This document shows, one piece after another, positions 1-32,906 of a DNA stretch of 32,906 nt. Source of the stretch: a virus; the IMG/VR virus record IMGVR_UViG_3300031673_000294, positions 1 to 32,906 of that record; one strand, written 5' to 3'. The position numbers and the translations under genes were made by a program. The stretch's first letter is position 1. Every line of letters begins with the position of its first letter. The notes under the pieces are model-generated. The model had not been told where the DNA came from. It was given only the letters and a program-made list of their open reading frames with translations, and did no database searches.

Positions 1-209
1 CTGAGGGAAACTGTATCGCGTTTGCATCCCAGGAAGGACCCTTTTTTTATTTTACGTTTTGATTTCAATATTTCTGTTATTCGCTGCACTTTGGACACTT
101 TCTATGTTATTTCAATAGGTTATATAATAATTTCAGGTGTTGCATATATATAAGTTGTTGATATTATTCGATTTGGTTGTTTTATTAACCCTAAAAAAGG
201 CCGAAAACC

Positions 210-290
210 TGCAAAAGTATGCAATGGACTGCAATGAAAATTGCATAGTCTGCAACTAAGTGCCAATTGATTGCATAGTATAGGCTGCAA
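210..290. repeat. Helically phased TGCAA / TTGCA array (iteron-like)
   Basis: In the 414 bp without a convincing gene at the left end, the motif TGCAA or its complement TTGCA recurs about every 10 bp: TGCAA at 210, 220, 230, 251 and 286, TTGCA at 241 and 271, and a degenerate TGCCAA at 261. Another pair lies at 357 and 365. The spacing is close to one helical turn, so all copies would face the same side of the DNA. That is seen directly. Iterons at replication origins, partition sites and integrase arm sites can look like this, and the position next to replication and recombinase genes fits an origin or protein-loading site. Function is inferred. I see nothing else in 1-209 or 300-414. Confidence 0.55.
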
Positions 291-414
291 TTCGTTGTAT
301 GATAATGGTTCTATTTTTAAAGCTTTTCCTTTTGATATCAACATATTATATTGACCTGCAATCATTGCAGTTTTGCTGTTGAAAAGTGTATTGATAATGC
401 CTTTTTACTTGACA

Positions 415-591
415 CTATTGAATGGACTTAGCTTTTAACACTGGTATTTGTGGAATGACTATTTTTTTATAAGGTTTATATTTCTGCATGATCCAATATA
501 TGATACGGGTTCTTATTGCTGGATCATATTTATTGAGGATTGTGCAGATATCTTTCATGTCATCAATCTCTGTATCCATTGCTTCGCTCAT
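415..591 (-). CDS. Small early protein, 58 aa, unknown
   Basis: A 58-residue frame begins MSEAMDTEIDDMKDICTILN and has an excellent ribosome site (AGGAGG at 597-602, about 5 nt before the ATG). The N-terminal third is acidic and the C-terminal half basic, with the stretch YWIMQKYKPYKKIVIP. No family is recognised. It is the last gene visible in the leftward early operon, 12 nt after the 75-aa gene. The strong ribosome site and co-direction make it credible despite its size. Confidence 0.6.
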   Translation of the reverse strand: MSEAMDTEIDDMKDICTILNKYDPAIRTRIIYWIMQKYKPYKKIVIPQIPVLKAKSIQ

Positions 592-603
592 AGTTTCCTC
601 CTT

Positions 604-831
604 TCAAGCCACTTGTCTTATGTATTTCAGGGTTAGTTTTCCGCTGGGCCTTATTGCGATGACTTTATACAAACCGCCTTCTATGTTTATTCTCATTCCG
701 TTTTTGATCCTGAATTCCTTTGGTTCTGGAACTTTAGAGGCGGGAGGATTAGGCCATGGTCGGGGCCTTTCCACTTTCTCTATTAGCGGCACGGCACCTT
801 TACCTGGAACAGTTTTACTATGCTCTGGCAT
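604..831 (-). CDS. Small early protein, 75 aa, unknown
   Basis: The 75-residue product is basic with a proline-rich N-terminal half (RPRPWPNPPASKVPEPK) followed by a probable small beta fold (FRIKNGMRINIEGGLYKVIAIRPSGKLTLKYI). That second part resembles generic SH3-like or phage modulator folds but matches nothing I can name. The start lies 6 nt beyond the stop of the upstream recombinase gene, and a GGAGG within the end of that gene can serve it, so the two are probably co-translated. Function unknown. Confidence 0.6.
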   Translation of the reverse strand: MPEHSKTVPGKGAVPLIEKVERPRPWPNPPASKVPEPKEFRIKNGMRINIEGGLYKVIAIRPSGKLTLKYIRQVA

Positions 832-837
832 TCTTTC

Positions 838-1767
838 TTAATTCCTCCACCTTCTAAATCTATCGCCCGCCTGTTTTATGCGGGCGATCCAGGTTGAATT
901 GGCTGCGTTTTCCTGTAGTATGGCCGCTGCCTGGACATATTTCTCGGTTGTTGCGACTGTCTCATGGCCAAGCCGGATCTGGACCTCCTTGATCGACACA
1001 CCATCCTCAATCAGTTTGACCGCCGTGGTATGTCGCCATAGGTGCGGATTAACATGTTCAATCCTTAGTTTTGTCCCATAACGGGCCAGGAGTTTATAAA
1101 GACCGTTCGGGGTTATTCGTTTAAAATGTTTCCCAATGATCGCGGGGAATGCAATCTGTGAGCCCTGGCCATTTCTCTTTTCCATATACCGGCCCCATGC
1201 CCATTTTGTCGGGCCTTTTTGTTCAACAGTGACCCGGCGTTCTTTCCTGCCCTTCCCTTTCACGTTTATAAACATCCTTCGGCTTGCGCCCCATCCATCC
1301 TCGAAGATATCCTCAATATCCAAGTTACATAATTCCTCGGCCCTGAGCCCATGAAGCAGAAACAGCATAATCACATAATCCCTGCAACCACGTACGGTCT
1401 TAAGGTCCGGCGCCCTAAGCATTGCCGAAAGATCATCTTCCGGGATGATCTTTGGAATCCGCTTCTCCCTTTTGACCGGCATTAAATACTTAAGTGGGTT
1501 TTCATTAAGCTGTAATCCGCCATGACCGCTAATGGCCAGAAAGTTATAAAAATTCTTGAGCGTAAAAAACACGCCCTCCATTGTCGTCCGGCTGTTCCCA
1601 TTGGAATAAAGATCCAGCAGGTATGTCTGGATATGCTCCTGTTTAATACCTGCCGGATCTGGAAAATGTTTTAGGTATCTTTCAACCCGCATACCATAAC
1701 ACCGGATTGTCTTATCTGAATATTGCTTGGCCAAAAGCCAGTTTTTATATTGCGTTAATATTTCCAA
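838..1767 (-). CDS. Tyrosine recombinase, XerC/D-like (second recombinase)
   Basis: A 309-residue site-specific recombinase. Residues 1-100 form a SAM-like core-binding domain (starts MEILTQYKNWLLAKQYSDKT). The catalytic domain carries every expected residue: R142 in HGLRAEEL, K172 in KGKGRKERR, H242 and R245 in HLWRH, H268 in LGH, and nucleophile Y277 in TEKYVQ. It overlaps the end of the replisome-organizer gene by 23 bp, so it belongs to the early replication operon. It is clearly different from the attP-linked integrase at 7543-8589. Possible roles are multimer resolution, a second recombination site or excision. I see no IntI-type insertion before the HxxR box, so it is unlikely to be an integron integrase. 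Family call firm, role inferred. Confidence 0.9.
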   Translation of the reverse strand: MEILTQYKNWLLAKQYSDKTIRCYGMRVERYLKHFPDPAGIKQEHIQTYLLDLYSNGNSRTTMEGVFFTLKNFYNFLAISGHGGLQLNENPLKYLMPVKREKRIPKIIPEDDLSAMLRAPDLKTVRGCRDYVIMLFLLHGLRAEELCNLDIEDIFEDGWGASRRMFINVKGKGRKERRVTVEQKGPTKWAWGRYMEKRNGQGSQIAFPAIIGKHFKRITPNGLYKLLARYGTKLRIEHVNPHLWRHTTAVKLIEDGVSIKEVQIRLGHETVATTEKYVQAAAILQENAANSTWIARIKQAGDRFRRWRN

Positions 1768-2635
1768 TGTCCTCTACCAACTTACCTAATTTCTTAAATT
1801 GGTCTGTTCTCTCCCATGCAACCCATTCTGCTTTCAGGTTTTCATGGGCCTGTTCGCTATCCCTGGCATACGACTTTGCGCCTTCTTGTTTCATGACTTT
1901 TTCAGCGTACGCCCAGGGGTTCTTGATCTTATGCCAATTAGCAAGCATCGACTCAAGGGTTTTGAGAATAGCCTGCGGGTGTCCCTTGTTATTGACCTGG
2001 CGCTGGATGAATTTATAAGGCTCAAATCTTGTTTTACCATTAGACCCTTTCCTGACTCTTTTGGTGATATTATCGCATAAGGCCAGGATAGGCTGTAATT
2101 GGTTATCTTCCAATTTCTCAGAAAAGTGTTTTGACTTTGGAGGGGCAGCCGGTGACGGCTGCTTATCTACGTTAGTAGATAAGCTATTAAGGGAATCAGG
2201 AATCATAATATCAGGAATCATAATATCAGACGGATTAGAACGTTCCTTGGTTATACTTTGTTCACTCCTTGGTGTGTCATTAGTAACACCTTGGTTATAA
2301 GTTATTTGACCTTTAGTTGGAGCCGGTATGTCCGAAGCCTTCTCATTAGGGTGTGGGCGCTGGTGTTTTAAGAAGTTCACGACCTGAATATATTTATTAT
2401 TATCAATAACATAACGTAATACAAAACCGTTTTGCTGGAGGTTATTTAAAAAACTATCAACATCACAGTCGTCATAAGGTAGAATTTCTGCCTTTATCCT
2501 TTTTGGTCGATCTTTAAGGCGTCCTTTACGGTCTGCGAGGCACCAAAGGCCCTCATACAAGATGCGACCCAATGGATTTATTTCAGCAAGCGTATCATTC
2601 TTAAAAAAACCTGGTTTAATATTCCGGCTTCTCAT
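1745..2635 (-). CDS. Phage replisome organizer / replication initiation protein
   Basis: A 296-residue protein whose first 95 residues (RNIKPGFFKNDTLAEINPLG, then YEGLWCLADRKGRLKDRPKR, then a PYDDCDVD segment) are the conserved winged-helix-type domain of phage replication proteins annotated as replisome organizers. Such proteins bind an origin and recruit the host helicase. A low-complexity linker follows (about 100-165) containing a tandem DIMIP duplication, encoded by a direct DNA repeat near 2195-2230. A C-terminal helical domain (about 170-270) resembles helicase-loading DnaT/DnaD-like regions. The start has AAGGAG 5 nt upstream. It overlaps the recombinase gene and is the only replication gene visible here. 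Confidence 0.8.
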   Translation of the reverse strand: MRSRNIKPGFFKNDTLAEINPLGRILYEGLWCLADRKGRLKDRPKRIKAEILPYDDCDVDSFLNNLQQNGFVLRYVIDNNKYIQVVNFLKHQRPHPNEKASDIPAPTKGQITYNQGVTNDTPRSEQSITKERSNPSDIMIPDIMIPDSLNSLSTNVDKQPSPAAPPKSKHFSEKLEDNQLQPILALCDNITKRVRKGSNGKTRFEPYKFIQRQVNNKGHPQAILKTLESMLANWHKIKNPWAYAEKVMKQEGAKSYARDSEQAHENLKAEWVAWERTDQFKKLGKLVEDIGNINAI

Positions 2636-2685
2636 ATTGGCTCCTTAATTCTTTGGTTAATTTATTTATTATATATTGGTCGGTA

Positions 2686-2877
2686 TCATTTCTTTGGTTC
2701 GTAATTAGTGATGTTCCTAACAGGACCGTCCCACCCCACATAATTACCGATAACTTTTCGTATCAGTGATGAAATATTTTCATCTTCTTCGGTTGCTACA
2801 ACCCTTATTCTATCTAAAAACTCTTTTGGAAAATCTATTTTGTGCGATTTTAGGTGTGGATTTTTAGGGCTTGGCAT
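2686..2877 (-). CDS. Ribbon-helix-helix DNA-binding protein (Arc/CopG-like)
   Basis: From the ATG at 2877 the product has 63 residues: a basic N-terminal arm (MPSPKNPHLKSH), a strand KIDFPKEFLD, then two helices ending SSLIRKVIGNYV. This is the ribbon-helix-helix pattern of small dimeric repressors. The start at 2877 is preferred over the longer frame beginning at 2919 because GAGAGGAA lies 8 nt upstream and the RHH strand then sits near the N-terminus as usual. No toxin partner is visible beside it, so it is more likely a phage transcription regulator than an antitoxin. Confidence 0.7.
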   Translation of the reverse strand: MPSPKNPHLKSHKIDFPKEFLDRIRVVATEEDENISSLIRKVIGNYVGWDGPVRNITNYEPKK

Positions 2878-2905
2878 AACTACAATTCCTCTCTTTATAT
2901 GTTGC

Positions 2906-3055
2906 TTAATAAAAATCAATAATAATAGGTTTTCTTTTCAGGCTTTTAATCCATCTTTTAAGGGCCTCTAAAGTAAGGTGTTCAAGATTAGGCGGTTTAA
3001 CCTTAATCCTGATATGAATACCTTTTATTATCTCTTCTGCTTCTTCTCGAGTCAT
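2906..3055 (-). CDS. Small early protein, 49 aa, unknown
   Basis: A 49-residue frame beginning MTREEAEEIIKGIHIRIKVK and ending in a basic segment (LKRWIKSLKRKPIIIDFY). Its ATG overlaps the TGA of the upstream frame in an ATGA junction, and AAAGGGGA lies a few nt upstream, both typical of translationally coupled phage genes. No family recognised. It leads into the ribbon-helix-helix gene. Confidence 0.5.
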   Translation of the reverse strand: MTREEAEEIIKGIHIRIKVKPPNLEHLTLEALKRWIKSLKRKPIIIDFY

Positions 3056-3225
3056 GATGTTCCCCTTTCAGAGATAAGCCTTTCAAGATGATCAAAAAGC
3101 TCATCTCCGATAGCCTCCCTCAAGGTTCTTTCCTGTTCTTACGGACCCCACTCTTCCCAGGGCGGGAGTTTCCTTTGGTACATATCCTGATAATCCCCTA
3201 TTTCATCCGGCTTTTTGTTCGGCAT
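3052..3225 (-). pseudogene. Small early gene split by an in-frame ochre stop
   Basis: From ATG 3225 the frame encodes MPNKKPDEIGDYQDMYQRKL, then PPWEEWGP, then TAA at 3139-3141. The same frame then stays open for 28 more codons (EQERTLREAIGDELFDHLER, then LISERGTS) up to a TGA that overlaps the next gene's start as ATGA. Both halves look protein-like and continuous, and the downstream overlap is preserved, suggesting one gene of about 57 codons interrupted once. Alternatives are a separate short gene using the TTG after AGGAAAG, stop readthrough, or a sequencing or assembly error. Confidence 0.5.
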
Positions 3226-3427
3226 TTTGTGGACCTGGAAAACGTAAGATTTGATCTTTATGAACAACCCTGTTGATCGGCTTTATAGTCCAGGACTTAT
3301 CCTGAGATTGCACTACCTTACGGACCGGAATCTCAAACTTACCTCTTTTATTACCAGTCCGGATCTCACGGAATGTCTCAAAAGGCCGATACTTACCATT
3401 GATATTTACAAACCCGCACTGTGTCAT
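3203..3427 (-). CDS. Hypothetical early protein, 74 aa
   Basis: A 74-residue basic protein (begins MTQCGFVNINGKYRPFETFR), predicted mostly beta, rich in K/R with KFEIPVRKVVQS and WTIKPINRVV strands. No family recognised. The start has GGGGGAAAA shortly upstream, within the end of the preceding gene, and the gene ends 23 bp inside the following split frame, as expected for a compact phage operon. The opposite-strand frame here has no ribosome site and is taken as a shadow. Confidence 0.55.
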   Translation of the reverse strand: MTQCGFVNINGKYRPFETFREIRTGNKRGKFEIPVRKVVQSQDKSWTIKPINRVVHKDQILRFPGPQNAEQKAG

Positions 3428-3430
3428 AGT

Positions 3431-3670
3431 TCATTTTCCCCCTTTAGCCACCTTAATCCCTTTGATTATTAGTTCATCTTTATTCACGGCCAAATATGGA
3501 TATTTACCCTGTACCAAAATAAGCGGCCTTTCTTTGGTCTGCATGTGTGCAACAATCTGTTGCAGAGACCTAATCTCCTGGGCCTGCCTATAATCAAAAA
3601 GGCAAAACCATGTCAGGAGCACAATAATTGCCAGGCCCATGAAGTATATTACGGTGTCTTTGTTCATCAT
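3431..3670 (-). CDS. Single-pass membrane protein, 79 aa
   Basis: A 79-residue protein with one clear N-terminal transmembrane helix (VIYFMGLAIIVLLTWFCLF, about residues 7-25), then a helical segment (QAQEIRSLQQIVAHMQ) and a short C-terminal beta region. The topology resembles small phage inner-membrane proteins with a cytoplasmic or periplasmic coiled segment, but I do not recognise the family. The ribosome site is weak. It ends 3 nt before the next start. Role unknown. Confidence 0.6.
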   Translation of the reverse strand: MMNKDTVIYFMGLAIIVLLTWFCLFDYRQAQEIRSLQQIVAHMQTKERPLILVQGKYPYLAVNKDELIIKGIKVAKGGK

Positions 3671-3686
3671 AATCTTTAACTAACCC

Positions 3687-3713
3687 TTAGCGCCTTTGCG
3701 CCTTTGCGTGAGG
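3687..3713. repeat. Dispersed genomic repeat (CGCCTTTGCG type)
   Basis: The tract contains tandem CGCCTTTGCG units followed by TGAGG. Sequences of this type (GCGCAAAGGCGCAAAG on the other strand) are scattered between genes in many environmental bacterial genomes, so its presence here suggests acquisition from a host chromosome. It lies between the 78-aa and 79-aa genes. An 18-codon frame on the minus strand (3676-3732, starting in an ATGA overlap) runs through it but is not called as a gene. Confidence 0.5.
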
Positions 3714-3728
3714 CTGCCTTTTCTTTAT

Positions 3729-3965
3729 TCATCCCAACCCCGCCCTCTCAATAATCCAACTGGGGATTGCCGCTTCCATGACGGGTTCGCCGTTTTCTTG
3801 ATATTTATCCAACCTCAATAAATATTTTGGAACCCACAGATCCTTTTCCCCGTTATCGGTTTTCAATAATAGATATATCCCCTCTTTAGTCTCCCTAATT
3901 ATTTCTATAACCCTGAAAAAGTCCCTGGGTTCATATAGGTTGCATGGGGGTTTGCCTTTTTTCAT
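3729..3965 (-). CDS. Hypothetical early protein, 78 aa; start abuts an integron core site
   Basis: A 78-residue protein (begins MKKGKPPCNLYEPRDFFRVI) with alternating strands (IYLLLKTDNGEKDLWVPKYLL) and no recognised family. Its ATG lies only 8 nt after the GTTAGGC core site that closes the upstream attC, with only a poor ribosome site between. That spacing is typical of the first gene of an integron cassette, so this gene may once have been a cassette too. No attC follows it, however, so this is conjecture. Coding probability is moderate. Confidence 0.55.
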   Translation of the reverse strand: MKKGKPPCNLYEPRDFFRVIEIIRETKEGIYLLLKTDNGEKDLWVPKYLLRLDKYQENGEPVMEAAIPSWIIERAGLG

Positions 3966-3973
3966 TTTTTAGT

Positions 3974-4030
3974 GCCTAACGTAGAAGTCAGGCGCCAGCG
4001 TAGCTGGTCGGCTGCACTGACTGGTTAGCT
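3974..4030 (-). other. attC: Integron attC recombination site
   Basis: Read on the minus strand, the 57 bp divide exactly into R'' AGCTAAC, a 5-nt spacer CAGTC, L'' AGTGCAG, a 20-nt terminal region with a CCAGC-TAC-GCTGG hairpin, L' CTGACT, a 5-nt spacer TCTAC, and R' GTTAGGC. L'' and L' pair with a single unpaired G, the extra-helical base that guides integron integrases. R' fits the consensus GTTRRRY. Length, equal spacers and the unpaired base are all canonical. R'' is the complement of the cassette's own 5' core GTTAGCT rather than of R', as expected when the last six bases of R' belong to the neighbour. Confidence 0.88.
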
Positions 4031-4226
4031 GAATTCTAAAATATCATCAAAGTCAGGATGTAATAACGTGCCAGTTTCCCTACCTTTAAAAGCAATTATT
4101 TTTGGGAAAGGAAAGTCCTTAAAAAAACAGAAATTACTAAAAACAGGATCAAACCATTCATCTGTTAATTTAATTTGTCCACTATCCCATTCTTCAACTG
4201 TAATCATTTTATTTCCTTTCAGCTAA
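3980..4226 (-). mobile_element. Integron gene cassette, 247 bp
   Basis: Boundaries follow from the integron cut between G and TT of the core: the cassette starts TTAGCTGAAAGG at 4226 and ends ..TCTACG at 3980. Circularising it creates GTTAGCT, the perfect complement of its R'' box. It holds one frame of 60 codons, whose start lies 19 nt inside the left edge and whose stop lies in R'', the standard compact cassette design. It is co-directional with the phage early operon and so probably expressed from the phage promoter. No integron integrase or attI is visible. It was presumably inserted by a host or superintegron enzyme at a G|TT target. Confidence 0.85.
4025..4207 (-). CDS. Cassette-encoded protein, 60 aa, unknown
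   Basis: The only gene of the integron cassette. It begins MITVEEWDSGQIKLTDEWFD, is acidic and aromatic-rich (FSNFCFFKDFPFP), and ends DFDDILEFS. A clear ribosome site (GAAAGGAAA) precedes the ATG. The TAA stop lies inside the attC R'' box. I do not recognise a domain. There is no signal peptide or transmembrane helix. Most known environmental cassette genes are likewise of unknown function; many characterised ones act in defence, toxin-antitoxin or metabolic modulation, but nothing here supports one of these. Confidence 0.7.
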   Translation of the reverse strand: MITVEEWDSGQIKLTDEWFDPVFSNFCFFKDFPFPKIIAFKGRETGTLLHPDFDDILEFS

Positions 4227-4276
4227 CCATTAAATGTTATGAGTTTATTCAATGATATCAGCTAAGCGGGCGTCCT

Positions 4277-4414
4277 TTATAGCCCCTGAATCTCTTTATC
4301 AACCCCGGAAAACAAATCATAAATCACATATACAACGGCAATGAATGCTCCGGTAACAAGTACCGGTCCAAACCAAAACCAGTTCTTATTGATAAGCATA
4401 ATTACTGTTTCCAT
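4277..4414 (-). CDS. Small single-pass membrane protein, 45 aa
   Basis: A 45-residue frame beginning METVIMLINKNWFWFGPVLV with one hydrophobic helix (about residues 12-33, FWFGPVLVTGAFIAVVYVIY) and a charged tail (DLFSGVDKEIQGL). GGGAGA lies 5-8 nt upstream of the ATG. It overlaps the end of the upstream regulator gene by 29 bp. The size and topology fit small phage membrane peptides such as host-modifying or superinfection proteins; a specific role cannot be given. It is the last gene before the integron cassette. Confidence 0.6.
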   Translation of the reverse strand: METVIMLINKNWFWFGPVLVTGAFIAVVYVIYDLFSGVDKEIQGL

Positions 4415-4871
4415 AATCTTCTCCCTTTATGGTTTCCCAAATTCGCAATTTTAGGTCTTTTGGTATTCTGCTTTCAGGGCATACTCCCCTCTCAACATTC
4501 GACAGGTAGCTGGAGTTTGTCCCGACAAGGTGGGCAAATTTTATTTGAGTAATATTCTTCTGCTTTCTAAAAAATTTAATAGCGTTCATAAGGCGGGACT
4601 TATCTTGATATACTTCACGCTCACCATTGACAAACCGCCTGACCTTCTCAGGATTGAGGTTAAATAACTCACAAACCCATAAGAAGGACGCTGGTGTGTT
4701 TCTTTCGCTCTCAAACCATTCAAGGGCATTCTTGATGGTTATTTCATCGCTTCTGCTACACCTCGGTGTCCTCGTAGCATCCTGAACCGCCTGCCAAAGG
4801 ACCATGAGCCAGAGAAATCTATCAGGGCAATGGGGTTTATATCCTGTTATCTGTACCGGGAAGTGCTTCAT
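4386..4871 (-). CDS. XRE-family DNA-binding protein with an extra N-terminal domain
   Basis: A 161-residue protein. Residues 25-85 (RFLWLMVLWQAVQDATRTPR, then LEWFESERNTPASFLWVCEL, then FNLNPEKVRR) match a domain common in phage early proteins of unknown role. Residues 95-140 form a Cro/CI-type helix-turn-helix (FFRKQKNITQIKFAHLVGTN, then SSYLSNVERG). It starts 1 nt after the upstream stop, suggesting coupled translation. It probably regulates transcription in the lytic programme. The partner operators are not identified. Confidence 0.7.
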   Translation of the reverse strand: MKHFPVQITGYKPHCPDRFLWLMVLWQAVQDATRTPRCSRSDEITIKNALEWFESERNTPASFLWVCELFNLNPEKVRRFVNGEREVYQDKSRLMNAIKFFRKQKNITQIKFAHLVGTNSSYLSNVERGVCPESRIPKDLKLRIWETIKGEDYGNSNYAYQ

Positions 4872-4872
4872 T

Positions 4873-5076
4873 TTAAAAAATTGTCCTCTTACACAACCCC
4901 TCTTTTAATTTATGGCAATAATAACAAAGCTCGTCTTTAGTAGCTGCCTGATTGCATCGGCCTCGAAGCGTGCCGCCTTTGCATTGAGGTAAGCCAAGCT
5001 TTAAAAAAACAGGCTCATTTATCCATTTAGTAAGGCGCTTATTATTAAGGGTCCCGGTGAGTTTATTTTTTGTCAT
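4873..5076 (-). CDS. Small Cys-rich protein, possible zinc ribbon, 67 aa
   Basis: A 67-residue basic protein with cysteines at about 32, 41, 51, 54 and 62, including CYYC and CHKLKEGLC-like spacing, consistent with a small zinc-binding fold. It begins MTKNKLTGTLNNKRLTKWIN. The ATG overlaps the end of the tiny basic gene upstream by 14 bp, so the two are coupled. No named family. It may bind nucleic acid by analogy with other basic zinc-ribbon phage proteins, which is inference only. Confidence 0.6.
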   Translation of the reverse strand: MTKNKLTGTLNNKRLTKWINEPVFLKLGLPQCKGGTLRGRCNQAATKDELCYYCHKLKEGLCKRTIF

Positions 5077-5170
5077 TCTTCTTGACCTTTTTATCCGCCG
5101 TACGTCTGGAGGACGCCTCTTTAATCTTTTCCCGCCGTGTCTTTTTCCGCCGGCCCTTACGTCTGCCCAT
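5063..5170 (-). CDS. Extremely basic 35-aa protein
   Basis: The frame starts MGRRKGRRKKTRREKIKEAS and ends TADKKVKKNDKK; 19 of 35 residues are Lys or Arg. The ATG directly follows the TAG of the CII-like gene, and AAGGTGG lies about 8 nt upstream; the stop lies inside the next gene. The arrangement strongly suggests real translation. Such composition fits a nucleic-acid or acidic-protein binder, with residues 1-18 resembling an arginine-rich RNA-binding motif. Antiterminator-like action is a speculation without further support. Confidence 0.55.
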   Translation of the reverse strand: MGRRKGRRKKTRREKIKEASSRRTADKKVKKNDKK

Positions 5171-5638
5171 CTAATACTCCACCTTTTGATTTATAAACTG
5201 CTCAAGGTATGCCTGTAATTCAACACAGGCCTTTATCAGGTCCCTGTTTTCCTTCAGGCACTTCTTAGCCTCATTGGTTGTTACAACCCCATCCTCCATG
5301 GCAGCCGCTATCTCCTTAATGTTCTCACCAAACTCCTTGGCTATTTTGGAAACATAATGCATAACCGGCTGCATGTTCTTACGCTCTGCCCCTGGAAGCT
5401 CAAAGGCAACGCGATTAAAGAACTCCTCAATCGTGTCTAAGGGTCGTGTGTCGTGGGACTTCTTCAAGATCAGGATCGCATCAAGAAGGCCAAGCTTAAA
5501 GCCATGCTGTTGTGTGAGTTCGTTTCTTAGGGTTGATTCGCCCTTGCCAAGTTCAAAGGCCATGGCCTTGAGCGGGTAGGATTTTGCGGCAATGTCAATA
5601 AGGTCGATCAGGTCGTAAAGCTTTTCCAGCTTAGTCAT
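5171..5638 (-). CDS. Phage regulatory protein, CII family
   Basis: From ATG 5638 the product has 155 residues. The N-terminal half (SYPLKAMAFELGKGESTLRN, then ELTQQHGFKLGLLDAILILK) contains a helix-turn-helix of the phage CII / CP76-like family, regulators of the lysis-lysogeny choice. The second half (about 80-155) is helical and probably mediates oligomerisation. The ATG at 5638 is chosen over upstream in-frame starts because GGAGGAG lies just before it. It is the third annotated gene leftward from the switch, the position CII-type regulators take in lambdoid genomes. Confidence 0.75.
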   Translation of the reverse strand: MTKLEKLYDLIDLIDIAAKSYPLKAMAFELGKGESTLRNELTQQHGFKLGLLDAILILKKSHDTRPLDTIEEFFNRVAFELPGAERKNMQPVMHYVSKIAKEFGENIKEIAAAMEDGVVTTNEAKKCLKENRDLIKACVELQAYLEQFINQKVEY

Positions 5639-5671
5639 AAGCTCCTCCATGAGCAATAAAGTTTGAAACCA

Positions 5672-5878
5672 TCATTTCTTCTTTGTCTTCTTTGAATTAC
5701 CATTCTTCTTAAACTCAAGGCCCCAATCAGACCAGTCTGTCCTGATTGAACTGGCCTTGGTGGGCACCAGGGCCTCAAGCCTTGCTTCTAAGGTGTTCAG
5801 ATCCCCGTTAATCTGCTGCCGGATACGGTAGATGCTCTGTTTTAATAGGCTGACTTCTTGAAGTTCACTCTGTCTCAT
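5672..5878 (-). CDS. Small coiled-coil early protein, 68 aa
   Basis: A 68-residue protein with an N-terminal helix likely to form a coiled coil (LQEVSLLKQSIYRIRQQING, then DLNTLEARLEALV) and a lysine-rich C-terminus (FKKNGNSKKTKKK). No ribosome site is obvious, but its ATG overlaps the stop of a 24-codon frame as TAATG, implying reinitiation. It lies between the Cro-like and CII-like genes. Function unknown. Confidence 0.55.
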   Translation of the reverse strand: MRQSELQEVSLLKQSIYRIRQQINGDLNTLEARLEALVPTKASSIRTDWSDWGLEFKKNGNSKKTKKK

Positions 5879-5952
5879 TAGTTAAGACTCACGAACCACC
5901 AGAAAAGGATGGTATCTGAAACACGGTAATTAAAATATGTATAAGCAGGCAT
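5878..5952 (-). CDS. Possible 24-aa leader peptide
   Basis: The frame MPAYTYFNYRVSDTILFWWF (then VSLN) begins 5 nt after the Cro-like stop and ends in a TAATG overlap with the next gene. It is hydrophobic and aromatic. There is no ribosome site of its own, so it would depend on coupling from the Cro-like gene. The tight junctions at both ends are the only support. Confidence 0.3.
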   Translation of the reverse strand: MPAYTYFNYRVSDTILFWWFVSLN

Positions 5953-5957
5953 GGCTA

Positions 5958-6263
5958 TTACTCTGGAAAAAGCTCTTTAACTTTGAGGCCCAGGCTCTTT
6001 GAAACAAGCTTCATGGCCGTTTTGCTGCGTCTAACACCCGTTATAGCGTGAGAGATGCTTTGCCAGGATATCCCTCCGTTTGATTTTGCAAGTTTTGACA
6101 TTTCAATGTCATTCAGTTGCAAAAGAGACCTGCGGATTAATGGCAAAGAAAAACCGAGGGATTGAAGCATCTCAAAGGCCGCTCGGTTTCTATTTTTATG
6201 GATTTTTAGTTGTATTATCTGAGACAATTTGTTACTTGATAGTCTTGAAAATAAATTCATCAT
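5958..6263 (-). CDS. Cro-like DNA-binding protein
   Basis: A product of about 101 residues. The C-terminal 55 residues (LNDIEMSKLAKSNGGISWQS, then ISHAITGVRRSKTAMKLVSK, then LGLKVKELFPE) form a lambda-repressor-like helix-turn-helix, close in pattern to phage regulators whose last residues read LGL..EELFPE. It is the first gene of the leftward early operon and is divergent from the CI-like repressor, exactly the place of Cro. Starts at 6263 or 6260 both fit AGGA in the leader. It probably binds the CAATATATTG palindromes next to its start. Confidence 0.75.
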   Translation of the reverse strand: MMNLFSRLSSNKLSQIIQLKIHKNRNRAAFEMLQSLGFSLPLIRRSLLQLNDIEMSKLAKSNGGISWQSISHAITGVRRSKTAMKLVSKSLGLKVKELFPE

Positions 6264-6275
6264 CAATCCTATTTA

Positions 6276-6316
6276 CAATATATTGGGGTTTAATATTCTT
6301 AAAGCGCAATATATTG
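6276..6316. promoter_or_regulatory. Twin palindromic operators CAATATATTG in the switch region
   Basis: The perfect 10-bp palindrome CAATATATTG occurs at 6276-6285 and again at 6307-6316, 31 bp (three helical turns) apart, in the gap between the Cro-like and CI-like genes. A rightward promoter is possible: TTTACA (6272-6277), 16 bp, TATTCT (6294-6299), with one operator over the -35 and the other just past the -10. The operators are seen; the regulators are inferred from position. Confidence 0.7.
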
Positions 6317-6396
6317 TGTTTTGTTTAACTCATTGGGGCTATAAATTTATTGTATGAGTATTGATTAATACGTTTTATTGATTGAGTGTGGTTCAT

Positions 6397-6416
6397 TATA
6401 CATATTATGATGTATA
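6397..6416. promoter_or_regulatory. Palindrome near the CI-like start (TATACAT N6 ATGTATA)
   Basis: Seven-base arms TATACAT and ATGTATA are separated by ATTATG, just upstream of the preferred repressor start at 6430. The right arm is part of ATGATGTATAT, which recurs at 6430-6440. The position suits an autoregulatory site or a different operator from the CAATATATTG pair. An in-frame upstream ATG at 6382 would place it within the coding region instead. Confidence 0.4.
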
Positions 6417-6429
6417 TGTCAAGAAAAAA

Positions 6430-6870
6430 ATGATGTATATCGCAAATAAATGTGAAAAAAGTTTAATTGAGCTTGCCAAGTTATTGAATATTCGTATTTT
6501 TCACGGATGGAAAAAAGAGCTTGGGAACAAATTAGGGGTTAATCCTTTATTATTAACAACGTGGATTAGAAGAAATGACATCCCTAAAAAACGCCGTGAT
6601 CAGATCGCCAGGGATGGTATACCGGAAGAAAAATGGTGGACAGAGAATGAGCCATATCCAGAAACATTGGAACATATCATGGCCCTAAGCCCTGAAGAAT
6701 ATCATTTAATAGAAGAGGTGCGGGAGTTTGGCGATAAAACCATAAAGATATTTCAAAAGATTTTCAGAATAACTAAGGCTGACCCTTATCAATTAGGGAA
6801 ATTTGAAGGTTACTTGGACAACATTATTGAGCAATGTATTGAGATAAAAAAAAAGAAATGCCAGCGTTAA
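6430..6870 (+). CDS. CI-like phage repressor lacking a peptidase domain
   Basis: From ATG 6430 the product has 146 residues. Residues 9-60 (LIELAKLLNIRIFHGWKKEL, then GNKLGVNPLLLTTWIRRNDI) match the helix-turn-helix domain of phage CI repressors. The rest (ALSPEEYHLIEEVREFGDKT onward) is helical and likely dimerises. There is no LexA-type Ser/Lys protease domain, so RecA-driven self-cleavage is not expected. It heads the rightward lysogeny block and is divergent from the Cro-like gene. The longer frame from 6382 would include a palindrome in coding sequence. Ribosome site weak at either start. Confidence 0.75.
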   Translation: MMYIANKCEKSLIELAKLLNIRIFHGWKKELGNKLGVNPLLLTTWIRRNDIPKKRRDQIARDGIPEEKWWTENEPYPETLEHIMALSPEEYHLIEEVREFGDKTIKIFQKIFRITKADPYQLGKFEGYLDNIIEQCIEIKKKKCQR

Positions 6871-6896
6871 GGCTGGTCAAAGGATAGGAGGGAATT

Positions 6897-7127
6897 ATGA
6901 AAAAGGATATGCTCTGCACAAATTGCGGTTTACAGGGAAAACCAAAGCTTAAAACAAAAGGGTCAATTCTGATCGAAATAATTTTATGGATCTGTTTTAT
7001 TGTCCCAGGCCTTATTTATTCAATATGGAGACATACGACTCGATATAAAGCCTGTCCTTCTTGTGCCGCACAAAATATGATTCCATTGGACAGCCCAAGG
7101 GCACGCGAGATGCTTGCAAAAAAATAA
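6897..7127 (+). CDS. Zinc-ribbon membrane protein (superinfection-immunity-like)
   Basis: A 76-residue protein with CTNCG near the N-terminus, a central hydrophobic helix (GSILIEIILWICFIVPGLIY), and CPSC in the C-terminal part followed by QNMIPLDSP. Two CxxC pairs flanking a membrane segment is the pattern of a small family seen in prophages and bacteria, related in sequence feel to YqaE/immunity-type membrane proteins. AGGAGGGAATT precedes the ATG. It lies between repressor and integrase, a site for lysogenic conversion genes. Exact role unknown. Confidence 0.65.
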   Translation: MKKDMLCTNCGLQGKPKLKTKGSILIEIILWICFIVPGLIYSIWRHTTRYKACPSCAAQNMIPLDSPRAREMLAKK

Positions 7128-7140
7128 AGAGGAGGGAATT

Positions 7141-7524
7141 ATGAAAAAAGTTACTCTATTTACAGCAATAATATTGACCATGATCTTTCTCATGGGATGC
7201 GCAACTTCCCCTCCGGGAATTGGAAAAGACGCTGGCCCATATCCAGATAATTACAAAGAGCTCGTAATTGGTTACTTAAGGCCCATGTTATATGACCCAT
7301 ATTCCCTTAAAATTGAAAGGCTTGACCCACCAAAACAGATTACTATTAATAGGGCCGGTTGTCTATCGCCTATAAAAGCAGGGGACAGCGTATGGAGCGG
7401 TCATTTTATTTATAACGCAAAGAACAGGCTTGGTGGGTATGTAGGGTTTCAACATAAAGTATATATGATCCAAAACGGAAGATTGATTAAACTTGGTCCA
7501 GCGGGATTACATAAAATAGATTAA
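7141..7524 (+). CDS. Lysogeny-region lipoprotein, 127 aa
   Basis: The start at 7141 has AGGAGGGAATT upstream and gives a classic lipoprotein signal: MKKVTLFTAIILTMIFLMGC, with Cys20 in an LMGC lipobox. The mature part (about 107 residues) contains YPDNYKELVIGYLRPMLYDP and a beta-rich end; similar short domains occur in bacterial lipoproteins of unknown role. It probably sits in the outer or inner membrane facing the periplasm. Beside the repressor, a surface lipoprotein could block superinfection by sibling phages; that is inference from context. Confidence 0.7.
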   Translation: MKKVTLFTAIILTMIFLMGCATSPPGIGKDAGPYPDNYKELVIGYLRPMLYDPYSLKIERLDPPKQITINRAGCLSPIKAGDSVWSGHFIYNAKNRLGGYVGFQHKVYMIQNGRLIKLGPAGLHKID

Positions 7525-7542
7525 CTGGGTCAACACATAAAA

Positions 7543-8589
7543 ATGGCAGTAACTCAACTTAAAGATGGGCGGTGGATTTGTTATTACCGGGTGCCTTGTG
7601 GGGATCCACGCAAGAGCCGTATCAAAAAAGAATATTTCGGTCGGGGTCCAGAGGCCGAGAAAGCGGCCCGAAAACGTCATGATGAATTGGGCCTAAAAAA
7701 AAGACGCCCTGCCCGCGGTTCACGTGGTCCAAAATTTTCAGCATTGGCCTATTCATACGCTGATAACAAAAACTTCTCCCGAAACTCAAAAGACCTTTTA
7801 TCCACCCGCCTAAGAAGTAGCATCCTTCCTCATCTTGGAAACTTTTCAGGCATCCAGATCAAGTTTCAGGACCTTGATAATTATGTCAAAAAAAGACGGC
7901 GGGACCGTGTCAAGGATTCAACCATCTCAAGGGAATTGACAGACATCAAAGCGATCCTTAACTGGAGCGTTGCAAGACAACTGCTTGAATTCAACCCTGT
8001 CCGGGATTACAAAAAACCCGCGGAAAACAACGCCCTTATAATCCCGCCCAACACCGAAGAAATATCAAAGATATTGAAACATGCCAGCCCGCACCTTGTC
8101 AGGGCAATAATGCTTTCCTATTACCTTGGCCTTCGGCCCGGGGCCGTTGAACTTCTGCGGATCACATGGTCGGAAATTTTGTGGGAATCACAGTCCATCT
8201 TGATCAAATCAGCAGACAAAGGCGGCCCAAAAAACCGCCTCGTACCAATCCATGATGATTTCCTTCCCATATTGACAAAATGGCACGCTGAGGACAAGAA
8301 GAGAGGATATCTAATACACTTCCATGGCCAACCCATTAAAAGCATCAAAAAGGCATGGAGAGGAGCTTTGAGGAGGGCAAAAATTAAGAGGCGCTTACGA
8401 CCCTATGACCTGAGACATTGGTTTATCACAAAGGCCCTTGAGGAAGGGGCGGACCTTAAGGCACTTTCTGAGATCGTGGGGTCCCGCCCGGAAACCATCA
8501 TGAAACATTATCAGCATGTCACATCAGAGGTCCACCGCAAAACCGTAGCTAAGATCCCTGGGCTCCCACCTATTTTTGAAAAGAAATAA
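7543..8589 (+). CDS. int: Phage integrase (tyrosine recombinase), attP-linked
   Basis: A 348-residue integrase: arm-type DNA-binding N-terminal domain (1-60, VTQLKDGRWICYYRVPCGDP), core-binding domain (65-160), catalytic domain with R198 (LGLRPGAVELL), K226, R291 (YDLRHWF) and nucleophile Y323 (MKHYQHV). Two positions deviate: Y288 replaces the first His of HxxR, and S314 replaces the His of LGH; both substitutions occur in active phage integrases. It ends 351 bp before the tRNA-Val fragment at 8940 and so most likely recombines that site. Convergent with the late operon. The ribosome site is weak. Confidence 0.9.
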   Translation: MAVTQLKDGRWICYYRVPCGDPRKSRIKKEYFGRGPEAEKAARKRHDELGLKKRRPARGSRGPKFSALAYSYADNKNFSRNSKDLLSTRLRSSILPHLGNFSGIQIKFQDLDNYVKKRRRDRVKDSTISRELTDIKAILNWSVARQLLEFNPVRDYKKPAENNALIIPPNTEEISKILKHASPHLVRAIMLSYYLGLRPGAVELLRITWSEILWESQSILIKSADKGGPKNRLVPIHDDFLPILTKWHAEDKKRGYLIHFHGQPIKSIKKAWRGALRRAKIKRRLRPYDLRHWFITKALEEGADLKALSEIVGSRPETIMKHYQHVTSEVHRKTVAKIPGLPPIFEKK

Positions 8590-8653
8590 AAATGCTTTAA
8601 TTTTTACCTATAGTTTGGTATCTATATTTATTAGCCAAACAAAAGGGGGAAAA

Positions 8654-8836
8654 ATGATGTGGGTTAATATCACTAAGATTGAGCAACATGGCCGGTATGA
8701 AGTCCAAATGAACACAGAAACCAGCAAAATTCGTTACCGAGAAATTTATGGTACCGCCCAAGGTGAATGGAGACAAGGCGACCCGCCGGAGGTTAACAAG
8801 GGTATGAACGCAGACGCCAAAACTACCGGCATCTGA
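8654..8836 (+). CDS. Small protein near attP, 60 aa, unknown
   Basis: From ATG 8654 (GGGGGA upstream) the product begins MMWVNITKIEQHGRYEVQMN and has 60 residues with a beta-rich first half. It is small, downstream of the integrase and just before the P arm, where recombination directionality factors often lie. It lacks a recognisable helix-turn-helix, so an excisionase role is only a possibility. A longer in-frame start at 8576 overlaps the integrase and has no ribosome site. Confidence 0.45.
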   Translation: MMWVNITKIEQHGRYEVQMNTETSKIRYREIYGTAQGEWRQGDPPEVNKGMNADAKTTGI

Positions 8837-8899
8837 ACGAAAATAGGTGCGGGCGCTGGAAAATCAAATATGCTGAAAATATCCCCAAAAAAAGCAAAA

Positions 8900-8920
8900 A
8901 GCCGATTCAAAGAATCGGCT
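8900..8920 (-). terminator. Rho-independent terminator (leftward)
   Basis: A perfect 9-bp stem AGCCGATTC / GAATCGGCT with a 3-nt loop. On the minus strand it is followed by TTTTTGCTTTTTTT. It ends leftward transcripts, that is the phage late operon, and after integration would lie just past the restored tRNA-Val gene, as a tRNA terminator would. Confidence 0.85.
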
Positions 8921-8939
8921 CTAAGTGATTGATTTTACT

Positions 8940-8984
8940 TGGTAGGCACGATGGGATTTGAACCCATGACCCCTACCGTGTCAG
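8940..8984 (-). other. attP core: 3' fragment of tRNA-Val(GAC)
   Basis: Read leftward: anticodon loop CTGACAC (anticodon GAC), stem GGTAG, variable loop, T arm ATGGG-TTCAAAT-CCCAT, acceptor strand CGTGCCT, A and encoded CCA. The matching 5' half is absent: the bases right of 8984 do not form the CTACC anticodon strand or any D arm. This is therefore a fragment rather than a tRNA gene, the usual identity segment carried by a phage that integrates into a tRNA gene and restores its 3' end. Confidence 0.85.
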
Positions 8985-9138
8985 GGGCAAGTGCTGGGTT
9001 TAGAGCCCCATAAAACCTGATTATTTTTTGCGAATTTTGGGGATATTTCGATGTATGTCCAATATATATCCCCAGGGGTCAATTTTGCATTAAAACAGGT
9101 TATATTTCATAGTCGGGTTTGTCAAGGATTCGTTGAGT

Positions 9139-9654
9139 TTATTTTAAAATGCCATCATATATGACAGAGTATGCCTTCCATCTTATCCATTCATCGGCGA
9201 GGGTGTCCGGGTTGGTCGATGCCCACCATCTATGTCTTGCTACTATCTTCCATAAATAATAGGCTACTACCTCAGAGCACACGCCACGGCCCAGGAAATG
9301 AAGTTTTGCCAATGGCGGGAACAGGTGAAGAAATAGCCTGTAGATAGGATATCCCTCGCCCTCGAACTCCCTCCGTAATGCTTCGATAGCCTTTTCATGC
9401 AGTTCAGGGGTTAGGTTATCATACCTTGCGATTATGATTCGTTGTCCTGTATATGCTTCGAATAGGTTCTGTGTCGAAAGGGTTCCTTTGCCTATTGCCT
9501 CAAGGGTGGTTCCTTCAGGGTCAAGGATCAGACCTGCATGACTATAAATTGAGGCATGATCTTTTGACCAGAACTTTTGAAGGGCATTGATTAGCCTGCT
9601 GATAATTCCCTTCCCCTGGACAGCAAAGAAGTCTCCTGCTTTTAGGTCAATCAT
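9139..9654 (-). CDS. NlpC/P60-like (YiiX-type) cysteine hydrolase
   Basis: A 171-residue protein with the permuted papain-like order: H39 in YSHAGLIL, an acidic E52 in LEAIGKG, and C126 in RGVCSEVVAYYL. YiiX/NlpC-P60-type enzymes hydrolyse peptide or amide bonds in murein or related substrates. It is the last gene of the late operon and overlaps the lipoprotein gene by ATGA. With an M15 endolysin upstream, it may be a second cell-wall enzyme or an amidase acting on lipid-linked or murein peptides. No signal peptide. Fold call fairly sure, substrate unknown. Confidence 0.75.
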   Translation of the reverse strand: MIDLKAGDFFAVQGKGIISRLINALQKFWSKDHASIYSHAGLILDPEGTTLEAIGKGTLSTQNLFEAYTGQRIIIARYDNLTPELHEKAIEALRREFEGEGYPIYRLFLHLFPPLAKLHFLGRGVCSEVVAYYLWKIVARHRWWASTNPDTLADEWIRWKAYSVIYDGILK

Positions 9655-9881
9655 TTCTGTCTATTCCTCAATTTTTCCTGAAGGCGTCCCAAATCCTGAA
9701 CAAACCCGTCAAACTCAGGGTCTTTGTCTGCGGTTTCAATCAGTACGCTAATATTGTGCTCGCTGATGTTTAATGGAGGGGGGCAATTACTTGCCCTTCC
9801 CCCGCAGGCGGTCAATAAGAGTAGGCCTGTCAACATCGCCAGCAGCATCAATCTCTTGATCTTTTTTAAGGGTTTCAACAT
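9651..9881 (-). CDS. Outer-membrane spanin-like lipoprotein (Rz1-like)
   Basis: From ATG 9881 the product has 76 residues: MLKPLKKIKRLMLLAMLTGL then LLLTACGG, a lipoprotein signal with Cys in TACGG. The mature part starts with a proline-rich CPPPLN segment, typical of Rz1-type o-spanins, followed by helical sequence. It overlaps the 69-aa gene by 95 bp in another frame, the known nested Rz/Rz1 arrangement. Together these would bridge inner and outer membrane in the last lysis step of a Gram-negative host. A longer TTG start is possible. Confidence 0.7.
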   Translation of the reverse strand: MLKPLKKIKRLMLLAMLTGLLLLTACGGRASNCPPPLNISEHNISVLIETADKDPEFDGFVQDLGRLQEKLRNRQK

Positions 9882-9996
9882 CGGCCTCTGCGCTCTTCCT
9901 TTTTTCAAGTTCCTTGCCGAGGGTTATATAGACAAGCCTGTCCATGATTTTTATGAGCAGGCTTGCTATTGTACTCCCTATTGTCGTCCAGGTCAT
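9787..9996 (-). CDS. Possible inner-membrane spanin subunit (Rz-like), 69 aa
   Basis: A 69-residue protein with a hydrophobic N-terminal helix (TTIGSTIASLLIKIMDRLVY) then a charged helical segment (GKELEKRKSAEADVETLKKD) ending DRPTLIDRLRGKGK. Short phage proteins with this end pattern sit beside holins and behave as i-spanin candidates, but the membrane segment holds Lys and Asp and is imperfect. Its ATG overlaps the holin stop (ATGA) and its 3' part overlaps the lipoprotein gene out of frame. Confidence 0.55.
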   Translation of the reverse strand: MTWTTIGSTIASLLIKIMDRLVYITLGKELEKRKSAEADVETLKKDQEIDAAGDVDRPTLIDRLRGKGK

Positions 9997-10175
9997 TTTT
10001 TCGCATCCTCTTTTTTATCAGGAAAGAATGCTCCAATAAGGCCCGCAATCGCCAAACCTGCGGGGGCAATCGCTGCAAGTTGATCAGGGTTAAGCCCGCA
10101 TCCAATGGATGTTAGGATTAATGTGATCCCTGTCCACGTGCTGTTTTCTTTAAAACGATTAAATAGGTATTTCAT
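9993..10175 (-). CDS. Holin-like protein, 60 aa, two transmembrane segments
   Basis: A 60-residue protein: basic N-terminus (MKYLFNRFKENSTW), first hydrophobic helix (TGITLILTSIGCGLNP), second (LAAIAPAGLAIAGLIGAFFP), charged C-terminus (DKKEDAKK). This is the class II holin pattern, forming inner-membrane holes that release the endolysin. GGAGAATGG lies a few nt upstream. Its genes on both sides are lysis proteins. Alternative membrane roles in the same block are possible. Confidence 0.75.
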   Translation of the reverse strand: MKYLFNRFKENSTWTGITLILTSIGCGLNPDQLAAIAPAGLAIAGLIGAFFPDKKEDAKK

Positions 10176-10204
10176 TTTCCATTCTCCTTGTCTTAAATTG
10201 TTAT

Positions 10205-10711
10205 TTAGTATGTGACCTCTGAATTATTAGGCTGCCAGTTCATATCATTCATGTCGCCATTATTGATCAGGCCGTCACCGCCGATCGTGCTTGTTGTGTT
10301 ACCATCACCAATGGTTACGATTCCGCTTGTGTCATCAATGCTTGTCGTAGTTGTTGTGGTCGTGGTTGTGGTAGTACTACCTGCATTTTCAAACATATCA
10401 GATACGGCTTCAGCGACAAAGTAGATGCCGAGGACTGATCCAATGGTATTGACCGCTGAAATGATCGGAGCTACCCATTCACTTTTTCTGACCTGCTCAA
10501 TCTTGACAGTATCTTTCGGCATGTTCACGACAAGCGTGATAGGTTTCCCCCCGCTATCTGTGAATGATATGTTCACCATTGGCTTTTCATTGGCCTGGAG
10601 CCTAGCAACCTCGGTTTGTGCCGCCACATATTCGCCGTAGTGCTTACTGGCTGTGCAACCGCTGATTGCTATGAAAAACAATAGTGCTGTTATTAGTGCT
10701 GTTTTTTTCAT
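10205..10711 (-). CDS. Lysis-block lipoprotein with poly-Thr linker
   Basis: A 168-residue lipoprotein (MKKTALITALLFFIAISGCT, Cys19 in an ISGC lipobox). A helical part follows (YVAAQTEVARLQANEKPMVN), then a hydrophobic segment (APIISAVNTIGSVLGIYFVA, about residues 81-101), 11 consecutive threonines (113-123), and an Asn/Gly-rich tail with IGDGNTTSTIGGDG repeats. Similar lipoproteins accompany phage lysis genes. A lipid anchor plus a downstream membrane segment recalls unimolecular spanins, but the long tail after it is atypical. Role uncertain. Confidence 0.65.
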   Translation of the reverse strand: MKKTALITALLFFIAISGCTASKHYGEYVAAQTEVARLQANEKPMVNISFTDSGGKPITLVVNMPKDTVKIEQVRKSEWVAPIISAVNTIGSVLGIYFVAEAVSDMFENAGSTTTTTTTTTTTSIDDTSGIVTIGDGNTTSTIGGDGLINNGDMNDMNWQPNNSEVTY

Positions 10712-10728
10712 GGTACACCTCCATATTT

Positions 10729-10845
10729 TTATAGTAACCCTGGAAACTTATAAGACTTATCAAGGCTTCTCTTGGCTGCCACAAAGATCAGGCCAATCAA
10801 GCAGATAAAGACCAGGACCAATAATATATTGAGTATTGTTTCCAT
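10729..10845 (-). CDS. 38-aa single-pass membrane peptide
   Basis: The frame METILNILLVLVFICLIGLI then FVAAKRSLDKSYKFPGLL has one strong transmembrane helix and a basic tail. It starts 1 nt after the endolysin stop with no ribosome site of its own, so it would be translated by coupling. Placement right after the endolysin suggests a holin accessory or antiholin-type peptide, by context only. Confidence 0.5.
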   Translation of the reverse strand: METILNILLVLVFICLIGLIFVAAKRSLDKSYKFPGLL

Positions 10846-10846
10846 A

Positions 10847-11287
10847 TTATTTTAATAAGTAAAGGTACTTACCGCTTTCCCTGCGCCAGATCTGGGTTTT
10901 GTTTTTAGGGCGTATATCTACATGGAATCCTATTGGCAATGTTTTGCCGTTCCACTTCCAATCGTAATAAACCCCTATCCCTGTAAAGCCTTGTTTAAGT
11001 ACTAAATAAAATTGCCACCTTGAGTTTTCCTCTGTGTCAAAATGAAAATCACACGCCTTGCACCCATTGGCCTTTAGATGATAGGAATTATCAGAATGAC
11101 CATGCTTACCATCTATGTCTATGCAACCGCCCACCGCCCAATGGGTGACAATAGGCCAGCCCGTAAATTCCCTTAGCTGTTCGAGTTTCAGGAGTAATAC
11201 TCCGTCAACAAGCTCTCCTGATCCCAGATGTTTGGGGTCGTCGAATTCTTGTGGCCTAAAATGTTTTACATGCTTCCAGTGGATCAT
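10847..11287 (-). CDS. Endolysin, peptidase M15 family
   Basis: A 146-residue peptidase of the M15 (D-Ala-D-Ala carboxypeptidase-like) type that cuts murein peptides. It opens with [11 protein letters not shown], has the conserved [20 protein letters not shown], and shows zinc ligands H70 and D80 ([14 protein letters not shown]) and H122 (GFHVDIRP). There is no signal peptide, so it needs the holin for export. The ATG directly follows the stop of the XhlA-like gene. Family confident. Confidence 0.88.
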
Positions 11288-11548
11288 TTAGGCGCCTTTC
11301 TTTATCAACCACACAAAGATTCCCAAAAGAGCCAAACTGATTGAACCCAACCACCACCAGGCCCGACTAATTGATGCTTTATTTAGCGCTGCACGAGTGA
11401 CGAGACCCTCGCCATTGCTCCCCTTTACTATGCTTAGGATCTCTCTGGTTATCACCGTATTTTGCTCTATTTGTTGACCCAACAAAGCAGTGCTTTTATC
11501 AAGATTGGCGAATGTTCTCTGGCACTCTAAATTTACTTCTTTAGTCAT
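11288..11548 (-). CDS. XhlA-like tail-anchored membrane protein
   Basis: An 86-residue protein with an N-terminal helical, probably coiled-coil part (TFANLDKSTALLGQQIEQNT), the phrase GEGLVTRAALNKASISRAWW shared with small phage lysis proteins, and a C-terminal transmembrane helix (WLGSISLALLGIFVWLIKK). This matches haemolysin XhlA-type and pinholin-accessory proteins, which associate with the inner membrane before lysis. It precedes the endolysin directly. Confidence 0.65.
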   Translation of the reverse strand: MTKEVNLECQRTFANLDKSTALLGQQIEQNTVITREILSIVKGSNGEGLVTRAALNKASISRAWWWLGSISLALLGIFVWLIKKGA

Positions 11549-11571
11549 AATAAAACCTGTTGTGGTAGTGG

Positions 11572-11715
11572 TTATTTATTCTTATCTATATCGGCCTGGT
11601 TTGATTTTTTTATCGTCTTTTTGAGTTTCCATAGTTTATTGAGATCAACAATAATTTGACTGATGCAAGCTGCCAGCAAAATATCTATTACAATGAATAG
11701 TACAAAATAGATCAT
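11572..11715 (-). CDS. 47-aa single-pass membrane protein
   Basis: The frame MIYFVLFIVIDILLAACISQ then IIVDLNKLWKLKKTIKK has one transmembrane segment and a basic tail. The ribosome site is weak (GAGAA). It fills the gap between the XhlA-like gene and the fibre-associated genes. Possibly another lysis-related membrane peptide. Support is the hydrophobicity pattern and co-direction only. Confidence 0.45.
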   Translation of the reverse strand: MIYFVLFIVIDILLAACISQIIVDLNKLWKLKKTIKKSNQADIDKNK

Positions 11716-11743
11716 TCATTCTCATTTAATCACTCAAATCCAT

Positions 11744-12133
11744 TTATACTGCCAATATTTCTTCTGCTCTGCCAGGGTCAATCGCCCCTGCCGTTTCAAG
11801 ATTATTGACAAAAGTTATAAGTCTACTGTCCAATAGATTAACCTCTGTGCTAATTTGTAGGCGGTATAAGAATCTCTTGACTAAGGCATTACCAGAAGCT
11901 ATCAAAGTATCCTGTTCTGCTGATGTAAACCTTTCCCAGAAATCTACTGTTGGAATATTTACAACTGTGGGTTCTGGTATCGGCATATCCTCAAACTCTG
12001 TACCTGTCCATCTCTTACCCAAAAGCGAAGAATCATAGGATAATATCTCAATCATCTTAGGGTCGATCACCTCCCCAGCAAGATCGGATACACCAGTGAC
12101 AATATCATCGTCATTTATTTGTGCGTAATACAT
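11744..12133 (-). CDS. Tail-fibre-associated protein, 129 aa
   Basis: The start MYYAQINDDDIVTGVSDLAG and the phrase LLGKRWTGTEFEDM are shared by a common group of small phage proteins encoded beside tail fibres. The second half is helical (FTSAEQDTLIASGNALVKRF). It may be a virion component or a fibre-assembly factor. The function of the group is not established to my knowledge. It is the second gene downstream of the putative fibre gene, with an 84-aa virion-type gene between them. Confidence 0.6.
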   Translation of the reverse strand: MYYAQINDDDIVTGVSDLAGEVIDPKMIEILSYDSSLLGKRWTGTEFEDMPIPEPTVVNIPTVDFWERFTSAEQDTLIASGNALVKRFLYRLQISTEVNLLDSRLITFVNNLETAGAIDPGRAEEILAV

Positions 12134-12148
12134 AATTGTTCTCCTATT

Positions 12149-12403
12149 TTAATAAAATTCAATTACTTCCCATGCTACAACTCTGGGATAAGTGGTCTCT
12201 TCTTTAGTTAATGTGATCGTAGTAGTATTAGTAAGATAGGCTCTTGCACCATCAATACCTCCTGTCGAACCTGAACAACTTATTGACAGAAACGACTTCG
12301 CCAAAACTACCGCTGCAATGGTTACAGTATCAGATGCAGAACCACCGGCTATGCTCTTTTCTCCTCGCTGTACCGATTTTATTCCACTTCCAAATAGTCC
12401 CAT
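12149..12403 (-). CDS. Small virion-type beta protein, 84 aa
   Basis: An 84-residue protein (MGLFGSGIKSVQRGEKSIAG) rich in Ser, Thr, Gly and beta-branched residues with SFLSISCSGSTGG and TTTITLTKEETTYPR. It resembles short phage proteins predicted as beta-sandwich virion or fibre-tip parts. Located between fibre-type genes. The ATG has AAGGAG nearby. Function not assigned. Confidence 0.55.
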   Translation of the reverse strand: MGLFGSGIKSVQRGEKSIAGGSASDTVTIAAVVLAKSFLSISCSGSTGGIDGARAYLTNTTTITLTKEETTYPRVVAWEVIEFY

Positions 12404-12415
12404 AATTAATCTCCT

Positions 12416-13132
12416 TTATTCGTCATAATTCCAAGGGCCTTGCATTTCAGTTATTACCCATTCAGTACCAGACCAGTTGCACCAGACATAACGGCCAACT
12501 ACGTTGATTCTAATATATCCATTAGCAGCCCCTTGTTCTGCCCCATATCTAAAGTTCTCACCATTGGTAGCAAGAAATTGCAGGTATTGAGCAACTGTAA
12601 CAAGTCCACCGAAGGAATAATTAGCTGCCCCTGCTGGTAGTGTTAGGATTACTTCTCCCGATGCACCAGTATTGGTGAAAAGTGTAAATCCTGTAAGATC
12701 AGCAGCTAACACATTATAATTTGATGATTTTGCTAATAATTTTTGCGCTGTAAGGCGAATGAATGCTGAACCGTTCCATTCGTATATTAGACTATCCGTT
12801 GTATTATAAATAACCGTACCCGTCTCAATGGTGTACGTTGCGGAGCTGGGATTTGCTGCATAGATATTGCCCGACATCACCCGCCATTTTGAGTTGCCGT
12901 CATCCCAGGTGTATCGATTGCCGGAATCGGCGCATATCTTCATTTCGCCGTCTGTAGCGCCTGTACCAAGGTTGGCCTCGCTTGCTATCAGTGTGACAAC
13001 AACACCGCCCTCCCCATGGGTATGATCGGCCCCTGCCTTGCCATCAATGGCATCCACCCATGCGTCCATTGCGGAATTGCATTCGTTTTCAAAGGATTCT
13101 GAACCGCGATCTATTGTTGATACTTTTATCAT
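12416..13132 (-). CDS. Putative tail fibre / receptor-binding protein, 238 aa
   Basis: An N-terminal helical part (ECNSAMDAWVDAIDGKAGAD) leads to HTHGEGG, a His-containing motif common in phage fibre shafts that bind metal at the trimer axis. A region like NRYTWDDGNSKWRVMSG and a beta-rich C-terminal domain (about 130-238) ending WCNWSGTEWVITEMQGPWNY follow. This is the most likely adsorption protein of the set, located after the tail-tip proteins. No enzymatic motif seen. Confidence 0.6.
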   Translation of the reverse strand: MIKVSTIDRGSESFENECNSAMDAWVDAIDGKAGADHTHGEGGVVVTLIASEANLGTGATDGEMKICADSGNRYTWDDGNSKWRVMSGNIYAANPSSATYTIETGTVIYNTTDSLIYEWNGSAFIRLTAQKLLAKSSNYNVLAADLTGFTLFTNTGASGEVILTLPAGAANYSFGGLVTVAQYLQFLATNGENFRYGAEQGAANGYIRINVVGRYVWCNWSGTEWVITEMQGPWNYDE

Positions 13133-13133
13133 T

Positions 13134-13886
13134 TTAAACTACCTCCTCCCACTTAACATCCAATATTGAATGATCAGGGTATCCGTGTGTTCCGCTTGGC
13201 AGGCCCTCAAGGGCTGCAAAGACAGTCCAGAAATGATTTTCAAGATCAGATATCTGCCATAATTGAGGGGTCTCTCCAAATTGGAGGGCCAGGTTTCTCA
13301 TGAATAGAAAAAAAGAGGCATCTCTTGCCAGGGTTGCTGACGCCTCAAATACATTCACTATGTCGCCCAGCTCATAGTACCTGGCGCCGTTGTTGTACTT
13401 GTCTTTTACTGAAAAATCCTTCAGGCCGTGCTTGACTCCCGAGTGCGGGTTCTTAAAGCCATAGGTAAACCCTGCCCTTGCTATGCCTGCGTGAATGTCT
13501 GTGCCTGCGGATTCCGTATCAAGGTCTAAATCAATCGTGTGGACGCCTGCCTGGTAGGTGTACGGAATTATTAGGCTCGTAAATGAGTAATATCCAAGGT
13601 TGGTTATAAACTCTAACAGGTTTGATATGCCGGTCATGTCGTATGACGCTGACTCTATGGTTGCACCAAGGGCATCTTTTAATGTAAAGTCAATTGCCTG
13701 TGCGTTTGTGTTTGCAATTCCAACGGCTGAGGCCCCGCCATACATGGTGAAGGTGAGCTTGGCATCCTGAGAAGTGCCCTTCCAGAGATTTTTCGGCGAA
13801 TCATCAAGCAGATTTTCAACCTCAAACCCTGCGGCCTCTTCATCTGCCACAAGGGTGTTGATTCTGATAGGGTATATTACTTTCAT
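13134..13886 (-). CDS. Tail tip protein, 250 aa
   Basis: A 250-residue, beta-rich protein. Residues 20-130 (AGFEVENLLDDSPKNLWKGT, then VGIANTNAQAIDFTL) resemble the beta-sandwich, F5/8C-like domains of phage tail-tip proteins. The second part (SFFLFMRNLALQFGETPQLW) follows a pattern seen in distal-tail-type proteins. It overlaps the upstream gene by ATGA. Probably structural at the tail tip; the specific name is uncertain. Confidence 0.55.
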   Translation of the reverse strand: MKVIYPIRINTLVADEEAAGFEVENLLDDSPKNLWKGTSQDAKLTFTMYGGASAVGIANTNAQAIDFTLKDALGATIESASYDMTGISNLLEFITNLGYYSFTSLIIPYTYQAGVHTIDLDLDTESAGTDIHAGIARAGFTYGFKNPHSGVKHGLKDFSVKDKYNNGARYYELGDIVNVFEASATLARDASFFLFMRNLALQFGETPQLWQISDLENHFWTVFAALEGLPSGTHGYPDHSILDVKWEEVV

Positions 13887-14863
13887 GACGTTAAACTCAT
13901 TCCCCCTTCGCCTTCGACCTCTATGTATTCGTCGAATAGTTTATATTTCAATATCCTTGCCCTGATCCAGGCATCGGTATCCTGGACAAGCTTGTCATCT
14001 GTCCATGTTATTTTCTGGCCCGGCAAAGGTATGGCTGACAGGTCCCTGAGAGGGATCGTCACCGTTGCCCTTGGCATATTGAGGGTTGCGATTATGTCGT
14101 CAAGCGCAGTGTTTACGTTTGCCTCTGTTGTGTGATATTGCGTGATTGAGATCTCTTTTCCGTATGTATAGGCAGATGTCCTTGAAAAATCACCGGACCT
14201 TGCAATGGCAACGGGCTTAAACCTTGAATATGCGGGCGACATGTATTTATAGCCAAGGGCTATTGGCGTGCCATTGTCTTTTTTCATGTCTATCAGATAA
14301 GCAGTATCGCCGATAATATAGGGCATATGAGAATAAAAAGCGGCTATTGCAGAGGCCAGGTCTATTGCAAGCTGGTCTCCGCTTACCGTATAGGTCACAT
14401 TAGGCGAGACGGTTCGGGCATAGGTCGTGTCCACGGAATTGATTTCCGCTATGCTTGTCAGAATGGCCGTGATTACATTATTTAAGGTGTCGTTATAGGC
14501 TGTTGCGTCTGCGATTTCTTCGTCATAATCAGGGCCGTAAAGGTTGTAAAAGACACCCTTCTTGGTATATTTGGAGATGTGCGCCATGCCGATCAGCATG
14601 GAGTTTGCCGCTGCCTCTGTTGTGAGGGTATGCTTTATTTCAATGGCACCGCTTACAGGCGGGGGCCAGTCGGCTGAAAACCCTGACGGCTTAAACTCCA
14701 TCTCTCCGGTCTTTAAGGGGCAATACCCGCCATAATCCGTTTCAATTACCCTCTGAAGCGTGCCGAAACTCTTGACCATCTGCTTCCACTTATGGGTCAG
14801 GGCAAGATATTCTTTTGACCAATATTGAGGCGTGCCGTTTAAGTCAAATGTAACCAATATCAT
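13883..14863 (-). CDS. Tail hub / baseplate-like protein, 326 aa
   Basis: Begins MILVTFDLNGTPQYWSKEYL directly after the tape measure (TGATG overlap). The C-terminal 70 residues (TIPLRDLSAIPLPGQKITWT, then DTDAWIRARILKYKLFDEYI) have the beta pattern of phage tail-hub proteins. The position straight after the tape measure is where siphophages encode distal-tail and hub proteins. No lysozyme or protease motif is seen. Structural call, moderate. Confidence 0.6.
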   Translation of the reverse strand: MILVTFDLNGTPQYWSKEYLALTHKWKQMVKSFGTLQRVIETDYGGYCPLKTGEMEFKPSGFSADWPPPVSGAIEIKHTLTTEAAANSMLIGMAHISKYTKKGVFYNLYGPDYDEEIADATAYNDTLNNVITAILTSIAEINSVDTTYARTVSPNVTYTVSGDQLAIDLASAIAAFYSHMPYIIGDTAYLIDMKKDNGTPIALGYKYMSPAYSRFKPVAIARSGDFSRTSAYTYGKEISITQYHTTEANVNTALDDIIATLNMPRATVTIPLRDLSAIPLPGQKITWTDDKLVQDTDAWIRARILKYKLFDEYIEVEGEGGMSLTS

Positions 14864-17800
14864 CAGGTTAGTCTCCTTGATCCGACGCCTTCGTCTTCTG
14901 CACGAACCCGGATCTCGTCGGCCCTTTCGTCAATGTGGGTGTTAAGCTGATCATTGCCGATATAGACACTATGTTTTGTCGGTTTGGAGAGGATAGCCCT
15001 TAACAGGCTGTTCTGTTCCCGTAATTCTGCCAATTCTGCGCTCCGATTGCTGCCGCCGTCGCTTATTTCCGGCATAATCAATGATGGAGAAGACAGCATA
15101 TCACTCGTATTTATTGACCCATGCAAAGGAGTTATTTTCTCAGTTCCATGCAGCCACGCCCAGTAACCGCTTTCCGGCCCTGAAGCAATACCTCCATGCT
15201 GGAAACCGCCTTCTGGAATAACCTGATTATAATAAACATCAATGATTTTATCATTAAACTGATAACTATTAAGATTATCGAATGCATCTCTACCGGATGC
15301 CGCCATACTGTCCATAGTTTCATTCATTGTCTCACTTACATTGGACGCCGCCGCCTCCGCTGCTGAAACATAACTATTATAATATTCTGTTATCCAAACA
15401 CTACCGGCAGCAGACATCTCTTCTGTGCCACTCACATAAGCCGTTACCCAATCTTGTTGTTGTGCAGTCAAGTCAGACGTGCCTGCCGCAATATTAGCGA
15501 AGGCGTCGAGCATCATTTGTTCCATAGTCATTATATCATTTTCAGCATTCACTCGCCATTCGCCGGAGGCATCTGAGAGATATTCATAGTTACCCTGTAA
15601 GCTTTCAAATGCCGCATTCGCTTGATCTGTCATACCTTCATAATATGTAGTCATAGTGCCAAGCATATTCATGGCCCATTCTTGCTCGGCCTCACTTAAC
15701 TGATCCCAGCTTCCTATCTGTGCATCATAAAAATCCTGGGCAGCCTGTGACCATCCCTCTGTCCAGCCTTCTATACCGCCAAGTGATGCCATAACCCATT
15801 CTTGCTCGGCCTGAGTTAGGTCTGCATAACCTTCGTTAGCCATGTCAAAAAATGTCTTCGCGAGATCGGTGGTAGCGGTTGCCTCATATGCCTCAAGCAT
15901 TGCCATGGTATAGGTTTTCTCTGCTTCGGTGAATGTTGCCATTGCATCATCTACTGCGGAGGCAAATCTTTCCTCTGCTTCTTCAAGATCATAGTAAAAT
16001 TCATTCTCACTTGCCCACCAATCCTCTGCCCAACTAAACCCAAACTCTTGCTCTGACATTTCACCAAAAGACTTCATAGTCGTATCAATAGCGCTTTGGA
16101 GGTTTTGTGCACCAGTTACCCCTGCCTGCCAAAAGGATTCATTAAATGGAGAAGATGCATCTCCCGCTATGTATTCAAACCATGTCTGGTATCTTTCCTG
16201 AACATCCTCGACTGACTCACCATGCAATGCAGCGAGTTCTGTCCAGGCGTCCCAGCTAAGTGCATTTTCATCCATAGCAACTATTGTAGCCAGGAATAAT
16301 TCATAACCTTCCTCTTCCCCTAAACCAGTGGCAAAAGACTGTGCGCCTTGAAAAATCGTACCGGCCTGAGCAGATGCATCTTGAGCATAAAATGTATCAT
16401 ACCAATGCTGTATACGTTCATATTTATCCTCTAAATCAGATGCCCATTGTTCGCTCATTAGATAGGCAGCAGCGGCATATATTGCGCCTCCTGCAACACC
16501 GGCATAAGCCCCGCTCATTGTTAATCCGCCTGTTGACGCTCCGGTATAACCAAATCCGGCAGATCCTCCTCCCATTGCTGCGGAAGTACCTGAAGCAGTA
16601 CCTGCGGCAGCACCTGCGGCCGGGGCAGCCTCATATGCTGGCGCTGCTTCGTAAGCCCATTCTGCTGGAATAACATCACTATATGCAGCAGAGCCAGAAT
16701 AAGCCGCCTCATATGCTGGTGCTGGGTCATACGTGTAATTATAAATATCGGGTACTGCAGCCCCTGCTGTCGTTCCTCCTCCTGATGTTAAAAGTCCACC
16801 TTCTCCTGTCAATCCTACTGCCTCCCCAAGTGAGCTTAAAAGCCCGCCCGACCCAGTTAGGCCAATGGCATCAGTTACATATTCTACAGCAGAACTCAAA
16901 AGAGAGCTTGTGCTACTTGTTCCAAACACCAAGTCTGACAATTCCATCAAGGCCCACTCAACGAGTAAATCAGCTATAAAATCGCAAAAGGCAGCAAGCA
17001 TGCTATCCAGCATGTCATCCCAGAGATCGCTCAGGCTATCGTATTCGCCTTGGAAGTAATCTGAGATATTTGATTTGAAATCTGATTTTATTTGGTCGAA
17101 TGCATCGTATGAGGCATTTTCAATATACTTGGCCCACTCATCCCAATCCTTTTTATTGTCTTCAAGCCAGGTCTCAAATCCTTTAAAAAATGCCTCGTAA
17201 ACATTAGTGACCTTTCCGGTATCCTTATCAAAATAATCTTCGGTAACTCCCAATATCTCAATGCACATCTTTTTCTGTTCTTTTTCTGTTGCATTGATGT
17301 ATTTATCCTGTTCGGTGAGAAGATCGCTCAAGAGCTTTGTATCTTCTGAAAGGATTTCAGCATAAAGCTTTTTCATGAACGCCAGATATTCGTTATGCGC
17401 TGCCTCTGCTTTAATGACACCTGCTTCCCAATCAACGGCGTATTGTTCGGCTGTTCCTTTGGTGGAGACCTTGATTTCCTCATTTACTGTCTTGATTGTT
17501 TCGCCCGCCTCTGTCTGCTTGATTTCAACTTCGCTTATCTTGTCTCTCCAGCCTTTTAACGTCTCAACAGTATCCTTGTATGACTGGTCAGTATCCAGGG
17601 CATCTTTGATGACATTCTCCGTGGCTGCCCTGCTAACCTCGGCCATGACATTGATCTCGTTCTGCATTTCTTTGAAGGGGTTAGATCCGATGACCCCTAT
17701 CTCTACCAGCCAGTCAAGGAGCATGTTGAAGGGCTCGAAAAGCAGCATCAGGCCGTCGTAAAGCAGTTTCACGGAATCAATTATTAATTCAATAGCAACT

Positions 17801-18798
17801 GTGCCTGCGATCTTGACCCCGTTCCATGCGTTTGATAACACATTTAATATTTCTATAAGGAGTATTACAGCATCAAAAACATAGAGAATCCCGTCTTTTA
17901 CAAGATTCATTAAATATTCTCTATTATTTTTTATTGACGTTCCCCATTCTTCAAATTGTTTTTCAGCCATTTTAACAAGGTCAATGAAAAAGTCACTTTT
18001 AGTTATTACAAAACCAAGTTCTTCTTTCATATCACCTAAAGCATTTTTTGCTGATTTTACCGCTCCCCCAAAAGTATCTTTTGCTGCAGTAGCAGCACCA
18101 CCAAATTGTGATTCAAGCTCTTTAAGTATAATATTTTGAGCTCCCATTACATCACCAGCTTCCCATAATTCCTTAATCATATCTTTTTGTGTATCAGTGA
18201 ATTGTACTCCTGCCCTGGTCATAGCACTAAGGTTTGCAATAGGGTCATTCATAGCTTTACCAATCATTACCATAGAACTTTTTAAATCCTGTTGCATAAC
18301 TTCAGACATGTCTAAGGCCGCCTGGGTAGCACGCTCAAAACCTTCTCCTCGAATTTGTTTAAAGGTCGCAAGAATAGACATTCCAGCAATTATGACTTCA
18401 TCACCAGTAGTAGTTGTTTTCTGGAAGGCGGCCGCCATTTTGTATAATTCATCGGCACTATAACCCGCCGATTGACCTGTAGCCTTGATTACCGCCTCCA
18501 GGCGTTTCTCCGCTGCTTCCTGGGCATTAGCTGCTGATACTACCTCGTTCGTTACTTTCGTAAAGGCATAGGTCACCGCGGTGGCCATTGCAGCGGCGGC
18601 AATGCCAACGGCCTTGAAATTTATGCTGCTGAGTGATTTGTTCCAGGTGTTGCTTAGCTTTGTGGATGTTTCCATGGACGCGTTGGAATGGCCTTTAATC
18701 TTGTTAAAGGCGCTCTCAACGCTCTTATCAAACTTGTTGATTGTGGCAGTGCCTTTGTCATCAACATCAAGGGTTATGGTTACTTTATTTTTTGCCAT
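14863..18798 (-). CDS. Tape measure protein, 1311 aa
   Basis: The largest gene. The N-terminus (KNKVTITLDVDDKGTATINK then FDKSVESAFNKIKGHSN) is typical of tape measures; long helices follow, then a hydrophobic block (about 295-365), Ala/Tyr-rich low complexity (about 690-740), and about five near-40-residue repeats around 940-1150 with the phrase LTQAEQEWVM. The C-terminus shows FQHGGIASGPESGYWAWLHG, common in this family. The protein sets tail length; the known ratio of about 0.15 nm per residue predicts a tail near 200 nm. Starts within the end of the chaperone frame (14-bp overlap). Confidence 0.92.
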   Translation of the reverse strand: MAKNKVTITLDVDDKGTATINKFDKSVESAFNKIKGHSNASMETSTKLSNTWNKSLSSINFKAVGIAAAAMATAVTYAFTKVTNEVVSAANAQEAAEKRLEAVIKATGQSAGYSADELYKMAAAFQKTTTTGDEVIIAGMSILATFKQIRGEGFERATQAALDMSEVMQQDLKSSMVMIGKAMNDPIANLSAMTRAGVQFTDTQKDMIKELWEAGDVMGAQNIILKELESQFGGAATAAKDTFGGAVKSAKNALGDMKEELGFVITKSDFFIDLVKMAEKQFEEWGTSIKNNREYLMNLVKDGILYVFDAVILLIEILNVLSNAWNGVKIAGTVAIELIIDSVKLLYDGLMLLFEPFNMLLDWLVEIGVIGSNPFKEMQNEINVMAEVSRAATENVIKDALDTDQSYKDTVETLKGWRDKISEVEIKQTEAGETIKTVNEEIKVSTKGTAEQYAVDWEAGVIKAEAAHNEYLAFMKKLYAEILSEDTKLLSDLLTEQDKYINATEKEQKKMCIEILGVTEDYFDKDTGKVTNVYEAFFKGFETWLEDNKKDWDEWAKYIENASYDAFDQIKSDFKSNISDYFQGEYDSLSDLWDDMLDSMLAAFCDFIADLLVEWALMELSDLVFGTSSTSSLLSSAVEYVTDAIGLTGSGGLLSSLGEAVGLTGEGGLLTSGGGTTAGAAVPDIYNYTYDPAPAYEAAYSGSAAYSDVIPAEWAYEAAPAYEAAPAAGAAAGTASGTSAAMGGGSAGFGYTGASTGGLTMSGAYAGVAGGAIYAAAAYLMSEQWASDLEDKYERIQHWYDTFYAQDASAQAGTIFQGAQSFATGLGEEEGYELFLATIVAMDENALSWDAWTELAALHGESVEDVQERYQTWFEYIAGDASSPFNESFWQAGVTGAQNLQSAIDTTMKSFGEMSEQEFGFSWAEDWWASENEFYYDLEEAEERFASAVDDAMATFTEAEKTYTMAMLEAYEATATTDLAKTFFDMANEGYADLTQAEQEWVMASLGGIEGWTEGWSQAAQDFYDAQIGSWDQLSEAEQEWAMNMLGTMTTYYEGMTDQANAAFESLQGNYEYLSDASGEWRVNAENDIMTMEQMMLDAFANIAAGTSDLTAQQQDWVTAYVSGTEEMSAAGSVWITEYYNSYVSAAEAAASNVSETMNETMDSMAASGRDAFDNLNSYQFNDKIIDVYYNQVIPEGGFQHGGIASGPESGYWAWLHGTEKITPLHGSINTSDMLSSPSLIMPEISDGGSNRSAELAELREQNSLLRAILSKPTKHSVYIGNDQLNTHIDERADEIRVRAEDEGVGSRRLT

Positions 18799-19536
18799 GC
18801 CTTAATACCACCTTGCGGGGCCCTGGCCCCGGCGTTCTTTTTGGTGTTGTCCTTTGGCCAGGGGCCATGGGGTTATCCAAGCTCTGCTTGGCTGAGAACA
18901 TCTGGTGGATCATGATCAATTTTGTGATCGTATCCCAGGCCTGCCTTTTAGTTTGTTTTAGACCAAAAATTTCAAAGATCAGCGGAAGAGCATTAAAGTC
19001 ATAGACAAATTGAGTCCTTAATAATGAGTATAGGTCCCATATCTCCTTATCTTCAGAAGACAAGACGGGAAGCTTACAGTTTTCGCAGTCCGGTTCAATG
19101 CCGTCATTGTCGTAGTTCTCTTCACACTGAGCACAATTTAGCCTGGGGTAATCGATGCGACACTGGGCGTAGGCTTCGAGATTCGAGTTTTTTTTCCTGT
19201 TGTGATGTTGTCGGCATCGCACGCCTCAATGATCTGCATCTTGACTGAACCAGGGAGCTTGATTTTATTCTTCTTTTCGCAGGGCACATCCTCGCCTGTT
19301 GTTGGTGATTTGATATGCCCCCAGCCTGTTACCATGTAATCAAGCAGGTCGTCATTTACGGAACGATCATCTACCTCCTTGATCCATTCTCCTGTCCGAA
19401 AGTTCTTTTTCTTTTTGGTATGCTTCTTCTCAATTTCATTATAGTTCGCTGAATCGAATCTTCTCAGTTCAAAATAACTGTCGCCAACATCAAGCCTAAA
19501 GCTTTCTTCATCGTCGATTATTTCTATGAAGGGCAT
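18785..19536 (-). CDS. Tail assembly chaperone, long frameshifted form (GT-like)
   Basis: A -1 slip at 19189-19195 joins residues 1-116 of the short chaperone to 134 residues of the overlapping frame, giving about 250 residues. The extension (starts NSNLEAYAQCRIDYPRLNCA) has CxxC-x12-CxxC, probably a zinc site, then IWDLYSLLRTQFVYDFNALP and LIMIHQMF, like DUF1799-type chaperone domains. In lambda, GT binds the tape measure and recruits tube subunits. The gene lies just before the tape measure, as in other siphophages. Confidence 0.8.
19138..19536 (-). CDS. Tail assembly chaperone, short form (G-like), 132 aa
   Basis: A 132-residue acidic-to-basic protein (MPFIEIIDDEESFRLDVGDS; SYFELRRFDSANYNEIEKKH) with good AAGGAGAA ribosome site, located between tail tube and tape measure. 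It is the product of normal termination; the minor frameshifted form shares its first 116 residues. Functions as the more abundant chaperone during tail assembly, absent from the virion, by analogy with lambda G. Confidence 0.8.
   Translation of the reverse strand: MPFIEIIDDEESFRLDVGDSYFELRRFDSANYNEIEKKHTKKKKNFRTGEWIKEVDDRSVNDDLLDYMVTGWGHIKSPTTGEDVPCEKKNKIKLPGSVKMQIIEACDADNITTGKKTRISKPTPSVASITPG
19189..19195 (-). other. -1 programmed frameshift slippery site A_AAA_AAA
   Basis: On the minus strand GGA AAA AAA ACT in the chaperone frame contains the heptamer A_AAA_AAA, inside a run of eight A. Slipping back one base continues as AAC TCG AAT into the downstream frame, which is otherwise open through this point. 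The same geometry is conserved in lambda G-GT and many siphophages. Confidence 0.85.
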
Positions 19537-19575
19537 TGCGGTTCTCCTTATGGGTTATTGGGTTCGTTGGGTTCT

Positions 19576-19603
19576 GGGGTCAAATCTTCGTTGATTTGAC
19601 CCC
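19576..19603 (-). other. Intergenic hairpin after the tail-tube gene
   Basis: A perfect 11-bp stem GGGGTCAAATC / GATTTGACCCC with a 6-nt loop, 6 nt past the tail-tube stop and before the chaperone gene. There is no U-tract, so it looks like an mRNA 3'-end stabiliser, processing site or partial attenuator rather than a full terminator. It shares the core GGGTCAAATCTTCGT with the hairpin after the capsid gene. Confidence 0.7.
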
Positions 19604-19609
19604 ATTCCT

Positions 19610-20659
19610 TTATGCCAACGGGTCTGTGGTTCGTTTGTTCGTTACGTCAATCTGAAACGGCTTTGTTATTCCGGTCATGCCCAAGGGTGCTGAATCTGTC
19701 CCCAAAAGCCTAAACGTAAGGCTGTTTGGGATCTTGCCCGGGCCAGCCGCCGGAGTATCGACATCCGTGACCTTGAGGTTCGGCATGGTGATTTTAAAAT
19801 CGTAATAATATGTGTCCTCAATCAGGGTTCCTTTCAGATAGATCTCGGCCTTCTTTTCCGTAAATGCCTCCCAGTCTGCAAAAAAGTCATGGTTTGCATC
19901 ATCGTATTTCGGGAAAGTGAGCTTTAAGGTTGCCTCAGGGAAGCCTGTCCCGATCGGCTCGTCAATCCCTTCTGCCCCTACCACAATGTCACCCTCAAGG
20001 GGCCTGTTGAATGTCAGCTCAAAGCTTGCCGGATAAACCTTGTCGCCATCTGCAAGGGCAATTGCGGACTTGTCATTGATTTTGACTGTCGTGTCGCTGT
20101 TCATGATTATCCTATTTGACTTGTCAGGATAGGTCACGTTTGCCATAGTCGCAGCTGTGTTTATTACAGAATCCGTCACAAGTTTATCAGGGAGTGTGTT
20201 CAGGGTGATTTTCATTGGGGCATACATCTCTCCTGATAACGTAAATCCATGCAGCTTAATGCTCGGAAATTCATGGACAACATCGGACTTTTTGAGCATT
20301 GCAAGCGTGGCAAACAGACCATAGATCTCGTTTGCCATGACATAGCTATTTATGTATGCAGCGGTTGCCCCCTGTATCGTAGGCACGCCGGCCGTTCCCA
20401 TAATCAGCGCCAGGGCAACATCAAGCCCCTCATAACGCATGTATGCCTCCAGGTTTCCGGCCACATTCCTTTTGCCCTTGTCGGTCTGGTGATGGAAATA
20501 TGCACCCAGACTGTCATCTGCCAAGTCCTCTATTGTCTGCTTTATGGACTCGCTCAAGATCAAGACGCCGTCGGTGGCCCCGCAAGCAAGCGCAGTGCCC
20601 CAGGCGGCCGTCTTTTTGAGGCCAATTATTAGTTCTCTTCCTGTTATCGGATCTCCCAT
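19610..20659 (-). CDS. Major tail tube protein, 349 aa
   Basis: A 349-residue protein (MGDPITGRELIIGLKKTAAW) with the order typical of siphophage tube proteins: N-terminal arm, ALALIMGTAGVPTIQGATAA, LHGFTLSGEMYAPMKITLNT, then a beta-rich second half with SFELTFNRPLEGDIVV. The family assembles hexameric rings stacked along the tape measure. Excellent ribosome site (AAAGGAGGTAAC). Upstream of the chaperones as expected. Confidence 0.82.
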   Translation of the reverse strand: MGDPITGRELIIGLKKTAAWGTALACGATDGVLILSESIKQTIEDLADDSLGAYFHHQTDKGKRNVAGNLEAYMRYEGLDVALALIMGTAGVPTIQGATAAYINSYVMANEIYGLFATLAMLKKSDVVHEFPSIKLHGFTLSGEMYAPMKITLNTLPDKLVTDSVINTAATMANVTYPDKSNRIIMNSDTTVKINDKSAIALADGDKVYPASFELTFNRPLEGDIVVGAEGIDEPIGTGFPEATLKLTFPKYDDANHDFFADWEAFTEKKAEIYLKGTLIEDTYYYDFKITMPNLKVTDVDTPAAGPGKIPNSLTFRLLGTDSAPLGMTGITKPFQIDVTNKRTTDPLA

Positions 20660-20685
20660 GATGTGTTACCTCCTTTTTGATCGGT

Positions 20686-20952
20686 TTAAGTCTTTATCTT
20701 TTGTCTTTTATTCTCTGTGTTCTCTGCCTGCCCCGTAGCTCCGTGAGATGGTACTGGGGTGAGAGACTCCTTCGCTTTTAAGGTCTTTGGTTCTTCCTTC
20801 TCTGCCTTCTTCAAAAGACCGGATTTTAGATATTTCTCCACCTCTTTGTCTGACAATCCTTTATCCTTGGCGGTGAAGGGCTCGCCTGTGACAAGCTCCC
20901 CTAAAACAGGGTGGTATGTCTTTGGCCCTGGGCCTGTGTATATGACTTTCAT
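20686..20952 (-). CDS. Small tail-module protein, 88 aa
   Basis: Begins MKVIYTGPGPKTYHPVLGEL and contains TGEPFTAKDKGLSDKEVEKY, a small fold similar in layout to the HI1506/FluMu gp35-type proteins found with phage head or tail genes. The C-terminal 25 residues are low complexity, and the DNA there contains TTCTCTGTGTTCTCTG (20711-20726), which looks like part of a dispersed genomic repeat. AAAGGAGG lies upstream of the ATG. Function unknown. Confidence 0.6.
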   Translation of the reverse strand: MKVIYTGPGPKTYHPVLGELVTGEPFTAKDKGLSDKEVEKYLKSGLLKKAEKEEPKTLKAKESLTPVPSHGATGQAENTENKRQKIKT

Positions 20953-20972
20953 GATGTGCCTCCTTTTTTTAG

Positions 20973-21006
20973 GTTCAGGGGTTCAAGGTTCACAGTTCAA
21001 AGTTAA
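20973..21006. repeat. GTTCA heptad repeat
   Basis: GTTCA starts at 20973, 20981, 20988 and 20995, with a GTTAA at 21002: a 7-8-bp periodic tract between the tail-terminator-type gene and the 88-aa gene. Similar GTTCAAGGTTCAA-type tracts are scattered between genes in some Desulfobacterota-like genomes. It forms the leader of the 88-aa gene. No function is apparent. Confidence 0.6.
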
Positions 21007-21017
21007 AGACAAACCCC

Positions 21018-21473
21018 TTATGGTCGTTCCTCTAATTTCTGATATTCATAGGTTATGATTTTGCGCTGCAATATCATGTCCTCATAACCGATTGTCTCGC
21101 TTTCTGTTTCCTCAACCGGAAACGCCAACTCCATGCCGGTTATTGACAATAAGTTGTCATTTAAGGAGTTGTGGATATTGTCTCTTATTTCCAGCACGCC
21201 ATATATACGCGGCATTGTCTGGCCTATTATTGGGATCTCCCCGGCCTTCAAAAGCTGGTAGATTATGATATTTACCTGATAATGGACCTCCCAGTTTTCG
21301 GATGTTTCAACAAGATGGTCCACCGGACCGTCCTTAAGGCCAAGGGCCGGGAAGCCTGCGCTTATGGGTATCATATCAGGGTCCGGCGTTATAAAGATGT
21401 CGGTGTCGCTTATATAGCTCAAACTGGCATCGCCCTGAAGCTGAACCTTGATTGCTTCTATAAGTTCTTTCAT
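21018..21473 (-). CDS. Tail terminator / completion-like protein, 151 aa
   Basis: A 151-residue protein (MKELIEAIKVQLQGDASLSY) with the N-terminal helix and alternating strands of tail-terminator-type proteins (WEVHYQVNIIIYQLLKAGEI). It overlaps the upstream gene by ATGA and precedes the tail tube, the usual position of lambda gpU-type terminators that cap the tail. Assignment from context and general pattern. Confidence 0.6.
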   Translation of the reverse strand: MKELIEAIKVQLQGDASLSYISDTDIFITPDPDMIPISAGFPALGLKDGPVDHLVETSENWEVHYQVNIIIYQLLKAGEIPIIGQTMPRIYGVLEIRDNIHNSLNDNLLSITGMELAFPVEETESETIGYEDMILQRKIITYEYQKLEERP

Positions 21474-22036
21474 TCGATATATTCTCCGGCCATTTTGCGC
21501 AAAAACAATGTCTTGAAATCCTTCAACATGTCGTTATAATATTTCTGATAAAAGGCCCCCATGATATCGCGGGACGGGACCTTGACTGATTTTGTTTCTT
21601 TCCTGAGATGTATCCCGCATGAATGAAGCATCTCCCTTTTTGCTTTTGTGATCCTGATTCGATATCCATCAACGCTCTTTCTTGCTATTCTTGCCTGCCA
21701 TGCCGTGCCTCCGATTCCACGAAAACCAAGCGTTAAGGTTTTTGTGGAGTACTGAACATGATAAGTTATCCCCTTATGCAGCGGTGATAACGGTTTGTCG
21801 GGATCTGTAGGGCCTCTGCTATACTTTGGATCGCCTGGGGTATTTCGATATAACACCTTGGGTGCAAGGCCTAATCTTCCGCCTTTAAGTTCTGTTTGTG
21901 CGATTTGAGCATAATTCCAACCGACCTTTGAAAGGGCGATAGTCTGCGCCTTATTAAGGTTTTTCTTCTGGTCGTCAGCCCACTTCTGGATGCCTTTTCC
22001 GGCCTTTGCGATCCCTTTGAATTTGATTGCGAGCAT
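21470..22036 (-). CDS. Minor tail / head-tail joining protein (gpZ / HK97 gp10-like), 188 aa
   Basis: A basic 188-residue protein starting MLAIKFKGIAKAGKGIQKWA, with helices and strands matching the HK97-gp10 / gpZ-like pattern (IALSKVGWNYAQIAQTELKG; SPLHKGITYHVQYSTKTLTL). Such proteins complete the tail at the head-tail junction. It lies between the attachment protein and the tail terminator, the standard order. Confidence 0.65.
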   Translation of the reverse strand: MLAIKFKGIAKAGKGIQKWADDQKKNLNKAQTIALSKVGWNYAQIAQTELKGGRLGLAPKVLYRNTPGDPKYSRGPTDPDKPLSPLHKGITYHVQYSTKTLTLGFRGIGGTAWQARIARKSVDGYRIRITKAKREMLHSCGIHLRKETKSVKVPSRDIMGAFYQKYYNDMLKDFKTLFLRKMAGEYIE

Positions 22037-22050
22037 CTTTTATTTTGCCT

Positions 22051-22389
22051 TTAAAGTTGCCTTCTTTCGGAACGTGTCAGGCGCAAGCGCCATATTCCCG
22101 TTGCCTTTGGGCCTGCCAGGTTTTCTATTAAATACCAGGTCTCTCCATCGATCGTGAACGTATCGCCCTGGGCGTTTGGGCTTGCGACCTCGCTCTCCTG
22201 AACTTCTATTATCATCTCGTCTGCCGCCGGTTGCGGGTCCTGTAACGACTCGTCGCTTGCATTAATGATGATTTTTACGGTCTCCCCAAGGATTGATCCT
22301 AAAGGTATATAAGTGACGCTTTTTGCAAACTCATCCGTATTGAAAAAGATGCTATCAAGATCGCTTTCCATTTGGGTTTTCAGGGTCAT
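22051..22389 (-). CDS. Head-tail attachment protein (lambda FII-like), 112 aa
   Basis: A 112-residue protein (MTLKTQMESDLDSIFFNTDE; TYIPLGSILGETVKIIINAS) with ending TWYLIENLAGPKATGIWRLR LTR, the hallmark of phage head-tail joining proteins of the FII/attachment family, which form the hexameric connection to the tail. ATGA overlap with the 95-aa gene upstream. Confidence 0.72.
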   Translation of the reverse strand: MTLKTQMESDLDSIFFNTDEFAKSVTYIPLGSILGETVKIIINASDESLQDPQPAADEMIIEVQESEVASPNAQGDTFTIDGETWYLIENLAGPKATGIWRLRLTRSERRQL

Positions 22390-22673
22390 CTGTCCACCAT
22401 CACAATATCGATAGATCGATTTTCCTTTCTGGTCTGATTAGTAATTATCTCATTGACAATACGATAGGTCTCCCCGACAGTTCCGCCGGATAGCCATATC
22501 GTTGTCGTGGTGTCAGTTTTGCTATCGCTGTCCTTTGTTAATCCTGTGGGGACTGTCCATTCGCTTGTGCTTATGGTCTCCCCGTCTTCGAGCCAAGGAC
22601 TCCCTTCTTTCTTCCAGTTAAACCCATAATCCAAGACCGCATCAGGATCTTTTGGGATTTCCTTTATTGCCAC
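22386..22673 (-). CDS. Phage fibre-tail-adaptor-like protein, 95 aa
   Basis: A 95-residue protein with KDPDAVLDYGFNWK, GETISTSEWTVPTGL, TTTTIWLSGGTVGETYRIVN and RKENRSIDIVMVD, the well-conserved blocks of a small Ig-like phage family often annotated Gp77-like adaptor. Members lie in head-tail junction clusters and may decorate the connector or head. Family recognition fair, role tentative. Confidence 0.7.
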   Translation of the reverse strand: MAIKEIPKDPDAVLDYGFNWKKEGSPWLEDGETISTSEWTVPTGLTKDSDSKTDTTTTIWLSGGTVGETYRIVNEIITNQTRKENRSIDIVMVDR

Positions 22674-22685
22674 TTTATCCTCTTA

Positions 22686-23252
22686 TCAGCTCGAAGTTGC
22701 GCTACAAGTTACGGTGACTTCCAATGTGTCATTATCATCCAGTACTTTATCGCCTGCACTGAAAGCGCCTCCGCCATAGAGCACTCCAGCCGAGCCGCCT
22801 TTTGTGTTTTCTGTACAGATAAAGGCCCCGCCAATCGTTGTACTGTTAGCGCTGATCGTAAAGGTCGCCTCGTTTCCAACATTATCAATGGCCTTAGCTG
22901 CAGCGGCATTCCACACAAGGGTAATCCTGTTTGCCTCATCATAGGCGGTCACTTCTGTCCAGCCGGCATGAGTTGTCATATCATCGCCTACAGCAAACGA
23001 CGGTGTCGTTCCAGTCAGGCCTAAATAATGGAGGGCCGTATAGGCAGCGCCCTTGAAAAACTCTTGCAATTCAAGGGTCAAACCTTCGTCGACAACTAAG
23101 TTCTCAATGACATCTTCCCATTTGAGGTTGCCATGCTTGTCAAAGCATCGGAATTTATAAACGTTCTTGAACTTCTTCTGTAGCTCAATGACCTTTGCCT
23201 TTGCCTTTGCTCCGGCCCCAAAATTTACGCCCATTTCTCTTTCGAAATCCAT
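22686..23252 (-). CDS. Phage structural protein, 188 aa
   Basis: An N-terminal segment (FRCFDKHGNLKWEDVIENLV, then VDEGLTLELQEFF) is a motif found in many phage proteins from head or head-tail clusters, followed by a beta-rich C-terminal domain (HYLGLTGTTPSFAVGDDMTT; FICTENTKGGSAGVLYGGGA). Probably a virion component. The ribosome site AAGGAGGG is strong. The exact function of this group is unclear to me. Confidence 0.6.
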   Translation of the reverse strand: MDFEREMGVNFGAGAKAKAKVIELQKKFKNVYKFRCFDKHGNLKWEDVIENLVVDEGLTLELQEFFKGAAYTALHYLGLTGTTPSFAVGDDMTTHAGWTEVTAYDEANRITLVWNAAAAKAIDNVGNEATFTISANSTTIGGAFICTENTKGGSAGVLYGGGAFSAGDKVLDDNDTLEVTVTCSATSS

Positions 23253-23262
23253 TTTACCCTCC

Positions 23263-25041
23263 TTACCATCCGGACTTATTTGCGTTTATAATTCGATCTT
23301 CATGACCTACAGCGATCACCCGTTCTTCCCTACCCACATCAACTACCCGGCTTTCATGGTCTACGGTGATTATCCTTACCTCCCCTGATACGACCATCTC
23401 CCTTAGCTCATGTTCAACTGTGACTAACCTGCTCTCTGGGACAGAAATTACAAAAGTAGTTTCACCCTGCAGGACCAATAATGTATCTTTCGTGATATCA
23501 AAATCTGCCTTTGCGGCTGCCTTTCCCGCAATGCTCAGGGCCGAATCAAACTGCAAGTCAACATCAACCCTATGTTTGGCCTGGCCTTCAATGTCTGCTG
23601 AAAGCCCCTTGTTAAGCTGAATCGCCGCAGAGGCTATCTGCTTGGCAACATTGTCTATGGTCATGTTTTTGGTTACTGCGATGCTGACCTGAGTAACCCC
23701 TGCGAGCTTCTGGCTGGTGAGCGTAATAGTGAAATTGCCCGTTGTGCTGATTGCTGCAGATGCCTGAGCAAGGGCCTGAAGAACAGTTGCTATATCGTGG
23801 GTCAGGCCTAAAGCTGCATTGGCCTGGGCCTTGCCGATCAGTGAAGCAATATGATTCTTGGAAATAGACAGGTCGCTTGCGGCAAGGGCCTTGCCGATGA
23901 GTGAGGCCAGTTGATTCTTTGTAATACCCACATCTCCTAAGGAGGATGCCTTGCCTGTTTCTTCAATGGTTTGATCTTTGTTTATGCTTATGTTGGCCAG
24001 TGCCGCTGCCTTGCCTGCCACAGACGCAACAAGGCTTTTGGTGATAGCCAATGCAGATATTATGATATTTTTGGCGGCCTGAATTATTATATGGTTTTTG
24101 GATATGGATATGTCGGCTGAAGCGGCCGCCTTCCCAACAGCGGCAACAGCCTGATCTTTTATTGTAGTTAGAGGGGCCTTGGCCGCTGCCTTGCCTACAA
24201 AGGCAGAGGAATGATCGGAGACCACAGATACACTGCCCGAAATAATTGCCTTCCTTACAAAAGAAGCAATGTAATTTTTGGCCAAGTCAAGGTTGGCCTT
24301 TGTGGCTGCCAGGCCGCCAAAGGAGGCTGTTTGATCTTTTGTGATTGAAACAGAGGACTTTGTAGTTGCCTTTCCAACCAGAGATAGGCCCTGGTTTTTG
24401 GTCATGCCAAGACCAGATGCCCCGGAGGCCTTGCCTGCCATAGAGGCAACCTTGTTTTTATTGATAGATAAGGCCCCGCCTGAAGATGCCTTGCCACTGA
24501 ATGTGACGGCCTTATCCTTGTTCGTGGATATGTCTACTCCTATAATTGCTCCGGCCGATAAGGTCGTGATTGTCGTCTGGAGTATTGCAGAGCCTGAAAA
24601 ATCAATAACTACAAGTTGCAACTCGTACTCTTGCCCATCTAATGCCCCTGAACCAAAGCCCAATGCCCACTGAATCTCACCATAAGTGCCGTTGCCGATA
24701 TTCAATAAATAAGCTAAATTATCGCCTTCGTTTTCTACACTGCCATTATCTATAGGAGATAGACAACCTGCTGTGTTAGCTCCTAAAGCTAAAGCATCGG
24801 TTAATACTGTTCCTATTCCCCAACGAATCTCAGTATCAGCGCCGACATCGACAAAAGTTCCGCCAGCCCTGCGCCATTGAAGTTTACAGTCAGAATCGGG
24901 ATTGGTAGAATTCGATAAAACCCATGTGGCTAAGATAAATTCATTGGCTTTATTCCAATCCACAATATCGGCATTGCAGGCCGCCTGCCAAACCCTACTG
25001 GCATCAGCTATTCTGGAATCTGTTTGAGCAAAAAGACCCAT
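23263..25041 (-). CDS. Capsid-adjacent repeat protein (possible head fibre), 592 aa
   Basis: Three parts. Residues 1-169 form a beta-rich domain (ACNADIVDWNKANEFILATW; SDCKLQWRRAGGTFVDVGAD). Residues 170-531 hold about eighteen repeats of 20 residues, consensus xLSITKNQxASLxGKAxAxA; the first thirteen are in exact register. Residues 536-589 are six 9-residue repeats ExRxIxVxH. It directly follows the major capsid gene, so a head-attached fibre or decoration is likely. The 20-residue period could form one turn of a beta-solenoid. The terminal ExR-type repeat is seen at the end of other phage head proteins. Confidence 0.7.
   Translation of the reverse strand: MGLFAQTDSRIADASRVWQAACNADIVDWNKANEFILATWVLSNSTNPDSDCKLQWRRAGGTFVDVGADTEIRWGIGTVLTDALALGANTAGCLSPIDNGSVENEGDNLAYLLNIGNGTYGEIQWALGFGSGALDGQEYELQLVVIDFSGSAILQTTITTLSAGAIIGVDISTNKDKAVTFSGKASSGGALSINKNKVASMAGKASGASGLGMTKNQGLSLVGKATTKSSVSITKDQTASFGGLAATKANLDLAKNYIASFVRKAIISGSVSVVSDHSSAFVGKAAAKAPLTTIKDQAVAAVGKAAASADISISKNHIIIQAAKNIIISALAITKSLVASVAGKAAALANISINKDQTIEETGKASSLGDVGITKNQLASLIGKALAASDLSISKNHIASLIGKAQANAALGLTHDIATVLQALAQASAAISTTGNFTITLTSQKLAGVTQVSIAVTKNMTIDNVAKQIASAAIQLNKGLSADIEGQAKHRVDVDLQFDSALSIAGKAAAKADFDITKDTLLVLQGETTFVISVPESRLVTVEHELREMVVSGEVRIITVDHESRVVDVGREERVIAVGHEDRIINANKSGW
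23275..23436 (-). repeat. Six 27-bp coding repeats (9-aa ExRxIxVxH)
   Basis: Units ESRLVTVEH, ELREMVVSG, EVRIITVDH, ESRVVDVGR, EERVIAVGH and EDRIINANK follow each other without gaps at the C-terminus of the 592-residue protein (residues 536-589). Confidence 0.85.
23449..24534 (-). repeat. 60-bp coding repeat array (20-aa units)
   Basis: About eighteen units of 60 bp encode 20-residue repeats. Units at residues 190-209, 210-229, 370-389 and 390-409 are the best examples (ALSINKNKVASMAGKASGAS; DLSISKNHIASLIGKAQANA). Register holds exactly from 170 to about 430 and then shifts by a few residues. DNA copies are diverged, so this is an old array maintained for structure. Confidence 0.85.
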
Positions 25042-25067
25042 TTAGGTTATCCTTTATGGTCATCGCA

Positions 25068-25094
25068 GGGTCAAATCTTCGTAAGATTCGACCC
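25068..25094 (-). other. Intergenic hairpin after the capsid gene
   Basis: A 12-bp stem GGGTCAAATCTT / AAGATTCGACCC with one mismatch and a 3-nt loop, between the capsid stop and the repeat-protein start. The shared GGGTCAAATCTTCGT core relates it to the hairpin after the tail-tube gene. No U-tract; likely mRNA processing or stabilising element. Confidence 0.65.
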
Positions 25095-25114
25095 CACTTT
25101 GTAACCCTTTGTTT

Positions 25115-26074
25115 TTAGCTGAAGGTTGAATAACTGGCCATTTGCCAGTAACCATAACCCACGTTACGCATAGCCTTGATGCCGTAATGGTGCACGTCAT
25201 CGTTGAACTCAAGCTCGCTGCCTTCGGCAATGGCACTCATTTTGATGGGTTCCTCTTCCTGGCGAATAAGGGCCTTGACATCGCTGTCGGTCCTGAAAAC
25301 CATCATGTTGGTTGTGAGTGCTGAAAATCTCGGGTTGAATTCGGCTCTAAGCTTGAAACCATCAAGCGTTCCAAGGACATTGGTGAATGCTGCGCCTGCG
25401 CCATCGGTTATTACCTGTGAGCCAAGGGCTGCCATAAGGGGTGCCCAAAGCTGAGGGGTGCCGACCATGATCAGGAATTCCCTTGCGTCTTCATTAAGAG
25501 GCTCACCCTGATCATCTTTATAGGCCATCATATAACCGATTACTCCAAGGACAGCTTCAACCATTTCGGCTGCTGTCGGTGCCGTGGTTGTCGTAACATC
25601 GAGCTTTGGCACCTGGGTCGCGGTTAACAGGTTTAATAATGTCCCTGAATCGCCTTCGCTATGGTCGGAGTCAAAGAAATACTGGCCGTCATAGCAAACA
25701 CCTGAAGTTCCATTGATTAACAAGGTGCTTAACAAAGATGCCCAGTGCGCCAGCGCTCTCCTGGCCTGCTCTCCCACCCTGAGCATGATCTGGCCGGTCT
25801 TATCACGCCTGAGATCATCTACCTGGATCTCAAGAGTAGATTCGTATTTCTTATTGAAAATGGTGATTCCATTCTCACGGAATCCCTTGGCCTGCCTACC
25901 GCCGACCCATTCCCGCATCTGCGGAACCATGCCGAGCCATTTATAGGTCTCTGATTCCTGGTTTGAGTCAAAAAGCATTGAAATCTGGTTAATCCAGCTC
26001 ATGCCAGTTAGTTGACTGAGACGGTGATAAAACTCACCGATTATCGCCCTGCTTCCTAATCCTGCTGCTCCCAT
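25115..26074 (-). CDS. Major capsid protein, Mu gpT-like, 319 aa
   Basis: A 319-residue protein with the blocks of Mu gpT-type major head subunits: YKWLGMVPQMREWVGGRQAK, GITIFNKKYESTLEIQVDDL, ARRALAHWASLLSTLLINGT, DGQYFFDSDHSEGDSGT and FLIMVGTPQLWAPLMAALGS. HK97-fold shell protein. AGGAGGTACAAC before the ATG fits high expression. Flanked by decoration protein upstream and hairpins on both sides. Confidence 0.9.
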   Translation of the reverse strand: MGAAGLGSRAIIGEFYHRLSQLTGMSWINQISMLFDSNQESETYKWLGMVPQMREWVGGRQAKGFRENGITIFNKKYESTLEIQVDDLRRDKTGQIMLRVGEQARRALAHWASLLSTLLINGTSGVCYDGQYFFDSDHSEGDSGTLLNLLTATQVPKLDVTTTTAPTAAEMVEAVLGVIGYMMAYKDDQGEPLNEDAREFLIMVGTPQLWAPLMAALGSQVITDGAGAAFTNVLGTLDGFKLRAEFNPRFSALTTNMMVFRTDSDVKALIRQEEEPIKMSAIAEGSELEFNDDVHHYGIKAMRNVGYGYWQMASYSTFS

Positions 26075-26136
26075 GATGTTGTACCTCCTATTTCAATTTA
26101 ATATTAATGATTTCATCTTTCTGCCCACCCCCTCTA

Positions 26137-26158
26137 TCCCCTCCCGCGAGGGAAGGGA
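26137..26158 (-). other. Intergenic hairpin before the capsid gene
   Basis: A 9-bp stem with one mismatch (TCCCCTCCC / GGGAAGGGA) and a GCGA loop, which is a stable GNRA-type tetraloop on the plus strand (TCGC on the transcript). It lies between the decoration and capsid genes. No U-tract. Possible processing or stabiliser element, or a copy of a genomic repeat. Confidence 0.5.
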
Positions 26159-26183
26159 AACGAAGAGCGGAATGAATTGTTTG

Positions 26184-26945
26184 TTATTCTTTTGCCCAGG
26201 TTCCAACTATACGAGTTGCAACCCAGCCGTTTGCATCGCCATATTCCAGGTCAATATAATCGCCCCGGCGAGCGGTTGCCTTGGTGTTTATGATATCCTT
26301 ATCATCAACACCGGCCACATCGACCGATTCGATCATATCGGCTGCATTGGGTGATACGGTAACTATGACAGTTCCAAATGCCCCTCCATTCACAATTCTT
26401 ATCCCGGCCATGCCTTCTACTGCCGGCAAGGTGATTGCCTTGGCATCAACCGTCATAAACAGGACTTTCCCTGAATCCTGAGCATCCAGGGTCAAATTGT
26501 CCGCCACTGTTTGCGCAAACAGGCCTTCATGAGGATCTCGCAGGACATCAACGTCAAATTCCACGATCGCCACACCTGCCGAGACATACCGGCGCATGAA
26601 ACCGATAAACACGCCGCTCGTTTTCAGGAATGAAAACGCATTGTCGTCCTGGGCATAAACGGGCTGCCCGACATCTGTAATTACAGCGCCGGTCACAGAA
26701 AGCTGGATTGCGCCCTTTTTGACGGTACGCACGTTTATTGCGGCGGCGGCGCCCAAGGAATTATCGGCCTTTGCCTCTGCAAAACCGACAAACCTGTCTA
26801 CCGAGGTCAATGGCCTGGCGTGCCCTGAAGCATCCACAAGCCCAACCGCACCCCCTTCAAAGATTATATCCGCAGCTATCACCGGATATTCGTTACGATC
26901 TCCAAGCTCAAGTGCCCTTGGTGTATCTAATGCTAAAGTAGTCAT
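26184..26945 (-). CDS. Capsid decoration / cement protein (DUF2190-like), 253 aa
   Basis: The first 135 residues (IAADIIFEGGAVGLVDASGH; RFVGFAEAKADNSLGAAAAI; VRTVKKGAIQLSVTGAVITD; GQPVYAQDDNAFSF) follow the pattern of DUF2190-type capsid cement proteins. Residues 140-253 are an extra beta domain (LTLDAQDSGKVLFMTVDAKA; GIRIVNGGAFGTVIVTV), similar to appended head-decoration domains. It lies just before the capsid gene. ATGA overlap with the upstream gene; strong GGAGG. Confidence 0.78.
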   Translation of the reverse strand: MTTLALDTPRALELGDRNEYPVIAADIIFEGGAVGLVDASGHARPLTSVDRFVGFAEAKADNSLGAAAAINVRTVKKGAIQLSVTGAVITDVGQPVYAQDDNAFSFLKTSGVFIGFMRRYVSAGVAIVEFDVDVLRDPHEGLFAQTVADNLTLDAQDSGKVLFMTVDAKAITLPAVEGMAGIRIVNGGAFGTVIVTVSPNAADMIESVDVAGVDDKDIINTKATARRGDYIDLEYGDANGWVATRIVGTWAKE

Positions 26946-27196
26946 TTGATTTTACCTCCTTGTTTTGTCTTTTTTTGTTTCTTTGGTTTTGTTGATTTAG
27001 TTGATTCAATTGAATCTATCGGTTCAGCCGATTTTTTCCCTTCAACTATCTCGACTTCAAGCATAGGCTCATTTTGAAACCTGAGTATTTCGTCTGGCGC
27101 AAACCTGCTGTCGGGATATTCAGTCGTAGTTGCAGGATGCGGCATCCCACACCGGCGAAAACCTTCTCTTTGGCTTGTTATCCGGATTATCGACAT
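26942..27196 (-). CDS. FluMu gp35 / HI1506-like small head-module protein
   Basis: The product shows IRITSQREGFRRCGMPHPAT then EYPDSRFAPDEILRFQNEPM and LEVEIVE, the signature of the small Mu-like prophage protein typified by HI1506, found beside gpT capsid genes. A Lys/Ser-rich tail follows (SIESTKSTKPKKQKKTKQGG). The second ATG (27196) is preferred because it gives better spacing to GGAGGG than the one at 27199. Exact function of the family is not known to me. Confidence 0.72.
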   Translation of the reverse strand: MSIIRITSQREGFRRCGMPHPATTTEYPDSRFAPDEILRFQNEPMLEVEIVEGKKSAEPIDSIESTKSTKPKKQKKTKQGGKIK

Positions 27197-27241
27197 CATT
27201 CCCTCCTTTGCCCTACAGTATGTTATGGTTATAGGGTCCTG

Positions 27242-27751
27242 TTATGCCTGTTTTGATTTGAGGATTCTGACCTTGCCTTCGCCCTCTGCCTTTTTGAAAG
27301 CCAGGTAACGGTCAACACTGCCGCCGAACTCGTCTTGCAGGTCTTTGCTCTCGGCAAACTCGGCCTTCCATTTTTCCTCTCCGGTGAGTTTGCTCAAGTT
27401 GCCTTCATCGCCATCCCCTGCGCCTGCGCTTTCCGGGGCCTCTGCGGTCATTTTGGCAAGGATGTCCTGCTTGGCCTTTTCCTGTGCAAATGCCATGAGT
27501 GCTTCCATGTTGGCGTCCGGCCCTACGATCTTCTCAAACTTTGCCTTCATGTCTTCACCATAGGCCTGGCCAAAGATGCCAAGGATTCTCTCACGCTCGG
27601 CCTTTGAAGCCACTTTTGAGGCTTCCTCTTTCAGCTTGGCGACATCCTCCGGGAAGTTATCAATGGTTATGCCTTTTGATACCTCTGCTGAAAGCGCAAC
27701 TACCAGATCACCATGATCCTTTTTTAGAATTTCCATTGTTAATTCGTCCAT
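27242..27751 (-). CDS. Nested capsid scaffold protein, 169 aa (internal start)
   Basis: Inside the protease gene, in frame, AAGGAGGTAAC is followed 9 nt later by ATG (27751) encoding MDELTMEILKKDHGDLVVAL. This SD would otherwise be just Lys-Lys-Gly-Gly-Asn-Lys codons. The segment is highly helical (VAKLKEEASKVASKAERERI), as scaffolds are, and matches the lambda C / Nu3 arrangement in which the scaffold is translated separately from the 3' part of the protease gene. Confidence 0.65.
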   Translation of the reverse strand: MDELTMEILKKDHGDLVVALSAEVSKGITIDNFPEDVAKLKEEASKVASKAERERILGIFGQAYGEDMKAKFEKIVGPDANMEALMAFAQEKAKQDILAKMTAEAPESAGAGDGDEGNLSKLTGEEKWKAEFAESKDLQDEFGGSVDRYLAFKKAEGEGKVRILKSKQA

Positions 27752-28339
27752 TTGCTTGTTACCTCCTTTTTTGGTATTAGTTATTGGTACCTGTATGTTC
27801 CCGCTGTCCTTTAGTGCCTCGGCACTTGTATTGCTGTCGGCCCCGAGGGCGCAAAAAGATGCCTCTTTTAATTCTGTTTTCCTGAAAATAGTTAAAGGGC
27901 CTTTGAGTTTTCGGCCATTTACCTCGACCTTTGTACCTTCAGACACATCTTCTATTGACGAAGGCGGGATATAAACGCTCGCCTGCCAGGGAAAACCCTC
28001 TTTTGCAAGGGCCATGGCCTCCTGGCCTGACTGCGTTGATTCTGCAAAATTGCCTTCTATAAGCACACCATCATCACCTTTCTTGATCTTCTCGCTCCAT
28101 CCAACGATCTTTTCCGTAAAGTGATCTTGCAGGACAGGCATTTTCTTTTTGGGCAGTTTTATGCCGGCGATATCAATGATCAGGTTTCCCCAAAACCAAT
28201 GATTTGGGATTACATCGCCCGAATAGGCATTCATCTTGAATTTGGGTTTTTCATCTTTCGTGCCGATGTCTGAAAACTCAACAGGCTCTCCGGTTAGCCG
28301 GGTTGCCTTTAATGGTACTGTTATGCTTTGGTTAGGCAT
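27242..28339 (-). CDS. Prohead protease with C-terminal scaffold domain, 365 aa
   Basis: The ATG at 28339 (AGGAGGGCAAA upstream, within the portal end) gives 365 residues. The first 190 form a prohead-protease-like domain with candidate catalytic His (VLQDHFTEKIVGW, about 73) and Ser (FPWQASVYIPP, about 121), and ASFCALGADSN near its end as in Mu-type I proteins and related proteases. The remainder is the helical scaffold. It matures the prohead and is expected to be degraded or expelled. Family-level call is fairly confident. Confidence 0.75.
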   Translation of the reverse strand: MPNQSITVPLKATRLTGEPVEFSDIGTKDEKPKFKMNAYSGDVIPNHWFWGNLIIDIAGIKLPKKKMPVLQDHFTEKIVGWSEKIKKGDDGVLIEGNFAESTQSGQEAMALAKEGFPWQASVYIPPSSIEDVSEGTKVEVNGRKLKGPLTIFRKTELKEASFCALGADSNTSAEALKDSGNIQVPITNTKKGGNKQMDELTMEILKKDHGDLVVALSAEVSKGITIDNFPEDVAKLKEEASKVASKAERERILGIFGQAYGEDMKAKFEKIVGPDANMEALMAFAQEKAKQDILAKMTAEAPESAGAGDGDEGNLSKLTGEEKWKAEFAESKDLQDEFGGSVDRYLAFKKAEGEGKVRILKSKQA

Positions 28340-29909
28340 TTTGCCCTCCTTGCGCCACCTTCTCTTTTGGCGGGTCGAATTCAATGTTGTACTTGATTTC
28401 AAGTTCCTTGATCTTCACGAGCTCCCTTGCACGCTGCTCAAGGGTCTCGTCGAGGTCCTCACCTCTTGATGCAAGGACCGTTGAAAGTGTTGTCATGTTA
28501 TTTTTGAGGGATATCTCCGCCCCTTTTGCCTCTTTGACCGGATCTACCCATTGCCAGCCGTTAGGTATCCATTTCGCCTTGCAATACTCTCTTTTGTGTT
28601 CAAGAAAGTCCGGGGCATCGATCTCATTCCTGAGCCATGCCTCCTCAATGGCCATTTCCCAGACAGGCTGGCATAAATATTTTGCAAGCCAGATCTGACC
28701 CCATTGAAAAAACTTGCGGGCCTCAAGCAGGGATGCCCTGGCGCTTGAGTAGTTGGTTTTAGAGAAGTCTTTTGCGATGAGTTCGTAGGGTAGGCCAAGG
28801 GCCACGCCAATAGCCCGGAGGATTTTTTCAATGAAGGGCTCAAACGTGTTGCCCGGGCGATTAGGGGTAAAGCCGGTTACGTCCTCCCCTGGTCCCAAAT
28901 ACTTGATTATGCCGGGTTCAAGATATTCAATCGGCTTTCCTTCGCCGTCTGTTTCTCCAGCCTGGGCCATTTGGCCCATTTCATAAGGATTCGGTGATTT
29001 GACAAGTATGGAATAACAGGCCGCAACACGGGCCGCAACAAGCTCGGCCTCCATATAGCTTGCCATGTTTTTGAAAATATCTAAGGCAGGCGCAAACCAG
29101 GGGACCCCCCTGCTCTGGCCCGGCCTGTTCTGGTGAAAAAGATGAAATACGTTCGGACGCCCGACAGAATTCCATGCAGGATATCTTTGCCAGTCATCCA
29201 TCTTGTATGTGCCGACGGTCATGTCTCCGGGGTGTGATTTTTTAATCCAATAGGCAATGGGCTGGCCCCTTTTGCCAAGCTCAATACCGCCCCTGATATT
29301 GTCTGCGGTTATCTTTTGAGGGGGAGTATCTAACCGATCTGCCTCGATCAGCTCAAGGGCCAAGGAATAAGGCCGCCGGTCCGGTATCATAAGGGGCAGG
29401 AATAGCACTTCGCCGTTTTCAAGGATTTGGCGCTGGATAAGGGATTGAATGTCGTCAAAGTCAAGCCGGTTTGTGCTGTCTGCATTGCGTTTCCAGCGTG
29501 ACCATACAAGCTCGACCTGGTTTTGGATCTCAATGGCCTTTTCCGTGGCAATGTTGAGTCTTTCGGCATTGATTTGACTCTGCGGCATTATGCCGCTTCC
29601 CACAACGTTTGTGACAACCGTGTCGGTTGCGCCTGCTGCAATGCCGTCGTTTCGATTGAGGTCACGGGAACGCTCGCGGAGATCCGGAAGGTCAAGAAGC
29701 AGATCCTGGTCTGCGGAGCCTCCGCCTGGCAGCCATTGGTCGTGAGGCCGGTTCTTTTTTGCCCCACGATAGCCGCCGGAAAGCATAAACTCAGACGCAA
29801 AGCGGGCGGACTTGCGCTTAAAGCCCCAGGTGGGTGAGATTGTTGATATGGCTTTTTCCAGCCAATTGTCTTTGAGCTCTTGCCTAACTTGGCGTGCTGA
29901 ACGAGGCAT
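28332..29909 (-). CDS. Portal protein, lambda gpB family, 525 aa
   Basis: A 525-residue portal (PF05136-type) with RNDGIAAGATDTVVTNVVGS, VELVWSRWKRNADSTNRLDF, HQNRPGQSRGVPWFAPALDI and the C-terminal DFSKTNYSSARASLLEARKF. The dodecameric vertex for DNA entry. Length normal for the family. It overlaps the joiner gene upstream by 26 bp and the protease downstream by 8 bp. Confidence 0.9.
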   Translation of the reverse strand: MPRSARQVRQELKDNWLEKAISTISPTWGFKRKSARFASEFMLSGGYRGAKKNRPHDQWLPGGGSADQDLLLDLPDLRERSRDLNRNDGIAAGATDTVVTNVVGSGIMPQSQINAERLNIATEKAIEIQNQVELVWSRWKRNADSTNRLDFDDIQSLIQRQILENGEVLFLPLMIPDRRPYSLALELIEADRLDTPPQKITADNIRGGIELGKRGQPIAYWIKKSHPGDMTVGTYKMDDWQRYPAWNSVGRPNVFHLFHQNRPGQSRGVPWFAPALDIFKNMASYMEAELVAARVAACYSILVKSPNPYEMGQMAQAGETDGEGKPIEYLEPGIIKYLGPGEDVTGFTPNRPGNTFEPFIEKILRAIGVALGLPYELIAKDFSKTNYSSARASLLEARKFFQWGQIWLAKYLCQPVWEMAIEEAWLRNEIDAPDFLEHKREYCKAKWIPNGWQWVDPVKEAKGAEISLKNNMTTLSTVLASRGEDLDETLEQRARELVKIKELEIKYNIEFDPPKEKVAQGGQNA

Positions 29910-30099
29910 AGTTTTTCCTTCCGCCCTGTTGTGTGCTTAATATTGCGGCATATTCCGCCCTGGTGTCTCTCAGTTCTTTGAGACCCATGTTTACGAGGTT
30001 GCGATCGGCTATTGAATAAGAGCGCACTGCGCCGCCATTAAGTTTTGCCAGGATTGCGGCGTCGATTGCGTCTATGATGTCTTGGATTGATGTGGACAT
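29884..30099 (-). CDS. gpW-like head-tail joining protein, 71 aa
   Basis: A 71-residue protein (MSTSIQDIIDAIDAAILAKL; SYSIADRNLVNMGLKELRDT) with the two-helix pattern of gpW-type joiners, located between terminase and portal as in lambda. gpW binds the portal and is needed for tail attachment. The ribosome site AAAGGAG is 14 nt away; an ATGTGA start-stop lies nearer to it, so translation may use reinitiation. Confidence 0.72.
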   Translation of the reverse strand: MSTSIQDIIDAIDAAILAKLNGGAVRSYSIADRNLVNMGLKELRDTRAEYAAILSTQQGGRKNYASFSTPS

Positions 30100-30128
30100 G
30101 GCTCACATTTTGGCTCCTTTCTAATAAA

Positions 30129-30173
30129 AAACCGGCCAAATGCGATGGGTGCGACCATCGCACTGGCCGGTTT
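30129..30173 (-). terminator. Strong two-part terminator hairpin (leftward)
   Basis: AAACCGGCCA pairs with TGGCCGGTTT (10 bp) around an inner TGCGATGG / CCATCGCA (8 bp). On the minus strand a run of six U follows. It lies between the winged-HTH gene and the gpW-like gene and should limit read-through from the terminase genes into the head operon. Only 230 bp of largely AT-rich, gene-free sequence separates it from the HTH gene. Confidence 0.8.
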
Positions 30174-30340
30174 CGGAGGAAAATTATGAAAAAGATAGGT
30201 TAAAGCTTAGAGAAAAGATGTGGTATGTCAAGGAAGTGTTTTTGATATCTTCTGAAAGCTTCTGAAAGTAGTATGTTTTTAATGTTGATTAAGGAAAAAG
30301 CAGTAAAACTTAGGAAAACAGCAACTAATTGAAAACCTGG

Positions 30341-30360
30341 ATTCCGGCTTTCGCCGGAAT
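30341..30360. repeat. Dispersed hairpin repeat ATTCCGGC-TTTC-GCCGGAAT
   Basis: A perfect 8-bp stem with a 4-nt loop, in the wider context CTGG..TGACA. Elements of this form (GTCATTCCGGCGAAAGCCGG on the other strand) are among the most familiar dispersed repeats in Desulfobacterota and some Proteobacteria. Here it follows the winged-HTH gene stop by 11 nt and may act as an mRNA 3' end. A copy in a phage suggests chromosomal origin. Confidence 0.65.
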
Positions 30361-30371
30361 GACAAAATTAT

Positions 30372-30629
30372 TTATAGTTGTTTTTGTAGTTGTAAAACCG
30401 CTGATTCAAAGATTCTTATATGGCCACCAGGCAATCTAAACCAGGCAGATGGGGGTATTATCGCATCTTCCGGCTCATCAATGGAAAGCCATTTAAAAAC
30501 TGTTTGGTGGGTTACGGATAACATTTCCGCAACCTCACTAATCCTGTATGTCATTTCAACCTTTTTTGGGGGCTTGGGTCTCTGTTTTGATTTCGGAACC
30601 CAGTCTTTGTTTTCATCAAGCCATGCCAT
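30372..30629 (-). CDS. Winged helix-turn-helix (MerR/excisionase-type) protein, 85 aa
   Basis: Residues 28-85 (MTYRISEVAEMLSVTHQTVF, then KWLSIDEPEDAIIPPSAWFR, then LPGGHIRIFESAVLQLQKQL) are a MerR/Xis-like winged helix. The ATG directly follows the large-terminase stop, so translation is coupled. A wHTH next to terminase may recognise packaging DNA (lambda Nu1 also has such an N-terminal domain) or regulate late genes. Not near attP, so an excisionase role is less likely by position. Confidence 0.75.
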   Translation of the reverse strand: MAWLDENKDWVPKSKQRPKPPKKVEMTYRISEVAEMLSVTHQTVFKWLSIDEPEDAIIPPSAWFRLPGGHIRIFESAVLQLQKQL

Positions 30630-32600
30630 TTAACGACCTTTCATCCATGGTTTGGCGTTTCTCGCAATCCAGTCACCGCCTGCAGGCGATTTCGGCTGTG
30701 GAGCCCTATCTCTTGGTTTCGCCCTGTCACGGAGCACGCGAACCCCTCCCTTCCACTGAGGATCAGCACATGCGGCGGCATACAATTCACAATCCAGGAA
30801 GTGGTTCGCCCTTGTTTTATGCCAGACAAGTTTTCCACGCTTGTCATAACGCTTTTCCTCTGCCGTGATTTGCCTTGCATAGTCCTTGCCTGTCTCTGAA
30901 TGAACATAAAAATATTGAGGGCCTTCTTCTTCAATCTGCAGACGATAATGAAGGGTTTCCTTGAATTCCGCAGTATCTATAAGCCAGAGTACCAGCCCGC
31001 CGGGGATTACATGCCCTTTACGCCCTGGCATCTTATCAATCAATGTTTGCCTGACCCTCGTTGACATAGCCCCTGAAGACCCCTTGACCCCTGAGACAAC
31101 ACCCCTCCCATGATTTCTCAGCCAATCATAGACTTCTTCTGTGCTGGTTTTATCTTCCTCCCCGCCCTCGCTTCCACCTGTGTCTATTGCAGCCCTCCAT
31201 ATTTTCATGTGGTCATCAATACCATCGACCGGATAAACATCTTCAAAGATTATCTGGTATAATTCATCCCATGAAAAAATGACCCCATAGCGTATCAACC
31301 ATGAGCGATAATCCCTTGCCCATGCCCTTATCACATACTCTATGTGCCGCTTGTGGACATCGCATCCCAACGTCAGCGCTATTGCATCCTTATGAACCAC
31401 TAAGGGGGGCAGATCACAGCGATGATCCAGTATTTCAGATTCGCTTGTGACCTCAATCCTGGAGATAAATTCCTCACCAAGCCAATCGGTTACAAATGCC
31501 CGTTGTTTGCCTAACGGATCTACGTCTGAAAGCTCGGCGGTTATATATTTTTGCACAATATCGCCGAACTTGAGCCATGGCGAATATATTGATGATAGCC
31601 TGGATGCAATAGACTCCAACTGTACCCCGCGGTCTTCATGTAATTTGAATAAATCGGCAATAGAGTCCTCGGAAGGCTCCGGGTTCTCAATGGACATATC
31701 AAACCAGCCTGCGCCGTTTGATTTATCCAGCATCCATTCCCTGTGGCTGTCGTCTATTTCCTTTTTACAGAATTTACACTCATAATGAGCTGTTGATTTG
31801 GCAGTGTAGATCCGGTCATTCTTTTTTAGAGCCTCTTTGTCATTATATTTGATCTGATCCCAGCTATATGTTTGGAGCCGGTTGCAAAATGGGCATGGTA
31901 CAAAATATTGTAATATAACCTGGCAAAGGGCCTCCTGGCGTGTGATATTGCCTTCTTCTATGGTAGGACTGGAAACATCCACGACCTTTCTTATGTCCTG
32001 GAACGATTTGAACCGTTCAAGAGATAATTCCATAGGGTCGCCGGCGTCCCTGACGAGATCAGGAAAATCATTAATTTCATCCCTTAAAATATTGCGGCAT
32101 GGCTTTTGTTTCAGAGGAGTCGGTGAATTTGAGCCGACAATATAAAGGACCATGCCGGGGAATACCATCTCTCCTGTCTGATATTCGCCGACATCTAACG
32201 AATGCTTTTTATTCAAGGCAGTGCTATTTTCAATCAAGGGTTTGATACGATTGCGGGAGACTGAACGCAGTTCTTTATCGGTTGGATATATCAACATTGC
32301 GCTATAGGGGTCTTGATCTATTATGTAGCCAAGTATATTATACAAAACTACTGACTTACCTAACTGCGTAGCCCATTTAAGCACAAGGTGATGGATATAT
32401 GGGTGCTTGTATAAATCCTGGATGTCCTTTTGGTAGGGTGTCCGCTGCCACCTGTACGGACCGGGTTCTCTTGATGTTTCTTTGAGCAAAACAATGTTGT
32501 TGTTTGCCCACTCAGACACTTCAATAGGCTCCGGTGGCTTGAGTGCGGCCTTTTCAATATCCCACAGGTCAAATTTTAGCGCTTGGTTCGTCCGGTTCAT
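30630..32600 (-). CDS. Terminase large subunit, GpA family, 656 aa
   Basis: A 656-residue terminase like lambda GpA. ATPase: Walker-A-like ATQLGKS (about 77-83), adenine/arm region WQRTPYQKDIQDLY, and ILRDE (about 171-175) as Walker B. A zinc-knuckle pair CPFC (236-239) and CKFC (275-278) lies between domains. Nuclease domain with LGCDVHKRHIEYVIRAW (D414) and AAIDTGGSEGG. Overlaps the small terminase gene by 32 bp. Cuts concatemers at cos-type ends and drives packaging; cos itself is not visible. Confidence 0.93.
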   Translation of the reverse strand: MNRTNQALKFDLWDIEKAALKPPEPIEVSEWANNNIVLLKETSREPGPYRWQRTPYQKDIQDLYKHPYIHHLVLKWATQLGKSVVLYNILGYIIDQDPYSAMLIYPTDKELRSVSRNRIKPLIENSTALNKKHSLDVGEYQTGEMVFPGMVLYIVGSNSPTPLKQKPCRNILRDEINDFPDLVRDAGDPMELSLERFKSFQDIRKVVDVSSPTIEEGNITRQEALCQVILQYFVPCPFCNRLQTYSWDQIKYNDKEALKKNDRIYTAKSTAHYECKFCKKEIDDSHREWMLDKSNGAGWFDMSIENPEPSEDSIADLFKLHEDRGVQLESIASRLSSIYSPWLKFGDIVQKYITAELSDVDPLGKQRAFVTDWLGEEFISRIEVTSESEILDHRCDLPPLVVHKDAIALTLGCDVHKRHIEYVIRAWARDYRSWLIRYGVIFSWDELYQIIFEDVYPVDGIDDHMKIWRAAIDTGGSEGGEEDKTSTEEVYDWLRNHGRGVVSGVKGSSGAMSTRVRQTLIDKMPGRKGHVIPGGLVLWLIDTAEFKETLHYRLQIEEEGPQYFYVHSETGKDYARQITAEEKRYDKRGKLVWHKTRANHFLDCELYAAACADPQWKGGVRVLRDRAKPRDRAPQPKSPAGGDWIARNAKPWMKGR

Positions 32601-32906
32601 TTTCTTCTATTAGTTCTTTTTGTTGTAATTCACTTAATTGCTCACCGCGTGAGTAGGTGTTAAGAATAAAATTGGTGTCATCTTCTAAGATCTTCTGGCA
32701 TTCCTCGGCGGTTTTGTTTGTAAGCCTTAAGCTCAGGCGACGGCCACGTTCCATAAGCGCCCTTTTAAATTCCACGGCACGGGTTTCAAGGAGATTATCA
32801 ACAATATCTTTGGATATTAGTTCACCCTTGAGTTTGAGATATTCCAGCTTTTCACGGCGGCCACGATATTCCCTGTAAAAACCTTCCCAAAATAGCTTGT
32901 CGCCGG
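32569..32906 (-). CDS. Terminase small subunit, Nu1-like (5' end outside window)
   Basis: The last 111 residues are visible; the frame is open to the window edge. KLEYLKLKGELISKDIVDNL, then RALMERGRRLSLRLTNKTAE, then ILEDDTNFIL follow the C-terminal pattern of Nu1-type small terminases (dimerisation and GpA binding). The N-terminal winged helix that binds cos is not in the window. A GTG at 32775 is not the true start, as the frame extends upstream with family-like sequence. Confidence 0.72.
   Translation of the reverse strand, partial: GDKLFWEGFYREYRGRREKLEYLKLKGELISKDIVDNLLETRAVEFKRALMERGRRLSLRLTNKTAEECQKILEDDTNFILNTYSRGEQLSELQQKELIEENEPDEPSAKI

Follow-up and report, generated by a model that had tools for sequence, protein, structure and literature searches.

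Probable integron gene cassette with an attC site in the early operon of a temperate-type phage

Results

We analyzed a window of 32,906 bases, which is virus record IMGVR_UViG_3300031673_000294. The window encodes a GpA terminase, a portal, tail genes, a CII-type regulator, a replication initiator, and two tyrosine recombinases, and we therefore assign it to a temperate-type tailed phage or prophage. A short unit with the anatomy of an integron gene cassette, one ORF followed by an attC site, lies on the minus strand of the early operon (Table 1). Read along that strand, the unit passes from the 5' core GTTAGCT through GAAAGGAAATAAA to the ATG of a 60-aa ORF and on to AGCTAAC (R''); this single ORF fills the cassette and ends within R'', so that start and stop codons lie near the boundaries, as the first-pass annotation had stated. 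That annotation gave the cassette as 3974-4226. The cassette itself stands, but the mobile unit is corrected here to 4226-3980, because TTAGGC (3979-3974) is part of the downstream flank. The 5' core (4227-4221) is the exact complement of the cassette's own R'' (4030-4024), again as first read; GTTAGCT occurs four times in the window, counting both strands, and two of these four are the 5' core and R'' of this unit.

Table 1. Positions of the cassette, its parts, and related features in the window
Feature	Position	Strand	Basis or remark
Mobile cassette, 247 bp, bounded by two G^TT crossover points	3980..4226	-	Sequence
5' core site GTTAGCT, exact complement of R''	4221..4227	-	Sequence
Ribosome-binding-site-like AAGGAA, within cassette	4213..4218	-	Sequence
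Cassette ORF, 60 aa, no known family	4025..4207	-	ATG 4207; TAA 4027-4025 inside R''
attC site, 57 nt	3974..4030	-	Model R1, 29.4 bits, E 6.8e-5; folds
R'' AGCTAAC, contains ORF stop codon	4024..4030	-	Sequence
L'' AGTGCAGC, one extrahelical G	4011..4018	-	Model alignment
Hairpin arm, 18 nt	3993..4010	-	Sequence
L' CCTGACT	3986..3992	-	Model alignment
R' GTTAGGC; TTAGGC part of downstream flank	3974..3980	-	Sequence
Next ORF downstream of cassette, 78 aa	3729..3965	-	Start codon 9 nt past R'
Upstream flanking ORF, 45 aa, membrane type	4277..4414	-	Sequence
Consensus promoter TTGACA-16-TATAAT, head of early operon	6395..6422	-	Ahead of operon holding cassette
XerC-like tyrosine recombinase, early operon, not IntI	838..1767	-	Profile scores and sequence; homologue beside L053 cassette array
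Phage integrase, not IntI	7543..8589	+	Profile scores and sequence

The attC site contains paired R''/R' and L''/L' arms and an extrahelical base. Its subdivision in the first-pass annotation is borne out, since the parts, with CAGTC between R'' and L'' and TCTAC between L' and R', add up to the full length (7+5+8+18+7+5+7 = 57). Six of the seven L-arm pairs are formed and the remaining one is a C.C mismatch, while the extrahelical base is a top-strand G, which is C in most attC sites. R' fits GTTRRRY. R'' departs from RYYYAAC at position 2 (G), as does the same R'' in the sister phage contig L054, and the 5' core is likewise one position off the RYYYAAC/GTTRRRY consensus. The L mismatch and off-type extrahelical base could lower recombination activity; a plasmid cassette site (L031 7172-7231) has the same kind of extrahelical G and L mismatch.

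Rfam at gathering scores returned nothing, and we therefore built our own covariance model, R1. It was trained on 19 aligned attC sites, with R and L arms modeled and the window site left out, from class 1 integron plasmids (L017-L031), Tetrasphaera phage TJE1 (L023), and Shewanella phage M16-3 (L024). The window site passed this check, of the kind that the first-pass annotation had proposed, with a full-length match of 29.4 bits (E 6.8e-5 in 33 kb), and the next-best match in the window reached 8.9 bits. In a joint search, undoubted attC sites scored about 26 to 66 bits, a range that includes the window site. A refined model, R2, found no match at E up to 1 in 207 kb from 19 other phage loci. 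Scores from R1 are the independent ones, because R2 training included some sister-phage sites. The bottom strand of attC is the one used by integron integrases, and the window site showed the expected strand bias in folding (-13.6 kcal/mol, z -2.7, for the bottom strand compared to -9.9 kcal/mol, z -0.9, for the top). BLAST searches of phages and plasmids with the attC site or the entire cassette yielded chance matches only.

A simple pairing-and-energy scanner had given the top rank in the window to a terminator-like hairpin (30126-30176) and the next to the attC site, and was too unspecific, so that the covariance model was used instead. That hairpin, on the minus strand after ORF 30372-30629, is strong (-21 kcal/mol).

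The flanks of the unit read ...AATGG^TTAGCT... and ...CTACG^TTAGGCAC..., which is compatible with insertion at a G^TT site. Likewise, the termini G^TTAGCT and G^TTAGGC are compatible with insertion at an attG site; no relative with the same flanks was found. In viral contigs, neither flanking protein (3729-3965 and 4386-4871) has a relative, so that no empty site is observable for the window cassette. The covariance model placed no attC in the window after the 78-aa ORF. Promoter calling found none within the cassette itself. Since the cassette gene brings its own ribosome site and is oriented with the operon, the early promoter at 6422-6395 would transcribe it. The first-pass annotation had the cassette expressed from a phage early promoter; the early operon and the consensus promoter are present, and we infer the expression from them. 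Near the edge of the cassette region, a repeat, GCGCCTTTGCGCCTTTGCG, occurs at 3688-3712 and similarly at 4778-4795 in the sister phage L055.

Neither recombinase in the window is an integron integrase. Their scores were 70 and 47 bits compared to an NCBIfam integron-integrase cut-off of 265, and both lack the IntI-specific insertion. A phage-encoded integron integrase was rejected on these grounds. The record thus contains no IntI and no complete integron (intI adjoining attI). Nor is the window a CALIN (at least two attC sites without intI), since it has one attC site; L053 and L054, two sister contigs described below, are CALINs by this definition.

The 60-aa product matched no family above cut-off in Pfam, PHROGs, or NCBIfam and had no relative in scans of genomes, plasmids, and phage records; no copy of the cassette, in an integron or otherwise, was found in those genomes, plasmids, or phage records. 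GC content is 31% for the ORF compared to 45% for the window. An AlphaFold model of the ORF, built from two sequences, had a mean pLDDT of 62, too weak for a structure search. The only relative found was L002 6001-6195 (IMG/VR contig 3300009528_000005), which is 67% identical in amino acids and 80% in DNA over the gene itself, with few differing positions across the final ~60 bases. This homologue is an ordinary phage-operon gene with no adjoining attC. We considered whether ACACAAC after it is an eroded R'', and the resemblance is within chance. At another locus of the same phage, cassette-type sites occur at L062 558-620 (23.7 bits) and 779-862 (18.4 bits), with a third, recognized by eye, near 285-405. 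The same 60-aa gene is therefore found in cassette form in the window phage and as a plain gene in another phage, which itself seemingly carries cassettes. Across L062 280-1060, the cassette-type sites are on the minus strand and the ORFs begin GTTAGGAGG...ATG.

We gathered sister phages by portal and terminase searches. With near-duplicates collapsed, about 10 distinct phages (terminase at least 38% or portal at least 69% identical) were obtained, in a lineage picked because the window had an attC, and 5 of them, including the window, carry attC; this number is a lower bound, because the contigs are fragments. The near-twin of the window, L056, is 99.99% identical over 15304-32906, and the cassette region is outside the match. 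Past the window's end, L056 contains direct repeats, GGGTTTCA...CTGGCTCGCA, ~45 bp apart (18140-18270).

The largest array is in L053, where R1 or R2 located about six attC sites (40-101, 462-586, 796-857, 940-1065, 1229-1279, and 1468-1515), the two weakest of which score 21 bits and are less certain. The array ends ~0.5 kb upstream of a homologue of the window recombinase at 838-1767. These attC-type sites and their small ORFs (L053 1-1530) are directly upstream of MazG-like and XerC-like genes, and in some L053 cassettes long inverted repeats link the 5' core and R'', e.g., GTTAGGACGTATATTGGG with CCCAATATACGCCTAAC.

A second locus is the terminase-portal interval, where the same models placed two attC sites in L054 and its twin L074 and one in L055. 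L054 shares the start AGCTAACCAGTC with the window site, and its cassette start falls within the 3' end of a RadC-like gene. The RadC-like ORF (L054 13803-14414) stops 3 codons into the cassette start GTTAGCTGG, as if G^TT insertion had occurred there. L077 has one attC after a 178-aa ORF. Among phages related to the window only by their replication initiator, attC sites were found in L015 (685-753) and, with low scores, in L016/L061, and none in the other twelve of that group. The L015 site (33.3 bits) is oriented against the strand of the adjoining genes, and the sites in L061 8560-9030 (L016 13900-14640) lie among small ORFs and appear by eye to form an array of three.

Two pairs of sister phages differ at cassette regions. 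L054 6592-12777 and L060 1-6186 match at 99.8% identity over 6.2 kb, after which they part sharply ahead of the cassettes. L055 and L058 are 96% identical on one side, and L058 is without the small cassette gene and the left attC half, keeping the right half, CTGATTAGGACGTTATGC. Because of these differences, we conclude that cassette-bearing segments come and go in the lineage; neither pair represents clean IntI-type excision. We considered whether L058 had undergone scarless IntI-type excision compared with L055 and rejected this, since the break is inside attC and leaves a half site. The abrupt divergence of L054 and L060 falls within a helix-turn-helix gene that adjoins the cassette region. 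In L064, the early operon is partly syntenic (regulators, CII, replication initiator, and recombinase), and no attC was found.

Discussion

The sequences show the anatomy of a cassette, the fold of its attC, its phage context, and attC sites at two loci in sister phages. We propose that the unit is probably an integron gene cassette, one ORF with its attC, which a host integrase acting in trans placed within the early operon of a temperate-type phage; a host IntI is invoked because neither recombinase in the window is an integron integrase. The host enzyme would have excised the cassette as a circle, in which the ORF end, attC, and GTTAGCTGAAAGG are joined, and the attC bottom strand would then have recombined with phage or prophage DNA at a G^TT site. 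Insertion would give ...AATGG^(cassette)^TTAGGCAC..., and the site without the cassette would read ...AATGGTTAGGCACTAAAAAATG.... The inserted gene would be transcribed from the early promoter. Its attC would remain open to any host IntI, such that the phage could deliver the cassette to the integron of a new host or gain others, and the lineage would be a cassette carrier without a dedicated integrase of its own. Since no copy was found in an integron and no empty site was seen, we infer movement of the window cassette between hosts only indirectly.

A chance hairpin, either a terminator or a regulatory structure after a small phage gene, is scarcely credible as an account of the site. The site is intergenic, where hairpins are common, and other terminator-like hairpins of the window also score in the crude scan. 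However, it matches an independently trained attC model over its full length, the complement of R'' is found at the right place as the 5' core, there is no T run, and sister phages have attC sites. A better case can be made for a fossil, that is, one ancient insertion whose gene has become fixed in the phage and whose attC, a relic, has lost the ability to recombine. The single attC, its L-arm mismatch, and its off-type extrahelical base are consistent with this idea, as are the plain phage gene in L002 and the half attC retained in L058, which implies that decay happens in the lineage. Nevertheless, we consider a fossil unlikely, because complementarity between R'' and the 5' core remains exact, the fold keeps its strand bias, a plasmid cassette (L031) shares the same kind of off-type features, and sites in sister phages are intact.

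It could also be argued that the XerC-like recombinase (838-1767) moves the cassettes, which would make the lineage an independent capture system. The enzyme is encoded in the same operon as the window cassette, and its homologue is just downstream of the L053 array. Yet its profile score is far below the integron-integrase cut-off and the IntI-specific insertion is missing from it; in L064 the recombinase occurs without attC, and the cassettes of L054 and L055 are located elsewhere. We therefore regard this mechanism as very improbable, and insertion by a host integrase in trans is preferred.

The first-pass annotation, which had integron cassettes normally living in chromosomes or plasmids, overstated the novelty of this locus. 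Qi et al. (2023; PMC9892861) reported integron cassettes and CALINs in phages and showed that IntI1 recombines phage attC sites in assays. Among 10,705 phage genomes they counted 17 CALINs, each required to have two or more attC sites, along with three complete integrons and one In0. The phage CALINs, such as those of Tetrasphaera phage TJE1 and Polaribacter phage P12002L (PMC9892861), likewise combine attC sites and small ORFs without an integron integrase, and the TJE1 sites match the same covariance model as the window site. In contrast to those clusters of at least two sites, the window attC is solitary and is situated within a temperate-type phage's early operon, and cassettes recur in several members of the lineage, at two loci. 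Complete integrons in Vibrio anguillarum phages and Shewanella phage M16-3 (PMC9892861) also place cassettes on temperate phages, whereas the window has neither intI nor attI.

Cassettes inserted outside integrons at attG sites have been described by Loot et al. (2024), as cited in PMC12901181 and PMC11023631. In those accounts, as in the window, a single cassette bounded by G^TT lies in non-integron DNA; by comparison, the window target is phage DNA whose pre-insertion sequence is not observable, and the downstream core GTTAGGC may either be of the attG type or have belonged to a neighbor cassette since lost. Cassettes of chromosomal and class 1 integrons have the same R''-L''-L'-R' layout and an ORF filling the cassette, but the window cassette is not arrayed beside intI, and its extrahelical base and one R'' base are off-type. 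Phage-borne cassettes have thus been known as a kind since 2023; this locus adds a lone cassette within an early operon, and its lineage adds repeated carriage at two loci.

A broader reading, which we advance tentatively as quite possible, is that this environmental lineage of temperate-type phages is a standing carrier of cassettes, which would enter repeatedly at the early operon and the terminase-portal interval through host integrases in trans, be transcribed as phage genes, and be exchanged with host integrons. Such carriage bears on how cassettes move between bacteria with sedentary integrons. Several members of the lineage have cassettes with different genes in different places, which makes a phage route directly testable. 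These observations suggest that cassettes are a source of small accessory genes for phages and that this virus lineage may shuttle cassettes between bacteria. If the lineage is a standing carrier, phages would be a regular route of cassette transfer, and cassettes would be a source of phage accessory genes.

Follow-up and report, generated by a model that had tools for sequence, protein, structure and literature searches.

A three-gene module of the siphophage LSH1 (GenBank PX020959), gp34-gp36, has been found among the virion proteins identified by mass spectrometry (PMC13243795, 2026). There, gp34 carries its lyase-like payload at the N-terminus and could not be modelled with AlphaFold 3 in its C-terminal portion, gp35 matches the GP4 fibril protein 8JOU, and gp36 adopts an Ig fold. 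As a working model, the authors place gp36 on the virion, the gp35 fibril on gp36 and gp34 at the end of this chain, with the payload on its N-terminal domain; they also wonder about a repetitive motif, and no 20-residue repeat is reported. Two further systems bear on the locus analyzed here. The podophage GP4 supplies gp77 (PDB 8jou), which is in the same Pfam family, PF23148, as an adaptor described below. In a KPP25-type Pseudomonas phage, a relative of the protein that we call p188 has been solved as a structural protein (PDB 26la/44nx, E 3.4e-11); at the KPP25 locus (L186, 8965-9934), 44nx contains the p188-type protein together with the 147-aa protein encoded beside it, and the two may therefore assemble with each other.

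We analyzed a 32,906-nucleotide stretch of phage DNA from an environmental sample (hereafter, the window), in which an open reading frame at 23263..25041 on the minus strand encodes a 592-aa protein, P0001, that has no family match. P0001 is a fibre-like repeat protein of an uncharacterised class, and the repeats themselves are real. Residues 168-427, the shaft (23761..24540, minus strand), consist of thirteen units in exact 20-residue register with the consensus xLSITKNxxASLxGKAxAxA. Periodicity and a family profile place about five degenerate units in residues 428-526 (23464..23760, minus strand), where the register slips near residue 450 and traces of the repeat run on to about residue 526. 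Self-similarity of residues 161-545 gave z values of 14.6, 11.6 and 10.4 at lags of 20, 40 and 60, respectively, while none of 500 shuffles exceeded 4.7 at any of 60 lags, and the family profile detected 14 units spaced by 20 residues, followed by steps of 23 and 40. These results confirmed the original prediction of about eighteen units, the first thirteen of them in register. Our reading of the evidence as a whole is that P0001 is probably a side fibre held by its C-terminal end, and that it is encoded in a three-gene cassette that moves between unrelated tailed phages.

The capsid gene and the three genes that follow P0001 lie, like it, on the minus strand. The gene that precedes P0001 encodes a gpT-type major capsid protein (25115..26074; PF10124, E 4.6e-41; phrog_371), and the earlier claim that the repeat gene adjoins the capsid gene was therefore correct. 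P0001 is followed by the gene for p188, a 188-aa partner protein (22686..23252; phrog_8123, E 7.3e-25), whose start codon lies 10 bases after the P0001 stop, with a GGAGG motif in the gap. The third gene of the cassette encodes a 95-aa fibre-tail adaptor (22386..22673) that matches the family of GP4 gp77 at E 1.9e-26, with 92.9 bits against a cut-off of 27, and PDB 8jou at E 0.0043. Neither the capsid gene nor the first gene past the adaptor, which encodes a head-tail attachment protein (22051..22389; PF05354, E 6.2e-10), is part of the cassette. A 253-aa gene before the capsid gene (26184-26945) matches the virion protein phrog_1731 in its first half and is unmatched in its second, and L080 and L083 each have a gene of this size in front of their capsid gene.

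Searches for direct relatives of P0001 returned no families from Pfam or PHROGs up to E 1 and no match in the PDB, and tblastn with whole P0001 or the head alone gave no match among 50,697 phage records. Scans of viral contigs with P0001, an alignment of its head and a DNA pattern of its repeat found only the same virus (L002/L004, plus L156 by the repeat DNA pattern) and one other contig, L003. A search of 44 records with a profile of the repeat, which had been proposed as a check, detected nothing beyond the same virus except for one stray match (E 0.01); the family was recovered by way of the p188 loci. Thus, the statement that the repeat belongs to no named family held for Pfam, PHROGs, the PDB and named phages. 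The description of the repeat as new-looking needs qualification: we found no published name for it in the literature, which does not prove that it is unpublished, but it has a wide family in environmental phages, and PMC13243795 reported a comparable virion module in 2026.

Several candidate relatives were rejected. ORFs of L016 and L037 gave weak BLAST matches to the P0001 repeat with filters off and were judged to be composition matches. The 21-residue repeats of three capsid relatives, L083, L063 and L080, were likewise set aside; hhalign, applied to the L083 repeat alone, found no relation with the P0001 repeat, and the 21-residue repeats are not classed together with it. The 541-aa protein of L083 (9002-10627) has the same layout as P0001, in that 21-residue repeats of the SVTEADDTLAATG type (phrog_38872) lie between a head and an arginine repeat at the C-terminal end, with no relation detectable by profile. 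The capsid relative L031 encodes a 600-aa protein with 19-residue repeats of the NSGSIFGC type (4469-6268), separated from the capsid gene by three short ORFs, which is another candidate for a repeat appendage.

The search with p188 yielded 38 viral loci and two genome loci. We surveyed the gene just upstream of p188 for periodicity at lags of 10-50, using locally shuffled controls, in 40 loci. These comprised all 38 viral ones plus those of Vibrio phage L182 and genome L225, but not genome locus L226, which has the same fibre gene as L204. The best lag was 20 or 40-42, with z>4.4, in 25 of the 40, a count that includes a gene read in the wrong frame (L196), the window's own virus (L187) and near-duplicates (L192/L193, L204/L205 and L212/L214/L215/L216). 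At a common threshold of z>6, 19 of the 40 genes upstream of p188 were periodic vs. 9 of 251 other ORFs, and most of these nine themselves had a period of 20 or 40 and were close to a p188 that has no periodic upstream gene. Fifteen loci lacked such a repeat gene before p188, with another gene (often of 140 aa) in that position in twelve and a short or missing gene in three, and we count these loci against the cassette reading. In L208, a single p188 is flanked by two different period-20 genes (3523-5661 and 7667-10057), the unit motifs of which differ.

When 20-column profiles of 27 other proteins were compared with that of P0001 in any rotation, using column permutations as the null, P was <=0.01 in 12 proteins and <=0.0005 in five; L206 and L190 missed the 0.01 level, and the family profile later picked up both. 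In a leave-one-out analysis, a ten-protein profile scored P0001 at 9.04 per unit over five units, compared with a maximum of 3.48 in 300 permutations and 3.28 for the reversed sequence, and L188, L190 and L191, which were outside the training set, scored 13.2, 11.1 and 8.6, respectively. Registers for the family profile had been picked by similarity to P0001, and a control that did not depend on this choice was therefore added. A profile built from L192, L194 and L206 only, and registered by their own conserved arginine, picked the same phase in P0001 (-3.0, next -11.3), a result that was reached by none of 2000 permuted profiles. A weak 20-column motif, roughly S-L-[ST]-L-[AS]-[RKQ]-x-x-G-[IL]-[ST]-x-[SA]-G-[QK]-A-x-A-x-A, is thus common to twelve distinct proteins including P0001, in the same register, and their unit sequences differ widely. 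Proteins with other repeat motifs next to p188, from L218, L219, L197, L208, L222 and Vibrio phage L182, had the period in common with these but, at the score applied, lacked the motif. Altogether, these sequence comparisons place the P0001 repeat in a family that is wide among environmental phages.

An AlphaFold-type prediction of the monomer, originally proposed as a check, was regular for part of the repeat. The AlphaFold2 model of residues 170-309, built with 16 further family segments (17 aligned rows), showed three short strands per 20-residue unit, with pLDDT 60 and pTM 0.50; the five models had pLDDT values of 60.0, 54.8, 48.9, 38.2 and 35.7. The full-length model, for which one head relative was the only one used, had a pLDDT of 33.8 and helices drawn in the repeat, and was discarded as unusable. 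Foldseek found no match to the shaft model at E 0.001 or better. As a second look, VIA-align superimposed it on bactofilin (6rib) with 1.7 A over 100 residues (Z 13.2) and on tapirin (6n2b) with 2.3 A over 136 residues (Z 13.9), Z values of a size that is common for repeats, with a model of modest confidence; the top row, 2wle_C (Z 14.5), was set aside with an rmsd of 11.4. Bactofilin and tapirin are beta-helix proteins; both are cellular, and their identity to the model sequence is 7-9%. The model suggests that the shaft is likely a beta-solenoid with one turn per 20 residues, as the original prediction had it, now with three strands assigned to each unit at what is only moderate confidence.

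Many phage fibres are trimers. The LSH1 report states this also (PMC13243795), and the modest confidence of the shaft model and the way in which small and polar residues alternate over columns 14-20 and 1-5 would likewise suit an intertwined trimeric fibre of the triple beta-helix or beta-spiral type, in which case the solenoid of the monomer would be a repeat artefact. However, a single-chain solenoid accords with the three strands that the model gives each unit and with a 20-residue period that is strict and rarely slips, and gp35, a relative of the adaptor, is reported to be predicted as a dimer and not a trimer (PMC13243795); we consider the trimer unlikely. A flexible, largely disordered tether, with a periodicity that arose from recent duplication and not from a fold, appears quite improbable. 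It would account for the low pLDDT that AlphaFold2 gave without relatives and for the very low confidence of the C-terminal part of LSH1 gp34 (PMC13243795), but column preferences are shared in register among proteins with unalike repeats, for which duplication alone is insufficient, and the shaft model became regular once the 17 rows were used.

The solenoid shaft that we favour lies between two ends that differ in their conservation. The last 60 residues of P0001, 533-592 (23266..23445, minus strand), form a second, shorter repeat unlike the 20-residue unit, with arginines spaced about 9 residues apart, which the original prediction did not mention. This arginine comb is the putative anchor. 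A C-terminal profile made from 11 other fibres, with P0001 left out, was searched against 11,107 ORF stretches of 232 loci and found P0001 at E 5.8e-5, and its matches at E <=1 were confined to genes of P0001's fibre class. The comb is present in 12 of the 13 motif-sharing fibres, the exception being L194, which is not beside p188 in the usual order; outside of these fibres, one unrelated arginine-rich ORF also fits the comb pattern. Actinophage proteins that look alike by eye gave no match to the arginine-comb profile at E <=1. Among these, gp24 of Mycobacterium phage Rumpelstiltskin (L230, 5748-8036) and gp4 and gp5 of Rhodococcus phage Shagrat (L231, 1448-4468) end in arginine combs near a gp77-type gene (gene 22 in Rumpelstiltskin) and have no 20-residue shaft.

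The N-terminal head, residues 1-163 (24553..25041, minus strand), is a separate region whose sole detected relative, in L003, is 63% identical and belongs to a protein that also has (TSSS)n stretches and a domain of the LamG type. The L003 gene (540-4373) has a long (TSSS)n part and a reading frame that apparently shifts near its end, and no neighbouring capsid gene was seen. The earlier proposal of a beta domain before the repeat thus held with respect to a distinct region, for which the beta fold is putative. Heads of the cassette fibres were mostly unrelated, with similarity detectable in 4 of 45 pairs vs. 78 of 78 pairs for p188. LamG-type heads were found in three of the four relatives tested (L188, L203 and L204), with no match for L206, and three motif fibres are nearly headless (16-34 residues), which we count against our reading. 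By these comparisons, the head is the variable end of P0001's fibre class.

The order of fibre, p188 and gp77-type ORF was observed in 11 of the 12 distinct motif cassettes, with L192 as the exception. Overall, a gp77-type ORF follows p188 in 16 of 41 p188 loci, some of which have little downstream DNA, and a Pfam check of six relatives found PF23148 in four (L188, L195, L198 and L204) but not in L197 or L212. The window's own cassette has the PF23148 adaptor, phrog_8123 in between, the motif register and the C-terminal comb. Among cultured phages, Vibrio phage VS-ABTNL-3 carries the module (PVS_14, PVS_15). On balance, we favour the view that P0001, p188 and the gp77-type adaptor travel as a unit between otherwise unrelated phages.

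Does this unit attach to the capsid or to the tail? The cassette is independent of capsid type: none of the 27 cassette records encodes the window's gpT-type capsid protein (positive controls, 6 of 6), and of 41 records from the capsid lineage, the p188 profile matches no more than 3 (controls, 2 of 2). In 80 loci with relatives of the capsid gene, mostly other genes occupy the place of P0001. The original prediction had deduced a capsid-attached fibre from gene position, and position alone does speak for a head fibre that binds the capsid lattice, given that the P0001 gene directly follows the gpT-type capsid gene and that the triad of L204 likewise comes after genes for a head maturation protease and for a 432-aa protein that takes the place of the capsid gene. 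However, in L195 and L198 the cassette is near a pectate lyase or glycosyltransferase gene, and capsid attachment is less likely because the cassette occurs without this capsid gene and because Pfam gives the family of its adaptor the name of a fibre-tail adaptor. We therefore do not retain the capsid-attached assignment; a head fibre is unlikely, and from the gene content of these records the neck, connector or tail would be a likelier site for P0001 than the capsid.

Our preferred reading is that P0001 would be the fibre, or adhesin, of a three-gene virion appendage that is mobile as a cassette. The N-terminal head would be exposed and exchangeable, being in relatives a LamG/concanavalin-type lectin domain or another fold, and may bind a surface glycan or protein. 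The 20-residue units would stack, each as one beta-solenoid turn, to form a shaft whose length could vary through gain or loss of units, while the C-terminal arginine comb would dock on p188 and the gp77-type adaptor, which in turn would bind the connector or tail. Classic tail fibres attach by their N-terminus. If the comb docks as proposed, the polarity of P0001 would therefore be opposite to theirs, and the cassette would exemplify side fibres that are held by their C-terminal end. Many 'hypothetical' genes beside phrog_8123 would then be recognisable as host-recognition fibres despite little sequence similarity, by three marks: a 20-residue period, the arginine comb at the C-terminal end and the pair of partner genes. 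The fit of gene position to a head fibre, the weak models and the Foldseek result are also counted against this reading.

KPP25 differs from the window in that its p188-type gene is beside a head-closure gene and no 20-residue repeat fibre was seen beside p188, which we likewise count against the cassette. The Alishewanella phage Slicko01 is named in PMC13243795 as having a protein related to that of LSH1, and we infer that WGH49683 (1843 aa) is the protein meant. WGH49683 has a period of 40 (z 19.1) with visible 20-residue units. PF23148 was not found among the five neighbours of WGH49683 that were scanned; the 121-aa gene next but one after it matched phrog_240 (E 1.7e-9) and, weakly and below the cut-off, the GP4 fibre I family (0.0036). 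By its description, the Alishewanella phage LSH1 module resembles the window's cassette in its three linked virion genes, its gp77-like protein and a large protein with an N-terminal payload and a poorly modelled C-terminal end, and differs in its lyase-like beta-helix head and its position after the lysis genes. We hold it to be possible, at a little under even chances, that a horizontally moving, length-adjustable cassette of reversed polarity occurs across unrelated capsids of siphophages and other tailed phages and that it also explains the unmodelled domain of LSH1; if true, this would offer a testable reason for the failed modelling of the LSH1 module.
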